Positions 1 through 64,000 of a stretch of 64,000 nt of DNA are shown here, in pieces. Position 1 is the stretch's first letter. Every line of letters begins with the position of its first letter. A program made the position numbers and the translations under genes. This stretch comes from Halolamina rubra (GTDB taxonomy: Archaea; Halobacteriota; Halobacteria; Halobacteriales; Haloferacaceae), in the NCBI RefSeq assembly GCF_000739555.1, contig NZ_BBJN01000025.1, positions 1-64,000 of the forward strand, read 5' to 3'. The notes under the pieces are model-generated. The model saw only the letters and a program-made list of their open reading frames with translations, searched no databases and was not told the DNA's origin.

Positions 1-49
1 GACAGCGCTCAACGTTGCGCTTGATGGCTGTCTTCGGCTGGTCGGTCAT
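1..49 (-). CDS. Partial N-terminus of an unrecognised protein (cut by window edge)
   Basis: An ATG at 47-49 on the minus strand opens a frame running off the left edge, beginning MTDQPKTAIKRNVERC. An AT-richer stretch (around 68-85) lies upstream at about the distance of an archaeal TATA box with a short leader. Only about 16 residues are visible, so no function can be assigned; it could also be a chance frame. Confidence 0.35.
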   Translation of the reverse strand, partial: MTDQPKTAIKRNVERC

Positions 50-361
50 ACGACTACGCTCACCTGCGGGCCATGTAAACATCATGTTCGGAGCCCGCCC
101 CGGCCATTCTCACGGTTCTCGACGACGACGAGCGAACGGTGTGAACGAGGAGTCCGAGAACCGTTGTCGGGCCGTCGCGGGCGGAGAACCCGGAACGGTC
201 GCCGTGAACGGCGCCTCGCGGCGTGAACGGCGATACGGGAGAGCGCCGCTCTCCCGGAAGTTCGAGCCCGCCCCGGCCACTCTCACAGATCGTTTAGCTG
301 GCCAGCTACCGTGTTGGCCGGAACCCGCCGACTTTTGCCCGTCGCGGACGCCACCCCAGCC
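50..361. other. Structured divergent intergenic region with hairpins and a repeated 27/28-mer
   Basis: No convincing gene. It contains a near-perfect direct repeat (86-113 and 260-286, differing by one deletion and one substitution), a 10-bp inverted repeat ACGGTTCTCG / CGAGAACCGT (112-121, 155-164), and a tight hairpin CGGGAGAGC-GCC-GCTCTCCCG (236-256). GTGAACG is repeated several times in between. The genes on both sides point away from it, so terminators are not the obvious explanation. Confidence 0.55.
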
Positions 362-1153
362 ATGACCAGCCACGACCGAACCGAGGAGATGACGCTCCGG
401 GAGCAGCTCACCGCAGGCGACGCCCCGATCGGGAGCTGGGTGTCGCTGGGCTCGCCCGCCGCCGCCGAGATCGTCGGCGCCCTCGAGCTCGACTTCGTCG
501 TCGTCGACACCGAACACACGCCGCTGTCCGTCGAGAGCGCGGGGAACCTCGTGCGCGCCGTCGACGCCGCGGGCGACACCGACACGGTGGTCCGGGTGCC
601 CGAGAACGACGCCACGCAGGTGAAGCGGGCGCTGGATCTCGGCGCCGCGGGCGTGATGGCGCCCCGGATCGAGAGCGCCGCCGAGGCCGAGGCGCTGGTG
701 TCGGCCGCGCGCTACCCGCCCGACGGCGAGCGCGGCGTCGCCGGCAGCCGCGCGAACGGCTACGGCGCCACCCTCGACGAGTCCTTCACCGCGGCCAACG
801 ACGCCGTCGCGGTGCTGCCACAGATCGAGTCCGCCGCCGGCGTCGAGCACGCCGAGGCGATCGCCCGCGTCGACGGCGTCGACACGCTGTTCGTCGGGCC
901 CGCCGACCTCTCGGCGGATCTGGGCTGCTTCGGCGAGTACGACGCTCCGGCGTTCCGCGACGCGCTCGACCGCGTGCTGGACGCGGGCGCGGCCGCTGAG
1001 GTTCCCGTCGGGACGCTCGCGACCAGTCCCGCGGAGATCGACGCCTGGCACGACCGCGGGCTCGACTACCTGATCGCGGGCACCGACATCGGCTACCTCC
1101 GCCGGGGCGCACGCGCCGCTAACGAGCGCTACGAGTCGCTGTTCGGGGAGTAA
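362..1153 (+). CDS. HpcH/HpaI-family aldolase (2-keto-3-deoxy sugar-acid aldolase type)
   Basis: This 263-residue protein is a class II, metal-dependent HpcH/HpaI aldolase of the type that cleaves 2-keto-3-deoxy acids to pyruvate plus an aldehyde. Visible family signatures are the N-terminal GSWVSLGSPAAAEI, the catalytic/metal strand VVDTEHTPLS, GAAGVMAPRIESAAEAE with the metal-binding Glu, and the GPADLSADLG loop near the C-terminus. The start is the ATG at 362; an upstream GTG at 311 and an internal ATG at 389 are alternatives. Whether the substrate is a deoxyglucarate, 4-hydroxy-2-oxo acid or another keto acid cannot be read from sequence. It lies 9 kb from the glucose island and is not in that operon. 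Confidence 0.85.
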   Translation: MTSHDRTEEMTLREQLTAGDAPIGSWVSLGSPAAAEIVGALELDFVVVDTEHTPLSVESAGNLVRAVDAAGDTDTVVRVPENDATQVKRALDLGAAGVMAPRIESAAEAEALVSAARYPPDGERGVAGSRANGYGATLDESFTAANDAVAVLPQIESAAGVEHAEAIARVDGVDTLFVGPADLSADLGCFGEYDAPAFRDALDRVLDAGAAAEVPVGTLATSPAEIDAWHDRGLDYLIAGTDIGYLRRGARAANERYESLFGE

Positions 1154-1167
1154 TCGGTCGCGGCGAG

Positions 1168-1464
1168 CTACTCGTCGTCGGCGTCGTCGAGGTCGGTCGG
1201 TCGTCGCAGCCCGTAGTAGCCGGGGGCGTCGTCGGCGGGCGGCTCGGCGACGACGAGATCGTCGGCGTTGTTCATCACCCACGGGATCGCCCAGTCCAGC
1301 AGCACCGCCTCGGTCTCCTCGTCGATCTCGGCGTCCGGTTCGAGCCCCTGGAGCAGCCGAGCGATCTCGTACACCGTGTACATCTGGTCCTCGACGAGTA
1401 GCTCCTCGGGCGTGTAGAAGTCACAGGGGTGGAGGCGGTCGAAACTCTCCTTGGCGCGTGGCAT
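1168..1464 (-). CDS. Small conserved haloarchaeal protein (DUF5827-like)
   Basis: 98 residues with no signal peptide or membrane segment. The sequence (CDFYTPEELL, DQMYTVYEIARLLQGLEPD, DEETEAVLLDWAIPW) matches my recollection of the haloarchaea-only DUF5827 family; the acidic C-terminus ends DLDDADDE. No catalytic motif is visible and no function is known to me. It is convergent with the aldolase gene (14-nt gap). The family name is from memory and was not checked by search. Confidence 0.8.
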   Translation of the reverse strand: MPRAKESFDRLHPCDFYTPEELLVEDQMYTVYEIARLLQGLEPDAEIDEETEAVLLDWAIPWVMNNADDLVVAEPPADDAPGYYGLRRPTDLDDADDE

Positions 1465-1596
1465 ACGCCGGGGTTCGGACGGGACGGCGTAAACGCTACT
1501 GGTCCGGCGTCGACGGCAGCGTCGCTATGGGGCGAGTCCTGAAAGAAATCGGGACGGCGACGCGTTCCGGCTTCTTGCTACGCGAGAGTAGCGGGT

Positions 1597-2199
1597 CTAC
1601 TCGAACAGCTCGACGGCCTGCTCGTACCGCGCGGCAGGCTCGTCCCAGTCGACCACGTCGAAGAACGCGTCGACGAAGTCCCCGCGAGCGGGACCGTAGT
1701 CGTAGTAGTAGGAGTGCTCCCACACGTCCAGCGCGAGGATGGGGTGGCTCCCCCACAGCGCGCCCTGGTCGTGCTTGTCGACGACGACGTTCCGCAGCTG
1801 GTTGCTGTAGGAGTCGTACACCAGCAGCGCCCAGCCGCTGGCGGCGCCGGCAGCGGCCTCGAACTCGCCCTTCCAGGCCTCGTAGGAGCCGAAGTCCTCC
1901 TCGATCCGGTCACGGAGGGAGCCCGAGGGCTCGTCGCCGCCCTCGGGGCTCATGTTCTTCCAGAACAGGTCGTGGAGGATGTGACCCGAGCCGTTGTGGG
2001 TCACGTCGCGGATCGCGCCGGCGGAGGAGCCGAACTCGCCCGCGTCGCGGTTCTCCGCGAGCGTCTCCTCGGCGCTGTTCCAGCCGTTGACGTACCCCTG
2101 GTGGTGGGTGTCGTGATGCCACGTCAGCACCTGCTCGGAGATGGACGGTTCCAGCGCGTCGTAGTCGTACGGGAGCGGCGGTAGTTCGTACTCAGTCAT
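1597..2199 (-). CDS. sod: Superoxide dismutase, Mn/Fe type
   Basis: This 200-residue cytosolic enzyme dismutates superoxide to oxygen and peroxide. The four metal ligands of the Mn/Fe-SOD family are present: H28 in WHHDTHHQ, H76 in LHDLFW, and the Asp and His of DVWEHSYY near residues 160-166. Length is normal for the family. ATG at 2199 is followed by the canonical opening YELPPLPYDYDALEPSIS. An AT-rich TATA-like stretch (GATTTAAC on the coding strand, about 40 nt upstream) suggests its own promoter, diverging from the MFS gene at 2347. Haloarchaeal enzymes are usually Mn-dependent, but the metal cannot be told from sequence. Confidence 0.95.
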   Translation of the reverse strand: MTEYELPPLPYDYDALEPSISEQVLTWHHDTHHQGYVNGWNSAEETLAENRDAGEFGSSAGAIRDVTHNGSGHILHDLFWKNMSPEGGDEPSGSLRDRIEEDFGSYEAWKGEFEAAAGAASGWALLVYDSYSNQLRNVVVDKHDQGALWGSHPILALDVWEHSYYYDYGPARGDFVDAFFDVVDWDEPAARYEQAVELFE

Positions 2200-2346
2200 C
2201 GGTGAATCACCAGTCGTTTGTTGGGTTGCGGTTCATGTTAAATCTTGAGGAAACGTTTGGTAGCGTGGCGCACGCGCCGGTTCCGAGAGACCAGCAGCCC
2301 GTGCCGGAACGGGCACGCACTTACGTGGCTGTGCCGCAGGGCGGGT

Positions 2347-3534
2347 ATGGGCTGGCGCGGCGTCTCGCTCGTCTCGGGCTGGCAGTTCACCGCCAGCCTC
2401 TGTTTCTACACGGTGTTCGCCGCCACCGCGTTCGTGCGCGAGGGGTTCGGCGTCTCCCTCGGCGTGACGGGGCTGACCGTCACCGCGGTGATGCTGGGGT
2501 ACACCGCGCTGCTGTTCGGCACCGGCGCCGCCACCGACGCGTTCGGCGAGCGGCCGCTGCTGGTGTACGGGCTGCTCGCGCTGGCGGCCGGGATGGCCTT
2601 CGTCGCCGTCGCCCCGACGTTCCCGATCCTCCTCGTGGCGCTGCTGTTCGTCGGCTTCGCGTACGCGACGGCGATGCCCGCGACCAACCGGGCGGCGATC
2701 AACGTCGCACCCCCGGGCCGGCAGGCGCTGGCGATGAACGTCAAGCAGGTCGGCGTCACCGCTGGCAGCGCCGTCGCCGCGCTCCTGATCGCGTGGATGG
2801 CCACGACCGACGCCGCGGCCGTGCTGGGGATCGTCCGGTTCGATTGGCAGGCCGCGTTCCTCGCTGGCGCCGCGCTGGCGGTCGTCGTCGCCGCTGTCAC
2901 CGCACTGCGGTACGAGGGGATGCCCGCGAGCGGGTCGCTCTCGGTGCCCGACGTGCGCTCGCTGCTCGACGACCGCGCGTACCGCGGGCTGCTCGTCTCC
3001 GGGTTCTTCCTCGGCGCCGCAGTGTTCACGACCACCAGCTACGTCGTCCCCCACGTCACCGACACCGTCGCCGCCACCGCGAGCGTCGGCGGCGCCGTGC
3101 TCGCGACGGTGCAGGTGACGGGGAGCCTGGGCCGGCTCGCGGGCGGGGAGCTGGCCGACCGCATCCCGGGCCGACCCACCCGCGGACCGGCGCTCGTCCT
3201 CGCCGCCCAGGCCGCACTCGCCGGCCTCGGCTTCCTCGCCGTCGTCGTCGCCGGCGGCCGGACGGCGACGTGGCTGGCGTTCGGGTTCCTGGGCCTCTCC
3301 ATCCTCGGGTTCCCCGGGGTGTACTACGCGACCATGACCGCGCTCGTCGACGACGACGAGGTCGGCGCGGCGACGGCGGGCGGACAGACCGCGCTCAACG
3401 CGGGCGGCCTCGTCGCGCCGCCGCTGTTCGGCACGGTCGCCGGGAGCGTGGGGTACGACGCGGGCTGGATCGGCCTCGCGGTGCTCACGACCGCCGCCGC
3501 GGCCGCCGTCTGGATCGCGATCGCGCGTGATTAG
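2347..3534 (+). CDS. Major facilitator superfamily transporter
   Basis: 395 residues with about 12 hydrophobic segments and the two-half MFS architecture; the stretch MPATNRAAINVAPPGRQALAMNVKQVGVTAGS resembles the TM4-TM5 region of MFS drug/metabolite exporters. The frame is open upstream to 2245, but the ATG at 2347 starts immediately before the first hydrophobic segment (MGWRGVSLVSGW) and the upstream extension is basic and unlike the family. Substrate is unknown. It overlaps the convergent DJ-1 gene by 4 nt at its end. Confidence 0.85.
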   Translation: MGWRGVSLVSGWQFTASLCFYTVFAATAFVREGFGVSLGVTGLTVTAVMLGYTALLFGTGAATDAFGERPLLVYGLLALAAGMAFVAVAPTFPILLVALLFVGFAYATAMPATNRAAINVAPPGRQALAMNVKQVGVTAGSAVAALLIAWMATTDAAAVLGIVRFDWQAAFLAGAALAVVVAAVTALRYEGMPASGSLSVPDVRSLLDDRAYRGLLVSGFFLGAAVFTTTSYVVPHVTDTVAATASVGGAVLATVQVTGSLGRLAGGELADRIPGRPTRGPALVLAAQAALAGLGFLAVVVAGGRTATWLAFGFLGLSILGFPGVYYATMTALVDDDEVGAATAGGQTALNAGGLVAPPLFGTVAGSVGYDAGWIGLAVLTTAAAAAVWIAIARD

Positions 3535-4148
3535 CGGTCGACGAGCACGTCCCCCCGGCGCTCGTACTCGAGTGTCGTCGCCACGTCCGCGGCCACGTCG
3601 GCGCCGAACTCCCGCTCGACGAGGTAGAGCGCGAGGTCGATCCCGCTGGTGACCCCGCCGGCGGTCAGCACGCTCCCGGTGTCGACGACGCGAGCGTCGG
3701 GCACCTCGACGCCGGCCGCCCGGAGGTCCTCGACCGCCGACTGGTGGGTGATCGCGGGGCCGTCGCCGAGGAGCCCGGCGCGTTCGAGCAGCATCGCGCC
3801 GGTACAGACCGAGGCGACCGTCGCGCCCGCGTCGTGGTGGGCGGCGATCCGGGGCGGGAGGTCGCCGGCGTCGTACTCCCGGCGGACCCCGCCCTCGCCG
3901 GCGGACCACCCGCCGCCCGGCACCACGAGCAGGTCCGGCGCGTCGGCCGCGTCGGGGTCGGCGAGCGTGCCGTCGACGCCCACGTCGAGGCCGTGGCTCG
4001 CGGTGACGCGCTCCCGCGGCTCGGCCGTGACCAGGGAGACAGCGCAGTCGGCGCCGGCGCGGGCGGCGTTCTGGAACACCTCGAACGGGCCGACGGCGTC
4101 GAGTTCGTCGAACCCGTCGTACAGCAGCACGTCGATGCGTGTCGTCAT
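3531..4148 (-). CDS. DJ-1/PfpI family (glutamine amidotransferase-like) protein
   Basis: 205 residues of the DJ-1/PfpI superfamily. The opening RIDVLLYDGFDELDAVGPFEVF with its conserved Glu is typical of the isonitrile hydratase / AraC-N-terminal-like branch. The nucleophile elbow VCTGAMLLERAGLL carries the Cys, and TSGIDLALYLVER matches the C-terminal family segment. It is cytosolic and free-standing, with no HTH domain. ATG at 4148 is preferred over a GTG nine codons upstream. Possible roles are isonitrile or glyoxal-type detoxification; the substrate is not predictable. Confidence 0.85.
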   Translation of the reverse strand: MTTRIDVLLYDGFDELDAVGPFEVFQNAARAGADCAVSLVTAEPRERVTASHGLDVGVDGTLADPDAADAPDLLVVPGGGWSAGEGGVRREYDAGDLPPRIAAHHDAGATVASVCTGAMLLERAGLLGDGPAITHQSAVEDLRAAGVEVPDARVVDTGSVLTAGGVTSGIDLALYLVEREFGADVAADVATTLEYERRGDVLVDR

Positions 4149-4247
4149 GCAACTCCCTGCGTGGCCGGCGCGCAAAAGCGCGACGGCGGCGGGTGCGGGC
4201 GGTTCCGCGAGGGAAACGGTTAATCATGGCGCGCCGGGAGCCGAACC

Positions 4248-4391
4248 ATGACCAACTGTCCGTCCTGCGAGCGGGAGGTGCGGAAACTCGAGCGCGCGTT
4301 CATCGACGCCGACTGGGGCGAACCGGTGGTCTGGCAGTGTCCCCACTGTGAGACGATTCTGGGGACGACGGATACCGCAACGCACGGCTAG
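4248..4391 (+). CDS. Small zinc-ribbon protein, 47 aa
   Basis: A short gene with two CxxC knuckles: CPSC at residues 4-7 and CPHC at 31-34, 26 residues apart, the pattern of a rubredoxin-like or zinc-beta-ribbon mini-protein. Small CxxC proteins are abundant in haloarchaea and mostly uncharacterised. Its stop codon (TAG, 4389-4391) abuts the first unit of the 72-bp tandem repeat. ATG at 4248 gives MTNCPSCEREVRK. An AT-richer box (TTAATCAT, about 4220) lies 25-30 nt upstream, consistent with a leaderless message. Confidence 0.8.
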   Translation: MTNCPSCEREVRKLERAFIDADWGEPVVWQCPHCETILGTTDTATHG

Positions 4392-4678
4392 CCAGCCACG
4401 GCGCGTGCCCAGCAGCGGTCTCCGGACCGCTGCAGGGAGCATGATGCCGTGGCTGTGTGAGAGCCAAACCACGGCTCGTGCCCAGCAGCGACCGACGGGT
4501 CGCTGCACGAAGCTCGATGCCGTGGCTGTGTAGAGCCAAACCACGGCTCGCGACCGGCAGCGGTCTCCGGACCGCTGCAGGGAGCCTATGCCGTGGCTGT
4601 GTGAGAGCCAAACACGGCGCGTGACCAGCAGCGACCCTCGGAACGCTGCAACTAGCTTGACGCCGTAGCCGACTAGAA
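4391..4678. repeat. Four-copy tandem repeat, exact 72-bp period, nested inverted repeats
   Basis: Units start at 4391, 4463, 4535 and 4607, each opening GCCAAACCACGGC or a close variant. Every unit has an outer stem (CCACGGC ... GCCGTGG) and an inner stem. Inner stems differ in a compensatory way: CAGCGGTC-TCCG-GACCGCTG in units 1 and 3, AGCGACC-GACG-GGTCGCT in unit 2. Unit 4 is degenerate. The array fills the gap between the convergent zinc-ribbon and photolyase genes, ending 4 nt before the photolyase stop. The frame is interrupted in + strand readings, so a coding role is unlikely. Confidence 0.9.
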
Positions 4679-4682
4679 ATCC

Positions 4683-6211
4683 CTACTCCTCCTCCGGCTC
4701 CTCCCCCCGCGCCCGCTCGTACATCGCCAGCGCCTGCTCCCGGCGCTGGCTGTGGTCGACGATGGGGTCGGGGTAGTCGGGCGCCAGTTCCGCGCGTTCC
4801 TCGTCGCTCAGCTCCGGCCAATCGTGGATCGCGTCGGCGTCGACGCCCCGGAGTTCCGGCACGTACTCCCGGATGTACTCGGCGTCGGGGTCGTAGCGCT
4901 CGCCCTGCGTGGCCGGGTTGAAGATCCGGAAGTACGGCTGGGCGTCGGTGCCCGTCGACGCCGCCCACTGCCAGCCGCCGGTGTCGTTGGCGGTGTCGTG
5001 GTCCGCGAGGTGCTCCCGGAAGTGGTCGTAGCCCGCGCGCCAGTCACAGAGCAGGTCCTTCGTGAGGAACGAGGCGACGATCATGCGCACGCGGTTGTGC
5101 ATCCACGCCTCCGCGCGGAGCTGGCGCATCCCGCGTCGACGATCGGGTAGCCCGTCTCGCCGGCTTTCCACGCCGCGAGCTCCTCGGGGTCGTCGCGCCA
5201 CTCGATCGGCTCCTCGTACTCCTTGTAGTTCGCCGCGACGACCTCCGGGTTGAAGTAGAGCACCTGCGCGTAGAACTCCCGCCAGGCCAGCTGAGACTGG
5301 AACGTCTGCACGCTCTCCTGGGCGGGGCCCAGTTCGTCCTCGTCCGCCTCGGCGTCGTAGTCGTCGTTCGCGTCGTCCCGCGCTTCCGCCTCGGCCATCG
5401 CCGCCTCGGTCGCCTCGTAGACGGTTCGGAGGCCGATCGTGCCGAACTTTAGGTGGGGCGAGAGCCGGGAGCTCCCGGACCGGGCGGGGTACTCGCGTTC
5501 GGACTCGTAGCTGAAGATCGCCTCGTCGCAGAACTCCTCGAGCCGGTCGTTTGCGGCCGCAGTTCCCCCGGCCTGCACGTCGGCGTCCGGCTCCGCGAAG
5601 CCGAGGTCGTCGATCGACGGCAGGCTCGAACGGAGCGCGTCGTCGAGGCGGGACCCGTCCGAGTCGTCGGTCGCGAGCAGGTCCGGGTCGAGCACCGCGC
5701 CGTCGGCGAGATCACTGCCGTCGGGCGCCGGGAACGGGTCGGGCTTCTCGCGGTCGCGCCACTTCTTCCAGAAGTACGTGTAGACGGAGTACGGCTCCCC
5801 GGCGTTCGTCCGGATCGTCCCGGGTTCGTGGAGCACCGCGTCGTGGTGGGTCTCGGCGTCGACGCCCGCGGCCGCGAGCGCGTCCGCCACCCGCGCGTCG
5901 CGCTCCTGTGCGAGCCCGGAGTAGTCCGCGTTCCAGTGGACCGTCCCGGCGTCGACGGCCGCCGCCAGCGCGGGCAGCAGTTCCGCCGGGTCCCCCCGAG
6001 CGACGACGAGGTCGCTCCCGCGCTCGCGGTACGCCTCGCGGAGTGCGGCGAGCGAGTCGAGCATGAACCGCACCCGGGCGTCGCCGGCGTGCTCGAGCAC
6101 GGCGTCGTCGAACACGAAGACGGGCACGACCGCGTCGGCGTCGTCGGCGGCCGCCGCCAGCCCCCGGTTGTCGCTCGCCCGCAGATCGCGCCGATGCCAG
6201 AACAGCGTCAT
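4683..6211 (-). pseudogene. phr: CPD-type DNA photolyase, broken by an apparent 1-base deletion
   Basis: Light-driven repair of cyclobutane pyrimidine dimers using FAD. The N-terminal part (6211 to about 5130) has the photolyase opening MTLFWHRRDLRASDNRGL, the SVYTYFWKKW region and SRLSPHLKFGTIGLR. The frame is then lost in GYPIVDAG, and the expected continuation MRQLRAEAWMHNRVRM ... GGWQWAASTGTDAQPYFRIFNP is read in another frame down to 4683. One added base near 5130 (coding GGATGCGC to GGCATGCGC) restores a 509-residue protein, the normal class I length. The start is ATG 6211 rather than the in-frame GTG two codons upstream. A sequencing indel is more likely than true loss, because both halves are perfectly conserved. 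Confidence 0.85.
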
Positions 6212-6455
6212 GGGCACGGGTCGGCCGGGAGCGCCGTGAAACTACTGGCCTGGCAAACGCTGCCGGTACAGCCGGGGTAACGTCTCCCAGACGGCGTCCG
6301 GAAAGGAACCGTTTAGTTCGACCACACGAACCAACGGACAGCGACCGATTCGCTCGGTCCGGCTCCGCTCCGCTCGCCCTCCCACGGCGTCCACCCCTAG
6401 CGGCTGCAGACCCACCCCGAGACGCCACGGCGAGTAGCGCGGGCCATCACCAACC

Positions 6456-7418
6456 ATGAACACACGGTACACCGCTCTATCGCTCGCGTTCGTACTGCTT
6501 CTCGCAGCCGTCGCACCCGCGGCGGCCGCGACCGCACCGGTCGAGTCCGACGCCGTCGGTGACCTCACGGTGACCGCGGCGCCCGCGACCACCTCCGCGT
6601 CCGCCGCCGCCGAGGCCGGCACCCAGTCCGACCCGACCAACAGCATCGTCGCCGCCAGCGACGTGGTGGTGCTCCGGCTCGACGCCGCCGGCGTGCCCGC
6701 CGCGGCCGACGACGACGGCACGCTGCTGGGCGACGAGCTAGAGCTTGATCTCCAGCAGACCCAGAGCAGCGTCGGGGCCAACGAGTCCGCGAAGACGCTC
6801 GACGCGGCCGCCGACACCGAGGGCGTCGCCGTCAACGCCACCGAGGGCGCGGTGTACGTCGCGCTCGACCTGGCGGAGACGGAGTTCCAGCAGGGCAACG
6901 CGAGCTCGGTCGCCGCTGTCGGCGACAGCTTCACCGCGTCGGCGACGCTGACCGACGACGTCACCGACGGCGAGAACTACACCCGCACCGCGACGTTCGG
7001 CGTCGTCGAGCCGAAGGTCAACTTCCTCGACGGCGTGAGCGAGGCGCCCGCCGGCGAGGTCGTCAACTACCAGGTCGCGACGACGCTCGCGCCCGGCACC
7101 TCGCTGACGTTCTCGCTGGTCTCCGGCACCGGCGACGACACCGGCGCCGAGACCACGACGCAGGTCACCGTCGACGAGAACGGTCGCGCGACCGGCCAGT
7201 TCTCCTTCTTCACGTTCGACGCGAACGAGGAGTACACGCTCAGCATCAGCTCCGAGGCGGCCGGGCTGAACGAGAGCTGGACGGGCACGACCCAGGCCAC
7301 GGGCAGCCCGACCACGACTGACACGCCGACCGAGACGAGCACGTCGGCGCCCGGCTTCGGCGTCGTCGCCGCGCTGCTCGCGCTGATCGGCGCCGGCTTC
7401 CTCGCGCGCCGCGAGTAA
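6456..7418 (+). CDS. Secreted surface protein with PGF-CTERM anchor
   Basis: 320 residues. There is a Sec-type signal peptide at 1-25 (hydrophobic run ending APAAAATA), a Thr/Asp/Glu-rich ectodomain of beta-sandwich character, a Thr-rich spacer (TTTDTPTETSTS), and a C-terminal PGF-CTERM signal: APGFGVVAALL, one membrane segment, then RRE. In haloarchaea such tails are processed by archaeosortase A and lipid-anchored. NES, NYT and other N-X-S/T sequons suggest N-glycosylation by the AglB system encoded in this window. No enzymatic domain is recognised. A C-run followed by a T-run (about 7425-7440) after the stop may terminate it. Confidence 0.85.
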   Translation: MNTRYTALSLAFVLLLAAVAPAAAATAPVESDAVGDLTVTAAPATTSASAAAEAGTQSDPTNSIVAASDVVVLRLDAAGVPAAADDDGTLLGDELELDLQQTQSSVGANESAKTLDAAADTEGVAVNATEGAVYVALDLAETEFQQGNASSVAAVGDSFTASATLTDDVTDGENYTRTATFGVVEPKVNFLDGVSEAPAGEVVNYQVATTLAPGTSLTFSLVSGTGDDTGAETTTQVTVDENGRATGQFSFFTFDANEEYTLSISSEAAGLNESWTGTTQATGSPTTTDTPTETSTSAPGFGVVAALLALIGAGFLARRE

Positions 7419-7512
7419 CGTCGCCGCCCCCCCCCTTTTTCTGCAGCCCGACGCCGGCTACCACCGCGTATCGAAACGAAACCCCTTTTCGAGGCTCACA
7501 CGCAGTCGGCGT

Positions 7513-8877
7513 GTGAACGAGCAACGCCTGCAGTTCTGGTCGCTCTACCTCTCGCGGTTCGCCACGGGGTTCGGCTACTCGACGCTCGCGCTGCTGATCC
7601 CGTTCTACATCGAGGTGCTGAACGCCTCGGACTTCATGGGCGGGCTGTTCATCACCGGGTTCACGCTGGCCCAGACGATCGTCGTGATCCCGCTGGCGTG
7701 GGCGGGCGACCGCTACGACAAGAAGAAGGTGCTGCTCGCGGTGCTGAGCGTGAGCGTGCTCGCCTACGTCGCGTTCGCGAACGTCCAGCCCATCGGCGAC
7801 GCCGTCGCCGCCGCGGCGTCGCTGGTCGGCGTCGAACTCGCGACGAGCTTCGCCGACAGCACGGCGTTCATCGGCGTCCGCGCGCTGCAGGGCGTCGCCG
7901 TCACCGGCTCGGGGCTGATGACGCTCTCGCTGGTCGGCGAGCTCGCCGACCACGGCGAGCGCGCCAACGCCATCGGGAAAGCCAACTCCGTGCGCTTCCT
8001 GGCGTCGATCCTCGGGATGATCATCGCGGGCGGGCTGTACCAGGTCGTCGGGTTCACGCCGATCTACACGGTGATCGTCGTCGCCTTCGCGCTCGGGCTC
8101 GCGGGCGTCTGGCTCTACCTCCCGGCCGACGAGAGCCGGTCGTACGGCAACCCGTTCGCGGGGCTGGCGCTCAACGAGCGCATCATCACCCTGACCTCGT
8201 TCCGCGCGCAGTACGCCGTCGCCGTCACCGTGGTCCGGTCGTGGGTGGCGATCTACGCCGGCGTCTCGGCGGCCCGGGGCGGGCTGGCGTACGCCGGGCT
8301 CGCGGTCGCGTTCGTCCTCGTCGCGGAGAAGCTAACCAACATGCTCTGCCAGCCGTTCACCGGCCGGCTGTCGGACAGCTACGGTCGCTCGCTGTTCGTG
8401 TTCGCCGGCGGCGGCGCCTACGGGCTCGTCGCGCTCGCGGTGCCGTTCACCCCGGCCATCGGCGGCGCGATCGGGCTCCCCGGGACGTACGAACTGATCG
8501 TCCCGTCGCTGCTCAGCGACCTGACGGGGGTCGGCGCGGGCTACTCGCTGCTCGGGAAGCTCGGCCCGGCGTTCGTGCCGCTGCTCGTGATCAACGGCCT
8601 GCTCGGCGTCGTCGACGCGTTCCGCGAGCCCGCCAGCATGGCGCTGTTCGCCGACGAGGGCGCCGACGAGGGCGGGATCGCCGCCAGCTTCGGCATCCGC
8701 GAGCTCGTCTGGCGCCCGGGGAGCGTGCTCGGCCCAGTGCTGGCCGGCTGGCTCTGGAGCCGGTACGGGATCGAGACGGTGTTCTTCGTCGGCGGCGCGT
8801 TCGCGATCACGGGCGCGGTGACGTTCGCGGTCGTGCTGACACACTTCCACGGCCGGGGCGCGCTGACGGAGTGGTAA
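7513..8877 (+). CDS. Major facilitator superfamily transporter
   Basis: 454 residues and about 12 membrane segments. The loop AWAGDRYDKKKVLLAV matches the MFS loop 2-3 signature (G-x3-D-R-x-x-R/K-K), and GKANSVRFLASILGMIIAGGLYQ is a typical TM4-5 region. The start is GTG 7513 (protein begins MNEQRLQFWSLYLSRFATGFGYSTL); no ATG is available nearby. An upstream CGAAAC / CCCCTTTT element at about 7475-7490 could serve as BRE/TATA with a short leader. The substrate is unknown and the neighbours give no hint. Confidence 0.85.
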   Translation: MNEQRLQFWSLYLSRFATGFGYSTLALLIPFYIEVLNASDFMGGLFITGFTLAQTIVVIPLAWAGDRYDKKKVLLAVLSVSVLAYVAFANVQPIGDAVAAAASLVGVELATSFADSTAFIGVRALQGVAVTGSGLMTLSLVGELADHGERANAIGKANSVRFLASILGMIIAGGLYQVVGFTPIYTVIVVAFALGLAGVWLYLPADESRSYGNPFAGLALNERIITLTSFRAQYAVAVTVVRSWVAIYAGVSAARGGLAYAGLAVAFVLVAEKLTNMLCQPFTGRLSDSYGRSLFVFAGGGAYGLVALAVPFTPAIGGAIGLPGTYELIVPSLLSDLTGVGAGYSLLGKLGPAFVPLLVINGLLGVVDAFREPASMALFADEGADEGGIAASFGIRELVWRPGSVLGPVLAGWLWSRYGIETVFFVGGAFAITGAVTFAVVLTHFHGRGALTEW

Positions 8878-8884
8878 CGGCGGG

Positions 8885-10156
8885 TCAGCGGCGACGCTCG
8901 GTCTCGATCGCCGCGAGCTGGTTCAGCGCGAGCACCGTGCGCAGCGGCGTCCCGGCGTCGCCGCGGTCGAACAGCAGGCCGTCGGTCTCCCGCACGTGGT
9001 CGAGCACGACCTCAGAGGCGTGCTCGGGCGCGCCCGCGATGCCGGCGTCGTGGCGGTCGACCCACTCCATCACGCGCAGGTCGGACTTCGAGTCGCCCAT
9101 GACGAGCGCGAACGGGTCGTCGATCCCGAGCACGTCGAAGGCGGCCTCGACGCCGGCGACCTTGTCGAGTTCGAGCGAGGTGATCTCCGCGGCGTCGGCC
9201 TCGTAGTAGCCAACGTCGACGCGCTCGAACAGCTCCCGGGCCGGCTCCGGCACGTCGACACGTCTCGGGACGGGCGCGTCGACGCGGTCCAGCACGGCCG
9301 CGATCTCGTCGTCGGCGCTCGCGTAGAACGACCGGGCCCAGCCCGCGGCGTCGCCCTCGATGCCCGTCTCCTCGGCGACCGCGCGGCCGAGCGAGTCGAT
9401 CTGGTGGCGCAGCGCCTCGTCGATCACCGCCCGCGCGTCGTCGCTGCCGGTCTCGTGGTTGGGTTTGAGCGTGACGCTGAACTCGTTGCCCTGCAGGTGA
9501 CAGCCCCGCGCGACCGCCGTCGGCGCGTCGCCGAGCGCGCTCGAGCGCACCTGCTCGAACACGCGGCGGACCGACGGCGCGAGCTCCTCGTACAGCAGCT
9601 GCTTGGTGTCGGAGCCGTGGCCGGGCGTGAACACGCCGTTGCCGGCCTCGTACACCACCGAGAGCTCGCCGGAGTGGACCAGTTCGCTTCCGAGCCCCTG
9701 GACGAGAAACCCCTTCACGTTCTCCAGGGTCTGGCCGGTGCAGATGACGATCGGCACGCCGGCGTCGTGGAGCTCCGTGAGCAGGTGCAGCGTCTCGCGG
9801 GGGATCTCGTTGTCCGTCCCGCCGGCCGAGCGCAGCGTCTCGTCCACGTCGAGTACGAGCGCGTTGACCGCCCGCCCTTCCCGCTCCCAGAGGTCGACCG
9901 CCCGTGTCGCCGTCTCCCGAGTCGCGCGGCCGGCGATCTCGGCGTAGGCGTCGCCGAAGGCGTCGGCGACGCGGGCGTTCCGGCTCTCGTAGTCCGCGCG
10001 GGCGGTCTCCCACCGCTCCAGCGCCGCCGTCGAGTCGACCGGCGGGAACAGCTCCACGAAGTCACGCAGGGAGCGGATCGACGCGGTGTCGAACTCGTCG
10101 TAGAGCCGGTCGAGCCGTTCGCGGTGGTCGACGCCGGGGCGGTCGCGGTTTCGCAT
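8885..10156 (-). CDS. HAD-superfamily hydrolase (Cof/sugar-phosphatase-like), haloarchaeal
   Basis: 423 residues. HAD motif I is ALVLDVDETLRSAGG (nucleophile D in DVDET), motif II ICTGQT, and motif IV LVMGDSKSDLRVMEW near the C-terminus. A roughly 90-residue N-terminal helical extension (RLYDEFDTASIRSLRDFVELFPP) precedes the catalytic core, which is longer than ordinary Cof phosphatases and appears to be a haloarchaeal variant. The large cap between motifs II and IV indicates a C2-cap phosphatase. It is divergent from glucose dehydrogenase with only 61 nt between starts, so it may be co-regulated and act on a sugar phosphate; that is inference. Confidence 0.75.
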   Translation of the reverse strand: MRNRDRPGVDHRERLDRLYDEFDTASIRSLRDFVELFPPVDSTAALERWETARADYESRNARVADAFGDAYAEIAGRATRETATRAVDLWEREGRAVNALVLDVDETLRSAGGTDNEIPRETLHLLTELHDAGVPIVICTGQTLENVKGFLVQGLGSELVHSGELSVVYEAGNGVFTPGHGSDTKQLLYEELAPSVRRVFEQVRSSALGDAPTAVARGCHLQGNEFSVTLKPNHETGSDDARAVIDEALRHQIDSLGRAVAEETGIEGDAAGWARSFYASADDEIAAVLDRVDAPVPRRVDVPEPARELFERVDVGYYEADAAEITSLELDKVAGVEAAFDVLGIDDPFALVMGDSKSDLRVMEWVDRHDAGIAGAPEHASEVVLDHVRETDGLLFDRGDAGTPLRTVLALNQLAAIETERRR

Positions 10157-10161
10157 GGCTC

Positions 10162-10192
10162 AAAAGTTTACTCACTATAGGATAAACGTTTT
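10162..10192. promoter_or_regulatory. Divergent promoter/operator, imperfect palindrome (HAD gene / gdh)
   Basis: The AT-rich 61-nt gap between the HAD gene and glucose dehydrogenase carries AAAAGTTTA (10162-10170) and TAAACGTTTT (10183-10192), inverted copies with one extra G, around ACTATAGG. TACT-N8-GATA (10168-10183) resembles the TrmB consensus TACT-N7/8-GAGTA imperfectly. Likely the gdh/gfcR promoter and a regulator site. Confidence 0.5.
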
Positions 10193-10217
10193 GTGCAGCT
10201 GTGCGGTAGGGGGTGAC

Positions 10218-11258
10218 ATGGACGCAGTCGTACTCGAGGAAAACGGATCGCCGCGGCTCGTCGACCGGCCGCGGCCGGAGCCCGGGCCGGGCGAGGTGCT
10301 GGTCCGGATCGACCGCGTCGGCGTCGACGGCACCGACCGCGAGGTCGTCGCCGGCGCCCACGGCGAGGTCGCGGGGTCGATGGTGCTTGGCCACGAGGCC
10401 GTCGGCAGCGTCGCCGACCCCAACGGGACCGCGTTCGAGCCCGGCGAGACGGTCGTGCCGACCGTCCGGCGGCCGCCAGGGGACTACAACGAGTACTTCC
10501 GGCGGGGCGAGCCCGACATGGCGCCGATGGACGCGACCGTCGAGTGCGGCATCGACGGCGCCGACGGGTTCATGGCCGAGTACGTCGCCGTCCCCAGCGA
10601 GTTCCTCCTCCGGCTCCCCGAGCGGCTGGCGCCCGCGGGCTTCCTGGTCGAGCCGCTGTCGATCACGGCGAAGGCCCTGGAGCTGGTCGCGGCCTCCCGC
10701 GAGCCGTTCACCTGGGAGCGCGAGCGCGCGCTCGTGCTCGGGACGGGCTCGTTGGGGCTGCTCACGGTCCCGGTGCTGGAGGACCGGTTCGAGGAGGTGT
10801 ACTGTCTGGGTCGCCGGGACCGCGACGACCCCGCGGTCGAGCTGGCGCGCGAGGCCGGCGCGACGTACGTCGACTCGCGGGAGACCGCCGTCGACGAGAT
10901 CCCGGACGCCCACGCACCGATGGACCTCGTCGTCGAGGCGACCGGCCACGCGCCACACGCCGTCGGCGCCGCGGCCGCGCTGGCGCCGAACGGCGTCGCG
11001 GCGCTGCTGGGGGTGCCCGGCGACCACGAGGCGTCGGTCGAACTCGGCGAGCTCCACCGCGAGCTGGTCGTCGGCAACCGCGCCCTGATCGGCTCGGTGA
11101 ACGCGGGGTACAGCCACTTCGAGCGGGCCGTCGAGTGGCTGGACGCGCTGCCGCCGTCGATCGTCGACGCCTTCACCGAGCACGTCTACCCCATGGACCG
11201 GTTCGAGGCGGCGCTGGACAGCGACGTTATCAAGACGGCGGTCGAACCCCACCCATGA
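10218..11258 (+). CDS. gdh: Glucose dehydrogenase (zinc-type MDR family)
   Basis: 346 residues. It oxidises glucose with NAD(P)+ to gluconolactone, the first step of the haloarchaeal semi-phosphorylative Entner-Doudoroff pathway. The catalytic-zinc ligands follow the haloarchaeal enzyme, with Asp instead of Cys: D37 (RVGVDGTDREV) and H59-E60 (VLGHEAVG). Also visible are the substrate-loop Glu in LVEPLSITAKALE and the Rossmann glycine motif LGTGSLGLL. The start is ATG 10218 (MDAVVLEENGSPRLVDRP), after a GGGGGTGA purine run. Its last four bases overlap the start of gfcR (ATGA), so the two are one transcript. Weaker alternative: a related aldose dehydrogenase. Confidence 0.9.
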   Translation: MDAVVLEENGSPRLVDRPRPEPGPGEVLVRIDRVGVDGTDREVVAGAHGEVAGSMVLGHEAVGSVADPNGTAFEPGETVVPTVRRPPGDYNEYFRRGEPDMAPMDATVECGIDGADGFMAEYVAVPSEFLLRLPERLAPAGFLVEPLSITAKALELVAASREPFTWERERALVLGTGSLGLLTVPVLEDRFEEVYCLGRRDRDDPAVELAREAGATYVDSRETAVDEIPDAHAPMDLVVEATGHAPHAVGAAAALAPNGVAALLGVPGDHEASVELGELHRELVVGNRALIGSVNAGYSHFERAVEWLDALPPSIVDAFTEHVYPMDRFEAALDSDVIKTAVEPHP

Positions 11259-11875
11259 AGAACGTCGACGACCTGATCGAGGACGCGCGATCGCTCGCCG
11301 ACCGGGGGTTCTCGAAGGGGGAGATCGCCGACGAACTCAACGTCTCCCGGCAGACCGCCTCCTGGCTGGTCGAGCGCGCCGGCGCGACGCCGGTCCAGAG
11401 CGGCGGCCCCGGCGACATCCACGTCGACTGGTCGGCGGTCGGCCGGGACTCCGCCCGGCTGGGCCACGTCGCCGCGGCGCTGGCGGACCTGCTCTCGAAG
11501 AAGGGCGAGGACGTGGACCTCACCGTCGGCGTCGAGAAGGCCGGCGGCCCGCTGGCGACGACCGTCGCGACGGAGCTGGACACCGACCTCGCGACGTACA
11601 CCCCGCGCAAACACCAGTGGGAGGAGGGGAGCATCGACGACCTCGAGGGCGGCTTCTCCCGGAACTTCGCGGAGGTTCGCGAGCGGGACTGCTACATCGT
11701 CGACGACACGATCACCTCGGGGACGACGATGCAGGAGACGATCGACGCCGTGCGCGCCCGCGGCGGCGAGCCGGTCGCCTGCGGCGTGCTCGCGGACAAA
11801 CAGGGGCTCGACGAGGTCGACGGCGTCCCGGTGTACTCGCTGCTGCAGGTGATCCGGGTCGGCGACGGCGACTGA
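11255..11875 (+). CDS. gfcR: GfcR-type regulator of sugar catabolism (HTH plus PRTase-like domain)
   Basis: 206 residues. The N-terminal helix-turn-helix GFSKGEIADELNVSRQTASWL (about 18-38) is followed by a phosphoribosyltransferase-like domain with the PRPP-binding signature CYIVDDTITSGTTMQET near residue 150. These proteins were once annotated as orotate phosphoribosyltransferase-like; in Haloferax, GfcR is the activator of glucose and fructose degradation genes. Here it is translationally coupled (ATGA overlap) to glucose dehydrogenase and faces KDG kinase and gluconate dehydratase, exactly the pathway it would control. The intact PRPP loop suggests ligand binding rather than catalysis. 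Confidence 0.88.
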   Translation: MKNVDDLIEDARSLADRGFSKGEIADELNVSRQTASWLVERAGATPVQSGGPGDIHVDWSAVGRDSARLGHVAAALADLLSKKGEDVDLTVGVEKAGGPLATTVATELDTDLATYTPRKHQWEEGSIDDLEGGFSRNFAEVRERDCYIVDDTITSGTTMQETIDAVRARGGEPVACGVLADKQGLDEVDGVPVYSLLQVIRVGDGD

Positions 11876-11890
11876 GCGTCGACGCCCCGT

Positions 11891-12871
11891 TCAGCGGTCG
11901 ATCCCGCCCGCTCCGCCCTCCAGCACCGCAGCGACTTCGTCGGGCGTCACGACCGCGGCGTCGCCGGCGAGGGTTCGCTTCAGCGCCGCCGTCGCGGCCG
12001 CGACTTCGAGCGCCCCGGGGACCGACTCCCCGGCCAGCCGGCTCGCCAGCAGGCCGCCGACGAACGCGTCGCCCGTGCCGACGGGGTCGACGGTGTCGGT
12101 CGCCAGCGCGTCCTGTTCGTACGTTTCGCCGTCGTGTGCAGCGACAGCACCGGCGTCGCCGCGGGTGACGACGACCAGGTCGCAGCCGTAGTCGGCCGCG
12201 AGGTTCCTGGCGACCGTCGCCGCCTCGCCGTCGCGGTCCAGGACGGTCGCGGCGTCGCGATCGGCGACGACCAGCACGTCGACGTGGTCGAGCAGCGGGC
12301 GGATCGTCGCCGCGGCCTCCTCGGGCGCCCAGAGCTTCGCGCGGTAGTTGAGGTCGAACGCGCGGGTCGCCCCGGCCTCGCCCGCAGCCACGAGCAGTTC
12401 CTCGATCGTCTCGACGAGCGTCTCCGAGAGCGCGGGCGTGATCCCGCTGGTGTAGAACGCGTCGGCCGCACGGATGCGGTCGACCGCGAGTTCGTCGGGC
12501 GTCGCCGTCCGGACGGCGGCGTCCGCGCGGTCGTACACCACCGAGGTGCCGCGGGGCTCGCCGCCCGGTTCGAGGTAGTACGTCCCCACGCGGCCCTCGC
12601 CGCTCGCGACGAGCGGTTCGACGCCGTGTTCGCGGACGCCGCGCTCGACCCGGCGGCCGAGCGGCGAGTCGGGGAGCTTCGACAGCCACGCCGCGTCGCA
12701 GCCGAGTCGGCCCGCGGCGACGGCGACGTTGCTCTCGGCGCCGCCGACGTGGACCGCGAGGTCGTCGGTCGTCTCGAGTCGCTCGCCGGCGGGCGGGCTG
12801 TACCGCAGCATGCTCTCGCCGAACGTCGCGAGCGTCGGCGCGGGGTCGTCGTCGAAGGCGGGCAGGCTCAT
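11891..12871 (-). CDS. kdgK: 2-keto-3-deoxygluconate kinase (PfkB family)
   Basis: 326 residues. Phosphorylates 2-keto-3-deoxygluconate to KDPG in the semi-phosphorylative Entner-Doudoroff pathway. PfkB signatures are VHVGGAESNVAVAAGRLG (substrate-binding, about 40-57) and the anion hole/catalytic loop DTVDPVGTGDAFVGGLLA near the C-terminus, with catalytic Asp in GTGDAF. ATG 12871 overlaps the stop of gluconate dehydratase (TGA 12868-12870), so kdgK is the promoter-distal gene of a kdgA-gad-kdgK operon. It is convergent with gfcR (15-nt gap). The frame is open further upstream, but that part is a shadow of gad. Confidence 0.9.
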   Translation of the reverse strand: MSLPAFDDDPAPTLATFGESMLRYSPPAGERLETTDDLAVHVGGAESNVAVAAGRLGCDAAWLSKLPDSPLGRRVERGVREHGVEPLVASGEGRVGTYYLEPGGEPRGTSVVYDRADAAVRTATPDELAVDRIRAADAFYTSGITPALSETLVETIEELLVAAGEAGATRAFDLNYRAKLWAPEEAAATIRPLLDHVDVLVVADRDAATVLDRDGEAATVARNLAADYGCDLVVVTRGDAGAVAAHDGETYEQDALATDTVDPVGTGDAFVGGLLASRLAGESVPGALEVAAATAALKRTLAGDAAVVTPDEVAAVLEGGAGGIDR

Positions 12872-14102
12872 ACGGGGTCGAACAGTTCCTCGCCCTCGAC
12901 CAAGTGTTCCTCGACGGCGTCGAGGTCGAGCGTGACGCCGAGGCCGGGCTGCTCGGGCACCTCGATGGAGCCGTCGACGATCACGTCCTCCTCGACCAGC
13001 TCCTCCCACCAGCCGAGCTCGTAGGAGTGGTACTCGACGGCTAGCGAGTTCGGGACGGCGGCGCGACGTGGGCCGCTGCGACCGTCGCGATCGGCGAGGC
13101 GACGTTGTGCATCGCCACGGGGACGTAGTACTGGTTCGCCACGTCGGCGATCTTCCGGGTCTCGCGCATCCCGCCGACCTTCGGCAGGTCCGGGGCGACG
13201 ATGTCGACGGCCTGGTCCTCGATCAGTCGGCGGAGCTCGGTCACGCGGTAGCGGTTCTCCCCGACCGTGATCGGCGTCGTCGTCGACTTGGTGACCTCCG
13301 CCTGCACGTCGAGGTTCTCGGGGGGAACGGGGTCCTCGAGCCACCACACGTCGTACGGTTCGAGCTTCTCGGCGAGGCGCTTGGCGCTGCCGCCGGAGAA
13401 CGTCCAGTGGCAGTCGAACGCCACGTCCGCGCGATCCTTCACGCGCTCGGTGACCGCCTCGACGATGTCGACCTTGTGGCGGATTTCGCCCGGCCGCAGG
13501 TGGCGGTTCGCGCGGTCCTTCTCCAGCCCGCTGGGCACGTCGAGGTCGAACTTCAGCGCGTCGTAGCCAAGCTCCTCGACGACGCGCTCGGCCTCGTCGG
13601 CGCAGGCCTCGGGGTCGGCTTCCTCCTCCGTGTGGCAGTCGCAGTAGACGCGCACTTCGTCGCGGTACTTGCCGCCCAGGAGCTGGTACGCCGGTAGGTC
13701 GAGGATCTTCCCCGCGAGGTCGTGCAGCGCCACCTCGATGCCGGAGATCGCGGTGACGGTGACGCCCTCGACGGAGCCCTCGCCGGACATCTTCTGGATC
13801 AGGTGCTCGTACAGCCGGTCGATGTCCAGCGGGTTCTCGCCGATCAGGAACGGCTTCATGCGCTCGATCAGTTCGGGCACGCCGGCGCCCCAGTACGCCT
13901 CGCCCGTGCCGACGACGCCGGCGTCGGTGTACACCCGGACGAGCGTCCACGGGAAGTTGCCGTCGACCATCGCCGTCTGCACGTCGGTGATCTCGACGTC
14001 CCGCCCGCCGCCGCGCTCGCCGGTGGCGCCCATCGTCTCCGCCGAGAGCTCCCGCATCGTGTACTCCGCGTTCGGATCGTGGAGCTCCGAGTAGTCGACC
14101 AT
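12868..14102 (-). pseudogene. gad: D-gluconate dehydratase (enolase superfamily), broken by an apparent 1-base deletion
   Basis: Dehydrates gluconate to 2-keto-3-deoxygluconate. N-terminal MVDYSELHDPNAEYTMREL, FDCHWTFSGGSAK, WWLEDPVPPEN and PITVGENRYR carry the Mg2+ ligands and catalytic residues of the mandelate racemase/gluconate dehydratase family. The reading frame breaks near 13060: after TVAAAHVA it gives a short false end, while the expected AAVPNSLAVEYHSYELGWWEE ... FDPV continues in another frame to 12868. One added base in the GC-rich stretch (coding GCGCCGCC to GCGGCCGCC) gives 411 residues, the length I recall for the Haloferax enzyme. Probable sequencing error; if real, the pathway would be cut. 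Confidence 0.85.
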
Positions 14103-14111
14103 GCCGAACGG

Positions 14112-14129
14112 TTACTACACGCGTAGTAA
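14112..14129. promoter_or_regulatory. Inverted repeat upstream of gad, TrmB-like operator candidate
   Basis: TTACTACACGCGTAGTAA has arms TTACTAC and GTAGTAA around four bases. It contains TACT-N8-AGTA, close to the published Halobacterium TrmB site TACT-N7/8-GAGTA. It sits in the 31-nt gap between the kdgA stop and the gad start, with a TrmB-like gene 1 kb away. Confidence 0.5.
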
Positions 14130-14133
14130 AAGA

Positions 14134-15045
14134 TTACTCCAACAGACCCAGCTCCGCCAGTTCCTCCCGGAGCGCCGCGCTGTCGTCGTCGTCCATCCGC
14201 CGGAGCGGCGAGCGCAGCGGCCCGGCGTCGAAACCGCGGTGGCCGAGTGCCTCCTTCACCCCGGCCATGTAGGGGCCGCGCTTGATCGCGTCCCGGACCT
14301 CGTAGACGCGCTCCTGCAGTTCCGCGGCGCGCTCGCGGTCGCCGGCGTCGTAGGCGTCGTACAGGTCGACGACGAGTTCGGGGAACGCGTTGGCGACGGC
14401 CGACACCATCCCCGTACAGCCGAGGTCGAGGCCGGGCTTGAGCAGCGAGTCCGACCCCGCGAGAAAGGTGAGGTCGTCGTGGGCGGCGACAGCCTGCCCG
14501 AGCCACGGCACGTCCTTCGAGGAGTCCTTCAGGCCGGCGAGATTGTCGATTTCTGCGAGCTCGGCGAGCGTCTCGAGGGAGAGATCGTTGCCGGTCTTCG
14601 AGGGGATGTGGTAGACGTACACCGGGCAGTCGACGGCGGCACAGACGGTGCGGTAGTGCGCGACCGCGGCGTCGCCGTCCAGCGGGTAGTAGTACGGGGT
14701 GACGACGACGACGCCGTCGGCGCCCGCGTCCTCGGCCGCCCGGGCGCGCTCGACCGTGCGGCGGGTCGCGGGTTCGCCGACGCCGGCGATCACCGGCACC
14801 TCGTCGCCGACCTCGTCGACGACGGCCCGGACGACCTCGTCGCGCTCCTCGGGGCCGAGCAGCGCGAACTCGCCGTTGGTCCCCAGCGGGAACACGCCGT
14901 GGACGCCGCGGTCGACGACGAAGCGGGCGTGGGCGGCGGTCGTCTCGGCGTCGAGCGCGCCGTCGTCGTCGAACGCGGTCACGGTCGGCGGGACGACGCC
15001 GCGCAGCGAGAGCGGGTCGGCGTCGCCGGGGTCGGGAGCGGACAT
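14134..15045 (-). CDS. kdgA: 2-keto-3-deoxy-(6-phospho)gluconate aldolase (DapA/NAL family)
   Basis: 303 residues. Cleaves KDPG (or KDG) to pyruvate and glyceraldehyde 3-phosphate (or glyceraldehyde). DapA-family class I features are visible: GTNGEFALLGPEER (substrate carboxylate loop), VVTPYYYPLDGD, the catalytic Tyr in VYVYHIPSKTGN and the Schiff-base Lys in NLAGLKDSSKD. The TIM-barrel length is normal. ATG 15045 is chosen because the upstream extension of the frame lacks family similarity. First gene of a minus-strand kdgA-gad-kdgK operon and divergent from the TrmB-like gene. Preference for phosphorylated substrate is inferred from the linked KDG kinase. Confidence 0.85.
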   Translation of the reverse strand: MSAPDPGDADPLSLRGVVPPTVTAFDDDGALDAETTAAHARFVVDRGVHGVFPLGTNGEFALLGPEERDEVVRAVVDEVGDEVPVIAGVGEPATRRTVERARAAEDAGADGVVVVTPYYYPLDGDAAVAHYRTVCAAVDCPVYVYHIPSKTGNDLSLETLAELAEIDNLAGLKDSSKDVPWLGQAVAAHDDLTFLAGSDSLLKPGLDLGCTGMVSAVANAFPELVVDLYDAYDAGDRERAAELQERVYEVRDAIKRGPYMAGVKEALGHRGFDAGPLRSPLRRMDDDDSAALREELAELGLLE

Positions 15046-15102
15046 GGGCGAGGGGTGGGGAGCCGGCGCCTTGGAACTACCGGGACGGGAATTCGGAAGC
15101 GA

Positions 15103-15119
15103 GTGAACGTTTATTTCAC
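15103..15119. promoter_or_regulatory. Divergent promoter region kdgA / trmB-like, with inverted repeat
   Basis: GTGAACGTTTATTTCAC (5-bp arms GTGAA / TTCAC, 7-nt spacer) lies in the AT-richest part of the 132-nt gap between the kdgA and trmB-like starts. TTTAT in its centre could be part of a TATA box for kdgA. Binding protein unknown. Confidence 0.4.
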
Positions 15120-15177
15120 CGGCCGGCGGCGGGACGGACGAACGGTGTTTATGTGACCGGGCGGGCATCCCCGGAGT

Positions 15178-16212
15178 ATGCACGACGACGACCTGCGCGT
15201 GTCGCTGGAGCGGGTCGGGGAGACGTTCGACTTCGGCGAGTACGAGATCGAGGCGTACCTGGCCGTGCTCGAGCACGGCCGGCTCTCCGCCACCGAGATC
15301 GCCGAGCGGACCGACATCCCCCAACCCCGCGTGTACGACACCGTCCGGAGCCTCGCGGAGCACGGCTTCGTCGAACTCCAGGAGTCACGGCCGATGAAGG
15401 TGCTCGCGGTCGACCCCGAGGAGGCGTTCGGCGGCGTCAGGTCGTCGCTGGACGAGCTCGTCAGCGGGCTCGAGCAGCGCTACACGGCGCCGGCCCGCGA
15501 CGCCGAGGCGGTGACGCTGATCAAGTCGCCGGCGACGATCGAGCGCTACCTGCGGGAGATCATCGACTCCGCGGAGTACGAGCTGCTGCTGTCGCTGACG
15601 CCCGACCTGCTCGCGGAGTTCGAGTCCGCGCTCCGGGCGAAGCGCGACGCCGGTGTCACGATCGAACTGCTGGTGTCGCCGGCCGCCGACGTGCCCGCGG
15701 CCGGCGAGTACGAGTACACCGCCGTGGCGACGACGGCCCGCTCCCGGCGCGGCATCACGACCCCCGTCGCCGCGGTCGCCGACGGCGAGTTCTCGCTGTA
15801 CGCGACTCGGGACGCGCTCAGCGGCGGCCCCGAGCGCTACGGCGTCGTGTTCAACCGCTCCGAGCTCGGCTTCCTCGTCTCGGGGTTCGTCTCCACGGTG
15901 CTGTGGGCCTCGGGGGAGACGCTCGCGATGACGCCCGAGCGCGACCTGCCGCGGCGCTACGCGTCGCTCCGGCGCTGTGTCGAGGAGCTCCAGGCGCTCT
16001 CCGGGCCGCTCCGGGCGAGCGTCGAGGGCCGGGACGTGTTGACGGGCGAGCCGCGGGACGTCGCGGGCGAGGTGGTCGAGACGACGCTCAACGACGAGGA
16101 GTCGATCGCCGCCTTCACCGTCGACACGGGCGAGGAGCAGGTCCGGGTCGGCGGCCGCGTCGCGGCGCTGGAGGACGTGGAGGCCCACCGGATCGAGATC
16201 GAGCGCGCCTAG
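15178..16212 (+). CDS. TrmB-family sugar-responsive transcription regulator
   Basis: 344 residues. The N-terminal winged HTH (about 20-85: EIEAYLAVLEHGRLSATEIAERT, then IPQPRVYDTVRSLAEHGFVEL) is the TrmB DNA-binding domain. It is followed by a helical linker and a TrmB-type sugar-binding C-terminal domain. In Halobacterium, TrmB represses gluconeogenesis and activates glycolysis and related genes in the absence of glucose, binding TACT-N7/8-GAGTA. Its position between kdgA and a ROK kinase, and candidate sites at 14112 and 23447, support a role in this cluster. ATG 15178. Its stop overlaps the convergent ROK gene by 4 nt. Confidence 0.85.
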   Translation: MHDDDLRVSLERVGETFDFGEYEIEAYLAVLEHGRLSATEIAERTDIPQPRVYDTVRSLAEHGFVELQESRPMKVLAVDPEEAFGGVRSSLDELVSGLEQRYTAPARDAEAVTLIKSPATIERYLREIIDSAEYELLLSLTPDLLAEFESALRAKRDAGVTIELLVSPAADVPAAGEYEYTAVATTARSRRGITTPVAAVADGEFSLYATRDALSGGPERYGVVFNRSELGFLVSGFVSTVLWASGETLAMTPERDLPRRYASLRRCVEELQALSGPLRASVEGRDVLTGEPRDVAGEVVETTLNDEESIAAFTVDTGEEQVRVGGRVAALEDVEAHRIEIERA

Positions 16213-17171
16213 GGGCGGAGCTGCGAGCGGTCGTTCCGGCCGGCGGTGATCGCGGCCGCCAGCGCGCCGCGGACGGTCGCCTCGTCGCCCAGCGACGTGA
16301 GCCGGACCTCCGGCACGTTCGTCATCACCAGCTCCGGCAGCCGCTCGCGGATCGGGTCGACGACCTGCTCGGGGTTGTTGCGGGCGACCGCGCCGCCGAC
16401 GTACACCACCAGCGGCGCGTACGCGTGGACGAGGTCGGCGACGCCGGCCGCGTTGTACGCCTGCATCCGCTCGATCACGCGCTCGGCGAGTGGGTCGTCC
16501 GCGGCCTCGAACACGTCTTTCGCGTCGATCTCGTCGAGGTCGAGATCCGTCGGCACGCCCTCCGTCTCGTGAACGTGGCGCGCGTGTCGGGGGATGTTCG
16601 TGCCCGAGCAGTACGCCTCCCAGTGGCCGTCGGCGCCGCAGCCGCAGGTGAGCCCGCCGATCTCGACGGTGTTGTGGCCGACCTCCGCGGCGTTGCCGTC
16701 CCAGCCCGAGAGCACCCGGCCGTCGACGGCGACCCCGGCGCCGATGCCCGAGGAGATCGTGAGGTACGCCATGTCGTCGGGCGTCCGGTCGGCGTAGAAC
16801 CGCTCGCCGACGACGCCCGCGTTGGCGTCGTTGAGCACCGACACCTCCGCGTCGAGCAGCTCCGACAGCGGCGCGGACAGCGGAACGCGGTCGACGTTCG
16901 GCCCGAGGTTCGCCGACCGCCCGAGCTCGCCGGCGGCCTTGTCCAGCGGGCCGATCGACGCGACGCTCCCGCGGACGATCTCGCCCGGGGCGACGCCGGC
17001 GTCGTCGAGCGCCTCCCGGGTCGCCGCGACCATCGCCTCGGCGACCGCGTCGCCGTCCGGGCCGCGAGGGGTCCGCCGGCGCGCGCGGCTCACGACGCTG
17101 CCGCTCTCGGGGCCGACGACCGCCTTGATGTTGCTCGCACCGAGGTCGACGCCGGCGTACCACGCGGTCAT
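16209..17171 (-). CDS. ROK-family sugar kinase (glucokinase-like)
   Basis: 320 residues. The N-terminal phosphate-binding motif is GVDLGASNIKAVVGPES. The ROK signature region (about residues 140-185) contains GAGVAVDGRVL, NAAEVGHNTVE and the zinc-binding CGCGADGHWEAYCSG, with the catalytic Asp region nearby. Most characterised ROK kinases with this zinc site phosphorylate glucose, fructose or N-acetyl amino sugars at C6. Because glucose oxidation here precedes phosphorylation at KDG level, the kinase may handle another hexose or supply glucose 6-phosphate for synthesis. ATG 17171 starts MTAWYAGVDLGASN; the longer frame upstream is not family-like. Confidence 0.85.
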   Translation of the reverse strand: MTAWYAGVDLGASNIKAVVGPESGSVVSRARRRTPRGPDGDAVAEAMVAATREALDDAGVAPGEIVRGSVASIGPLDKAAGELGRSANLGPNVDRVPLSAPLSELLDAEVSVLNDANAGVVGERFYADRTPDDMAYLTISSGIGAGVAVDGRVLSGWDGNAAEVGHNTVEIGGLTCGCGADGHWEAYCSGTNIPRHARHVHETEGVPTDLDLDEIDAKDVFEAADDPLAERVIERMQAYNAAGVADLVHAYAPLVVYVGGAVARNNPEQVVDPIRERLPELVMTNVPEVRLTSLGDEATVRGALAAAITAGRNDRSQLRP

Positions 17172-17239
17172 GCCGGCACCGTTCGAAGGAGAACCGTCTG
17201 AGATCGGTGCGGGCGCATGCTGTGAACTATTCTTTCGAA

Positions 17240-17258
17240 CGTAAGTAAATTTCTTACG
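17240..17258. promoter_or_regulatory. Inverted repeat CGTAAG-N7-CTTACG in ROK / oxidoreductase divergent promoter
   Basis: CGTAAGTAAATTTCTTACG is a perfect 6-bp inverted repeat around TAAATTT, the AT-rich island in the 215-nt gap between two divergent sugar genes. TAAATTT may be a TATA box. The CGTAAG/CTTACG half-site also occurs as CTTACG in front of the ABC-transporter operon (23453-23458), hinting at a common regulator. Confidence 0.5.
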
Positions 17259-17386
17259 CGTCGGTCGCAACCGTGTGGTGTGACTGACGCTACCACGCTG
17301 TTTTCGACCGTCGACGCGGGCCAGACACGTCGGGTTCGAGTGGGGATGACGCCGTCGACGCCGCCGACGGGGGAGGTGGCGGACGC

Positions 17387-18490
17387 GTGACGCTCTCGAT
17401 CGGGATGCTCGGCTACGGGTTCATGGGCAAGGCCCACGCCAACGCCGTCGCGCGGCTGCCGATGTTCGTCGACGACGCGCCGGCGGTCGAGCGCGACGTG
17501 CTGATCGGTCGCGACGAGGCGGCGCTCGCCGCGGCGGCTGACCGGCTCGGCTTCGCGCGGACCGCGACGGACTGGCGCGAGGTCGTCGACGACGTGGACG
17601 CGTTCTACAACCTCGGCCCGAACCACGTCCACCCCGAGCCGACGATCGCCGCGCTGGAGGCGGGGACGCCGGTGCTCTGTGAGAAGCCGCTGGCGCCGAG
17701 GCTCGCGGGCGCCGAGCGGATGGCCGACGCCGCGGCCGACGCCGACGTTCCCGCAGGGGTGGGGTTCAACTACCGCTACGTGCCCGCGATCCAGTACGCG
17801 AAGGAGCTGATCGAGGCGGGCGAGCTCGGGGATATCCGCCGGTTCCGTGGCCGCTACCTGCAGGACTGGCTGGTCGACCCCGAGGCGCCGGCGAGCTGGC
17901 GAACCGACGCCGAACGGGCCGGCAGCGGCGCGCTGGGCGACCTCGGCGCGCACACGGTCGACCTCGCGCGCTTCCTCGTCGGCGATATCGAGCGCGTCAG
18001 CGGCCCTACGACGACGTACGTCGACGAGCGACCGGCCGCGGAGGGCCAGGGGACCGAAGCGGTCACCGTCGACGACGCCTACAGCGCGCAGATCCGCTTC
18101 GAGAACGGCGCCGCGGGGACGCTCGAGGCCTCCCGGGTCGCGCCGGGGCGGAAGAACGACCACACCGTCGAGATCGAGGGCTCGGAGGGGGCCGTTCGCT
18201 TCTCGCTCGAACGGCTCAACGAGCTCGAGGTGCTGGGGCCGGCGAACCGCGGGTTCGAGACCGTGCTCGTGACCGAGGCCGACGACCCCTACCTCGAGCA
18301 CTGGTGGCCGCCGGGCCACACGCTCGGCTGGGAGCACACGTTCGTCCACGAGAACGCCGAGTTCCTCTCGGCGGTCGCCGACGGGTCGGCGTACAGCCCC
18401 GACTTCGCCGATGGGCTGGCGGTCCAGCGCGTGCTCAGCGCGATCCAGGAGAGCGACGAACGCGGGGAGTGGGTAGCGGTGGCGCAATGA
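17387..18490 (+). CDS. Gfo/Idh/MocA family sugar oxidoreductase
   Basis: 367 residues. The Rossmann motif GMLGYGFMGKAHANA is at 6-20, the catalytic CEKPLAP segment (Lys) near residue 103, and the GDLGAHTVDLARFLVGDI motif (catalytic His) near 185-202. These NAD(P)-dependent enzymes oxidise or reduce sugars and cyclitols such as inositol, glucose and 1,5-anhydro sugars. GTG 17387 is the start, supported by the Shine-Dalgarno-like GGGAGGTGG 8-15 nt upstream. The position between ROK kinase and sugar ABC importer suggests a second sugar-oxidation entry, but the substrate is not readable. Confidence 0.85.
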   Translation: MTLSIGMLGYGFMGKAHANAVARLPMFVDDAPAVERDVLIGRDEAALAAAADRLGFARTATDWREVVDDVDAFYNLGPNHVHPEPTIAALEAGTPVLCEKPLAPRLAGAERMADAAADADVPAGVGFNYRYVPAIQYAKELIEAGELGDIRRFRGRYLQDWLVDPEAPASWRTDAERAGSGALGDLGAHTVDLARFLVGDIERVSGPTTTYVDERPAAEGQGTEAVTVDDAYSAQIRFENGAAGTLEASRVAPGRKNDHTVEIEGSEGAVRFSLERLNELEVLGPANRGFETVLVTEADDPYLEHWWPPGHTLGWEHTFVHENAEFLSAVADGSAYSPDFADGLAVQRVLSAIQESDERGEWVAVAQ

Positions 18491-18533
18491 GTCGCCCGAG
18501 CGATTATGTGGGTGGCAGCAGTGAGGTGGAGCC

Positions 18534-18983
18534 ATGAGTCTCGAAACGGTCGTCGTCGCCGTCGGCGACGAGGACGAACAGCGCGCGGCGTCAGTCGCCC
18601 GAACCGCCATCGACGTCGCCGGGCCCGCGGGGGCGACAGTCCGGCTCGTCCACGTGTTCTCCGAGGACCAGTACGAGTCCGTCAAGCGCCAGCTGGAGTT
18701 CGGCCCCGGCGCCGAAGTTACCCCGGACATGGTCGCGAAACGCCACGCCACCGTCCGGGATCTGGGGACGATGCTGGACGAGGCCGACGTCGACTACCGG
18801 TGGCACGGCGCGGTCGGCGAGGCGAGCGAGCGACTGTTGGACGCGGCCGACCGGTTCGACGCCGACATGCTGATCGTCGGCGGCCGCGGGCGCTCGCCGA
18901 CGGGGAAGGCGGTGTTCGGCTCGACCGCCCAGGAGATCCTGCTCAACGCGAACTGCCCGGTGACGTACATCCGGGAGCCCTGA
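18534..18983 (+). CDS. Universal stress protein (UspA domain)
   Basis: 149 residues forming a single Usp fold. The ATP-binding signature G-x2-G-x9-G-S/T is complete: [23 protein letters not shown]. Typical terminal strands are [10 protein letters not shown] and CPVTYIREP. Cytosolic; its role in stress is unknown in haloarchaea. It follows the Gfo/Idh gene by 43 nt and is convergent with the ABC ATPase gene. Confidence 0.9.
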
Positions 18984-18998
18984 AGGAGGAACGACGGG

Positions 18999-20147
18999 CT
19001 AGGTCGGCGTCACGCCGTCCACGTCGTCGAGCGAGCGGTTCTTCAGCGCCTCGCCCGTCCGATCGTCGAACAGGTGGATCGCCGACGGCGGGATCGTCGC
19101 CACCACGCGGTCGCCGGCGGCGACGTTGCGCATCCCGCTGATCGTCGCGATGAACGTCTCGCCCTCGGGGGCGTCTGCGAAGCGGAGGTAGACGTTGTTC
19201 GACTCGCCGACCGGTTCGACCACGTCGACGACGCAGTCGAACTCGTGGTCGTCGCGGTCGCCGTCGGCCGGGCGCAGCTCCACGTCCTCCGGGCGCACGC
19301 CGAGGGTGACCTCGGTCGCATCGCCCAGCGCCGACGCGATCGCCGCGGGGAGCGGGTAGCTGAACTGCTCGGCCGAGAGCGTCCCGTCCGAGCGAGTCGT
19401 CGGGAAGAAGTTCATCGACGGCTCGCCGATGAACCCGGCGACGAAGCGGTTGTTCGGCGTGTGGTAACACTCCAGCGGCGTCCCGACCTGCTGGAGCACG
19501 CCGTCGTCGAGCACGGCGATGCGGTCGCCCATCGTCATCGCCTCCGTCTGGTCGTGGGTGACGTACACCGTCGTGACGCCGAGGTCGGCCTGCAGGCGCT
19601 GGAGCTCGGTGCGCATCGTCGCCCGGAGCTTGGCGTCGAGGTTGGAGAGCGGCTCGTCCATCAGGAACGCCGACGGGTCGCGCACGATCGCGCGGCCGAG
19701 CGCGACGCGCTGCTGCTGGCCGCCGGAGAGCTCCGAGGGCTTGCGGTCGAGCAGCTCCTCGATCCCCATCATCGCGGCCGTCTCCTCGACGGTCGCGCTG
19801 ATCTCCTCGTCGGGCATGTCGGTCGACTCCTCCAGCCCGAAGCGCATGTTCTCCCGGACGGTCATGTGGGGGTAGAGCGCGTACGACTGGAACACCATCG
19901 CGATGTCCCGGTCCGCGGGCGAACTGTCGTTGATCGTGCGCTCGCCCAGCCGGATCTCGCCGTCGGTGACGGTCTCGAGGCCGGCGATCATGCGCAGCGT
20001 CGTCGACTTCCCACAGCCGGAGGGGCCGACGAGCACGAGGAACTCGCCGTCCTCGATCCCCATCGACAGCTCGTCGACGGCGACGACCTCGTCGCTACCC
20101 CCCTCGTTGAACACCTTCGTTACCGAATCGAGCGTTAGTTCTGCCAT
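18999..20147 (-). CDS. Sugar ABC transporter ATP-binding protein (MalK/UgpC type)
   Basis: 382 residues. Walker A GPSGCGKSTT (41-50), signature LSGGQQQRVALGRA, Walker B AFLMDEPLSNLDAK and the switch VTHDQTEAM are all intact. The C-terminal about 140 residues form the OB-fold/TOBE regulatory domain (LGVRPEDVELRPAD) characteristic of the CUT1 carbohydrate importers. Fourth gene of the minus-strand operon (binding protein, permease, permease, ATPase). It energises sugar uptake and could be inhibited by glucose-signalling partners as in MalK, though none is known in haloarchaea. Confidence 0.93.
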   Translation of the reverse strand: MAELTLDSVTKVFNEGGSDEVVAVDELSMGIEDGEFLVLVGPSGCGKSTTLRMIAGLETVTDGEIRLGERTINDSSPADRDIAMVFQSYALYPHMTVRENMRFGLEESTDMPDEEISATVEETAAMMGIEELLDRKPSELSGGQQQRVALGRAIVRDPSAFLMDEPLSNLDAKLRATMRTELQRLQADLGVTTVYVTHDQTEAMTMGDRIAVLDDGVLQQVGTPLECYHTPNNRFVAGFIGEPSMNFFPTTRSDGTLSAEQFSYPLPAAIASALGDATEVTLGVRPEDVELRPADGDRDDHEFDCVVDVVEPVGESNNVYLRFADAPEGETFIATISGMRNVAAGDRVVATIPPSAIHLFDDRTGEALKNRSLDDVDGVTPT

Positions 20148-20178
20148 AGTGAATCACCTCTGAACCGGTCCCCGTCGC

Positions 20179-21078
20179 TCATGCGGTCACCCCCTCGGCG
20201 AACTTGTCGCCGAACAGGACGTACACCACGAGCGTCGGGAGCGCCGCCAGCAGCGCCGCCGCCATCCGCAGCGGGAAGTTCGTCCCCGCCTGCGAGACGC
20301 CGATCCCCACCAGCTCCTGCGTGACGACGGAGGCGTCGCCGAACTGGACGATCGTCAGCGCGAAGAGGAGATCGTTCCAGATCTGGGTGAACTGGTAGAT
20401 GAACACCACCGCGAACATCGGGATCGACAGCGGCAGCACGATCCGGCGGTAGATCGTCGACACCGAGGCGCCGTCGAGTCGGGCGGCCTCGATCATCTCG
20501 TCGGAGAGCTTCTTGTAGTGAGCGCGGAACAGCAGCGTACAGATCGGGATCCCGTAAGCGGTGTGGGTGACGATCAGCGCCACCAGCTTCCAGTGGTACG
20601 CCTGCACCAGCGGGAACGCCGCGAACGGGGCGAACAGCGACTGCAGCGGCACGACGTTGTACCAGAACTGCGTCAGCGGCACCAGCACCGCCTGGTACGG
20701 GATAAAGATGCCGGCGACGAACAGGGCGTAGATGCCGACCTGCCCGCGCCAGTCGACGTTCGTCAGCCCGTAGGCGGCCATGCTGCCGAACAGCCCCGAG
20801 AGGATCGTCGCGGGGATGACGAGGATGAAGCTGTTCGCCAGCCCGCGCGCGAGCCCGTCGAACGCGTTCCCCCACGGCTGCAGAGAGAGGGAGCCGGTCT
20901 CGGCAATCAGGGGCTCCAGCGGCGGCAGGAACGGCGACTGCCCCGTGTAGCTCTCGGGGCTGGTGATCGACGTGAACAGCCCCGTGAGGATCGGCAGGAG
21001 GTAGAACCCCGCCATCGCGACCAGCACCGCGTAGAGGCCGAGCCGCTTGAGCCGGGCGTCGGTGTCGGCGGTGCTCAT
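20179..21078 (-). CDS. Sugar ABC transporter permease (MalG/UgpE type)
   Basis: 299 residues with six predicted membrane segments. The EAA loop that docks on the ATPase is clear (EAARLDGASVSTIYRRIVLP, about residues 195-214). The N-terminal 18 residues are cytosolic (MSTADTDARLKRLGLY). ATG 21078 overlaps the stop of the upstream permease gene by 4 nt. A CUT1-type partner of the 21075-22118 permease; the sugar is most likely glucose or another hexose given the neighbours, but that is context inference. Confidence 0.92.
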   Translation of the reverse strand: MSTADTDARLKRLGLYAVLVAMAGFYLLPILTGLFTSITSPESYTGQSPFLPPLEPLIAETGSLSLQPWGNAFDGLARGLANSFILVIPATILSGLFGSMAAYGLTNVDWRGQVGIYALFVAGIFIPYQAVLVPLTQFWYNVVPLQSLFAPFAAFPLVQAYHWKLVALIVTHTAYGIPICTLLFRAHYKKLSDEMIEAARLDGASVSTIYRRIVLPLSIPMFAVVFIYQFTQIWNDLLFALTIVQFGDASVVTQELVGIGVSQAGTNFPLRMAAALLAALPTLVVYVLFGDKFAEGVTA

Positions 21079-22118
21079 AGCTCACCCCGTCGGTACTGCG
21101 AGTAGATGTACGGCGCGACGATGAACAGCGCCATCACGAACAGGATGACGGCGATCGTCGAGCCGTACGCCCAGTTCTGGTTGGCGTACGCCTCCCTGAC
21201 CATCCGTGTCGCGAGGATGTCCGCCGACGGCCCCGGCTGGTAGCCGCCGTACATCGAGAACAGGAAGTCGAACGCCTTGAGCGCGAACACGGTGATCACG
21301 ACCAGCGCGCTCACCGTCGCCGTGCGGAGCTGGGGGATGATCACGCGCCAGTACATCTTGATCGTGCTCGCGCCGTCGACGCGGGCGGCCTCGAAGTGGC
21401 TCGACGGGATCCCGCGCAGCGCCGCGAGGTAGACGATCATCGCGTAGCCGCTGAACTGCCAGATCAGCGCGAACGCGACCGCGCCGAGCTTGAGGTCGGG
21501 GTTCTGGACGATCTGGACCGGGCCGATCCCGACGGCGCCGAGGGCGATGTTGATCAGCCCCGTGTTCGGGTTGTACATGTAGAGCCAGAACTTCGCCGTG
21601 ACGACGAACGAGAGGCTCATCGGCAGCAGGTAGATCGTCCGGAACGTGTTCTCGAAGCGGATCCCGCGGTCGACGAGGATCGCCAGCACGAGCCCGAGTG
21701 CGAGACAGATCGCAGCGAACCCGACCATCAGGGCGATCGTGTTCCCCAGCGAGTTCCAGACGGGCTCGACGGTGAGCTCCGACCAGGCGGGTGACCCCCC
21801 CTGAACCTCGCCGCCGAGGCCGACCGTCGACAGCAGCCCGTCGACGGGGTCGGCGAACGCGACGAAGTAGTTCTCGACGTCCAGATCCGTGTAGTCGGGC
21901 TCGCCGATACCGGTGAAGTCGGTGAGCGAGAGCAGGAAGTTCCAGACGACGGCGCCGTACACGAACAGTCCGACCAGCAGGAACGGCGGGAGCCAGAAGG
22001 GGGCCGACCGGACCGAGTCCCGGTCGAAGAACGACCGCGTCGAGGCGGGCTCGCCGCCGTCGGCACGCGCGTCGCTGTCGGACCAGCGGTTGCGGAGTGT
22101 GGCTATCGGGTTACGCAT
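21075..22118 (-). CDS. Sugar ABC transporter permease (MalF/UgpA type)
   Basis: 347 residues. There is a charged N-terminus of about 40 residues (RSFFDRDSV), then six or more membrane segments with a long external loop after the first (LSLTDFTGIGEPDYTDLDVEN). The EAA motif is EAARVDGASTIKMYWRVIIP near residue 240. Typical of the larger CUT1 permease subunit. It lies 21 nt downstream of the substrate-binding protein gene and overlaps the next permease (ATGA). Confidence 0.92.
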   Translation of the reverse strand: MRNPIATLRNRWSDSDARADGGEPASTRSFFDRDSVRSAPFWLPPFLLVGLFVYGAVVWNFLLSLTDFTGIGEPDYTDLDVENYFVAFADPVDGLLSTVGLGGEVQGGSPAWSELTVEPVWNSLGNTIALMVGFAAICLALGLVLAILVDRGIRFENTFRTIYLLPMSLSFVVTAKFWLYMYNPNTGLINIALGAVGIGPVQIVQNPDLKLGAVAFALIWQFSGYAMIVYLAALRGIPSSHFEAARVDGASTIKMYWRVIIPQLRTATVSALVVITVFALKAFDFLFSMYGGYQPGPSADILATRMVREAYANQNWAYGSTIAVILFVMALFIVAPYIYSQYRRGEL

Positions 22119-22139
22119 AACTGTGCTTCCAGGGCGACG

Positions 22140-23432
22140 TTACTCGAAGGCGCCGACGAGCGCCTCGGCGGTCGCGTCGGCGTCGTAATCCTCGAGGAAG
22201 CCACTGAAAGCACTGGTGATGTTCGTCTTGATCTCCGGCGAGACGGCCAGCCCGTGCTGGATCGACGGCGGCTGGCTGTCCGCGCTCGTGAAGTCGTCGT
22301 ACTGGTCCTGCTGGAACGCGTTGAGCTCGGAGACGTCGGCGTCCTTCCGCGGCGGGATCGATCCCTTCTCGCGGTTGAACCGGACCTGCGCGTCCGTGGT
22401 GCCGCAGTAGCTGAGGAACGTCTTCGTCGCCTCCGGCGACGGGTTGTTGTCGAAGTACGGGAACGAGTCCATGTTGAGCAGGTAGCTCCCCTCGGAGCCG
22501 GGGTAGGTGACCTGGCCCCACTGCTCGCCGTAGTTGAACTCGTCGTCGCCGCTGTAGGCGCCCGCGGCCCAGTCGCCCTGGTGGATGAACGCGGCGTCGC
22601 CCTCCATCACCATCGTGTTCGCCTCGGTGAAGCTGATCGAGGAGGCGTCGCTGGGGTAGTACTCGCTGAGTTCGACGACGTTCTCCAGCGCGGAGCGGAC
22701 CTGGTCGACGTCGCCGTCGCCCCCGATGAACGCCTCGTAGCCGTCGATGCCGGCCTGGGCGAGCAGCACCGTCTCCCAGAGCTGGATCGTCGACCACGGG
22801 CCGCTGGTCTGCTGGGCGAACGGCACGGCGTCGGTGTTCTCCGCGACGGCCGCACACGCGTCGACGACGTCGGCGGGCGAGGAGAGCGACTCGGGGTCGA
22901 CGCCGGCCTCCTCGAGCACCGCCGTGTTGTAGAACAGGTTGTTGATGCGGTGGATGTTGAGCGGGACCGTCACGTACGTCCCGTCGAGCTGGGCCTGCGC
23001 CTTCGGGCCCGGCAGGTAGTTCTCCTTCAGGTCGTCGGTCCACACCTCCCCCTCGATGTCGGCGTAGGCGTCGCCGAACTTCGTCAGCGTCGCGCCCGGC
23101 CACGTCTGGAACGTGCTCGGCGGGTCGTTCGCCTGCAGCCGGTTGGAGACCACCTGGTCGAGGTTGCCTCGCGCGGCGCCGTTGACCGGCTCCTCGGCGA
23201 ACTCCACGTCGGGGTGCTCCTCCTCGAACCCCTCGATGAGGGCGGCGATGGCGGCGTTGCCGTCGCCCGAGGACCACGCGTGCAGCAGTTCGATCTCGCT
23301 CATCCCGGCGTCGGTCTCCGTTCCGCCGCCCGTGAGGCTGCTACAGCCGGCCAGTCCGGTCGCGCCCGCCGCGGCGGCGGACGCGAGCACAGTTCGCCGC
23401 GAGAGCCCGTCGTCGTTCATGTCCGAGGACAT
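22140..23432 (-). CDS. Tat-exported lipoprotein sugar-binding protein of ABC importer
   Basis: 430 residues. The signal is a twin-arginine lipoprotein type: SRRTVLAS with R12-R13, then the lipobox LAGC with Cys30, followed by a Thr/Gly linker. The mature part is a family 1 extracellular solute-binding protein (LLHAWSSGDGNAAIAALIEGFEEEHPDVEF; the later KTFLSYC region), matching glucose/maltose-type binding proteins. ATG 23432 was chosen; ATG 23420 (MNDDGLSRR) is equally possible. First gene of the ABC operon, with TrmB-like and CTTACG sites directly upstream. Confidence 0.92.
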   Translation of the reverse strand: MSSDMNDDGLSRRTVLASAAAAGATGLAGCSSLTGGGTETDAGMSEIELLHAWSSGDGNAAIAALIEGFEEEHPDVEFAEEPVNGAARGNLDQVVSNRLQANDPPSTFQTWPGATLTKFGDAYADIEGEVWTDDLKENYLPGPKAQAQLDGTYVTVPLNIHRINNLFYNTAVLEEAGVDPESLSSPADVVDACAAVAENTDAVPFAQQTSGPWSTIQLWETVLLAQAGIDGYEAFIGGDGDVDQVRSALENVVELSEYYPSDASSISFTEANTMVMEGDAAFIHQGDWAAGAYSGDDEFNYGEQWGQVTYPGSEGSYLLNMDSFPYFDNNPSPEATKTFLSYCGTTDAQVRFNREKGSIPPRKDADVSELNAFQQDQYDDFTSADSQPPSIQHGLAVSPEIKTNITSAFSGFLEDYDADATAEALVGAFE

Positions 23433-23446
23433 ATGTGACGAACGTA

Positions 23447-23462
23447 TACACACTTACGAGTA
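23447..23462. promoter_or_regulatory. TrmB-like operator candidate before the sugar ABC operon
   Basis: TACACACTTACGAGTA fits TACT-N7-GAGTA with one mismatch and lies 15-30 nt upstream of the binding-protein start. It overlaps TTACGAGTAA (inverted repeat TTAC/GTAA) and TATAC, a likely TATA element for the minus-strand operon. Consistent with control by the TrmB-like protein of this cluster. Confidence 0.5.
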
Positions 23463-23585
23463 AATCTTGTGGTAACGCCTCACAGGACAGGGCTCGTTGA
23501 AAAAATCGCCCCAGCGACGGCTCGCGAGCGCGAGTTGTCGAGAGAACTCCGGGTGGAACCGACGGCCGGACCGCCCCCGGAATCG

Positions 23586-24782
23586 CTACTCCTCGAGTTC
23601 CCGGGCCGTCGCCTCGACGGCCGCGCCCACGTCCACGTCGACGCCCTGCCGAGCGAGTGCGTCGCCGAGGGCGGTCACGACCAGCGAGACGTTCTTCGGG
23701 TTCGCGGAGTAGCCCATACAGCCGATCCGCCAGATGTCGCCCTCGAGGTCACCCAGCCCGGAGGCGATCTCGAGGTCGTACGCCTCGAGCAGGTAGTCGA
23801 TCACCTCGCCGTCGTCGACGCCGTCGGGGACGCGGACGGCGTTGAGGCTCGGCAGCCAGTACTCGTCTGGCGCGTTCATCTCCAGCCCCATCGCCTCGAG
23901 GCCGGCCTTCAGCGCGCCCGCGACGCGGCGGTGGCGCGCCCAGCGCTCCTCAATCCCCTCCTCGGCGACGAGCCGCAGCGCCTCGCGGATCGCGTAGACG
24001 TTGGTGATCGGCGCCGTGTGGTGGTACGCGCGCTCGTCGCCCCAGTACCCCTCCAGCAGCGAGAGGTCGAGGTACCACGAGCGGGCGTCCTCCTCGCGGT
24101 TCAGCACCTTCTCCATCGCGTCGTCGTTGAGCGTCAGCGGCGACGCCCCGGGCGGGCAGGAGAGACACTTCTGCGGGCCGGCGTACGCCACGTCGATGTC
24201 CCACTCGTCGACGCGGAGTTCGACGCCGCCGATCGAGGTGACGGTGTCGGCGATCACGAGCGCGTCGTGGTCGTGGGCGACGCTGGTGAGTTCGGGCACC
24301 TCGGGCTGGAGCACGCCCGTCGAGGTCTCGGCGTGGACGAAGCCGAACACGTCGATCTCGTGCTCCTCGAACGCGGTGGCCACGTCGTCGGGGTCGAGCG
24401 GCTCGCCCCACGGCGCGTCGACCTCGACGACCTCGCCGCCCGCGCGCTCGGCCATCTCGGCCATCCGGCCGCCGAAGTAGCCGTTCGACGGCACGAGCAT
24501 CGTGTCGCCGGGCTCGACCAGGTTGCCGATGGCGGCCTCCATCGCCGCCGAGCCGGTGCCGGAGACGGGGATGGTCCACTCGTTGTCGGTGCGGAACGTG
24601 TAGCGCAGCAGCTCCTGCACCTCGTCCATCAGCTCGACGAACGAGGGGTCGAGGTGGCCGACCAGCGGCGTCGACATCGCGCGCAGCAGGCGCGGGTGCG
24701 CGTCGCTGGGGCCGGGCCCCATCAGCGTCCGGTTCGGCGGCGAGAGCTCTCCCACGTCGGGCGCCTCGGGTGGCTGTGACAT
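23586..24782 (-). CDS. Class V aminotransferase (alanine/serine-glyoxylate aminotransferase type)
   Basis: 398 residues, PLP-dependent. Visible are the opening LMGPGPSDAHPRLLRAMSTPLVGHLDP typical of AGXT/SGAT, SGTGSAAMEAAIGNLVEPGD, ADTVTSIGGVELRVDEWDID (PLP Asp) and the Schiff-base Lys in AYAGPQKCLSCPPG. Such enzymes move the amino group from alanine or serine to glyoxylate or act in serine/pyruvate interconversion. The start is ATG 24782; the nine-codon upstream extension is not conserved-looking. Alternative: a 2-aminoethylphosphonate transaminase-like relative, less likely from the N-terminal motif. Confidence 0.88.
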   Translation of the reverse strand: MSQPPEAPDVGELSPPNRTLMGPGPSDAHPRLLRAMSTPLVGHLDPSFVELMDEVQELLRYTFRTDNEWTIPVSGTGSAAMEAAIGNLVEPGDTMLVPSNGYFGGRMAEMAERAGGEVVEVDAPWGEPLDPDDVATAFEEHEIDVFGFVHAETSTGVLQPEVPELTSVAHDHDALVIADTVTSIGGVELRVDEWDIDVAYAGPQKCLSCPPGASPLTLNDDAMEKVLNREEDARSWYLDLSLLEGYWGDERAYHHTAPITNVYAIREALRLVAEEGIEERWARHRRVAGALKAGLEAMGLEMNAPDEYWLPSLNAVRVPDGVDDGEVIDYLLEAYDLEIASGLGDLEGDIWRIGCMGYSANPKNVSLVVTALGDALARQGVDVDVGAAVEATARELEE

Positions 24783-24917
24783 GCGCGAGCGTTCGGCAGG
24801 CTCCCGCAAAAACCCGTGGGAAGCGGGGGTTCCCGAAACCGCGTCGCGCGAGCGTCGCTGAAGTCGCTCTTTGTGTCAACGGGACGTATTAGTCGACGGG
24901 CGTCGCGTGTCGGTCAC

Positions 24918-25775
24918 ATGGACATCGACTCGGAGACGCTGTTCAACGCCGCCGCGGCGGCGATCAGCACCATCGCCGTCGTCATCTTCATCCTCGACCA
25001 CCAGTTCCCCTACTCCCCGGTGTCGAAGGCGGCGATCGTCGTCGCCTTCCTCGCGGGCGTGTTCGCCGTCTCGCAGGCGACCGACGACGACCAGCTGACA
25101 CTGTTCGGCTACGCCGTCGTCGTGATCTCCGCGTTCGCGTTACTGCTCGACCTCACGAACACGTTCGACGCCGGGACGACGCTCCAGGTGCTCGCGCTGC
25201 TGGGGCTGGCGCTGGTCCTGTTCGGGCTCCGGACCCGGATCGACGACCGGAGTCGGTTCGTCTCGCCCACGCACGCGAAGCGGGCGTTCGCGGCCCTCGC
25301 AGTGCTGGCTGTGCTCGTCCTGGCCGTCGACGTGGTGGCCGGCGGACTCGCCTACGAGCTGCAGACCCAGGCGGAGGTCCAGATCACTGGCGACGGCGAG
25401 CGGCAGGCCGGCGCCCAGTTGGGCCAGGTCGTCGTCACCAACCCCAGCCCGTTCCCCCAGCAGATCGACGTGCCGCGCTACGAGGTCTGTGCGGCCGGGA
25501 ACTGGAGCGAGTACCGCATGGAGGGGCCCGAGGGCGAACCCCGGCCGGTCCACGCGCACCTCAGCGTCGGCCACCACTACGGTGAGCACGTGTTCGGCTT
25601 CGGCGAGCGGACGTACCCCGCGGTGCTCAACCTCAACGCCGAGAACGTCGACGGCGAGCGCTTCGCCGTCGAACGCACCGATCGCTGCCCCGACGACGAC
25701 GACGGCGAACCGTACATCGCGGTGTTCGAGTGGCAGGACGGCAGCCCGTACGTGACGCCGTACCGCCTGGGGTGA
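24918..25775 (+). CDS. Membrane protein with C-terminal extracellular domain, unrecognised
   Basis: 285 residues. Four to five hydrophobic segments lie in the first about 150 residues (TIAVVIFILDHQF, AAIVVAFLAGVFAVSQA, LFGYAVVVISAFALLLDL, LALLGLALVLFGL, FAALAVLAVLVLAVDVVAGG). They are followed by a soluble domain of about 125 residues with two Cys (EVCAAGNW and DRCPDDD), probably outside the cell. Start ATG 24918 follows a run that leaves no good alternative (MDIDSETLFNAAAA). No family recognised. It is probably monocistronic and diverges from the aminotransferase gene. Confidence 0.75.
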   Translation: MDIDSETLFNAAAAAISTIAVVIFILDHQFPYSPVSKAAIVVAFLAGVFAVSQATDDDQLTLFGYAVVVISAFALLLDLTNTFDAGTTLQVLALLGLALVLFGLRTRIDDRSRFVSPTHAKRAFAALAVLAVLVLAVDVVAGGLAYELQTQAEVQITGDGERQAGAQLGQVVVTNPSPFPQQIDVPRYEVCAAGNWSEYRMEGPEGEPRPVHAHLSVGHHYGEHVFGFGERTYPAVLNLNAENVDGERFAVERTDRCPDDDDGEPYIAVFEWQDGSPYVTPYRLG

Positions 25776-25883
25776 AACCAGCCTCGGACTCAGCGTGACT
25801 TGGGTCACAGCCGGACCGTCCCGTTCGTCCGCACGCAGTAACCTGCGGCGAGGATTGATGCAGCTGTAGGTCGAACTGTCGAT

Positions 25884-26039
25884 ATGGACGATCGCTCGAG
25901 AGGCGCGCTGTCGCCGTTCTTCCCGTCGGAGACGCCGTCGTTGCGGGGCAGCGGTCGGCGGTGGGTCGCGATCCTCCTCGCGTCCCTCCTCATCGTCGGC
26001 GCGCTCGTGGGGTTCGTGACCGCCTTCCTCCCGGCCTGA
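25884..26039 (+). CDS. Small single-span membrane protein, 51 aa
   Basis: MDDRSRGALSPFFPSETPSL forms a short cytosolic N-terminus, then GRRWVAILLASLLIVGALVG provides one membrane helix preceded by an Arg pair, ending FVTAFLPA. The stop (26037-26039) directly abuts the thrS stop codon on the other strand. A moderate AT-rich stretch (GATTGATGCAG) lies about 25-35 nt upstream of ATG 25884. Function unknown; a micro-protein of this kind may act as a membrane-complex accessory subunit. Confidence 0.6.
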   Translation: MDDRSRGALSPFFPSETPSLRGSGRRWVAILLASLLIVGALVGFVTAFLPA

Positions 26040-27968
26040 CTACTCCTCGAGGAAGTCGGGTTCGAGACGCTTCTCGCCGCGCTCGCTCTCGAGGTGTGCG
26101 CGGAACGCCTCGGGGTCGATGTCGTCGGCCTCGCGCTCGTAGCGGTCCCGGACCGAGATGGTGCCCGCTTCCTCCTCGTCGCTGCCGACGATGATCATGT
26201 ACGGCACGCGGTCGTCGTGGGCCTGCCGGATCTTCCGGCCGACCGTCCAGTCGCGGTCCTCGACCTCGACGCGGAACTCGTCGAGGTCGTTCTTCACGCG
26301 GTGTGCGTAGCCGAGCGCGTCGTCGGAAACGGGCAGGATGCGCACCTGCTCGGGCGCGAGCCAGAGCGGGAACTGCCCCTTGAAGTGCTCGATGAGGACG
26401 CCCATGAAGCGCTCGAAGGAGCCCAGCAGCGCTCGGTGGACCATCACCGGGTAGTGCTCGTCGTTGTCCTCGCCGACGTAGGTGAGCTCGAGGCGCCGCG
26501 GGATGTTGAAGTCGAGCTGCACGGTACCGACGGTCCAGCTGCGGCCGATGGCGTCCTCGGCGTCGATGGCGATCTTCGGGCCGTAGAACGCGGCCTCGCC
26601 GGCCTCGATCTCGTAGTCGAGCCCCTCGCCCGAGAGCGCGGCCTTCAGGGAGTCGGTGGCGTCGTCCCACATCTCGTCGGAGCCGACGGCGTTGTCGCCC
26701 TGGGTCTCGAGCTTGTAGCTGATGTCGAAGCCGAAGTCCTCGTAAATGTCCTTGACGACGCCGAGGGTGCTGCGGATCTCGCTCTCGATCTGGTCGGGGC
26801 GGATGAACGCGTGGCCGTCGTCCTGCGTGAACCCGCGCACGCGGAGCATCCCCGAGAGCTCGCCGGACTGCTCGTTGCGGTAGCAGGTGCCGAACTCCGA
26901 GAGCCGGATCGGGAGGTCGCGGTAGGAGTGGCTGGAGGTGTCGAACACGTGGGCGTGGTTCGCGCAGTTCATCGGCTTCAGGCCGTACTCGGTGTCGTCC
27001 TGCACCCAGTTGAACATCTCCCCGTTCTCGGTGAAGTTGTCGTAGTGGCCCGTCGGCTTCCAGAGCTCGGCCTTGTTGAGTTCGGGCGTCCACACCTCGT
27101 CGTAGCCGAGCTCGTCGTTCTTCTCGCGGATGTACTCCTCCAGTTCCCGCCGGATCGTCATCCCCGGGGGGTGGAAGTGGACACAGCCCGGCGAGTGGTC
27201 GGGGACGGAGAACAGGTCCATCTCCTTCCCGATGCGGCGGTGGTCGCGCTCCTCAGCCTCGTCGAGCATCTCGAGATACTCCTCGAGGTCGGACTCGGAC
27301 TCGAACGCCGTGCCGTACACCCGGGTGAGCGACTCGTTGTCCTCGTCGCCGCGCCAGTACGCCGAGGAGATGTTCAGCAGCTCGACGGCGCCGATCTCCC
27401 CGGTCGACTCGACGTGGGGGCCCTGACAGAGGTCCTCCCAGTCGTCCTGTCGGTAGAAGCTGACCGTCTCCTCGCCGGCGGCCTCCTCCTCGAGGATCTC
27501 GCGCTTGAACCGGTTGTCAGCGTACTGCTCGAGCGCCTCCTCGCGGGAGCGTTCGAGCCGCTCGATCTCGTAGTCGGCCTCGATGATCTCGGCCATCTCC
27601 GCCTCGATGGCGTCGAGGTCGTCGTCGTCGAGGTCGACGTTCGTCACGTCGTAGTAGAACCCGTCGTCGGTCTGCGGGCCGATGGTGAGCTTCGCCTCGG
27701 GGTGGAGTCGCTGCAGCGCCTGGGCGAACACGTGGGCGGCGGAGTGGCGCAGCACGTCGAGGTACTCGTCGGACTGGTCGGTGACGATCTCGAGTTGGGC
27801 GCCGTCGTGGAGCTGGTCCTCCTTCGCGACGAGTTCGCCGTCGACGACGCCGGCGACGGTGTCGTCCCCGAGTCCGGGGCCGATCTCGTAGGCGGCGTCC
27901 TCGACCGTGGCGTCCTCCGGGACGGAGAGCTCCGACCCGTCCGGCAGCACGACCGTGATCTGACTCAT
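26040..27968 (-). CDS. thrS: Threonyl-tRNA synthetase
   Basis: 642 residues, full length, of the bacterial-like architecture: TGS domain (1-65, [27 protein letters not shown]), the editing domain with the HxxxH-type motif [12 protein letters not shown] (about 74-85), then the class II catalytic core. Motif 2 is around [29 protein letters not shown], zinc/adenylate residues include KPMNCANHA, and the anticodon-binding domain ends the protein. Charges tRNA-Thr. Start [11 protein letters not shown] at 27968. Essential gene, apparently monocistronic. Confidence 0.97.
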
Positions 27969-28039
27969 ACGGCACGCAACTGGCCGCGGGGATTAAGAGT
28001 TGACGAGACGCGCCCGCGGACCGTGGCACTGCCGACCAC

Positions 28040-28978
28040 TCAGATGTCGATCGCGTCGCCGCCCGCGGCGCGGTCGATCCCGAGGACGAACGCGGCGCCG
28101 ACGACCGCTGCCGCGGCGAAGGCGCCGATCGCGGCCGTCGTCCACCCGGCCTCGAGCCGGGTCGCGGTCTGGACCACCGGCGCCCTGAGCGCGCCGACGA
28201 CCAGCGCGACGAGGAACGTCATCGTCGCCGCCTGCCGGTGTTCGAGCGCCCACCTGACCGCGTGGGCGACCGTGAACAATCCGACGACGCCGCCCGCGAG
28301 GAAGGTGAGGATCGTCGGCGTCTCGCCCGGGATCGTTGCCGGATCGCCGGTGACGATCCCGAGCAGGGCGTCGACGAAGTCGCTCAGGTGGTCGATCATG
28401 TACTCGTACTGGCCGAGCAGGAGCAGGAGCAGCGAGCCCGACACGCCGGGCAGGATCATCGCGGTCACGGCGATCGACCCCGCGAGGAACGTGACGGGGA
28501 GCCCGTGGCCGAGCGCGCCCGCCGCCCGCCCGGAGAGCAGGAAGGCGACCGCGAACCCGGCGACTGCGGCGGCCTGCTGGCCGCGGGTGTCGAACTGCAT
28601 CTCGCCGCGCAGCAGCCACGCCGAGGCGCCGATCAAGCCGAAGAACCCGCCGAACGTCGCCGCCGGGTACGCCGCCATCGCGTGCTCGAGCAGGCGCGAG
28701 ACGGTGACGATCGCGGTCGCGATCCCCAGCCCCAGCGCGGCGAGGAACAGCCCGTCGATCTCGCGGAACGCGTCGACGGCGTCGGCTCGACGGTCGGGCA
28801 GCGGCGCCGCGACGATGTCGAACAGTCGGTCGGGTTCGACGGCGGTGATCGCGGCGATCAGTCGGGGGTAGATCCCCGTCAGCAGCGCGATGGTCCCCCC
28901 CGAGACGCCGGGCACCGCGTCCGCGGCGCCCATCGCGATCCCGCGGAGGTAGACGCCCAGGGAGTCCCGTCCGCGCAT
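28040..28978 (-). CDS. DUF368-family polyisoprenoid-phosphate transporter candidate (PopT-like)
   Basis: 312 residues and about 8-9 membrane segments. The DUF368 signature GIAMGAADAVPGVSGGTIALLTGIYPRLI is at the N-terminus, and the internal repeat ALPGVSGS-like LPGVSGSLLLLLLGQYE occurs in the second half, as in bacterial PopT proteins that return undecaprenyl phosphate across the membrane. Its ATG shares a base with the aglB stop (TGATG), so the two are translationally coupled. By analogy it could flip dolichol phosphate back after AglB releases the lipid carrier. The family assignment is firm; the substrate is inference. Confidence 0.85.
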   Translation of the reverse strand: MRGRDSLGVYLRGIAMGAADAVPGVSGGTIALLTGIYPRLIAAITAVEPDRLFDIVAAPLPDRRADAVDAFREIDGLFLAALGLGIATAIVTVSRLLEHAMAAYPAATFGGFFGLIGASAWLLRGEMQFDTRGQQAAAVAGFAVAFLLSGRAAGALGHGLPVTFLAGSIAVTAMILPGVSGSLLLLLLGQYEYMIDHLSDFVDALLGIVTGDPATIPGETPTILTFLAGGVVGLFTVAHAVRWALEHRQAATMTFLVALVVGALRAPVVQTATRLEAGWTTAAIGAFAAAAVVGAAFVLGIDRAAGGDAIDI

Positions 28979-31900
28979 CAGTTCGTCGCTCGGGCCGTCG
29001 GGGCGAACGCGTCAGTCAGCGCGCCAGTGTCGTCGACGCTCCCGGCGTCCGTGGAGTCACCGTCGGTCGTCGAGTCGAGCGTGACCGAGTCCGGGGCCGT
29101 GACGCTGCTGGTGTTGCTGTCGTTCTGTGCGCCCTCGGGCGCCTGCGAGCGCTCCTCGAGGGTGATCTGCTTGGGCTCCTCGTCGACGCCCAGCACCTTC
29201 CCCTCGGAGACGTCGAACTCCTGGCCGTACTGGATCGTGTAGCCGGACTCGTTCGTCGTCGACGGCGTCGTCACGGTGTAGCTGGAGTTCGCGCGGACGC
29301 TGACGTTCGTGTAGCCGTTCTCCGGGCCGAACTCGTCGTAGCCCGTCGTCGAGTACGGCAGCGTCATCGTGAACTCGCCGTCCTCGTTCGTCTGGGCCTG
29401 CTGCGTGTAGACGAACGTGGAGTTCGAGTTCGGCATCCGCATCTCCACGGAGGCGGTCACCTCGGTGTTCGCGGGCGCCCCGGAGCCCTGCACGGTCGCA
29501 CCGGGCACCTTCTCGAACGTCTTCACCCAGTTGGGCGACGTGGCCGAGGTCTGGTAGATCAGCCCGTAGAGCTGGTCGCCGGCCATCTGGGCCTGTCGCC
29601 GGTCGTTCAGCTGGAAGTTGGGGTTCTGTGCCTCGCTGGCGTGGGCCAGCCGGTAGTGCTCCAGCGCGGGCACGTCCTCGCTCGGGAACGGCCCGACGCC
29701 GCCGATCTGGGCGCTGCCGTCCTCCTCGACGTACTCCTCGGCGGCGGTCATGTTGGGGAAGCGCTTGACCATCGACTCGTTGTCGCCGACCGTTCGGACC
29801 TCGACGGTGCTACCGTCGGCGGCGGTCAGTTCGCGGGTCTCCCAGTCGACGACGATCGGCTGGGCCTCCTGTGCGGAGCCGTGGTAGCGGTACAGCCGCA
29901 CCATCAGGCTGTCGTAGTAGCGCTGCTCGTACAGCTGCGAGCGCATGTCGACGAACGTGCCGCGCTCGGTCTCCCGCAGGCTGTACACCGTCTCCGCGAA
30001 GTCGCCGTAGGAGACGTTCTCGTCGTCGTAGAACGTCACCGGCGCGCTGAACTTCGAGGTGACCGAGGCCATCTGGTAGTCGACCATCACGTAGCGGGTC
30101 TCCTCACCCGGCTGGGCGCGACGGTCGAGCACCTCCTGGGCCTGGCTCTCGTTCGGTGCGAGCAGGTAGTTCGCGGCGTTGGTCGCGCCCTGCTGGAACG
30201 GGTTGGCGTTCGGGATCCGCTCGCTCTGCGTGGTGATCCAGTGGCCGTAGTCCCACCAGGACATCACGCCGTATGCGCCCTCGGGGTACTCGAAGTCGTC
30301 AGTCCGCTCGTAGGCGCCGTAGTACTCCATCTGATCGGCGTTGCCGGCGCCGCCGAGGTTCCCCTCTTCGGGGGTGTTGTTCTGCATCCAGTCGAACGTC
30401 CCCTGCCAGGCGAGCACCGAGCCAGGCCCGGTGTTGTTGCCAGTCTGGACGGAAGTCGCCGTCTGCGTCCCCTGGCTCCCCGCACCGCCGCCGAGCGTCA
30501 CCGGGACCGCGAGCACGGGTGCGGCGACGAGCAGGAGGACGGCCGCGATGGTGAGCACCTGGTGGCCCTCCAGCTCCTCGACGAACATGATCGCCGAGAC
30601 CAGCACGGCCGCGGCGACGACGATCGCCGCGAGCGTCTGGTCGAGCAGCAGCAGGGCGAACACGACCGGGACCGTCGCGAACCCGATCGTGCGGACCTCG
30701 AGGTCGGCCGCCGCGAGCGCGGCGTCGACGTCGATGTACTCGAGCACGCGCGCGAACAGGTACGCGTTGGCGACGACGACGACGATGGCGAGGTAGTAGT
30801 TGAACCGCACCTGGGTGAACGCCATCGAAGTGATGAACGCCGCCCAGACCACGAACAGCAGGTCGGTCGACTCGTACTCCGCGACCAGCGGCGCGCCGGC
30901 GAGGAGTGCAGCGACGACGAGCAGGCCGAGCACCTGCTGGTCGACGCCGACGGCGCCGCCGACGACGCTCGGCAGCGGCGTCAGGAAGATCAGTGCGGTG
31001 ATGACGAGGCTCCCGCCGAGGTAGCTGTACGCTCGCTGGGTCCCCTTCCGAATCAGGGGCCGGGCGTGCATGAACACGACACCCAGGACCGCCGTGAAGA
31101 ACGTGATCCCATACTCCAGCACGACGCGCTCGGACGCGGAGTTGAGCCCGTACTGCTGGATGGAGGTCTGGCTGATGAACGGCTGGGCCTCCGAGATGGT
31201 GCGGGTTGCGGCGCCCGCGCTGAAGCCGACGATGCGGAGGAGGTTCGCAGCGACCCTGTCGAACAGCCCCGACGCGACGACGGAAATGATCAGGGTTCCG
31301 ACGATCCCCAACCCGAGAACCGCGACCGGGTAGTACGTCGTGTCGAGGTCCTCGCGCTCCCAGTAGCGTGCGAGCCAACAGAGGAACACGCCCGCGGCAG
31401 CCACCGAGAGGGCGGCCAACGGCTGGAGCAGCGAGAGCGTCGTCGTCGAGGTGTCGAACGTGTCGATCGCGAGCAGGCTCATCAGCGCGGTGACCAGCAT
31501 CGCCACCGTCACCGCGAACGCGACCGGTTCGGGCGTGTCGCCGTGAACGACGTCGGTGACGACGTTCAGGACGAGGAACAGGCCGACGATGCCGACCAGG
31601 AACACGGCTGGCGGCCAGGCCCAAAGGAACAGGCCGACGAGGACCCCGGCTGCGAGTGACCACGCGAGGGGCTCCTTCAGCGTGTCGAGTTCGCGGGACT
31701 CGATCAGCTCCTCGCGGATCACCTCCCAGACGGGCATCGTCCGGTCGGCGACGGCGACGGCGCCGAACAAGCCGACCATCGCGAGCCCCATGAAGAACGG
31801 CTCCGCGGCGTTGTGGTCAGCGGCGCCGACGAGGGTTCGCTGGAGGAACAGCCCCGGGAGGAGGGCGAGGAGGAGGACACCGAACAGGCCGCCGATGCGG

Positions 31901-32337
31901 CTACTGAACCGATTTCCGATGAAGTAGACGGGGACGACCGCGAGCGCGCCGAACACCGCTGGTGCGACGAGCAGCGTCTTGGCGATGAGGGTGTCGGTCG
32001 GGGACCCGAGGCCGATAATCAGGGCGACGAGGGCGATCAACTGGTCGTAGAGGGTACCGAACTGGCCGACGAAGTTCCCGATCGGAAAACCAGTCCAGAT
32101 GTCGTACGGGATCGCGGAGGGGAAGTTACGGACGATGTAGTTCGTTTCGCGGAGGTGGTACCAGGCGTCGTTGCCCGAGAAGTACACTTCGCCGTTCTGG
32201 ATGAAGCGGGAGTAGCTCTGCATCCGGACCCAGAACATCCACGCCATCGCGAGGAGGAGTGCGGGGACGTGGTACCAGTCGACCGCAGTGTCGCGGAACG
32301 ACTGGAGGAAGTCGTCGCTTTCGCTGCGCGAACTCAT
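28978..32337 (-). CDS. aglB: Oligosaccharyltransferase AglB (STT3 family)
   Basis: 1119 residues. Transfers the lipid-linked glycan to Asn of N-X-S/T sequons on exported proteins. About 13 N-terminal membrane segments carry the first external-loop motif SGNDAWYHLRE (catalytic metal Asp) and AADHNAAEPFF (DxD-like/Glu region). The periplasm-facing C-terminal domain has the sequon-binding WWDYG motif (MSWWDYGHWITT). A long C-terminal extension (about residues 900-1119) has beta-rich repeats and a Thr/Asp-rich tail. Start ATG 32337 (MSSRSESDDFL); an AT-rich box AAACCTTATCC about 30 nt upstream is a probable TATA. Confidence 0.95.
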   Translation of the reverse strand: MSSRSESDDFLQSFRDTAVDWYHVPALLLAMAWMFWVRMQSYSRFIQNGEVYFSGNDAWYHLRETNYIVRNFPSAIPYDIWTGFPIGNFVGQFGTLYDQLIALVALIIGLGSPTDTLIAKTLLVAPAVFGALAVVPVYFIGNRFSSRIGGLFGVLLLALLPGLFLQRTLVGAADHNAAEPFFMGLAMVGLFGAVAVADRTMPVWEVIREELIESRELDTLKEPLAWSLAAGVLVGLFLWAWPPAVFLVGIVGLFLVLNVVTDVVHGDTPEPVAFAVTVAMLVTALMSLLAIDTFDTSTTTLSLLQPLAALSVAAAGVFLCWLARYWEREDLDTTYYPVAVLGLGIVGTLIISVVASGLFDRVAANLLRIVGFSAGAATRTISEAQPFISQTSIQQYGLNSASERVVLEYGITFFTAVLGVVFMHARPLIRKGTQRAYSYLGGSLVITALIFLTPLPSVVGGAVGVDQQVLGLLVVAALLAGAPLVAEYESTDLLFVVWAAFITSMAFTQVRFNYYLAIVVVVANAYLFARVLEYIDVDAALAAADLEVRTIGFATVPVVFALLLLDQTLAAIVVAAAVLVSAIMFVEELEGHQVLTIAAVLLLVAAPVLAVPVTLGGGAGSQGTQTATSVQTGNNTGPGSVLAWQGTFDWMQNNTPEEGNLGGAGNADQMEYYGAYERTDDFEYPEGAYGVMSWWDYGHWITTQSERIPNANPFQQGATNAANYLLAPNESQAQEVLDRRAQPGEETRYVMVDYQMASVTSKFSAPVTFYDDENVSYGDFAETVYSLRETERGTFVDMRSQLYEQRYYDSLMVRLYRYHGSAQEAQPIVVDWETRELTAADGSTVEVRTVGDNESMVKRFPNMTAAEEYVEEDGSAQIGGVGPFPSEDVPALEHYRLAHASEAQNPNFQLNDRRQAQMAGDQLYGLIYQTSATSPNWVKTFEKVPGATVQGSGAPANTEVTASVEMRMPNSNSTFVYTQQAQTNEDGEFTMTLPYSTTGYDEFGPENGYTNVSVRANSSYTVTTPSTTNESGYTIQYGQEFDVSEGKVLGVDEEPKQITLEERSQAPEGAQNDSNTSSVTAPDSVTLDSTTDGDSTDAGSVDDTGALTDAFAPTARATN

Positions 32338-32459
32338 TGGCGTGAATCGTAGCAAAAGGGGGATAAGGTTTGTGAAAGAGCGGGCGTTTAGCTAAGAAGC
32401 CACACGTCAAAGGAAGGGAAATTATCGAATTGACCATCACGCGACCATTCGTCTTGGAA

Positions 32460-33991
32460 CTACGATGTGGGGGTGATGTCGGAGAACACACTCCATGCCG
32501 TTGTTCGGAAGTGCTTACTGATAACAAAGAGAACGCCGAAGTACGTACCACCACCAAGGGAGAGTAGCGCGATCAGTTCGATCCATCCCCCGATCGGGGC
32601 GATGCGATCGCCCGCGACGGAGACGATCGCGAACATTACACTAGCACTGATCCACTGCTCAGCCATGGGACGGGTCAGTACAAAACGATCAAATACGGAG
32701 CGTGCGACAGCCTGATAGGCAACGAAACGAATTGCCTCGGCGACGATCGTTGCCGCAACACACCCAGCAGCCCATAGGTGACGCCAAGAGCATACACCAG
32801 AGGGAGGTGGATGAGAACAGTGAGAAGACTCACCCGGAATCGAAGGTCAGGGCGATTCATTCCGTCCAATACGGCCTCGAACGGCATCTTGTACACGTTG
32901 AACACTTGGAACAGGGCTAATCCGACAAGCGCGGGCCATGCCGGAGCGAAGTCCTCACGGAGCAGGTAGACGAGCAACGTTTCCGGCGGGAGCGCAAGCG
33001 CCCCCAAAAATAATGGTGCAGCGATGAGCCCGACATACGACATCGCATTGCGGAGGTCGTGCTGGACATCTTCGCCGAGCGAAGACAGTCCGCTCGCCTT
33101 CACTACCAGTGAATCGCCGATACTGATAGCAACGAGTGTGGCTGGCATCGTCACACGGATAGCTGCCTCGTAGTATCCAACGACGGTACTTCCCGCTAGG
33201 AACCCCAGGATCATAGGGTCCATGCGAGTGTAGAGATTATCGACCAGTGCGTTCGGAACGCTCCAGCGCGCAAATGAGAGTGTCGATCGCACGGTTTCAC
33301 GAGTCGGTATACGCGGTCGAACACCGATCAGCAGGAATCCGAGTAATCCGGTGATGATTGTCGCCCCGACTAGTCCACCCATAAGGCCGACCGCGCCGTA
33401 GCCCATCATTATTAGCGCCACCTGTCCACCGAGCGTGAGAACGCTCCGGAGTGTATCCACCCAGAAGGACGCCCCGGGCTTGCCGATGCCAGCGTAGATA
33501 CGGTTCGTCAGGGTAAACAGGCCAAGTGAGCCGACGATCGCGACACCGCCATACGCGTATCTGACTGGGCCGAGTTCGGCACGAATGATCCCTTCGAGTA
33601 GGTAGACACCCACGAGGAGAGCGCCTGTAAAGGATATCAGTACGAGAAGTCCCAAACCAAGGTATCGCTCTACTTCGGCCTCGACTTCTGCGACACGCTT
33701 CTTGATGGCGTTCGAGACACCGCCCATCCCTTGCACAAGGAACTTGGCGACAGCTAATACGAAGTAGTAGAGCCCGATCCCAGCCGGGCCGAGAGTCTGT
33801 CCGAAATAAACGAACCCTAAGAACCCAGTCGCCGTCAGGAACACCTTAGCGAGTAGGGCTACGGCAGCCTCTCGCCCCATACTCAATCCCGCAGTATCGG
33901 ACTCAAGAGCCTCGGAGGACGGAGTATCCGTTGATGAATCAGTTCCATCGGGCGATTCTTCACCCCGTTTGGACGGCCCCTCGTCCGGCAT
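32460..33991 (-). pseudogene. Polysaccharide/oligosaccharide-lipid flippase (Wzx/MATE-like), 1-base frameshift
   Basis: Membrane protein of the polysaccharide-transport family that would flip lipid-linked glycans. The first 415 residues have an acidic N-terminal tail and about 11 membrane segments (MGREAAVALLAKVFLTATGFLGFVYFG; MDPMILGFLAGSTVVGYYEAA). After YALGVTYGLLG the frame fails. The expected VVAATIVAEAIRFVAYQA ... FVLTRPMAEQWISASVMF ... SDITPTS continues in another frame to 32460. One added base near 32762 gives about 510 residues, normal for Wzx. Base composition is visibly more AT-rich than the neighbours, suggesting transfer. ATG 33991 overlaps the AlkP-1 stop (TAATG). AglR of Haloferax belongs to the same broad class. 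Confidence 0.8.
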
Positions 33992-35526
33992 TACTCGAGA
34001 TAACCCAGATCGGCGAGTCGGTCCTCTACAGCTTGATCCCGCTCCGAGTCGTCCAGCATCTCGCGCGTCCGTGGCGTCGGAAGCTCTTCCGAAGCCAGAT
34101 AGCTCGGTTGTCGATCTTCGACAATGATGTCGGTACGTGCTTTCCCGTCGAACTCGGGGGAGAGAGGCTGGCCGACTGCATGCATGACCGTCGGAAGCAC
34201 GTCCACGACCGACATCCCTTCCACCTCTCCAGAGCCAAACAGGGGCCCACGGGCGGCGAACAGCCCACGGTACCGATGGTTGAAGTTGTTCGTGTCGCTC
34301 GCGTACCCGCCAGTAGGTGACTCAAGTGTCGTTGGGTAGTGTCCGGGTGCTGGTCGAGCAATGAGGTCTGGAGTCCACTCGCCCGGATCGTTATAGGCCT
34401 CGTCAGCCGTTAGAACAGCCCGGAAAAGGTCGTTGCCGTCCTCGTCGGTCAGAGCAGAGATACGTTCCTGTAACTCGGCGATGAGTTCGGTTGGATCGTC
34501 CACAGTCGGGTGATCGAAGCGGTCGTCGTTGACGAAGACACAGCCGTATCGGAGCTGCCACGCTCGTGAATTCGGGTAGTCGATCGTGGGCGTCGCAGCC
34601 TCCTGAAGGCTCTGTCCCGCATCGGTCGCAATGATGTAGTTGTAGGCCTGCCTCATGCGCTCGAAGAGCCAGTCCGAGCGTTTCGCCAGTCGTTTCGCGG
34701 TGCCAACTGCCAACTTGGCCGTTCGTGAGGCGTCGTCGTTTTGTTTCGTGGCGAGGTATCCTTCCTCCTGCAGCCAGTCCGATAGGTGAATGTTCGTGTG
34801 CTTGTACTCAAAGCCGTGGTCACTCATCAGTACGACGTTGTCAGCCATCTCCGCGAGGTCCGCCGCACAGGAGTCGACCGTCTCCAGCAGTCGCCGGTAG
34901 TACGGGCCACGAGTGGCGTCGTCCGAGAAGTTCGATAGAAGATGTCCTGCCCAGTCGGGTGTCGAAAAGAGGCAGAACCCCACCTCCGGATCGTACTTCT
35001 GGAAGGCTTCCTTCGCGAAGTCTCGACGCCGCCGAGTGATCTCACAGACGTGGTCGAAGTAATCGTCCGGACGTGCTTTCTTGGCCTTGTCGTGGTCGAG
35101 AACGTAGTCGTCGAAGGTGTCCAACTCCTGCAGGTGATTGGGGACCGCGTCTTCCTTGTCCTTCGCCATCATGGCCGCGACGAGGTGGCTGTTCTCGCCC
35201 GTCGGGACTCGTCCGATCGATCCGGGGAGGTTGATGAATATTGAGTCGTCAAGCAGGTCGTACGCAGCGGCGTCCTTCGTATTCGTTTCCAATGTGTCCC
35301 GTTCGTAGTTCGGGAGACGGCGAATCATGTTCGGCCGACCGTGACTTCCCGGATCCTTTCCAGTCGCGAACGACGTCCACGCCGGGAGCGTCGTCGGGGT
35401 ATCGACACTCATCAAGTCACCAGAAATACCGGATTCGAAAACCGTGGACAGATACTCAGGTTCGATATCGAACCGGTCGAGCATATTGAAGGAGAGACCG
35501 TCCAATCCGAGGACGAGCAGCTTCAT
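33991..35526 (-). CDS. AlkP-superfamily phosphodiesterase/phosphomutase-like enzyme (AlkP-1)
   Basis: 511 residues. The N-terminal metal Asp is in LLVLGLDGLSF; the nucleophile region is TPTTLPAWTSFATGKDPG, with Thr at the catalytic position; the metal site is LMSDHGFEYKHTNIHLSDWL. The pattern matches the cytosolic AlkP phosphohydrolase/phosphomutase group (COG3379-type). There is no signal peptide, so it should act inside the cell. It ends RLADLGYLE, a tail shared with the other AlkP proteins here. Start ATG 35526 (MKLLVLGLDG); an upstream in-frame start at 35541 would add five residues. Translationally coupled to the flippase gene (TAATG). Confidence 0.8.
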   Translation of the reverse strand: MKLLVLGLDGLSFNMLDRFDIEPEYLSTVFESGISGDLMSVDTPTTLPAWTSFATGKDPGSHGRPNMIRRLPNYERDTLETNTKDAAAYDLLDDSIFINLPGSIGRVPTGENSHLVAAMMAKDKEDAVPNHLQELDTFDDYVLDHDKAKKARPDDYFDHVCEITRRRRDFAKEAFQKYDPEVGFCLFSTPDWAGHLLSNFSDDATRGPYYRRLLETVDSCAADLAEMADNVVLMSDHGFEYKHTNIHLSDWLQEEGYLATKQNDDASRTAKLAVGTAKRLAKRSDWLFERMRQAYNYIIATDAGQSLQEAATPTIDYPNSRAWQLRYGCVFVNDDRFDHPTVDDPTELIAELQERISALTDEDGNDLFRAVLTADEAYNDPGEWTPDLIARPAPGHYPTTLESPTGGYASDTNNFNHRYRGLFAARGPLFGSGEVEGMSVVDVLPTVMHAVGQPLSPEFDGKARTDIIVEDRQPSYLASEELPTPRTREMLDDSERDQAVEDRLADLGYLE

Positions 35527-35582
35527 GTCTACCTCACTCACCGGGACTGAAGTCAGTCTGTCGATCCGGTAACGAGGGGCCC

Positions 35583-36506
35583 CTACTCCATATAGCCGAG
35601 GTCTCGCAGGCGTTCGCTGACTGTCTCGTCCGACGCTGAGTCGTCTATCGCCTCGCCATCCTCGATCTCGATCTCGGGGCGATCGTCACTCTCCCGTACG
35701 TGCCACGGGACCTTCGTGAGCTCGTCGACGTGGACCCCGATTCGGTGGCTGTAGTAACGGACGGGAAGTGGTGCCGCCCGCTCACCGAGCATTTCGCCGT
35801 GATCAGCGGTGACGACGAACCGCCCCTGGATGTCGTCAAGCAACTCCGCCGCGGCATCCAGCGCGAGGTCGGCGTTCTCTTCGTACGCCTTTCGGAACTC
35901 CTCGCGCGACGTGAACTCATGGAAAACATCGTTGACCAGCTCCGAGAAGAACCCACGTCGCTCGTCCGGTCCGGTCCCCATATCCAGTTCGCGTCCGGTC
36001 GGGCCAATGAACGGTGGGTGGGGTTGGTTGTAGTGGAAGAGTAATCGCTTGTTGGGGTACTCTGCCGCTGCTTCGAGACACGCGTCAGTCATGTCCTCCG
36101 GATGGACGGTGTGGAGATCGTCGTCCCATCGATCCTGCCAGACGTTCCACACGGCGTGGAACTCCGTGTTCAGTTCGTCGTGGTAGCGGTAGAACTGGGG
36201 GTTCGCAGTGATGTAGACAGTGTCGTGCAGTTCGCGGTTCTGGAAGTTGCCGAAGAGGAATTCGACAGTCCCTCCACCCCGGGAGGTGCGAGTCTCCAAT
36301 CGACCGGGCAACTCCGATCTGTCGGCGAAAGTGTCGTACCGGAACGAGTCCAGAATTGCCAGGGCATCCCAGTCCTCCTCGAAGATGTCCACGCCATCGG
36401 GGTTGTAGTACGCTCCGTGTTTCCGGCGGTTGTAGACAGCGTTGACTTCCATCAACGCTTCGCGCGGACGGCGTATTCCTCGTCGAATCTCTTCGAGGCC
36501 ATACAT
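35583..36506 (-). CDS. Short AlkP-superfamily (sulfatase-like) protein (AlkP-2)
   Basis: 307 residues, much shorter than its neighbours. DWDALAILDSFRYDTF provides the first metal Asp and VTADHGEMLGERAAPL the Asp-His metal pair; LLFHYNQPHPPFIG is the His region of sulfatase-like folds. The usual Cys/Ser-x-Pro-x-Arg formylglycine site is absent; TSRGGGTVEFLFGNF occupies that place. Without a signal peptide it is probably cytosolic, although the first 30 residues are basic and might lie on the membrane. C-terminus RLRDLGYME. Downstream of AlkP-3 by 39 nt and upstream of AlkP-1 by 56 nt, so probably one operon. Substrate unknown. Confidence 0.75.
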   Translation of the reverse strand: MYGLEEIRRGIRRPREALMEVNAVYNRRKHGAYYNPDGVDIFEEDWDALAILDSFRYDTFADRSELPGRLETRTSRGGGTVEFLFGNFQNRELHDTVYITANPQFYRYHDELNTEFHAVWNVWQDRWDDDLHTVHPEDMTDACLEAAAEYPNKRLLFHYNQPHPPFIGPTGRELDMGTGPDERRGFFSELVNDVFHEFTSREEFRKAYEENADLALDAAAELLDDIQGRFVVTADHGEMLGERAAPLPVRYYSHRIGVHVDELTKVPWHVRESDDRPEIEIEDGEAIDDSASDETVSERLRDLGYME

Positions 36507-36545
36507 GCGTGGGACGATTCGGGACGTGGGCTTGCCTCTTGTGGT

Positions 36546-38135
36546 CTACTCCAAGTACCCTAAATCCGCGAGACGCTCCTCGACAGCTGTATCGTCCGTC
36601 GTTGCTCTATCCCCCGGGTCGAACTCAGGATACGCCTCCTGATCGGGTCCCGGGACGAACGACTGACCGTCCATCGTCTCGTCGGGAGCGACACCCATCG
36701 ATGCTAGGACTGTCGGTGCAACGTCGAATATCGTCGCATCCCGTAGCTCAGCTACGTCTGCTCCCTCGCCACTCACGGCGGCAATACCGTCGCGCTTGTG
36801 ATTATACGGCTCGGGCTCTTCCCACGTATCTCCGATCAACGAGGACAGGGAGTGTTCGAACTCCCGTGGAACGCAGAGGATGTCGACCGCTTCGTCGGCG
36901 TAGGGGCCGTAGATGTACTCCTCCCGTGGAGTGACCGATTCGAACAGGGGCTCGCCCTCGGGAGTCTCAATCTCACGGAGCCGCGTCATCAGCTCCTCGC
37001 GGGCCCTGTCGTATTCGGCGGACGGAATCTCGCCCTTCGGGTCTCGACCGGCGACGTTCATCCGGATGCCTAGTTCGGATGGTGAACGGAGGTAAGCCCG
37101 AGAGTTCGCGCGGTCGACACGCTCGCTCGCCGCGAAGACGGCTGAGACGGGGACGTGCCGTCCGACGAAGTCAGCGAGCCCAAACGCTTCGAGGATCGAT
37201 TTGCCTCGTTGGTAGGTCAGTCCGAACTTTGCGGCGAAGGCGGCTGCCCGAGCGATAGCTGGGTGCGTTGTCTCCTCGTCACCGACGAGCTTCTGGTCTT
37301 TCAACTGGAACCACGAAGGAACTGAGTCTCCATCCCGTGTCGTCACCACGTCACCTGATCCTTTCAGATACTCGTTGATCCGGAATTCGTGTCCGCTGTA
37401 CGGTCCCATCCCGTGGTCGCTCGCGACGATCACGGTGTCAGGTTCGCACTCGTCGAGAATCGCCCTAAGTTGGTCGTCGACGACTTCATAGATCGCGCGA
37501 ACCTTCTCGTCGTCGCCAGGGAAATCGTGGAAGACGGCGTCGGTCTTCTGGAACTGGACGAACCCGAAGTCCGGGTCGAACCGCTCGTCAAGGTAGCGAA
37601 GTGCTTGACCTCGTGATTGAGTGAGATCGAGGTAGGACTCGAACTTTGCGGCGTCGGATTGACTCTCGTCGGTCTCTCGAGGGGCGTAGACTCGGTAGTC
37701 ACCAAGTTCCTCACGTACGTCGTCCAAGAGTCCTTTAGGGTGGCATTCAGGGTGTTCCGGGGCGAGATAGCCCGGGATGAGCGCGCCGTCGAACGGCCGA
37801 GGTGGTGCGGTTACAGGTACGTTGACGACTGCACTCGTGTAGCCCGCTTCATCGAGATACTCCCAGATGGTGCGACGACGGACGTGGCTCGCGTTGACGA
37901 GGTCCCACTCGTATCCGTCGAACGAGAGAAAGTCGAAGACACCGTGTTTGCCGGGGTTGGTACCAGTATACATCGACGGCCAGGCGCTGGCAGTCCACGG
38001 CGGGATCTGCGACTCGAGCGGCCCGTGCTTCCCGTCCTCGAAGATTTGCCGGAGGTTCGGGAGTGCTCCCTCCTCGAACAACGGATCGAGAACGTTTGCA
38101 CAGGCCGCGTCGAGACCGACGAGGAGGGTTTTCAT
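36546..38135 (-). CDS. AlkP-superfamily phosphodiesterase/phosphomutase-like enzyme (AlkP-3)
   Basis: 529 residues. Opens MKTLLVGLDAACANVL (metal Asp). The nucleophile motif is PPWTASAWPSMYTGTNPGKHG, with the Thr of PPWT aligned to that of AlkP-1 and AlkP-4. QKTDAVFHDF and VIVASDHGMGPYSGHEFRIN complete the two-metal site. A mid-protein insertion of about 150 residues separates the last metal-binding segment (VAPTVLASMGV near the end). No export signal. Ends EERLADLGYLE. First gene of the minus-strand set AlkP-3, AlkP-2, AlkP-1, flippase, and divergent (101 nt) from the GT4 gene. Confidence 0.8.
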   Translation of the reverse strand: MKTLLVGLDAACANVLDPLFEEGALPNLRQIFEDGKHGPLESQIPPWTASAWPSMYTGTNPGKHGVFDFLSFDGYEWDLVNASHVRRRTIWEYLDEAGYTSAVVNVPVTAPPRPFDGALIPGYLAPEHPECHPKGLLDDVREELGDYRVYAPRETDESQSDAAKFESYLDLTQSRGQALRYLDERFDPDFGFVQFQKTDAVFHDFPGDDEKVRAIYEVVDDQLRAILDECEPDTVIVASDHGMGPYSGHEFRINEYLKGSGDVVTTRDGDSVPSWFQLKDQKLVGDEETTHPAIARAAAFAAKFGLTYQRGKSILEAFGLADFVGRHVPVSAVFAASERVDRANSRAYLRSPSELGIRMNVAGRDPKGEIPSAEYDRAREELMTRLREIETPEGEPLFESVTPREEYIYGPYADEAVDILCVPREFEHSLSSLIGDTWEEPEPYNHKRDGIAAVSGEGADVAELRDATIFDVAPTVLASMGVAPDETMDGQSFVPGPDQEAYPEFDPGDRATTDDTAVEERLADLGYLE

Positions 38136-38236
38136 AGTTCACCGAACCGGAGGACCGGGCAAAACGGTGACGGTCCACTATCCCACAACCGGACCAAGAC
38201 GGTGCGTTGAAGCCATAAGCCCTCGATTGTCCACAT

Positions 38237-39271
38237 ATGGACCCCGACACGGCCGACGTGGCGATGCTGTATCAGGATCCACACCCTGCTCACGAAGGGT
38301 TCGCCGACGCAGTCGGGGCAGACCTCGTGAACTATCGCGGTCGGGAGCCGAGTGTTTTCGGTGACTCGTTGGCGTCGGATGCGTACAACGGGCTCTCTCT
38401 CCCGGAGTACGACGTGTTCATCGTGGAGGGGTCGCGTCCACTTTACACTGCGGTCGCAAAGGCGTTCACGAGCGACGCAAAGTTTGTCTACCTCTGTGCC
38501 GACCACGGTCTCCACGCCCTCGGGAACGGGGAGTTCGAGGGCGACTCCGCGCTCAAATCCCTCATTGGGCGCTTTGGGACGCCGATGGTCCGCGCGGTCG
38601 GGAGCCGCACTATCGACGGCGTGATCGCCGTCTCGGAGTTCGCCGCCGAGTTCACCCGGCCGATCGTCGGCCCAAACACCCCGATAGAGGTCGCCCATCC
38701 GTTCATTCAACCAGCGGTGTACGACGCGCTCGGAACCGTATCGCCCGCCCTGGAGAGTAAGACTGCCGTCACTGTCGGCCGTGCAGCGCGCTACAAAGGC
38801 GTCGATCTCCTCGTCGACGCTTGGGAAGAAGTCCGACGGACCCATCCCGAGGCCGAACTCCACGTCGTCGGCGGAGGCCATCCTGAGGACTACGACCGAG
38901 TCGAAGGCGTCGAACGCCGGGGCTACGTCGAGTCGCTCGTCGATGCTTTCGGGCCGGCGTCGCTGTTCGTTCAACCTTCCCGGATGGACACGTTCCCCGT
39001 GAGCACGTTGGAGGCGATGCGGGCGGGCCTCCCCCCGCTCGTCACGGAAGGTGCTGGAACCCGATCTGTCGTCCGCGAGGTGGACGAAGAGTTGGTCGTC
39101 GAGGCCGACTCCGCCTCGATTGCACGCGGCGTGTCGCGGCAGTTCGGCAACTCCCACACCACGAACCGCCTTCTCGCCGCTCGCGCGCGGCGGATCGGAA
39201 GCCAGTTCGACGCCGACAGCCGGAAGGCAGCGTTTCGAAGCGCCTTCAGACGTGTTCTCGAAGGGTTTTAG
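38237..39271 (+). CDS. Family 4 glycosyltransferase
   Basis: 344 residues, GT-B fold. The C-terminal donor domain is clear: TAVTVGRAARYKGVDLLVDAW, AELHVVGGG, FVQPSRMDTFPVSTLEAMRAGLPPLVTEGAG (the E-x7-E type motif of GT4). The N-terminal acceptor domain is short and begins DVAMLYQDPHPAHEGFADA. Presumably adds a sugar to the dolichol-linked glycan in the cytosol; donor and linkage cannot be predicted. First gene of the plus-strand run GT4, AlkP-4, AlkP-5 (gaps 24 nt and overlap). Confidence 0.85.
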   Translation: MDPDTADVAMLYQDPHPAHEGFADAVGADLVNYRGREPSVFGDSLASDAYNGLSLPEYDVFIVEGSRPLYTAVAKAFTSDAKFVYLCADHGLHALGNGEFEGDSALKSLIGRFGTPMVRAVGSRTIDGVIAVSEFAAEFTRPIVGPNTPIEVAHPFIQPAVYDALGTVSPALESKTAVTVGRAARYKGVDLLVDAWEEVRRTHPEAELHVVGGGHPEDYDRVEGVERRGYVESLVDAFGPASLFVQPSRMDTFPVSTLEAMRAGLPPLVTEGAGTRSVVREVDEELVVEADSASIARGVSRQFGNSHTTNRLLAARARRIGSQFDADSRKAAFRSAFRRVLEGF

Positions 39272-39295
39272 CCACGCCCCGCGCACTTCAAAACC

Positions 39296-40837
39296 ATGAC
39301 TCTCTACGTCGTCGGGCTCGACGGAGCGGAGCCGTCCCTCCTCCGACGATGGGCCGACGAGGGCCACCTCCCTGCGTTCTCCCGACTGTTCGAGAATGGG
39401 GCGAGCGGTGGGCTGGAAACGACGCTCCCCCCGATCACGTTCCCCGCGTGGAAGTGCTACTCGACCGGAAAGACGCCCGGAAAACTCGGCGTGTACGAAT
39501 GGTTCGCCTTCGACGCTACCGGCCCGTCGATCGAGACGAACGACTCTGCGGACTTCCGCTCGCGGGAGTACTGGGACGTACTCGCCGACGGTGAGTACGA
39601 GCCAGCGACGGTGAACATGCCGACTACACACCCACCGAACACCGACGAGGGTGTGCTCTGTATCGCTGGCAGTCCCGCTTCCGAACGCGAGACGTTCACG
39701 AAACCCGAATCACTGAAAGACGAACTCCTTGATGTCGTCCCCGACTACCGAGTGAAACCCGAACTCGTCATCGGCGAAGCGAGCGCGGACGAACTTGTTG
39801 CCGAGGCGGAAGAGCTGATCGACCAGCGGTTCGACACGGCGGAGTGGCTGGCCGAGGAGAAAGGTGCGAACCCGATTCACTTCACGGTGTTCGTCACTGA
39901 TACTGTCCAACACCGTCTCTGGGACCGTCCCGAGCGACTGCGGGAGATGTACGAGCGCGTTGACGAACGTCTCGGCACGCTCCTGGACGATCCCGACGCC
40001 ACCGTCGTCTGCATGTCAGATCACGGTTTTACCGAGATTGAGACGGGGTTCTACCCAAACCAGTGGCTCGTCGAACGGGGTGATCTCGTCGGCGGAAGCG
40101 ACACGACACAAGGTGCGCTCGCACGACTCGGCCTGACCCGCGAGCGCCTGAAGCGCGTAGTGGACAGACTCGGGCTCGTGAACGTTGCCCAAGCGGTGGT
40201 TCCGGAGTCGGCACAGCGATTCTTCCCGTCCGAAGATGGTCGAACCGCGGTACAGGACGCGCCGATCGACTGGTCAACGACCAAAGCCATCTCGCTCGGC
40301 CGGGGTCCGATTTACCTGAACGACCGGGCATTCGCGGACGACGACGAACGGGAATCGTATCGCTCGGCGCTCCGATCGGCGCTCGAATCGCTCGAGACAC
40401 CGGACGGAACACCCGTCGCCGAAGCCGTCCACGACCCCGAGACGTTCTACTCGGGGACGTGCCCCCGGGGGCCGGACCTCCTCGTAGAGTACACCGAAGG
40501 TATCGACGCTCCGGAAAGCGTCGGTGGCGACGTGTTCGGGAACAATTCTGACTGGCTGGCAACCCACCGCCGAACCGGGCTGTTCGCCGCGGCGGGAGAG
40601 GAAATCGCGACAGGCGAAACGGACCTCTCAATCTACGACGTGGCACCGACGCTCCTGCACTTGCTCGGCGAAGCGGTCCCGGAGGACGTCGACGGCGACG
40701 TGCGTTTCGACGTTCTCAACGGGGAAGCGGAGGAGCGTGAGGTGGAGACTGGTCCACCGTCTGCAACAGACGCAAGTGGGGAGCGAGCGGGGGAAGAAGT
40801 GGAAGAGACGCTACGGGATCTGGGATACGTAGAATGA
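39296..40837 (+). CDS. AlkP-superfamily phosphodiesterase/phosphomutase-like enzyme (AlkP-4)
   Basis: 513 residues. MTLYVVGLDGAEPSLL carries the metal Asp; PPITFPAWKCYSTGKTPGKLG carries the Thr nucleophile; FVTDTVQHRLWDRPE and CMSDHGFTEIETGFYPNQWL complete the metal site. Closest in layout to AlkP-1 and AlkP-3. No signal peptide or membrane helix. The tail is EEVEETLRDLGYVE. 24 nt downstream of the GT4 gene; its last codon overlaps the start of AlkP-5 (ATGA), so the two AlkP products are made together. May process nucleotide-sugar, sugar phosphate or phosphodiester groups of the glycan precursor; not provable from sequence. Confidence 0.8.
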   Translation: MTLYVVGLDGAEPSLLRRWADEGHLPAFSRLFENGASGGLETTLPPITFPAWKCYSTGKTPGKLGVYEWFAFDATGPSIETNDSADFRSREYWDVLADGEYEPATVNMPTTHPPNTDEGVLCIAGSPASERETFTKPESLKDELLDVVPDYRVKPELVIGEASADELVAEAEELIDQRFDTAEWLAEEKGANPIHFTVFVTDTVQHRLWDRPERLREMYERVDERLGTLLDDPDATVVCMSDHGFTEIETGFYPNQWLVERGDLVGGSDTTQGALARLGLTRERLKRVVDRLGLVNVAQAVVPESAQRFFPSEDGRTAVQDAPIDWSTTKAISLGRGPIYLNDRAFADDDERESYRSALRSALESLETPDGTPVAEAVHDPETFYSGTCPRGPDLLVEYTEGIDAPESVGGDVFGNNSDWLATHRRTGLFAAAGEEIATGETDLSIYDVAPTLLHLLGEAVPEDVDGDVRFDVLNGEAEEREVETGPPSATDASGERAGEEVEETLRDLGYVE

Positions 40838-42183
40838 GCGTCCTCCAACGCTTCCCACGACTGAACAACCTCTGGATGGACGCAAAACACCGGATCTCGC
40901 ACCGATTGGCACGGCGGGAGCAGTCCTTCTCGCGGGAGTTCTCGATCGATGATCCGCGCCCCGTCGTCGTCGTCGTGATCGACAGCCTCCGCGTGGATCA
41001 CGTGAGTGAGTTTGGCTACGAACGGCCAACGACGCCGACGCTGGACGGCGTCGATGCCGCGGCCTTCCCGAACGCCAAAGCGCCCGCACCGTGGACTTTT
41101 CCGTCCGTTCCCTCGATCCTCTCCGGGCGCTATCCACACAACCACGGGGGCTGCTTCGACACCGATCCCCGCGACCTGTCCTCGGAGCAGTTCCCGAACA
41201 AACCCGCCCCAGAGGTACCGATGCTTCCCGACCTCCTCTCCGCGGCGGGCTACGAGACGGCGATGGTGACCGCAATCCCGATGGCCGAACGGGCGGTCGG
41301 TGATCGGTTTGACACCGTGAGCGTGAAGTATACTGATGCGGAGGAGCGCGTCGAGACGGCGATCGACTGGTTGCGCGGCCGCGATCAACCCTTCCTCCAC
41401 TTACAGCTGGGAGATCCACATGCGCCACTCGACATACCCGATCGGCACCGCGAAACCTTCGACGTTCCCGATATCGAAGGGGTTGAGGACTGGCGCTTCC
41501 GAGAGACGACCGACGGAGAGGGGTTCGAGGCCTACCGCGACGCACGAACCCGTGCCTACGACGCCTCGATAAGAGGATCAGACGATGCGCTAGGGGGCCT
41601 ATTTGGGGTCCTACCTGACGACGCCGTCGTAGTGGTCTGCAGTGACCACGGCGAGGCACTCTGGGACCATCCTGAACTCGAACGGGAACTGAACGAAGAC
41701 CCTCGAGGCTACTATGCGACGGACCACGGGCACAGCGTACTCGGAGAACTGACCGACGTTCCGCTCTGGATACGTGCACCGGGCGTGTGTGGGGATACCG
41801 AGAAAGTCTCGCTTATAGATATCGCGCCGACGGTTCTGACGGCTATCGGCGCGAAAGGGACATTGGAGGTCGACGGGACTCCCCTTCAGGGCGACACGAG
41901 GCAGCGGCCGCTGCCGGTTCTCAGCGAAGAGACCGGCTACGGCTACAACCAACGAGCGGTGTGGGTTGGGGACGAGAAGGGTGTCTCGATTCCAGAGACG
42001 GGGCAAGAACGGCGTTTCGACCTAAACGAAGATCCGTGTGAACTCGATCCCCGCAAGGGCTTGAACAGTTCTCTCAAGTCGGCGTTCCTCAAGTTCGATT
42101 TTGGTGAGGAATCTGGCGGCAAGAAGATGGAGGTAGATGACGCGACCAAGGACCGTCTGGAGGAGCTGGGGTATCTGGAGTAA
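40834..42183 (+). CDS. Sulfatase-fold AlkP-superfamily protein with Thr at the nucleophile site (AlkP-5)
   Basis: 449 residues. VVVVVIDSLRVDHVSEFGYERPTTP is the classical sulfatase-fold opening; the active-site segment is APWTFPSVPSILSGRYP, where true sulfatases have Cys/Ser-x-Pro-x-Arg. Thr and Val replace the Cys and Arg, so formylglycine cannot form and a phospho-hydrolase or phosphotransferase is more likely. CSDHGEALWDHPE and DHGHSVLGELTDVPLWI give the metal and His residues. A basic N-terminus of 35 residues precedes the fold. The C-terminus ends RLEELGYLE. ATG 40834 overlaps the AlkP-4 stop. Confidence 0.78.
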   Translation: MSVLQRFPRLNNLWMDAKHRISHRLARREQSFSREFSIDDPRPVVVVVIDSLRVDHVSEFGYERPTTPTLDGVDAAAFPNAKAPAPWTFPSVPSILSGRYPHNHGGCFDTDPRDLSSEQFPNKPAPEVPMLPDLLSAAGYETAMVTAIPMAERAVGDRFDTVSVKYTDAEERVETAIDWLRGRDQPFLHLQLGDPHAPLDIPDRHRETFDVPDIEGVEDWRFRETTDGEGFEAYRDARTRAYDASIRGSDDALGGLFGVLPDDAVVVVCSDHGEALWDHPELERELNEDPRGYYATDHGHSVLGELTDVPLWIRAPGVCGDTEKVSLIDIAPTVLTAIGAKGTLEVDGTPLQGDTRQRPLPVLSEETGYGYNQRAVWVGDEKGVSIPETGQERRFDLNEDPCELDPRKGLNSSLKSAFLKFDFGEESGGKKMEVDDATKDRLEELGYLE

Positions 42184-42271
42184 ATGCTGCCGCCATCCGA
42201 GGAAAGCGTTCAGCAGTATAATACACAGCCGTCTGGTCTACTGTCGGACCCCGTAACCGACGAAAATCAGT

Positions 42272-43177
42272 TCAGGACCAGAGGTTCGTTGCAGCACCGA
42301 GTCTCGCGGTCATGTCGGCGAGGAACTTGACGAACCCAACGGCGGAGTCGTTCGCAGCCCGCAGTTCGTTAAAGAGCAACAGCGGGAAGGCGAACAATCC
42401 GACAACTGATGGGAGGAGTGACCTACCCCCCCGTCCCCTAACCGACGCCTGCCCATTTCGATAGCGCTGTTGAAACAGCCCAACGAGTGTGTAATCCCGA
42501 AAGTGCCAGGCCGTGATGGGAATGTACGCGTTATCGCCGCTATCGAGTACGTTTTCTTGAAACGGTCGCTCGGATTCGAGATCACCCTTCGAGGTGTATC
42601 TGGTCGAGCCGATTGCATCGCGGCTGAATGCAACGTTCTGACAGCCAAACGTACGTAGCTCTACGCCCCCAATAGTCACACCGTCGTCCTGCTCCTTTGC
42701 CCACCCAAGTTGGTTCGTGCGTATCCGCTCCTCGTCAACTCGCGCAGCGAGGCGGTGTCGGACCGCCTCGTGCGGCCAGTTACTCCCCCCACACGTTACG
42801 ATGCCCTCGTTGCACTCGATAGTCCAGACGATGCCAGAGATCCAGTTCGGCGGGAGTATGCAGTCGTCGTCAGTAAACGCGACAATATCACCGGAGGCGT
42901 GATCTATCCCAAGATTCCGGGCGTGGGCACTCCCTCCTTCTGTCTGTTCGACACCCACGATATTGGGGAACCCATCGACTAGCCGCTTTACTTCGGGTGT
43001 CCCAGTGTGGACAACGATTATCTCGGCAGGCAGATACTCCTGTGTTTGGAGCGATGCGATAGTAGTCGGTATCTTGTGCTGACGGTCTTTCGTCGGGATC
43101 ACCACACTAACGTCCACATCAGCAGGTGGAGGATTTGGGGGGAAATCCGGGTTGTTAACGTAGTTCGGGATAGACAT
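42272..43177 (-). CDS. Family 2 glycosyltransferase
   Basis: 301 residues, GT-A fold. DVSVVIPTKDRQHKIPTTIASLQTQEYLP is the nucleotide-binding start; AFTDDDCILPPNWI holds the DxD metal motif; GCQNVAFSRDA and the ESERPFQENVLDSGDN segment are acceptor/catalytic base regions. A C-terminal hydrophobic patch (SLLPSVVGLFAFPLLLF) may associate with the membrane. Base composition is clearly less GC-rich than the core genes, as in the flippase, suggesting an acquired part of the glycan cluster. Probably last gene of a minus-strand operon beginning at 46848, 108 nt after the preceding gene. Confidence 0.85.
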   Translation of the reverse strand: MSIPNYVNNPDFPPNPPPADVDVSVVIPTKDRQHKIPTTIASLQTQEYLPAEIIVVHTGTPEVKRLVDGFPNIVGVEQTEGGSAHARNLGIDHASGDIVAFTDDDCILPPNWISGIVWTIECNEGIVTCGGSNWPHEAVRHRLAARVDEERIRTNQLGWAKEQDDGVTIGGVELRTFGCQNVAFSRDAIGSTRYTSKGDLESERPFQENVLDSGDNAYIPITAWHFRDYTLVGLFQQRYRNGQASVRGRGGRSLLPSVVGLFAFPLLLFNELRAANDSAVGFVKFLADMTARLGAATNLWS

Positions 43178-43285
43178 TTCTCATAAATAGCCAATTCGCG
43201 GCTCCGAATTAATTTTACCCTTGAAACGTACCACTCGTCGAAACGGAGAAGAAGAGGTTCGTAGGGGCGTTCCGCGTACAACGGC

Positions 43286-44638
43286 TTACTTGTAACCTAG
43301 TGCCTCCAGATGCTCATCGACCATCTCTTCTCCCTCCTCGATTGCCTGCGAACCCGAGCGCATACGCTCCATCTCCGCAGTATGCTGATCAAGTGCAGTC
43401 GCGAGTTCGGCTTCTGCAGCCACCTCGTCTCCAAGTCGATCATCGTCGGCCGTCTCTCTCGGGTTTTCTCGAACGTTAAACAGGTGTTCGCCGTCGTCAG
43501 CGTGTCTGAGCAGCTTCCAGCCGTCCGCTCGCCGGACGTAACACCGTCTGTAGTTTACGTCTCTCCCCACGTCACCGAACGCGAACTCTCGACCCTCCCC
43601 AGCCGCGAGTTCAAGCGCCGATTCACCCTGCCACTCGGCCGGTTGGTCGACCCCGACGCTATCGGCGAGGGTTGGGGCCGTGTCCAGTAGGCGAATCTGC
43701 CCGCCGTGTTCGCCATCCCGCTCGAGGCCGTCCAGCAGGAACGGCACCCTGATCGTCCCCTCCCAGAACTCGGGGGGATGGCCACCTTTCCGATGTTCAC
43801 CGAGGAGTTCGCCGTGGTCTGCGGTAAACAGCGTGACCGTCTCCTGGCGAACCCCTAGCTCCGCCAGCGAGTCAAGGAGCGTGTGGAACTGCGCGTCTGT
43901 GTAGGCACACTCCGCATCATATAGATCGGTCAGGACATCCCACTCCTCCCCACTCATCTTCTCAGGGTGGTGGGTGGCCTTCCGAGAGAGCGCACGACAC
44001 TGAGATACCGAGCGCGGCGAGTCGAGGAACTCCTCTTGGTACGTAACGGGCGCCTCGTACGGGTGGTGGACGTCCATGTAGTGCAGCCAAACGAACCATG
44101 GTTGCTCACGCCCCTCGATCCACTCGATCGCCCGCTCGTTCAACGACGCTGCACGTTCGTACTCGCTCTCCTTGCCAGTTGCTGCTGAAAGAGCGCCGTC
44201 GACCCGTGTGTAAACCGACTCGATCGCCCGGAACAGTGCCCCCTTCTTGTCCAGATTCGATTGCACGAACTGCTTCAGCCGCCCCGCTTCCGTCGATCCC
44301 GAGGCGTCGTGGAGCGTATCGAACCCGCGGTCGAAGTTGTAGTCACCAGACGCGAAGTGATTGTCAGTGAAGCCAGCAGTGTCGTAGCCCGCATCAGAGA
44401 GGTGCTCGGCGAGCGTTATGATCCCGTCCCCAGACTCAGGGATACCCAGTCCTTCGATACTGGCAAAGTGCCGTGAAGCATGGATCGCCGGGAATGACGC
44501 CGGCGTTGAAGGACCGTTCGCGACTGCATCGGTGAACGAGAGTGCTTCATCCTCGAACTCCGCGGTTTCGGGCATCACCCGCTCGTTCACCCGATCGGCG
44601 CGAAGGGAGTCCACCGTGACGAGGAGGACGTTCTGCAT
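43286..44638 (-). CDS. Sulfatase-fold AlkP-superfamily protein, non-canonical active site (AlkP-6)
   Basis: 450 residues. NVLLVTVDSLRADRVNERVMPETAEF is the sulfatase-fold start; the active-site segment is NGPSTPASFPAIHASRHF. Aligned to AlkP-5 the nucleophile is Thr (or the preceding Ser), and the conserved Arg is missing, so classical sulfatase activity is doubtful. FVWLHYMDVHHPYEAP and LFTADHGELLGEHRKGGHPPEFWEGTIRVPFLLDG give the other metal/His elements. C-terminus EHLEALGYK, a shorter form of the shared tail. No signal peptide. Between the GT2 (42272) and GT4 (44663) genes; 24 nt from the latter. Confidence 0.8.
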   Translation of the reverse strand: MQNVLLVTVDSLRADRVNERVMPETAEFEDEALSFTDAVANGPSTPASFPAIHASRHFASIEGLGIPESGDGIITLAEHLSDAGYDTAGFTDNHFASGDYNFDRGFDTLHDASGSTEAGRLKQFVQSNLDKKGALFRAIESVYTRVDGALSAATGKESEYERAASLNERAIEWIEGREQPWFVWLHYMDVHHPYEAPVTYQEEFLDSPRSVSQCRALSRKATHHPEKMSGEEWDVLTDLYDAECAYTDAQFHTLLDSLAELGVRQETVTLFTADHGELLGEHRKGGHPPEFWEGTIRVPFLLDGLERDGEHGGQIRLLDTAPTLADSVGVDQPAEWQGESALELAAGEGREFAFGDVGRDVNYRRCYVRRADGWKLLRHADDGEHLFNVRENPRETADDDRLGDEVAAEAELATALDQHTAEMERMRSGSQAIEEGEEMVDEHLEALGYK

Positions 44639-44662
44639 AAGGAAGGTACCGCTTGATAGGGA

Positions 44663-45706
44663 CTAAACGTTGTTGTACTTCGTTTCGACGCGATCAGTTA
44701 CGTCGCCCCACGTCACAAGCGCTGACCGGTCCGGGACGATATCTACGCCGGTTCGAACAGCGTCGGTAACGGTCTTCTGATCCTCGTTGGAGACGTCGAT
44801 ACAACTGTGGCGATCGATCCAATCGGTGAGTGCCCCCGAATCTCGAACCACACACGGCGTCCCCGCGGCCAACGCTTCCGCAACGGTCATCCCGTATGCC
44901 TCAAACTCCGACAACGTCACGTACACGTCCGCACCCGCGTATAGTCTCGGCAGCCGTTCGTCGTCGACGTAGCCGAGGAACTCCACTCGATCTTCGACGC
45001 CCTCCTCGATGGCCACCCGCTCCAGTTCCTCTCGATACGGCCCAGATCCAGCCACCAACAGGTCGTACGCCTCCAACTCCGGCATCGCTCTGATCACGTG
45101 CTGTACGCCTTTGTACTCCTCTAGGCGACCGACAGTCAGCAGGTACGGCCTGTCACGAACCTCCGGCTCCGCAGACGCGAACCGCTCAACATCGACGCCG
45201 TTCGGAATCACCGTCGCGTCGACGCCGAAGTCCTCCCGAAGCCGGTCACGCTCCCACTCACTCACCGCGATCACCTTGTCGGCCTGCTTGACCGCCCACT
45301 TCCCGAACGGGTGGTACAGCGACAGCAGTCGATCACGGAAGTCACTCGCACTCTCCCCGTGGTAGTGTGCCGTCACGACGAACCGCTGGTCGGTCACACC
45401 CAGCGCAGCGAAAAGCAGGGGAAACGAGTGGTAGTTGTGCGCGTGGACAACGTCCGCATCAGTTTTACGAATCGACGACGCGATACCCGGGGCGATGTGG
45501 AACGCCTCCCCTGGCGAAAACCCTCGATGTCGATGCACTTCGACGCCGTTTCGGAGCTCCCAGCCGTCGACATCCGGGCCGAGATCGGCGGTGTGGACAA
45601 CCACCTCGTGACCACGGTCGGCTAGTCGCTCGCTGATCTCCTTCACGTGCGTCTCGACGCCGCCAGTGTTTGGTGGGTACCGTGGAGTAACCTGCAGTAT
45701 CTTCAC
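44663..45706 (-). CDS. Family 4 glycosyltransferase
   Basis: 347 residues, GT-B fold. VTPRYPPNTGGVETHVKEISERLADRGHEV is the N-terminal nucleotide-sugar transferase signature; VVHAHNYHSFPLLF, TVIPNGVDVERF, LLTVGRLEEYKGVQHVIRAMP and VTLSEFEAYGMTVAEALAAGTPCVV are canonical GT4 elements (E-x7-E). The start is GTG 45706 (VKILQVTPRYPP), which overlaps the stop codon of the upstream GT2 gene (GTGA) and has GGAGGT about 8 nt upstream inside that gene. Cytosolic; donor sugar unknown. Confidence 0.88.
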   Translation of the reverse strand: MKILQVTPRYPPNTGGVETHVKEISERLADRGHEVVVHTADLGPDVDGWELRNGVEVHRHRGFSPGEAFHIAPGIASSIRKTDADVVHAHNYHSFPLLFAALGVTDQRFVVTAHYHGESASDFRDRLLSLYHPFGKWAVKQADKVIAVSEWERDRLREDFGVDATVIPNGVDVERFASAEPEVRDRPYLLTVGRLEEYKGVQHVIRAMPELEAYDLLVAGSGPYREELERVAIEEGVEDRVEFLGYVDDERLPRLYAGADVYVTLSEFEAYGMTVAEALAAGTPCVVRDSGALTDWIDRHSCIDVSNEDQKTVTDAVRTGVDIVPDRSALVTWGDVTDRVETKYNNV

Positions 45707-46848
45707 CCGTACACCTCCCGCAACTCCTCGTCGATCTCCCACGTCCCGTCACCTTCGCCACCCAGAAGCTTCAGGCTCGCACGGAACAGCGATACCTGCG
45801 TGTCGAACAGCGAGTACGCCGCCTGCAACCCGCCCAGCTTCTCACGCGAGCCGAGCGCCACGAACCCGCCGACTGCCGCTGGAACCGCCAGCCCCAGCGG
45901 GCCACCGACAGCCAACCCACCAACTGTCGCCAGCGCGATCGACGCCATCACGAGCCACGGCGAGAGGATCATGAACCACCAGTTGAACGGCAGCACGGCG
46001 CGCCCGTACGCACCGTACCCGCCCAGCATCTCGCGCTGTCGCCAGAGCAACCGGATCAGCCCCATAGCGCGGCGATCCTTCTGCTGTCGGCGCTTTCGGA
46101 ACGTCGAGTGGGCGGCCTCCTTGTACTCGATCTCGGGGTCGAACACGACACGGTCGCCGCCCTTCCGAATCTTCAGCGCCAGTTCCGTGTCGTCGGCGAT
46201 GGAGTCCTCGTCGATGGGGACGATGGCTTCGTTCTCGAACGCCGAGAACGGGCCGTGAAAGATGAGCGTCGAGTCGAGGTGTGACTCCAGCGTCTGGATG
46301 TGGGCCTGCACGTCGCGGTAGCCCTCCTCTACCTCGCTCCCACCGAGGGCCTCCGCGTTCCGCCCCGTGACGGCGCCGATATCCGGGTCCGCGAGGTTCG
46401 CCGCCGCCTCGCGCAGCGCGTCGTCGGCGATCCGGGAGTCACAATCGGTTTTGACCACCATCTCGTTCGACGCCGCTTCGTAGGCTTCGTTCAGGGCGAC
46501 CGCGAGCCCGCGTCGCTCTTCTTCACGAATGAGCGTCAGTTCGGGCGCCTCGCGGTCCGCGAAGAACGCCTCCACCAGCTCCGGCGTCTCGTCGTCGCTG
46601 GAGTCGACGACGACGACCTCCACCTTCTCCATCGGGTAGTCGAGCGAGACCAGTTCTTCCAGTTTGGCCTCGACGATCCCTTTCTCGTTGTACGTCGGGA
46701 GGACGATACTCACCGTCGGCTCGGCGTCGTAATCCTTCTCCGCGGGCGAGCCCTCGGGCCCGAGGAGCCAGTACAGCCCCACGTAGGCCAGATAGGGCAG
46801 GCCGGTGAGCGCGAGGAGGCCGGCCAGCGCCTCGACGTAACGTCGCAT
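45703..46848 (-). CDS. Membrane-bound family 2 glycosyltransferase
   Basis: 381 residues. An N-terminal membrane segment (LAGLLALTGLPYLAYVGLYWLL), then a processive-type GT2 domain: TVSIVLPTYNEKGIVEAKLEEL, VVVVDSSDDETPEL, VKTDCDSRI (DxD), EDSIADDTELALKI (catalytic Asp) and FRKRRQQKDRR in the place of Q-x-x-R-W. Two to three C-terminal helices follow (FNWWFMILSPWLVMASIALATVGGLAV). The layout resembles dolichyl-phosphate or polysaccharide-chain transferases. First gene of the minus-strand glycosyl operon (GT2, GT4, AlkP-6, GT2). Confidence 0.87.
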   Translation of the reverse strand: MRRYVEALAGLLALTGLPYLAYVGLYWLLGPEGSPAEKDYDAEPTVSIVLPTYNEKGIVEAKLEELVSLDYPMEKVEVVVVDSSDDETPELVEAFFADREAPELTLIREEERRGLAVALNEAYEAASNEMVVKTDCDSRIADDALREAAANLADPDIGAVTGRNAEALGGSEVEEGYRDVQAHIQTLESHLDSTLIFHGPFSAFENEAIVPIDEDSIADDTELALKIRKGGDRVVFDPEIEYKEAAHSTFRKRRQQKDRRAMGLIRLLWRQREMLGGYGAYGRAVLPFNWWFMILSPWLVMASIALATVGGLAVGGPLGLAVPAAVGGFVALGSREKLGGLQAAYSLFDTQVSLFRASLKLLGGEGDGTWEIDEELREVYG

Positions 46849-47531
46849 ACCCCATCCTGGACCACCGCGGGCAAAAACCCCGCCGGTGTGTGACTCCCGA
46901 GAGGTAGTCAGCCGGAAGTCCCATCGAGCTGTTGGAGCGCAGAACTGTCTTCATACTCAGAAAGACGGCGGATTTCGGCGTCAGCGACGCCCACGCAGTC
47001 ATCGAGGCGTTTCATAATCGGATTTCGGTCCCGCAAGGGCTGTACCTGTGAGTTACAGTAGCTGAGTAATACTGTTCGTGCCGTCGTTGCCGACAGATTG
47101 AGACTGAGAGTATTCTGGAGTGGCTAGAGAGGCGCTGAAACCTCCGTTTCTGAATTTTCTTGGTCGTCATCTCGATTTGGAAACCGCCAGAGGGAAACCG
47201 ATTATGAAGATTTTCACCCCGTATTTCGAGGTCTGAACCGAGAAGCACTCTGAACCTCATGTGCTGTTTTCCACCGCTTCGGCGGTTCTACTCGGCATTT
47301 CCCGTTCTGTCTGGGGCGAGTGTGATTGGCTTTTCTGGGTGATGTGTTACACTACTTGCGGGGATTTGGGGCGATTATGACCCGACTAGCAGGGGGTTTT
47401 GCGGGCGTTCTCGTTTCATAATCGGTTCGCGTCTGTCGGTTCCACCCGATTAGGAATCGCCGAGTCTATCCAGAAGCATTCGCGCCCAAGTAGAAGCCTT
47501 TTCACTCCACCCCACACCACACGGAGACGAG
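46849..47531. other. AT-richer gap with three CCGATTATGAA copies; degenerate element or regulatory region
   Basis: No gene I can defend over about 680 bp. GTTTCATAATCGG occurs at 47009-47021 and 47413-47425, and its inverse CCGATTATGAA at 47198-47208. Each copy places ATGAA in a start-codon-like position, but the frames are 10-35 codons long (for example 46908-47015 minus, MKRLDDCVGVADAEIRRLSE...). Composition is far from the core genome. It could be the remnant of an insertion element at the edge of the glycan island; promoters for 45703-46848 and for aglJ must also lie here. Confidence 0.5.
46908..47015 (-). CDS. Possible 35-aa ORF or truncated gene start
   Basis: MKRLDDCVGVADAEIRRLSE followed by YEDSSALQQLDGTSG and a stop. 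Composition is protein-like (acidic, amphipathic) and different from the surrounding shadows, and its ATG sits in one of the three CCGATTATGAA repeats. It could be a micro-protein or the N-terminal scrap of a mobile-element gene. No relative recognised. Confidence 0.25.
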   Translation of the reverse strand: MKRLDDCVGVADAEIRRLSEYEDSSALQQLDGTSG

Positions 47532-48452
47532 ATGCCCGACCCCGAGCAGGTTACCGTCCTCCTCCCGACGTACGACGAGGCGGCCACCATCGGTGACGTC
47601 GTCGACGGCTTCCGCGAGCACGGGTTCGACGACGTCCTCGTGATCGACGGGGGCTCCGAGGACGGCACCCGGGAGACCGCTCGCGAGCACGGCGCACGCG
47701 TCGAGGTTCAGTCCGACTCGGGGAAGGGACAGGCGATTCGCGAGGCGGTCCGCGAACACATCGACCGCGAGTACGTCCTGATGGCCGACGGCGACGGCAC
47801 GTACCGGCCGGAGGACGCCGACGCCATGCTCGCGCCGCTCGAGGAGGGGTACGACCACGTCATCGGCGATCGGTTCGCCGACATGGAGGCGGGCGCGATG
47901 ACCAGCCTGAACCGGATCGGCAACAAGCTCATCAACCGACTGTTCGGGACGATCCACCGCGAGGAGTTCTCGGACATCCTCAGCGGCTACCGGGCGTTCA
48001 CTCGCGCGTCGTTCGAGCGCCTCCACCTCTCCGCGGAGGGGTTCGGCATCGAGACCGAGATGGCCGTCGAGTGCGCGAAGCAGGGAATCCCCACCACGGT
48101 GGTGCCGATCACGTATCTCGAGCGCCCCGCAGGGTCGAACACGAACCTCCACCCGGTGCGTGACGGCGGGATCATCTTCCTCGAACTGTTCCGACGGGCG
48201 AAAACCAACAACCCGCTGTTCTACTTCGGGAGCGTCGGCGTCGCTTCCGGCGTCGCGGGCTCGGTGATCGCACTGTACGTCGCCGTCGAGTGGTTCGTCT
48301 ACGGCGTCCCGCACGAGGTCTGGGCGCTCGCGGGCGCCGCGGGGATCCTCCTCGGCGTCCAACTGCTGATGTTCGGCGTGCTCTCGGACCTGATCCTCAC
48401 GCTCCACCGCGAGCAGCTGGACCGGATCGAGTCCCTCGCCGGCGACGACTGA
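47532..48452 (+). CDS. aglJ: Dolichyl-phosphate glycosyltransferase AglJ-like (GT2)
   Basis: 306 residues. The GT-A domain starts VTVLLPTYDEAATIGDVVDGFREHGFDDVLVIDGGSEDGTRE. VLMADGDGTYRPEDADAML has the DxD motif, and HVIGDRFADMEAGAMTSLNRIGNKLINRLFG followed by FSDILSGYRAFTRASFERL is diagnostic of AglJ/dolichol-phosphate transferases. Two C-terminal membrane helices (FYFGSVGVASGVAGSVIALYV; VWALAGAAGILLGVQLLMFGVLSDLIL). AglJ adds the first hexose to dolichol phosphate on the cytosolic face, starting the glycan that AglB transfers. Start ATG 47532. A generic dolichol-phosphate sugar synthase is the alternative. Confidence 0.82.
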   Translation: MPDPEQVTVLLPTYDEAATIGDVVDGFREHGFDDVLVIDGGSEDGTRETAREHGARVEVQSDSGKGQAIREAVREHIDREYVLMADGDGTYRPEDADAMLAPLEEGYDHVIGDRFADMEAGAMTSLNRIGNKLINRLFGTIHREEFSDILSGYRAFTRASFERLHLSAEGFGIETEMAVECAKQGIPTTVVPITYLERPAGSNTNLHPVRDGGIIFLELFRRAKTNNPLFYFGSVGVASGVAGSVIALYVAVEWFVYGVPHEVWALAGAAGILLGVQLLMFGVLSDLILTLHREQLDRIESLAGDD

Positions 48453-48533
48453 GCACCGGAGGCATCGGCGTCGTCGCCGCCCACGAGGCGACGGGCCGGC
48501 GTCCTTTTCCGCACTGGCGCCCGAGTGCCGAGT

Positions 48534-48743
48534 ATGACCGACTACACCACCGTCTCGATCCCCACCGAGCTCGCCGAGCGCGTCGACGAAACGATCGAGG
48601 GCACCAGCTTCTCGAGCACGAGCGACCTCGTCCGGTTCCTGCTCCGCAGCATCGTGATCAAACACCAGGAGCGCGGCGAGCTCACCGAAGCGGAGTTCGA
48701 GGAGATCGCGGAACAGCTCGAGAACCTGGGGTATCTCGACTGA
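48534..48743 (+). CDS. Ribbon-helix-helix (CopG-like) small regulator
   Basis: 69 residues. YTTVSIPTELAERVDETIEGT is the ribbon plus first helix, and SFSSTSDLVRFLLRSIVIKHQE the second helix with the SxSDLVR signature. A C-terminal tail, EFEEIAEQLENLGYLD, follows. The tail is strikingly like the C-termini of the AlkP enzymes in the same island. Start ATG 48534 is preferred over an in-frame start three codons upstream. It lies 81 nt after aglJ. It may bind DNA as a dimer and regulate the glycosylation genes, but no operator was identified. Confidence 0.8.
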   Translation: MTDYTTVSIPTELAERVDETIEGTSFSSTSDLVRFLLRSIVIKHQERGELTEAEFEEIAEQLENLGYLD

Positions 48744-48844
48744 GAGGTTCCAGTCGGCCGGGCGTTCGGTCCGGTTTCCTTCCGTCGGTTTGACTCACAT
48801 CTCGTTTATGACGCCCTAGAATCAAACCGAGTAATATCTATCAA

Positions 48845-48853
48845 CATATATAG
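48845..48853 (+). promoter_or_regulatory. TATA box of the 42-aa peptide gene
   Basis: CATATATAG centred 27 nt before ATG 48876, in an AT-rich stretch (AGTAATATCTATCAACATATATAG region). The spacing puts transcription start at the start codon, so the message is probably leaderless. Confidence 0.7.
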
Positions 48854-48875
48854 CGAACTGTTCGCATGGAGTGTA

Positions 48876-49004
48876 ATGTCCGAACTCAAGTCGTTCCTGG
48901 CCGACAACCCGAAGATGATGGGCGTGCTGTTCACGATGATGCTGTTCCTCTCGCAGGCGGGTAGTGTGGTCGCTGACTCCGCGCACGCGACGGCGGGGCC
49001 GTAA
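48876..49004 (+). CDS. 42-aa hydrophobic peptide (haloarchaeal MMGVLF-type mini-protein)
   Basis: MSELKSFLADNPKMMGVLFT opens a single amphipathic/hydrophobic helix (MMGVLFTMMLFLSQAG), then SVVADSAHATAGP. From memory this resembles a family of about 40-residue haloarchaeal peptides with the NPxMMGVLF core (DUF7503-like; not checked). It has its own strong TATA box and ends 5 nt from the stop of the CHAT-protease gene on the opposite strand. Function unknown; possible membrane-active peptide or a signal partner of the protease. Confidence 0.7.
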   Translation: MSELKSFLADNPKMMGVLFTMMLFLSQAGSVVADSAHATAGP

Positions 49005-49009
49005 ATTTA

Positions 49010-51103
49010 CTACAAGTCGAGGTCGTTTGACCACTGAATAGAGCCGGCGTATTTCGTCAGGTCCCCATCAACCGCTTGGAGGAGCCGTTCACGGTTCTCA
49101 TACACTACTTTACCAATCCGGCCGGGGACGAGATGCTGCCGTGAATCATCCCCGATAGATAGTGACGCCATCGAGCCAACATCCAGATCGCTGTCAGGAT
49201 AGGCACGGACGGAAACTTCGTACCTCTCTTCTTTCTCTTCAATTTCAGTTAACATCGCTCCGATTCCCTGTCCCTGAACGATGTCTACGTCCCCGTCCCC
49301 AACAACCGAGTACTGCCCGCCGACGAACGACTGCTTACTCGCTACTGAAAGCGCAGACTGCAGCGGGAACCCGTGATTCAGCAGCTTCACCATCGCTTGC
49401 CCGACCCGCGTCGCGCCACTGTTGACAACCTCGGTCAGCGTGACGACGCCGCCGACGGCGCCGTTCTCCAGCAGCGCCATCCCCTGGTCGTAGGAGGCAC
49501 AGCCGTTGAGGAAGAACGCGTCGATGCCCACGAAGTCGAGCTCGCGCGCGTCGAGGCGGCCGTCCGTACACTCGAACCCGTCGGCCTCGATGTGGCCGAC
49601 GTAGTGGAGGAACTCCCGTTCGGTCTCCAGGACGGCCTTGAGCCGGTCGGTCGTCAGGTTGCGGTACACCCGCAGGTCGAACGGGAACTCCGCGTCGTCG
49701 CCGTACACCTCCTGGGCCACGTCGCCCTCGTCGGTCATCCCCTCGTCGTTGACGACGACGGTGACGCCGATCTCCTCGGAGGGCGTGTGTTCCAACCCGT
49801 TGCGGTAGCCGTCGATCGACGCCTTCGTCGCGCCGACGGGGACGCCGTCGTCGGCCCAGACCGTCTCGAACGCGCCGGTCGGCTCCGGTTCGACGAGATC
49901 CGGGAGCGGCCCCTGGGGGGCCTGCGCCCGGCCCGTGGCGCGGGTCGCACTCCTAGTCGGCCCCGTGACGGCGTTCGGGCTGGGCGTCGACGCCCCCGAG
50001 CGGGCGAAGTCGAACAGCGAGTCGGTCTGCACCTGCTCGGCCGTCGTCGCCTCGCCGGCCGGCGTCTTGATCGTCGCGAGATCGTCGATCAGGTACGGCA
50101 GCAGTTCGGCGTTCTCGGGGTCGGGGGCGACGTAGCCCGCCGTCTTCCACTCGGGCACGCAGTCGGCGATCCGTTCGTACGGGATCGAGAGGTAGGCGTC
50201 CAGCCGCGCCGAGAGCGAGCGGCCGTACAAATCCGCCCAGTCGAGGTCGACCAGCGCGTCGACGTCCGCGCGCTCGGCGAGGTCGACCGCGTAGAACCCC
50301 TCGGTCCGGGCGACACAGTCGAACAGCAGCGTCTGCTTCAGCGTCTGTGCGACGGTGTCCTCGAACCCGTCGGCGCCGTCGAGCCGGTAGCTGAACCCAT
50401 CTTCACCGACGAGCCGCGGGACGCTCCCCGGGACTACTTCGGCGCCGAGGTAGAACGCCAGCGGCGCGACCGGGTAGACGTAGCGCAGGTCCGGCGGCAC
50501 CTCGATCCGGACCCCCGCGTCGGCCGCCGCCATCCCGTCGGGGATGTCGAGCTCGTCGCCGAGTTCGATCTCCGGCGGGTGGCCACGCAGCGTCGGGTAG
50601 GAGCGCTCGACGGAGGTGGTCTTCAGCGACGACGACATCGCCGACACCGCGCGCATCATCTCCCGGGGGTCCTCGGTCGTCGTGATCGTCCCCGCGGGGT
50701 GGTTGTGCCGGGAGCGCCCCGCGACGAACAGGTCGCCCTGGGTGCGCACCGTCGTCGTCATCCCGTTGGTCTCGACGCTGAGCGACCCCTCGATCCGCAC
50801 GTACAGCTTCACCGGCTGCTCGAGCTCGATCAGGTACTCGCCGGGCTCGAGGTCGAGCTCGTCCGTGCGGTCCATCTGGGCGACCACGTCGCCCTGGCCG
50901 TCGCGGACGAACGTCGCGACGTAGCTCCCCAGGGTCACGCTCTGGGTGTCGATCCGCGCGGCGGCGTCGACGGGGAAGTAGAACCGGTTGCCGTCGATCG
51001 GCTCCGTCGCGGCGGGCTCGGGCATCCGCAGCACGCACTGGCGCTGCTCGATGCTGTCGGTCACGTGCAGCGCGGTCCCGCGGGTCGCGATGTCGATGCT
51101 CAC
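49010..51103 (-). CDS. CHAT-like (caspase-fold) protease, haloarchaeal, 697 aa
   Basis: The C-terminal third has the His and Cys dyad of CHAT/caspase-clan peptidases: EFLHYVGHIEADGFECTDG (His about 504) and DAFFLNGCASYDQGMALL (Cys about 535), followed by GVVTLTEVVNSGATRVGQAMVKLL. The N-terminal roughly 350 residues form a soluble sensor-like beta-rich region (PEPAATEPIDGNRFYFPVDAAARI, LRYVYPVAPLAFYLGAEVVPG), then a Ser/Thr/Pro linker at about 370-395. No signal peptide or membrane helix. TATAAA at 51186-51191 and a leader of about 60 nt. Partner or substrate is unknown; it is tail-to-tail with the 42-aa peptide gene. Confidence 0.72.
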   Translation of the reverse strand: MSIDIATRGTALHVTDSIEQRQCVLRMPEPAATEPIDGNRFYFPVDAAARIDTQSVTLGSYVATFVRDGQGDVVAQMDRTDELDLEPGEYLIELEQPVKLYVRIEGSLSVETNGMTTTVRTQGDLFVAGRSRHNHPAGTITTTEDPREMMRAVSAMSSSLKTTSVERSYPTLRGHPPEIELGDELDIPDGMAAADAGVRIEVPPDLRYVYPVAPLAFYLGAEVVPGSVPRLVGEDGFSYRLDGADGFEDTVAQTLKQTLLFDCVARTEGFYAVDLAERADVDALVDLDWADLYGRSLSARLDAYLSIPYERIADCVPEWKTAGYVAPDPENAELLPYLIDDLATIKTPAGEATTAEQVQTDSLFDFARSGASTPSPNAVTGPTRSATRATGRAQAPQGPLPDLVEPEPTGAFETVWADDGVPVGATKASIDGYRNGLEHTPSEEIGVTVVVNDEGMTDEGDVAQEVYGDDAEFPFDLRVYRNLTTDRLKAVLETEREFLHYVGHIEADGFECTDGRLDARELDFVGIDAFFLNGCASYDQGMALLENGAVGGVVTLTEVVNSGATRVGQAMVKLLNHGFPLQSALSVASKQSFVGGQYSVVGDGDVDIVQGQGIGAMLTEIEEKEERYEVSVRAYPDSDLDVGSMASLSIGDDSRQHLVPGRIGKVVYENRERLLQAVDGDLTKYAGSIQWSNDLDL

Positions 51104-51185
51104 CGGCGGCCCACCCCCGAGCTACTGCCCCGCCCGACCGGTGCCCCGGAACCCGTCATCTATCTATCGGTGCTGATTCTGCGAG

Positions 51186-51191
51186 TATAAA
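51186..51191 (-). promoter_or_regulatory. TATA box for the CHAT-like gene
   Basis: TTTATA on the coding strand (TATAAA in the plus strand), about 85 nt upstream of the ATG at 51103, predicting a leader of roughly 60 nt. It lies in the 148-nt gap after the helix-hairpin-helix gene. Confidence 0.55.
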
Positions 51192-51251
51192 GGCTTCGTC
51201 GCGTCAGACGTTGCAACGCGGTGATACGACCGAGTTGTCAGGAGAACGGCG

Positions 51252-52031
51252 TCAGTCGGCCTTCTCGCTGGCTTCGCGGTGCCAGCGCTGGAGTCGCCCC
51301 TCGGCGATGCCGGTCACGTCCGAGAGGAGTTCGGGGCTGGCGGTCGCGAGCGAGCGAACGGAGGTGACGCCCGCCTCCGCGAGGCGTTCGGCGTAGCTCT
51401 CGCCGACGCCCGAGATGTCGGTCAGCGGCGTCGGCTTCGAGCGCTCGACCCAGGCCGCCTCGGCCGCGAGCGGGTCGCCGCTCCCGTCGGCGCTCGCGGA
51501 GGCGTCGTCGCCCGTCGCGTCGGCGACCCACGCCGTCTCCCCGTCGACTTCGTCGTCGGCCGCGGACGGCTCGTCGGCCTCCTCGTCGGTCGCCGGTTCC
51601 TCGGACTGTTTCGACGCTTCGACCCACGCCGCCTCGTCGGCGTCGCTCTCCGCGGCGGGCGTCGGCGCCTCTCCCTCGGCCGCGTCGTCGGCCATCGGCT
51701 CCTCGCCGTGGCTGGAGGCGACCCACGCCGCCTCGTCGTCCTTCAGTCCACGGACCTGCTCGGAGCGGCGGTCCAGGTCGCCGTCGTTGTCGAACGACCA
51801 CGCCAGCGAGTGGTGGCGGCGGATCTTCGCCGCAACCCCTGGGTTGACGCCAGCCTCCTGCAGCATCCGGTAGGAGACCTCCTTGTCGGCGACGTCCTGG
51901 GCGCTGAACGACGCCGCCTCGATGGCCTCGGCCGTGGCCGGGCCGACGAACTTCAGGTCGGTCGGTTCGTCGACCGACCGACGCTCCACGTCGTCGACGT
52001 CGACCATCAGATGCTCCAACAGGCGGGTCAC
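51252..52031 (-). CDS. Helix-hairpin-helix protein with acidic AWV-repeat linker (DUF7409-like)
   Basis: 259 residues. N-terminal HhH-like domain: TDLKFVGPATAEAIEAASFSAQDVADKEVSYRMLQEAGVNPGVAAKIRRHHSLAW. C-terminal HhH: LTDISGVGESYAERLAEAGVTSVRSLATASPELLSDVTGIAEGRLQRW. Between them a Glu/Asp-rich linker of about 110 residues has four spaced copies of an (E/D)-x-AWV motif: EAAWVASSHG, EAAWVEASKQ, ETAWVADATG, EAAWVERSKP. Likely DNA- or RNA-binding. GTG 52031 is the chosen start because GGAGGGG lies 7 nt upstream and a TATA-like GAAGTATC lies 25-30 nt further up; ATG 52007 is the alternative. Family name recalled, not verified. Confidence 0.75.
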   Translation of the reverse strand: MTRLLEHLMVDVDDVERRSVDEPTDLKFVGPATAEAIEAASFSAQDVADKEVSYRMLQEAGVNPGVAAKIRRHHSLAWSFDNDGDLDRRSEQVRGLKDDEAAWVASSHGEEPMADDAAEGEAPTPAAESDADEAAWVEASKQSEEPATDEEADEPSAADDEVDGETAWVADATGDDASASADGSGDPLAAEAAWVERSKPTPLTDISGVGESYAERLAEAGVTSVRSLATASPELLSDVTGIAEGRLQRWHREASEKAD

Positions 52032-52197
52032 GTTACCCCTCCCTGCGGACCAAAGATACTTCAAGGTTTGTGTGAAACGAGGTCGGAGACGCCCCCGTAG
52101 AGCGTCTGAGCGCCCTTTTCTCCCGCGATTGGAGGGGTGTCGATGCCCTCCGTCGGTTGTCGCTACGCTTACGGTCGTCCCGGGCCGAACGCCGCCC

Positions 52198-53061
52198 ATG
52201 TACGCACTGGAAGACGTCGAGACGGTGGGCGTCGTCGGCGCCGGCACGATGGGCGCGGGCATCGCACAGGTTGCCGCGACGGCGGGGTACGACGTGGTGA
52301 TGCGGGACGTCGAGCAGGCGTTCCTCGACAACGGGTTCGACACCATCGACGACTCGCTCTCGCGGCTCGTAAACCGTGACGCGCTGAGCGAGGACGAGGC
52401 CGCGGCGGCGAAAGACCGCATCACGGGCACGACCGAGCTCGACGACCTCGCGAGCGCCGAGCTCGTCGTCGAGGCCGCGCCCGAGGAGATGGAGCTCAAG
52501 CAGTCGATCTTCGCGGACCTCGACGACACGCTCGACGACGAGGCGCTGCTGGCGACCAACACGTCGACGCTGTCGATCACGACGATCGCGAGCGCGACCG
52601 AGCGCGCCGACTCGGTCGTCGGCCTCCACTTCATGAACCCCGTCCCGATCATGGACGGCGTCGAGGTCGTCACCGGCGAGCGGACAGCAGACCAAACTAC
52701 CGCGCTCGCGCACGCGTTCGCGGAGGACCTCGGGAAGGAGACCTGGGAGTCCGACGACAAGCCGGGGTTCGTCACCAACCGCATCCTGATGCCCTGGATC
52801 AACGAGGGGATCCGCGCGTTCGACGAGGGCGTCGCCGAGAAGGAGGACATCGACCGCGGGATGACGTTGGGGACGAACGTCCCGATGGGCCCGCTCGAGC
52901 TCGCCGACCACATCGGCCTCGACGTCTGTCTCCACGCCAGCGAGACGCTCCACGAGGAGCTCGGCGACCGCTACACCCCGGCGTACCTGCTGAAGCGGAA
53001 GGTCGAGGCGGGCGACCTCGGGAAGAAGACCGGCCGCGGCTTCTACGAGTACGACGAGTAG
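52198..53061 (+). CDS. hbd: 3-hydroxyacyl-CoA dehydrogenase
   Basis: 287 residues. The Rossmann motif GVVGAGTMGAGIAQVAATAGYDVVMRD is at 11-37, the family signature ELVVEAAPEEMELKQSIFADLD, ATNTSTLSITTIA and GLHFMNPVPIMDGVEVV; catalytic His is in LHFMNP and Glu in VVEAAPEE. Length fits the single-domain NAD-dependent 3-hydroxybutyryl/acyl-CoA dehydrogenases. Oxidises (S)-3-hydroxyacyl-CoA in beta-oxidation or reduces acetoacetyl-CoA. ATG 52198 was chosen; upstream frame is a shadow of the HhH gene. Followed by the carboxyltransferase gene after 78 nt. Confidence 0.9.
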   Translation: MYALEDVETVGVVGAGTMGAGIAQVAATAGYDVVMRDVEQAFLDNGFDTIDDSLSRLVNRDALSEDEAAAAKDRITGTTELDDLASAELVVEAAPEEMELKQSIFADLDDTLDDEALLATNTSTLSITTIASATERADSVVGLHFMNPVPIMDGVEVVTGERTADQTTALAHAFAEDLGKETWESDDKPGFVTNRILMPWINEGIRAFDEGVAEKEDIDRGMTLGTNVPMGPLELADHIGLDVCLHASETLHEELGDRYTPAYLLKRKVEAGDLGKKTGRGFYEYDE

Positions 53062-53139
53062 CCCGACTCGGGGCGACGACGCCCCGGCGACCGATCGGGC
53101 TTCGGACCCTTTTTGCCTCGTTCGGCCGACCACCCCCGT

Positions 53140-54932
53140 ATGCACGTGCGCATCGGCGAGGTGCGACCGACGAGGAAGCGTCGGCGGTCGCCGCGGCGCT
53201 GGCTGAACATCTCGGCGCGGAGATCGAGGTGTTGGTCGGCGACGCCGACGAACCGGCGGCGACGGCGACGCCCCCCGAGACGGAGTACCCGCTCGACGAC
53301 GATCTCGGCCCGACCGAGCGCGAACGGAAGCTGCGCGAGGAGATCGAGGAGATCCTCGACGGCGGGCCCGAGAAGTACAAACAGCGCCTGCCCGAGCAGG
53401 GCAAACTGTTCGTCCGCGACCGACTCGACCTCTGGTTCGGCGAGGACGGCGACGGCGGCCCCGGCGACACCGAGCGCGAGGGCGCCGCCGACGGCGTCCA
53501 GTTCGAGGACGGGAAGTTCGCCGCCTTCGACGAGTGGCACCCCGACTCCCCGGAGGTCGAGGAGTACGACGAGGGGACCCGCCTGCCCGGCGACGGCCTG
53601 CTCACCGGCGCGGCGACGTTCGAGGGCCGCGACGTCCACTGGATGGCCAACGACTTCACCGTCAAGGCGGGGTCGATGGCCGGCCGCGGCGTCGAGAAGT
53701 TCCTCCGGATGCAGCAGCGCGCGCTCAAGTCCGGCAACCCCGTGCTCTACCTGATGGACTCCTCCGGGGGGCGGATCGACCAGCAGACCGGCTTCTTCGC
53801 CAACCGCGAGGGGATCGGGAAGTACTACTACAACCACTCGATGCTCTCGGGCTACGTCCCGCAGATCTGCGTGCTGTACGGCCCCTGTATCGCCGGCGCC
53901 GCGTACACGCCCGTGTTCGCGGACTTCACCATCATGGTCGAGGGGATGAGCGCGATGGCGATCGCCTCCCCGCGGATGGTGAAGATGGTGACCGGCGAGG
54001 AGATCGACATGCAGGATCTCGGCGGCCCCGCCGTCCACGCCAAACACTCGGGCAGCGCCGACCTCGTCGCGAAAGACGAGCGGGAGGCCCGCGAGTACGC
54101 GGCGAAGCTGATGAGCTACCTCCCCGACAAGGCCGGCGAGAAGCCGCCGCGCTCGGAGCCCGAGAACCCCACGTTCTCCCCGGAGGGGATCGACGAGGTC
54201 GTGCCGGACAACCCGAACAAGGCGTACGACGTGCACGACCTGCTCGACCGGATCTGCGACGCCGAGTCCGTGTTCGAGATGAAGCCGGAGTACGGGAAGG
54301 AGATCGTCACCGCGTTCGCCCGGATCGACGGCCGCCCCGTCGGCGTCGTCGCCAACCAGCCGAACCACCGTTCGGGTGCGATCTTCCCCGACGCCGCCGA
54401 GAAGGCCGCGGAGTTCATCTGGACCTGCGACGCCTACGAGATCCCGCTGCTCTACCTCTGTGACACGCCCGGCTTCATGGCCGGCTCGGACGTGGAGAAA
54501 GACGCCATCCTCGAGAAGGGGAAGAAGTTCATCTACGCCACCTCCTCGGCGACGGTGCCGAAACAGACGGTCGTCGTGCGGAAAGCCTACGGCGCCGGCA
54601 TCTACGCGATGGGCGGCCCCGCGTACGACCCCGAGAGCGTGCTCGGCCTCCCGTCCGGCGAGATCGCGATCATGGGGCCGGAGGCGGCGATCAACGCCGT
54701 CTACGCCAACAAGCTCGACGCCATCGACGACCCCGAGGAGCGCAAACAGCGCGAGCAGGAGCTCCGCGAGGAGTACCGCCAGGACATCGACGCCCACCGC
54801 ATGGCCAGCGAAGTCGTGATCGACGACGTGGTGCCGCCGTCGACGCTGCGCCAGGAGCTGGTCAACCGCTTCGCGTTCTACGAGGACGTCCAGAAGGACC
54901 TCCCCGACAAGAAACACGGCACGGTGCTGTAG
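53140..54932 (+). pseudogene. Acyl-CoA carboxylase carboxyltransferase with PccX-like N-terminus, 1-base frameshift
   Basis: The body (from about 53280) is a biotin-dependent carboxyltransferase subunit: FEGRDVHWMANDFTVKAGSMAGRGVEKFLRMQ, SSGGRIDQQ, GPCIAGAAYTPVFADFTIMV, PAYDPESVLGLPSGEIAIMGPEAAI. These are propionyl-/acetyl-CoA carboxylase beta signatures. Upstream, in the same frame, GATDEEASAVAAALAEHLG ... LVGDADEP resembles the small third subunit PccX. Its natural start MHVRIGE at ATG 53140 is one base out of frame; adding one base near 53160 gives a 597-residue chain. The GTG at 53229 is a false start inside this domain. Confidence 0.8.
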
Positions 54933-55018
54933 AAGCCTCCTAACTGCTGTTAGCAGCCGTCTGGCGGTTGATACTCGGCGACTACTCTTCATGCGCCGGA
55001 CCGACCGGTCGACCGACG

Positions 55019-55414
55019 ATGGTCGACGACTCCCGCCCCGCGACGCCCCCACAGGAGCCACGGGTCGCGACACGCCCCCACGCGCTCGACGGACCGCTCC
55101 CGCGGCCGCAGACGCTCTGGCTGGTCGCCGTGCTCGCGATGGTCCTCGACGTGGCGCTCACCGGCCTCGGCCTCTCGATGGGGCTGGCCGAGCGCAACTG
55201 GATCGCCCGGGCGTTCATTCGGGAGTTCGGCCTGATCGGCGCGGGCGTCCTGCTCAAGGGGTTCGCACTGGCGGTCGGCTACGCGGCCTGGCGGCTCCTG
55301 CCCCTCCTGACCCGCGAGGGCGAGCGCTACCGGTATCTCGTTCCGGTCGGCGTGGCGATACCGTCGTGGGCGGCCGTCGCCGTCAACGCGGCGACGATCC
55401 TCGCGGTGGCCTAG
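55019..55414 (+). CDS. Small membrane protein (DUF5658-like), 131 aa
   Basis: Three to four hydrophobic segments: TLWLVAVLAMVLDVALTGLGLSMGLAE, REFGLIGAGVLLKGFALAVGYAAWRLL, YLVPVGVAIPSWAAVAVNAATILAVA. The D-x-A-x-T-x-x-G-x2-x-G-L-x-E pattern of the first hairpin matches the DUF5658 membrane domain. A 40-residue Pro-rich cytosolic N-terminus precedes it. ATG 55019 is preferred; a GTG/ATG-like longer frame exists from 54968. Function unknown. Confidence 0.75.
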   Translation: MVDDSRPATPPQEPRVATRPHALDGPLPRPQTLWLVAVLAMVLDVALTGLGLSMGLAERNWIARAFIREFGLIGAGVLLKGFALAVGYAAWRLLPLLTREGERYRYLVPVGVAIPSWAAVAVNAATILAVA

Positions 55415-55417
55415 CGC

Positions 55418-55897
55418 TCACTCGGCGTGCTCGCGCTTCAGGCTGAGCGCGGTGCGGTCGAACTCACAGACGAGCGTGTCGCCGTTCGGGCCGTCGCCGT
55501 CCTCGTCGACTTTCAGCGCCTCGACGTGCATCTCGACGATGCCGCGCTCGCCGTCGCTGGTCTCGCGTTTGTCGGTGACGGTCGTGCGCGCGTAGACAGT
55601 ATCGCCGTGGAACACGGGGTTGGGGTGCTCGACGTTGTCGTAGGAAAGGTTGGCGACGATGGTGCCGTCGGTGGTGTCGGGGATCGTCAGCCCGACCGCC
55701 AGCGACATGGTGTAGAGGCCGTTGACCAGTCGCTCGCCGAACTGCGTGTCGCCGGCGAAGTCGGCGTCGAGGTGGAGGGGCTGCTGGTTCATCGTCATGT
55801 CGCAGAACGACTGGTTGTCCGACTCCGAGACGGTGCGGCGCTTCTCGTGTTCGATGGTCTCGCCGACCGCGAACTCCTCGTAGTAACGGCCCGTCAT
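55418..55897 (-). CDS. MaoC-like (R)-hydratase/dehydratase
   Basis: 159 residues, a single hot-dog fold. YYEEFAVGETIEHEKRRTVSESDNQSFCDMTMNQQPLHLDADFA carries the MaoC catalytic Asp/His (D-x4-H-xD) pattern and GERLVNGLYTMSLAVGLTI the conserved loop. Family members hydrate enoyl-, mesaconyl- or itaconyl-CoA. At this size it is like the stand-alone itaconyl/crotonyl-type hydratases, not the two-domain mesaconyl-CoA hydratase. Its neighbour citE type (56886) supports a pathway that hydrates and then cleaves a branched acyl-CoA. ATG 55897. Confidence 0.82.
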   Translation of the reverse strand: MTGRYYEEFAVGETIEHEKRRTVSESDNQSFCDMTMNQQPLHLDADFAGDTQFGERLVNGLYTMSLAVGLTIPDTTDGTIVANLSYDNVEHPNPVFHGDTVYARTTVTDKRETSDGERGIVEMHVEALKVDEDGDGPNGDTLVCEFDRTALSLKREHAE

Positions 55898-56103
55898 ACC
55901 GCCCCCCTCGGCCGGTCGTCGCAAAACGCTGCCGACTCGATCCGCCGACGCGGGGATCGTGGGAAACCGACGCACGACAGTGTGGCCACGTCGGGCGGTT
56001 TCACGACACCCAGCTTATACGTGGCCCAAGCAACTATCCGTAACCATCTACTCGGTCGAAACGAACGGGTGACCCGGACGAAGGGTGACCGTTTCCTCCA
56101 ACT

Positions 56104-56811
56104 ATGAACGCAACAGTCCGAACGCTAGCGCTCGTCGCGCTCGTCGCCGTCGGCGCCTTCACGGGCGCCGCGGCGGCGGCGTCGAACGGCTCGGTGCAAG
56201 CATCGCCCACGTCGCCCGGGCAGACGTCGACGCACACGGCGACGCTGACCGCCGGCGACGACGCCGCCGGGTCGCTCAACGGGTTCGAGGTCGACTACTC
56301 CGACAGCGGCGTCGACGTGAGTAACGTCGGCACCGGCGACGTCGTCGCCGTCGGGATCGACGTGGACGACGACTCGGACGGGAAGACGGTCGACAAGAAC
56401 GTCTCGGACGACCTGAGCTCGGTCGACTCGAGCAACAACGGCGAGACGGTGACGTTCACCTTCGGCGGTAGCTACGACGTCGACGCCGGCGACGAGATCG
56501 TCGTCGTGTTCGAGAACGCCCAGAACGCCGACGCGGGCGAGTACGACGTGGGCCTCGACATCAACCCGCAGAGCAGCGGCGGCGAGGGCACTGCGACGCT
56601 GAGCCTCGGCGACAACGACCGCTCCTCGACGGAGACGGCGACCGAGTGGCCCGCTGGCGACGACACGCAGACGGCGTCCACCGACGAAGGGACGACTGAC
56701 GGAACCGACGACGACGAAAGCGGCGCCAGCGCCCCCGGCTTCGGCGCGGCGCTGACGGTGCTGGCGCTGGTCGGCGCGGCGTTCGTCGCGGCCCGGCGAC
56801 GGGGTAGCTGA
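56104..56811 (+). CDS. Secreted surface protein with PGF-CTERM anchor, 235 aa
   Basis: Signal peptide 1-26 (MNATVRTLALVALVAVGAFTG...AAAA), then a beta-rich domain with repeated Val/Asp strands (VDYSDSGVDVSNVGTGDVVAV; VTFTFGGSYDVDAGDEIVVVF) resembling cohesin-like/surface modules, a Thr/Asp linker, and PGF-CTERM APGFGAALTVLALVGAAFV-AARRRGS. Like the protein at 6456, it should be cleaved and lipid-anchored by archaeosortase A. Sequons such as NGS occur. Function unknown. Confidence 0.82.
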   Translation: MNATVRTLALVALVAVGAFTGAAAAASNGSVQASPTSPGQTSTHTATLTAGDDAAGSLNGFEVDYSDSGVDVSNVGTGDVVAVGIDVDDDSDGKTVDKNVSDDLSSVDSSNNGETVTFTFGGSYDVDAGDEIVVVFENAQNADAGEYDVGLDINPQSSGGEGTATLSLGDNDRSSTETATEWPAGDDTQTASTDEGTTDGTDDDESGASAPGFGAALTVLALVGAAFVAARRRGS

Positions 56812-56885
56812 CGCGACCGCCGACCCGGATTTTTCGACGGCGTCCGATCCCGACCAGTTAACTCCGCGCCGTCCGAGGCTGGCGT

Positions 56886-57731
56886 ATGGCACGCAGAAGC
56901 CTCCTGTTCTCCCCGGGCGACCGCCCGGAGCTGATGCGCAAGGCCCCCGACGCGGGCGCGGACACCGTCTGTTTCGACCTCGAGGACGCCGTCGCCCCCG
57001 ACCGGCGCGAGTCGGCGCGCGAGTCGGTCCACGAGGTACTCTCGGACCCGTCGTTCGACCCGGACTGCGAGGTGACCGTGCGCGTGAGCGTCGACGCCGC
57101 CGCGGACATCGACGCGCTGCTCGACGACGGCGCGGTCCGCCTCGACGGCGTGATGGTGCCGAAAGTCGCCGAGCCAGCCGACGTGGCGTGGATCGCCGAC
57201 CTGCTGGACGAGCACGACGCCGACCCCGCGCTGCTGGCGCTGGTCGAGACCGCCCGGGGCGTGCTGCGCGCCGAGGAAATCGCCGACGCGCCCGCGACCG
57301 ACGCGCTCGTCTTCGGCGCCGAGGACCTCGCGGCCGACATCGGCGCGACCCGGACCGACGAAGGGACCGAAGTGCTCCACGCCCGCGAGCAGGTCGTGCT
57401 GGCGGCGAGCGCCGCCGGCGTCGACGCCATCGACACGGTTCACACCGACTTCGAGGACGAGACCGGCCTGCGCGAGGCGACCGAGTTCGCGCTCCAGCTC
57501 GGGTTCGACGGGAAGCTCGCGATCCACCCCGCGCAGGTCCCCGTGATCAACGACGCGTTCACGCCGGCCCCCGAGCGCGTCGAGTGGGCCGAGCGCGTGC
57601 TCGAAGCGCGGGACCGGGCCGAGAGCGAGGGGCGGGCGGTGTTCAGCGTCGACGGCGAGATGATCGACGCGCCGCTGATCGCCCAGGCCGAGCGCGTGCT
57701 CGAGCGCGCCGCGGCGGGCGAGGACCGCTAA
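56886..57731 (+). CDS. CitE/HpcH-family lyase (beta-methylmalyl-/citramalyl-CoA type)
   Basis: 281 residues. [18 protein letters not shown] (phosphate-binding), [22 protein letters not shown] (metal Asp/Glu), VMVPKVAEP and [13 protein letters not shown] are the CitE/malyl-CoA lyase signatures, and [15 protein letters not shown] the C-terminal cap. In Haloarcula such an enzyme cleaves beta-methylmalyl-CoA to glyoxylate and propionyl-CoA in the methylaspartate cycle. Here a single-domain MaoC hydratase, acyl-CoA carboxylase and glutamate dehydrogenase lie nearby, consistent with but not proving that cycle. ATG 56886. Confidence 0.85.
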
Positions 57732-57798
57732 TCGTTCACGAACGTCCCGTCAGGACTTCGGCAAGCTTATTCGAGCTACGGCTGAATTTCACGCCGAA

Positions 57799-59052
57799 AT
57801 GTCTGACGAGGCCAACCCGTTCGAGAGCCTGCAGGAACAAATCGACGACGCGGCCGCCTATCTCGACGTCGACGACGACGTCATCCAGCGGCTCAAGTAC
57901 CCCGAGCGGGTCCTGGAGACGAACCTCTCCGTGGACATGGACGACGGGTCGATCGAGCGGTTCAAGGCGTTCCGGTCGGAGTTCAACGGCGACCGGGGCC
58001 CATACAAGGGGGGGATCCGCTACCACCCGGGCGTCAGCCGCGACGAGGTGAAGGCGCTCTCCGGCTGGATGGTGTACAAGTGCGCCGTCGTCGACATCCC
58101 CTACGGCGGCGGGAAGGGCGGGATCGTCGTCGATCCCGCCGACTACTCCGCAGCCGAACTCGAACGGCTCACGCGCTCGTTCGCCGACGAACTCCGCCCG
58201 TTCATCGGCGAGGACAACGACATCCCGGCGCCCGACGTGAACACGGGCCAGCGGGAGATGAACTGGATCAAGGACACCTACGAGACCCTTGAGAACACAA
58301 CCGAGCCCGGCGTCGTCACCGGGAAGTCGATCGAGGCCGGCGGGAGCGCGGGACGGGTCGAGGCCACGGGTCGATCGACGATGCTCACCGCCCGCGAGGC
58401 GTTCGACTACCTCGGCAAGGAGATCGAGGGCGCCTCCGTCGCCGTGCAGGGGTACGGCAACGCGGGCTGGATCGCCACCAAGCTCATCGACGAGCTCGGC
58501 GCGAACATCGTCGCCGTCTCGGACTCCTCGGGCGCGATCCACGACCCCGACGGGCTCGACCCCGTCGCAGTCAAGGAGTTCAAGCGCGAGACCGGCTCCG
58601 TCAGCGGCTACGAGGGCGTCGAGGAGCTCGGCAACGAGGAGCTGCTCACGATGGACGTGGACCTGCTGGTGCCCGCGGCGCTCGAGAACGCCATCGACGG
58701 CGATCTCGCCGCGGACGTGCAGGCCGACGTGATCGTCGAGGCCGCGAACGGGCCGCTCACGCCCGACGCCGACGACGTGCTGACCGAGAAGGACGTCCAC
58801 GTGTTCCCGGACATCCTCGCCAACGCCGGCGGCGTCACCGTCTCATACTTCGAGTGGGTCCAGAACCGCCAGCGCTTCTACTGGAGCGAGGAGCGCGTCA
58901 ACGAGGAGCTCGAGGTCATCATCACCGACGCGTTCGACACGCTCACCGACGCCTACGAGGCGTTCGACGTGCCGAACTTCCGCACCGCCGCCTACGTCGT
59001 CGCGATCCAGCGCGTCGTCGACGCGTTCACCGACAACGGCAACTGGCCCTGA
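57799..59052 (+). CDS. gdhA: Glutamate dehydrogenase
   Basis: 417 residues, hexameric GDH type. Substrate/catalytic segments [43 protein letters not shown] (catalytic Lys in KCAVV and Lys of GGGKGG), [12 protein letters not shown], the nucleotide fold [32 protein letters not shown], and the family ending. Converts glutamate to 2-oxoglutarate plus ammonium. The cofactor (NAD versus NADP) is not clear from GYGNAG. In the methylaspartate cycle glutamate turnover is required, so the neighbourhood with citE is suggestive. Start [10 protein letters not shown] at 57799. Confidence 0.93.
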
Positions 59053-59157
59053 TCTCGGCAACCTGACGCCCCCGTTTCTCGCCGTCGCCCCGTCCGGAAG
59101 CGCCCCACGCGTCGCCCGCTTCGGTAGTTCTTTCTTCGCCCACGGCCAGGTGTGGGT

Positions 59158-59562
59158 ATGGTGAATCTCGGACTCGTGGTGGCGGAGTTCAACGCCTCCG
59201 TCACCGACCAGATGGCGGCAGCGGCCGAAGACGCCGCCGAACGTCGGGGCGTCGGGATCGAGGAGACCGTCCGCGTGCCGGGCGTGTACGACAGCCCGCT
59301 CGCGGCCGACCGGCTCGCGCGCCGGGAAGCGATCGACGCCGTCGCCGTCGTCGGCGCCGTCGTCACCGGCGACACCGACCACGACCAGGTGATCAGCGAC
59401 GCGACCGCGGAGTCGCTGCAGTCCGTGGGGCTGGACCGTGACACGCCGGTGACCTTCGGCGTCACCGGCCCGGGCCAGAGCGGTGCCGAGGCCCACGAGC
59501 GCGTCGACAAGGGGGCGGCGGCCGTCGACGCCGCCGTCGACATGGTGGAGGTGCTCCCATGA
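59158..59562 (+). CDS. ribH: 6,7-dimethyl-8-ribityllumazine synthase
   Basis: 134 residues. Riboflavin pathway: condenses ribityl-aminouracil with dihydroxybutanone phosphate. VAEFNASVTDQM (ligand site), VVGAVVTGDTDHDQVISDATAESLQ (catalytic His in DHD), VTFGVTGPGQSGAEAHERV matches the archaeal family. Short, cytosolic. ATG 59158 after GTGGGT. Its stop overlaps the start of the aminotransferase (ATGA), so both are co-translated. Confidence 0.93.
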   Translation: MVNLGLVVAEFNASVTDQMAAAAEDAAERRGVGIEETVRVPGVYDSPLAADRLARREAIDAVAVVGAVVTGDTDHDQVISDATAESLQSVGLDRDTPVTFGVTGPGQSGAEAHERVDKGAAAVDAAVDMVEVLP

Positions 59563-60716
59563 GCGACCACCAGTGGGAGTTCGCCGAGCGCGTCGGCCGC
59601 GTCGAGCCGTCGGCGACCGTCGCCGTCAGCAACAAAGCCAGCGCGCTCGAGGAGGAGGGCGTCGACGTGGTCGACCTCTCGGTGGGCGAGCCGGACTTCC
59701 CCACGCCCGAACGCGTCCGCGAGGCGGGCCGCGAAGCCATCGCCGACGGCCACACGGGCTACACCTCCTCGAACGGGATCCGGGAGCTCCGGGAGGCGAT
59801 CTCGACGGACCTGAAGGCGAAGAACGTCCCCGCAGAGCCCGACAACGTCGTCGTCACCCCCGGCGCGAAGCAGGCGCTGTTCGAGACGGTCCAGGCGCTG
59901 ATCGACGAGGGCGACGAGGTGATCCTGCTCGATCCGGCGTGGGTCTCCTACGAGGCGATGGTGAAACTCGCCGGCGGCGAGCTCACGCGGGTCGACCTGG
60001 GCGAGCACGAGTTCGAACTCGAGCCAGCGCTCGACGACCTGGCCGCCGCGATGTCCGACGAGACGGCGCTGCTGCTGGTGAACTCCCCCTCGAACCCCAC
60101 GGGGGCGGTGTTCTCCGACGAGGCGCTCGCGGGCGTCCGGGACCTGGCGGTCGAACACGACGTGACGGTCGTCGCCGACGAGATCTACGACCGGATCACC
60201 TACGACGCCAAGCCGACCTCGCTGGCCTCCTTCGACGGGATGGCCGACCGGACGGTGACCGTCAACGGGTTCTCGAAGTCCTACGCGATGACGGGCTGGC
60301 GGCTGGGCTACCTCGCCGCACCCGAACCCCTCGTCGACCAGGTGTCGAAGATCCACAGCCACTCGGTCACCTGCGCGGCCAACTTCGTCCAGCGCGCGGG
60401 CGTCGAGGCGCTGCGCAGCGTCGAGAGCGACGTGGCGACGATGGTGAAAGCGTTCGAACAGCGCCGCGACCTCGTGGTCGACCTGCTCGCGGACCACGGC
60501 AAGTCGATCCCGGAGCCCCAGGGCGCGTTCTACGCGATGATCCCGACCGACGACGACGACGTGGCCTGGACCGACGCCGCCATCGAGGACGCCCACGTCG
60601 CCACCGTCCCCGGGAGCGCGTTCAACGCGCCGGGGTACGCCCGTATCTCCTACGCCGCCAGCGAGGAACGGCTGAAAGAAGGGTTCGAGCGACTGGCCGC
60701 GGAAGGGCTCCTGTAG
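59559..60716 (+). CDS. aspC: Aspartate-type aminotransferase (class I/II)
   Basis: 385 residues, PLP enzyme. DLSVGEPDFPTP, HTGYTSSNGIRELREAI, NSPSNPTGAVF, ADEIYDRITYD and the Schiff-base Lys region VNGFSKSYAMTGWRLGYL are class I features, with the C-terminal Arg in ARISYAAS. Substrate is most likely aspartate/2-oxoglutarate, with aromatic acids possible. ATG 59559 overlaps ribH by 4 nt. Shares the window with glutamate dehydrogenase, its usual amino-group partner. Confidence 0.9.
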   Translation: MSDHQWEFAERVGRVEPSATVAVSNKASALEEEGVDVVDLSVGEPDFPTPERVREAGREAIADGHTGYTSSNGIRELREAISTDLKAKNVPAEPDNVVVTPGAKQALFETVQALIDEGDEVILLDPAWVSYEAMVKLAGGELTRVDLGEHEFELEPALDDLAAAMSDETALLLVNSPSNPTGAVFSDEALAGVRDLAVEHDVTVVADEIYDRITYDAKPTSLASFDGMADRTVTVNGFSKSYAMTGWRLGYLAAPEPLVDQVSKIHSHSVTCAANFVQRAGVEALRSVESDVATMVKAFEQRRDLVVDLLADHGKSIPEPQGAFYAMIPTDDDDVAWTDAAIEDAHVATVPGSAFNAPGYARISYAASEERLKEGFERLAAEGLL

Positions 60717-60758
60717 TCGGTCGTCCCGCCGCAGTCGGTCGAAACGCGTTTCTACAGC

Positions 60759-61736
60759 CTACTCGTGCCCGGAGACCGCGACCGGCTGGTACGGCTCCTC
60801 CAGGTACTCGATCTCCGAGGGACTGAGCGACACCGAGAGCGCCTCGACCGCATCTTCGAGGTGTTCGACGCTCGTGGTGCCGACGATCGGTGCGTCGACG
60901 GCGTCCTTGTGCAGCAGCCAGGCCAGCGCGATCTGGGCCATCTTCAGGCCCTTCTCGGCGGCGAGTTCCGCGACGCGCTCGTTCACCTCGCGGCCGCCGT
61001 TCTCGAGGTAGGGGTGCCGGGCGGCGTCGGACTCGCTCTGGCCGCGGGTCGTGGCTTCGAGTTCCTCGTGGGGGCGCGCGAGGAACCCGCGAGCCAGCGG
61101 CGACCACGGGACGACGCCGACGTTCTCCCGATCACAAAGCGGCAGCATCTCGCGCTCCTCCTCGCGGTAGAGGAGGTTGTAGTGGTTCTGCATCGTCGCG
61201 TAGCGCTCCAGTCCCTCGCGGTCGCTGGTGTGGAGCGCGTCGGCGAACTGGTGGGCCCACATCGACGACGCGCCGACGTGGCGGGCCTTCCCGCGACGGA
61301 CGGCGTCGTCGAGTGCGCGCATCGTCGTCTCGATGGGGGTGTCGTAGTCCCAGCGGTGTGTCTGGTAGAGGTCGATCGTGTCCATCCCGAGCCGGTCGAG
61401 TGAGGCGTCGAGCTCCTGTTCGATCGCCTTCCGGGAGAGGCCGCCGGAGTTGGGGTCGTCCTCGCGCATCTGGAAGTACCCCTTCGTCGCGACCACCATC
61501 TCGTCGCGGTCGTACTCGCCGAGGGCGTCGCCGAGGATGCGCTCGGACTCGCCCCCGGAGTACATGTTCGCGGTGTCGAAGAAGTTGATCCCCAGTTCGA
61601 CCGCGCGGTCCACGAGTTCCTTGCCGTCCTCCTCGCCCAGCACCCAGTCGCGCCACTCCGGGTCGCCGAAGCTCATGCAGCCGAGCGCGATGCGGGAGAC
61701 CTCGATGCCGGTGTCGCCGAGCGTGGTATACTCCAT
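60759..61736 (-). CDS. Aldo/keto reductase
   Basis: 325 residues, TIM-barrel NADPH reductase. MEYTTLGDTGIEVSRIALGCMSFG start, catalytic Asp/Tyr in NFFDTANMYSGGESERILG, Lys in VVATKGYF, and His in LYQTHRWD; VVPWSPLARGFLA and APIVGTTSVEHLEDAVEAL are the cofactor-binding C-terminal loops. Group similar to bacterial YajO/AKR11-type. ATG 61736. Likely reduces carbonyls or sugars; exact substrate unknown. Convergent with aspC. Confidence 0.9.
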   Translation of the reverse strand: MEYTTLGDTGIEVSRIALGCMSFGDPEWRDWVLGEEDGKELVDRAVELGINFFDTANMYSGGESERILGDALGEYDRDEMVVATKGYFQMREDDPNSGGLSRKAIEQELDASLDRLGMDTIDLYQTHRWDYDTPIETTMRALDDAVRRGKARHVGASSMWAHQFADALHTSDREGLERYATMQNHYNLLYREEEREMLPLCDRENVGVVPWSPLARGFLARPHEELEATTRGQSESDAARHPYLENGGREVNERVAELAAEKGLKMAQIALAWLLHKDAVDAPIVGTTSVEHLEDAVEALSVSLSPSEIEYLEEPYQPVAVSGHE

Positions 61737-61798
61737 GGGAACCGATCGCACTGTATCGGCAAAAAGCCACGCACGCCGGCGAATCCGCGACGGTTCGG

Positions 61799-62005
61799 TC
61801 AGTCCCGGAAGCTCGCGGTGTAGACGAGGAAGGCGCCGGTGATCAGGACGAAGGCGAGGAACGTGACGAGCGCGAGCACGACGACCAGCGGTTCGAGCAC
61901 GCCCAGGTACGCCTCGCCGGCGGGCGTCGTCGACAGCGCGATCGCCGCCAGCAGCGCGGCGATCAGCCCGAGCAGCCAGTCGCGGAGGAGGTTCTCGTAC
62001 TCCAT
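61799..62005 (-). CDS. Small two-helix membrane protein, 68 aa
   Basis: MEYENLLRDWLLGLIAALLA (first helix from residue 10) and EPLVVVLALVTFLAFVLITGAFLVY (second helix), ending TASFRD. Start ATG 62005; the long frame extending upstream is a shadow of the photolyase gene. Divergent from the photolyase gene at 62129 (123-nt gap). No family recognised. The acidic N-terminus and short length resemble many haloarchaeal accessory membrane proteins. Confidence 0.6.
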   Translation of the reverse strand: MEYENLLRDWLLGLIAALLAAIALSTTPAGEAYLGVLEPLVVVLALVTFLAFVLITGAFLVYTASFRD

Positions 62006-62128
62006 GCTCTGCCGGTCGACTGGCAGCCTATAAACTCCACCGGCCGTCGCCGGTCGAACTTTAGGCACCACGCCCCAGACGGGCCGTATGGAACGACGCC
62101 GGCGACTACCGGGGTATCCGTCAGGCCG

Positions 62129-63646
62129 ATGACGCTGTGGCTGCTCGGCACGCAGCTCGACCGCGCTGGGGACTACCTCGACGACCACGACCGAGTCCTC
62201 CTGATCGAGGCGTCCGCGTTCGCCGATCGGCGGCCGTACCACCCCCACAAGCTGACGCTCGTGTTCGCCGCGATGCGGCAGTTCCGCGACGACCTCCGGG
62301 AGCGCGGGCTGACCGTCGACTACCGGCAGGTCGAGCGGTTCGGTGACGGGCTCGACGCCCACTTCGACGCACATCCCGGGGACGAGCTGACGGTCCCCCG
62401 GCCCGCCGCCCACGGCGCGGCAAGTCGGCTGCGGGAGCTAGTCGCGGATCGCGGTGGCACCCTCAGTTTCGTCCGGAACCCGACGTTCCTGCTCACGCCG
62501 AGCGAGTTCGACGAGTGGGCGGCGTGCCGGACCACGAACGACCCGGACACCTACCGCCTCGAAGGGTTCTACCGCTGGATGCGCCGCGAGACGGGCGTGT
62601 TGATGGACGGCGAGGAGCCGGCCGGCGGCGAGTGGAACTTCGACGAGGAGAACCGCGAGACGCCGCCGGAGGGGTGGGAGCCGCCCGAGCCGCCGAGGTT
62701 CGAGCCCGACGAGACCACTCGCGAAGTCGCGTCGTGGGTCGACACCGCGTTCGACACGTTCGTCGATGCGGACGAGGCAGCCCCGTTCCGGTGGCCGGTC
62801 ACGCGGGAGGCGGCGCTGTCGGCGCTGGAGACGTTCGTCGACGCGCGGTTCGCCGAGTTCGGGGCGTACCAGGACGCGATGGTCGAAGGGGAGTGGGCGA
62901 TGAGCCACTCGCTGCTCTCGGCGTCGATCAACCTCGGTCTGCTCCGTCCGATGGAGGTGATCGAGCGGGCCGAGCGCGCCTACGAGGCGGGGGAGGCGCC
63001 GATCAACAGCGTCGAGGGGTTCGTCCGACAGCTGCTGGGGTGGCGGGAGTTCGTGCGCCACGTCTACCGGCGCTCGATGCCGGGGATGGCCGACGCGAAC
63101 CAGCTCGACCAGACCGCGGAACTGCCGCCGGCCTACTGGACGGGCGACACCGACATGACCTGCCTCTCCGAAGCGGTGGGCCACGTCCGGGAGCACGGCT
63201 ACGCCCACCACATCGAGCGCCTGATGGTGCTCGCGAACTTCGCCCTCGTCTACGGCGCCGAGCCGGGGGAACTGAACGAATGGTTCCACGAGGGGTTCGT
63301 CGACGCCTTCCACTGGGTGACGACGCCGAACGTCGTCGGGATGGGCTCGTTCGCGACCGACGCGCTCTCCTCGAAGCCCTACGCCTCGTCAGGGAGCTAC
63401 GTCAACCGGATGAGCGACTACTGCTCGTCGTGTCCGTACGCCGTCTCGCGGGACACGGGCGAGGGGGCGTGTCCGTTCAACAGTCTCTACTGGACGTTCC
63501 TCCGGGAGCACGAGGAGCGCCTCCGCGGGACGGGCCGGATGGGGCTGATGTACTCCCACGTCGACGACAAGGACGCCGCGGAGTGGGACGCGCTCGAGGA
63601 GCGCGCGGCGCGAGTCCGGGAGTTGGCGCGCCAGGGAGAGCTCTGA
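62129..63646 (+). CDS. phrB: Iron-sulfur bacterial-type (6-4) photolyase / CryPro protein
   Basis: 505 residues. The N-terminal LWLLGTQLDRAGDYLDDHDRVLLIEA domain is the antenna-binding (Rossmann-like) part of the CryPro/FeS-BCP group, and RQLLGWREFVRHVYRRS with HHIERLMVLANFALVYG the FAD-binding core. Four Cys match the 4Fe-4S ligands of PhrB: C345 (DMTCLSEA), C432 and C435 (DYCSSCPY) and C448 (GACPF). Members repair (6-4) photoproducts with FAD plus a lumazine-type antenna. ribH, which makes that lumazine, lies 3 kb upstream. ATG 62129. The second photolyase (4683) is the CPD class. Confidence 0.92.
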   Translation: MTLWLLGTQLDRAGDYLDDHDRVLLIEASAFADRRPYHPHKLTLVFAAMRQFRDDLRERGLTVDYRQVERFGDGLDAHFDAHPGDELTVPRPAAHGAASRLRELVADRGGTLSFVRNPTFLLTPSEFDEWAACRTTNDPDTYRLEGFYRWMRRETGVLMDGEEPAGGEWNFDEENRETPPEGWEPPEPPRFEPDETTREVASWVDTAFDTFVDADEAAPFRWPVTREAALSALETFVDARFAEFGAYQDAMVEGEWAMSHSLLSASINLGLLRPMEVIERAERAYEAGEAPINSVEGFVRQLLGWREFVRHVYRRSMPGMADANQLDQTAELPPAYWTGDTDMTCLSEAVGHVREHGYAHHIERLMVLANFALVYGAEPGELNEWFHEGFVDAFHWVTTPNVVGMGSFATDALSSKPYASSGSYVNRMSDYCSSCPYAVSRDTGEGACPFNSLYWTFLREHEERLRGTGRMGLMYSHVDDKDAAEWDALEERAARVRELARQGEL

Positions 63647-63827
63647 CCCCGGATCGGTAGCGAACAGGCGACTCGACGGTACCACGGGCCGGTGAGTCGC
63701 GCTCCCGCCGTGTTCGACCCGTGGCGGCTCTCACCGCACGGAGACGGTGGTCGCGCTATCGGTCATAAACGCTCGCCTGCGCTGGGGCTATCGAGCGGGG
63801 AAAACGGCGTGAGAAGCGACGCGCCCG

Positions 63828-64000
63828 TTAGTGCTGGTGGCCCATCGCTTCGGACAGCGAGATGCCGAAGCGGTCCTCGAACAGCTCCTCGAGCGTGTCG
63901 TTGGCGTCCTCGATCTCGTCGGCCACGCCGCCCTCGGCGTGGTGGACGCGGGCGTGGGCCTGCTGGGCGAACGCCTGCAGCACGATGTCGGCGATGATCT
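63828..64000 (-). CDS. Partial conserved protein (C-terminal 57 aa), truncated by window edge
   Basis: Frame IIADIVLQAFAQQAHARVHH ... DEIEDANDTLEELFEDRFGISL ... SEAMGHQH ends at TAA 63828-63830. The acidic helical ending suggests a cytosolic haloarchaeal protein, but no family was recognised and the start lies beyond 64000. Convergent with the photolyase gene after about 180 bp of intergenic sequence with no visible gene. Confidence 0.55.
   Translation of the reverse strand, partial: IIADIVLQAFAQQAHARVHHAEGGVADEIEDANDTLEELFEDRFGISLSEAMGHQH

Follow-up and report, generated by a model that had tools for sequence, protein, structure and literature searches.

The window, meaning the whole 64,000-nucleotide stretch of Halolamina rubra DNA that was analysed, contains an N-glycosylation island with six genes of the alkaline phosphatase (AlkP) superfamily, here called A1 to A6, all less than 17 kb from aglB. 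The G+C content of the island is 57–64%, compared with about 70% outside. The genes follow in this order:

28978-32355, minus strand: AglB oligosaccharyltransferase (TIGR04154, 890 bits)
32675-33991, minus strand: MOP-family flippase (PF01943, E 1e-14)
33991-35541, minus strand: A1, PF01663-class AlkP protein, Thr51, C-terminus RLADLGYLE (Pfam and alignment)
35583-36506, minus strand: A2, short AlkP protein, homologue of Agl30/VNG1056C, Thr80, C-terminus RLRDLGYME (30% identity over 303 aa, E 9e-31)
36546-38135, minus strand: A3, PF01663-class AlkP protein, D9/T48/D199/H203/D240/H241, C-terminus RLADLGYLE (Pfam, alignment, AF2 and Foldseek)
38237-39271, plus strand: GT4-family glycosyltransferase (PF13692, E 9e-23)
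39296-40837, plus strand: A4, PF01663-class AlkP protein, T48, C-terminus TLRDLGYVE (Pfam and alignment)
40834-42183, plus strand: A5, PF00884-class AlkP protein, T88 for Cys and V92 for Arg, C-terminus RLEELGYLE (Pfam and motif scoring)
42272-43177, minus strand: GT2-family glycosyltransferase (PF00535, E 8e-20)
43286-44638, minus strand: A6, PF00884-class AlkP protein, T45 for Cys, Arg lost, C-terminus HLEALGYK (Pfam and motif scoring)
44663-45742, minus strand: GT4-family glycosyltransferase (PF13439, E 1e-34)
45703-46848, minus strand: GT2-family glycosyltransferase (PF00535, E 3e-19)
47532-48452, plus strand: AglJ-like GT2 glycosyltransferase (PF00535, E 8e-16; the name AglJ is that of the preliminary description)
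48534-48743, plus strand: 69-aa ribbon-helix-helix (RHH) protein, C-terminus LENLGYLD (PF01402, 20.5 bits, at the cut-off)

The preliminary description of this DNA had reported six AlkP reading frames at these positions and strands, without signal peptides and with some overlapping codons. ORF and Pfam reading bear this out, in the case of A2 by way of its structure model and its homology to Agl30. A hydrophobic N-terminus is absent, the 19-residue hydropathy peaks at 1.6 anywhere in A1–A6, and no strongly hydrophobic segment or membrane helix is found in them by hydropathy. A4 and A5 share the ATGA at 40834-40837, and the flippase and A1 genes share base 33991. The likely start of A1 is the ATG at 35526 rather than the GTG at 35541, because the sixth residue of the GTG frame is a Met that aligns with A3 and A4. 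Relatives of the AglJ-like GT2, scoring 428–592 bits, are present in 11 other aglB loci. At 28040-28978 (minus strand), a PF04018 gene (undecaprenyl-phosphate-translocase-like, DUF368) shares one base with the AglB gene; a role in recycling the lipid carrier is possible, because what is apparently the same gene, judged by eye, is found in the vicinity of AglB in Hbt. salinarum (L048, 18815-19780). A 697-aa protein encoded at 49010-51103 (minus strand) has no Pfam match, and by eye its His and Cys stretches look CHAT/caspase-like.

The six proteins fall into three classes. A1, A3, and A4 belong to PF01663 (NPP/PhnA-like), with scores of 78–126 bits against a cut-off of 23, while A5 (109 bits) and A6 (105 bits) are PF00884-like. 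A2 belongs to no Pfam family, giving a sub-threshold C-terminal Sulfatase match only (E 0.11); its AlkP fold is established by its AF2 model, the PDB matches of this model to AlkP-family transferases, and its homology to Agl30. Among the six, structures were predicted for A2 and A3. The best Foldseek matches in the PDB for the A2 model (pLDDT 87.3, pTM 0.87) are MCR, ICR, and the Ept phosphoethanolamine transferases (EptA, EptC), followed by sulfatases; the match to phosphoethanolamine transferases has a probability of 1.00 but a TM-score of only about 0.45. For the A3 model (pLDDT 77.8), Foldseek returned phosphonoacetate hydrolase and NPPs as the best PDB matches. TM-scores for both proteins are modest, about 0.45–0.5 by query length.

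Alignment confirmed the conservation of a Ser or Thr and of metal-ligand residues in the A2, PF00884-class, and PF01663-class groups. In the last of these, the residues corresponding to D9, T48, D199, H203, D240, and H241 of A3 are kept in 13–15 of 15 proteins, and A1, A3, and A4 all contain an N/T-H-R/K motif in their C-terminal part. The Thr nucleophile motif that had been assigned to this class proved right: T48 of A3 aligns with the Thr of phosphonoacetate hydrolase (3szy), a position occupied by Ala in the substrate-bound structure 3t02. Across 27 aligned A2/Agl30-type proteins, D53, R56, H158, D235, H236, and H254 (A2 numbering) are invariant, and position 80 is Ser in 24 and Thr in three, A2 being one of these. 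The nucleophile is Thr in 14 and Ser in the other 14 of 28 scorable PF00884-class proteins, with no Cys, and none of the scored proteins, Agl31 included, keeps the Arg of the sulfatase motif, its place being taken mainly by His or Phe. As also noted before, a Thr (T88, T45) replaces the sulfatase Cys in A5 and A6 and the Arg is gone: where sulfatases have Cys/Ser-x-Pro-x-Arg, A5 reads T-F-P-S-V and A6 T-P-A-S-F. Since this motif is absent and its Arg lost, formylglycine would not be expected in either protein. The Ser/Thr nucleophile, an Asp, and an Asp-His pair vary little or not at all across the A2 and PF00884-class groups.

A feature common to all six AlkPs, and absent from the preliminary description, is found at the C-terminus. 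Each protein ends in a helix-like L-x-x-L-G-Y followed by one or two residues, with the group consensus V-x-x-R-L-x-x-L-G-Y. Agl30, Agl31, and nearly all AlkPs in aglB loci share this tail on bodies without close sequence similarity; it is present in 69 of 71 proteins of the three AlkP groups, counting close variants. In BLAST comparisons of A1, A3, and A4 with A2, the tail is the sole well-aligned region. With the tail included, the E-values lie between 1e-4 and 7e-3; without it, they exceed 1. In a set of about 11,200 ORFs from aglB neighbourhoods, the RHH protein is the one conserved carrier besides the AlkPs, and its gene lies near the AglJ-like gene in all 12 loci; a further match is a 67-aa chance ORF, and two more rows are AlkPs of the same Halolamina genome under second locus names.

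The tail is not a mark of aglB islands only, a possibility ruled out by unlinked AlkPs of the same genome that carry it (C36, C51, C42, C67, C64); it also occurs on AlkPs encoded in plasmid loci that show no aglB. Nor is it supported as a general property of AlkPs, since it is missing in seven bacterial relatives (mostly annotated sulfatases), in two haloarchaeal sulfatases, and in C58 and C11 of the same genome. Of five haloarchaeal plasmid sulfatases, three carry the tail, and it is missing from the other two. A sulfatase found in a haloarchaeal sugar-uptake context lacks the tail. A strict DNA pattern for the tail gave two matches in the genome, both in AlkP genes, and was too strict for the window's own copies. 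A literature search found no described LGY motif. At G000:C64 64376-66009 (L002), a PF01663-class AlkP gene is seemingly split by a frameshift (386 + 172 aa), its second frame ending in RLSDMGYL.

AlkP-fold N-glycan sulfotransferases were reported in 2025 from one species, Halobacterium salinarum, as the aglB-cluster proteins VNG1056C (Agl30) and VNG1057C (Agl31) (PMC11980604). Their deletion strongly reduced N-glycan sulfation, the expression of either in Hfx. volcanii led to sulfate on its glycan, and deletion of a third AlkP gene, VNG1063H, had no effect on sulfation; this evidence consists of deletion and expression in cells rather than in vitro activity (PMC11980604). We reached the genome of Hbt. 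salinarum DSM 3754 via bacteriorhodopsin and there located AglB and then the AlkP genes. By our own assignment from sequence, the short gene would be VNG1056C, because it has a predicted membrane segment at residues 21–39, as described for this protein (PMC11980604); the 459-aa neighbour would then be VNG1057C, and the 475-aa gene VNG1063H. All three carry the tail.

A2 is the only one of the six with clear homology to this pair, matching Agl30 with 30% identity over 303 aa (E 9e-31). The similarity of A6 to Agl31 is weak (24%, E 5e-10) and that of A5 weaker (E 3e-5), and A1, A3, and A4 give short local matches to Agl30 or Agl31 at best. The best Hbt. salinarum match of A6 is an AlkP on another contig (28%), and that of A5 is VNG1063H. 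A5 and A6 are thus only distantly related to Agl31 and not its orthologues.

Our survey of the 20 kb around AglB covered 29 genomes, representing 25 genera of the family, and found 59 AlkP ORFs in 20 of them, with zero to seven per genome. AlkP genes are common throughout these genomes; nevertheless, the Pfam-visible types number 35 near AglB against 4.9 expected from genome density, an approximately seven-fold enrichment (Poisson 9e-19, uncorrected for relatedness, the observed set coming from our own profiles and the expectation from genome-wide Pfam counts), so that the linkage to aglB goes beyond chance. Six copies had been considered unusual; in a range of 0–7 per island they lie at the high end and are not exceptional. 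They are not unique to this genome either, as there are seven in one other genome (G009) and five in each of four other genera. The G009 island contains strong relatives of A3, A4 (764 bits), and A6 (667 bits). Relatives of A1 scoring 583–707 bits in phmmer are found in three other genera (G015, G019, and G020), and in every case the island contains Agl31-type genes as well. A3-type proteins are present on 58 plasmid records, where all organisms listed are haloarchaea. Other genera have three or four Agl30-like genes together (L086 11952-15779, L068 10522-13450, and L058), arranged in tandem at the first two of these loci.

A search of 13 genomes, some of them draft assemblies and Hbt. salinarum among them, detected no ATP-sulfurylase (PF01747). 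APS kinase gave no convincing match in the genomes examined, again including Hbt. salinarum; most hits were P-loop stretches of 48–55 residues, and the few longer ones were weak. For the PAPS-reductase family, five of nine genomes gave a good match, Hbt. salinarum not being one of the five. The sulfate donor is unexplained by the canonical activating enzymes although the glycans of Hbt. salinarum are sulfated.

The cluster is real and non-random, and its AlkP genes are best read as encoding transferases that modify N-glycans, of the same kind as Agl30 and Agl31 but widened to take in an NPP-like class. Fold class, active-site residues, the homology between A2 and Agl30, linkage, and the tail are our computed basis for this reading, to which the literature adds the dependence of sulfation on Agl30 and Agl31. 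We assign a probability of roughly 0.6 to A1–A6 being cytosolic or peripheral-membrane AlkP-superfamily transferases that decorate the dolichol-phosphate-linked glycan, the added group most likely being sulfate, since Agl30 and Agl31 are reported sulfotransferases and A2 is homologous to Agl30. On the best reading of our analysis, A2 would sulfate the dolichol-linked glycan in the cytosol, and A5 and A6 likely do the same; we are most confident of the Agl30/Agl31-kind reading for A2 and least confident of it for A1, A3, and A4. The preliminary description favored the processing of phosphorylated intermediates or the attachment of phosphodiester groups. A transfer role on the N-glycan pathway stands; the emphasis on phosphate gives way, as Agl30 and Agl31, the sole AlkPs of such clusters with experimental data behind them, are sulfate-adding enzymes (PMC11980604) and A2 is homologous to Agl30. 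Phosphoryl chemistry may still apply to A1, A3, and A4, whose nearest folds, as modelled for A3, are phosphonoacetate hydrolase and NPP nucleotide pyrophosphatases.

The mechanism we infer, including the reaction of all six enzymes, the donor, the order of steps, and the role of the tail, would have the glycan decorated before flipping and transfer by AglB. The conserved Ser or Thr, positioned alongside a metal site (Asp and Asp-His in A2, A5, and A6; the PhnA/NPP-like D/T/D/H/D/H set in A1, A3, and A4), would attack an activated donor and pass the group to a sugar hydroxyl, much as EptA and MCR do with phosphoethanolamine, each enzyme possibly serving a different sugar position. The shared C-terminal helix (V-x-x-R-L-x-x-L-G-Y) may be a common docking or packing element. 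Docking is an idea and not a result, since helix-capping motifs such as this one can evolve convergently.

Several observations argue against sulfation by all six. A1, A3, and A4 lack a characterised glycosylation relative and resemble phosphonoacetate hydrolase and NPPs; the best Hbt. salinarum match of A5 is the protein whose deletion leaves sulfation unchanged, and that of A6 is not Agl31. It is therefore conceivable, as a minority possibility that we take seriously, that labour is divided: A2, and perhaps A5 and A6, would sulfate, whereas A1, A3, and A4 would carry out phosphorus chemistry, either phospho transfer to the glycan or cleavage of nucleotide by-products or nucleotide sugars. 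The nearest folds of A3, its Thr48 at the position that is Ala in 3t02, and the conserved D/T/D/H/D/H set agree with such a division; the co-occurrence of A1-type with Agl31-type genes and the same tail on all six speak against it, and phosphate and sulfate specificity cannot be read from the AlkP fold alone.

The failure to find canonical ATP-sulfurylase and APS kinase, Hbt. salinarum included, counts against sulfation in general and would suit enzymes that all attach phosphodiester or phosphoryl groups to the N-glycan, with no sulfotransferases among them. The structural matches of A2 to phosphoethanolamine transferases and the Ser/Thr nucleophile combined with the lost sulfatase Arg, which fit phosphotransferases, point the same way. 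Since active sites of this kind are also found in Agl30 and Agl31, which are reported to be sulfotransferases (PMC11980604), we consider this improbable. Ordinary catabolic sulfatases or phosphatases lying in the island by chance would explain the PF00884 and PF01663 annotation, and AlkP genes are indeed common in these genomes. With neither Cys nor Arg at the CxPxR position, no signal peptides, the seven-fold enrichment beside aglB, and the tail missing from the haloarchaeal sulfatase in a sugar-uptake context, this explanation is very hard to sustain, and catabolic sulfatases are rejected on motif, signal peptides, and gene context.

Extending the preferred reading of glycan-decorating transferases, the islands might, rather doubtfully, represent a modular haloarchaeal toolkit whose glycan sulfotransferases, all of the AlkP fold, come from three or more AlkP classes, the NPP-like one among them, and in which the LxxLGY tail, also borne by the RHH protein, recruits the enzymes to a common glycan-assembly partner and the sulfate donor is non-canonical. 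New here is the tail common to all six, Agl30, Agl31, and nearly all AlkPs of such loci; the PF01663/NPP-like class of A1, A3, and A4 has so far had no link to glycan sulfation. Provided that our reading of the islands is correct, a single fold is used in many haloarchaea to make surface glycans that differ in their sulfation. The genes would then indicate the species whose glycans are heavily modified, and the tail would offer a simple way to distinguish biosynthetic AlkPs from catabolic sulfatases, two groups that current annotation does not separate.

EptA, EptC, and MCR are AlkP-fold transferases with a Thr nucleophile. They provide the best PDB matches of the A2 model (TM-score by query length about 0.45) at 10–15% identity, but have membrane domains and act outside the cytosol; the fused membrane domain of EptA and MCR is absent from A1–A6 by hydropathy. 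Phosphonoacetate hydrolase (3szy) and NPP phosphodiesterases, the best matches of the A3 model, keep the catalytic Thr position at 11–17% identity, whereas A3 is longer, carries the tail, and lies in a glycosylation context. Within the PF01663 phosphodiesterase/NPP/PhnA family, A1, A3, and A4 score above the Pfam cut-off and have the catalytic Thr and metal ligands, phosphodiester or phosphonate hydrolysis being a prediction. A5 and A6 share the core fold and the Pfam match of formylglycine sulfatases (PF00884). In relation to Agl30 and Agl31, A2 has no N-terminal membrane helix and has Thr instead of the Ser of Agl30, A1, A3, and A4 belong to another AlkP class, and the island holds six AlkP genes, unlike the three of the Hbt. 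salinarum cluster. Like Agl30 and Agl31, all six are linked to aglB, have the AlkP fold and a Ser or Thr at the nucleophile position, and end in the LxxLGY tail.
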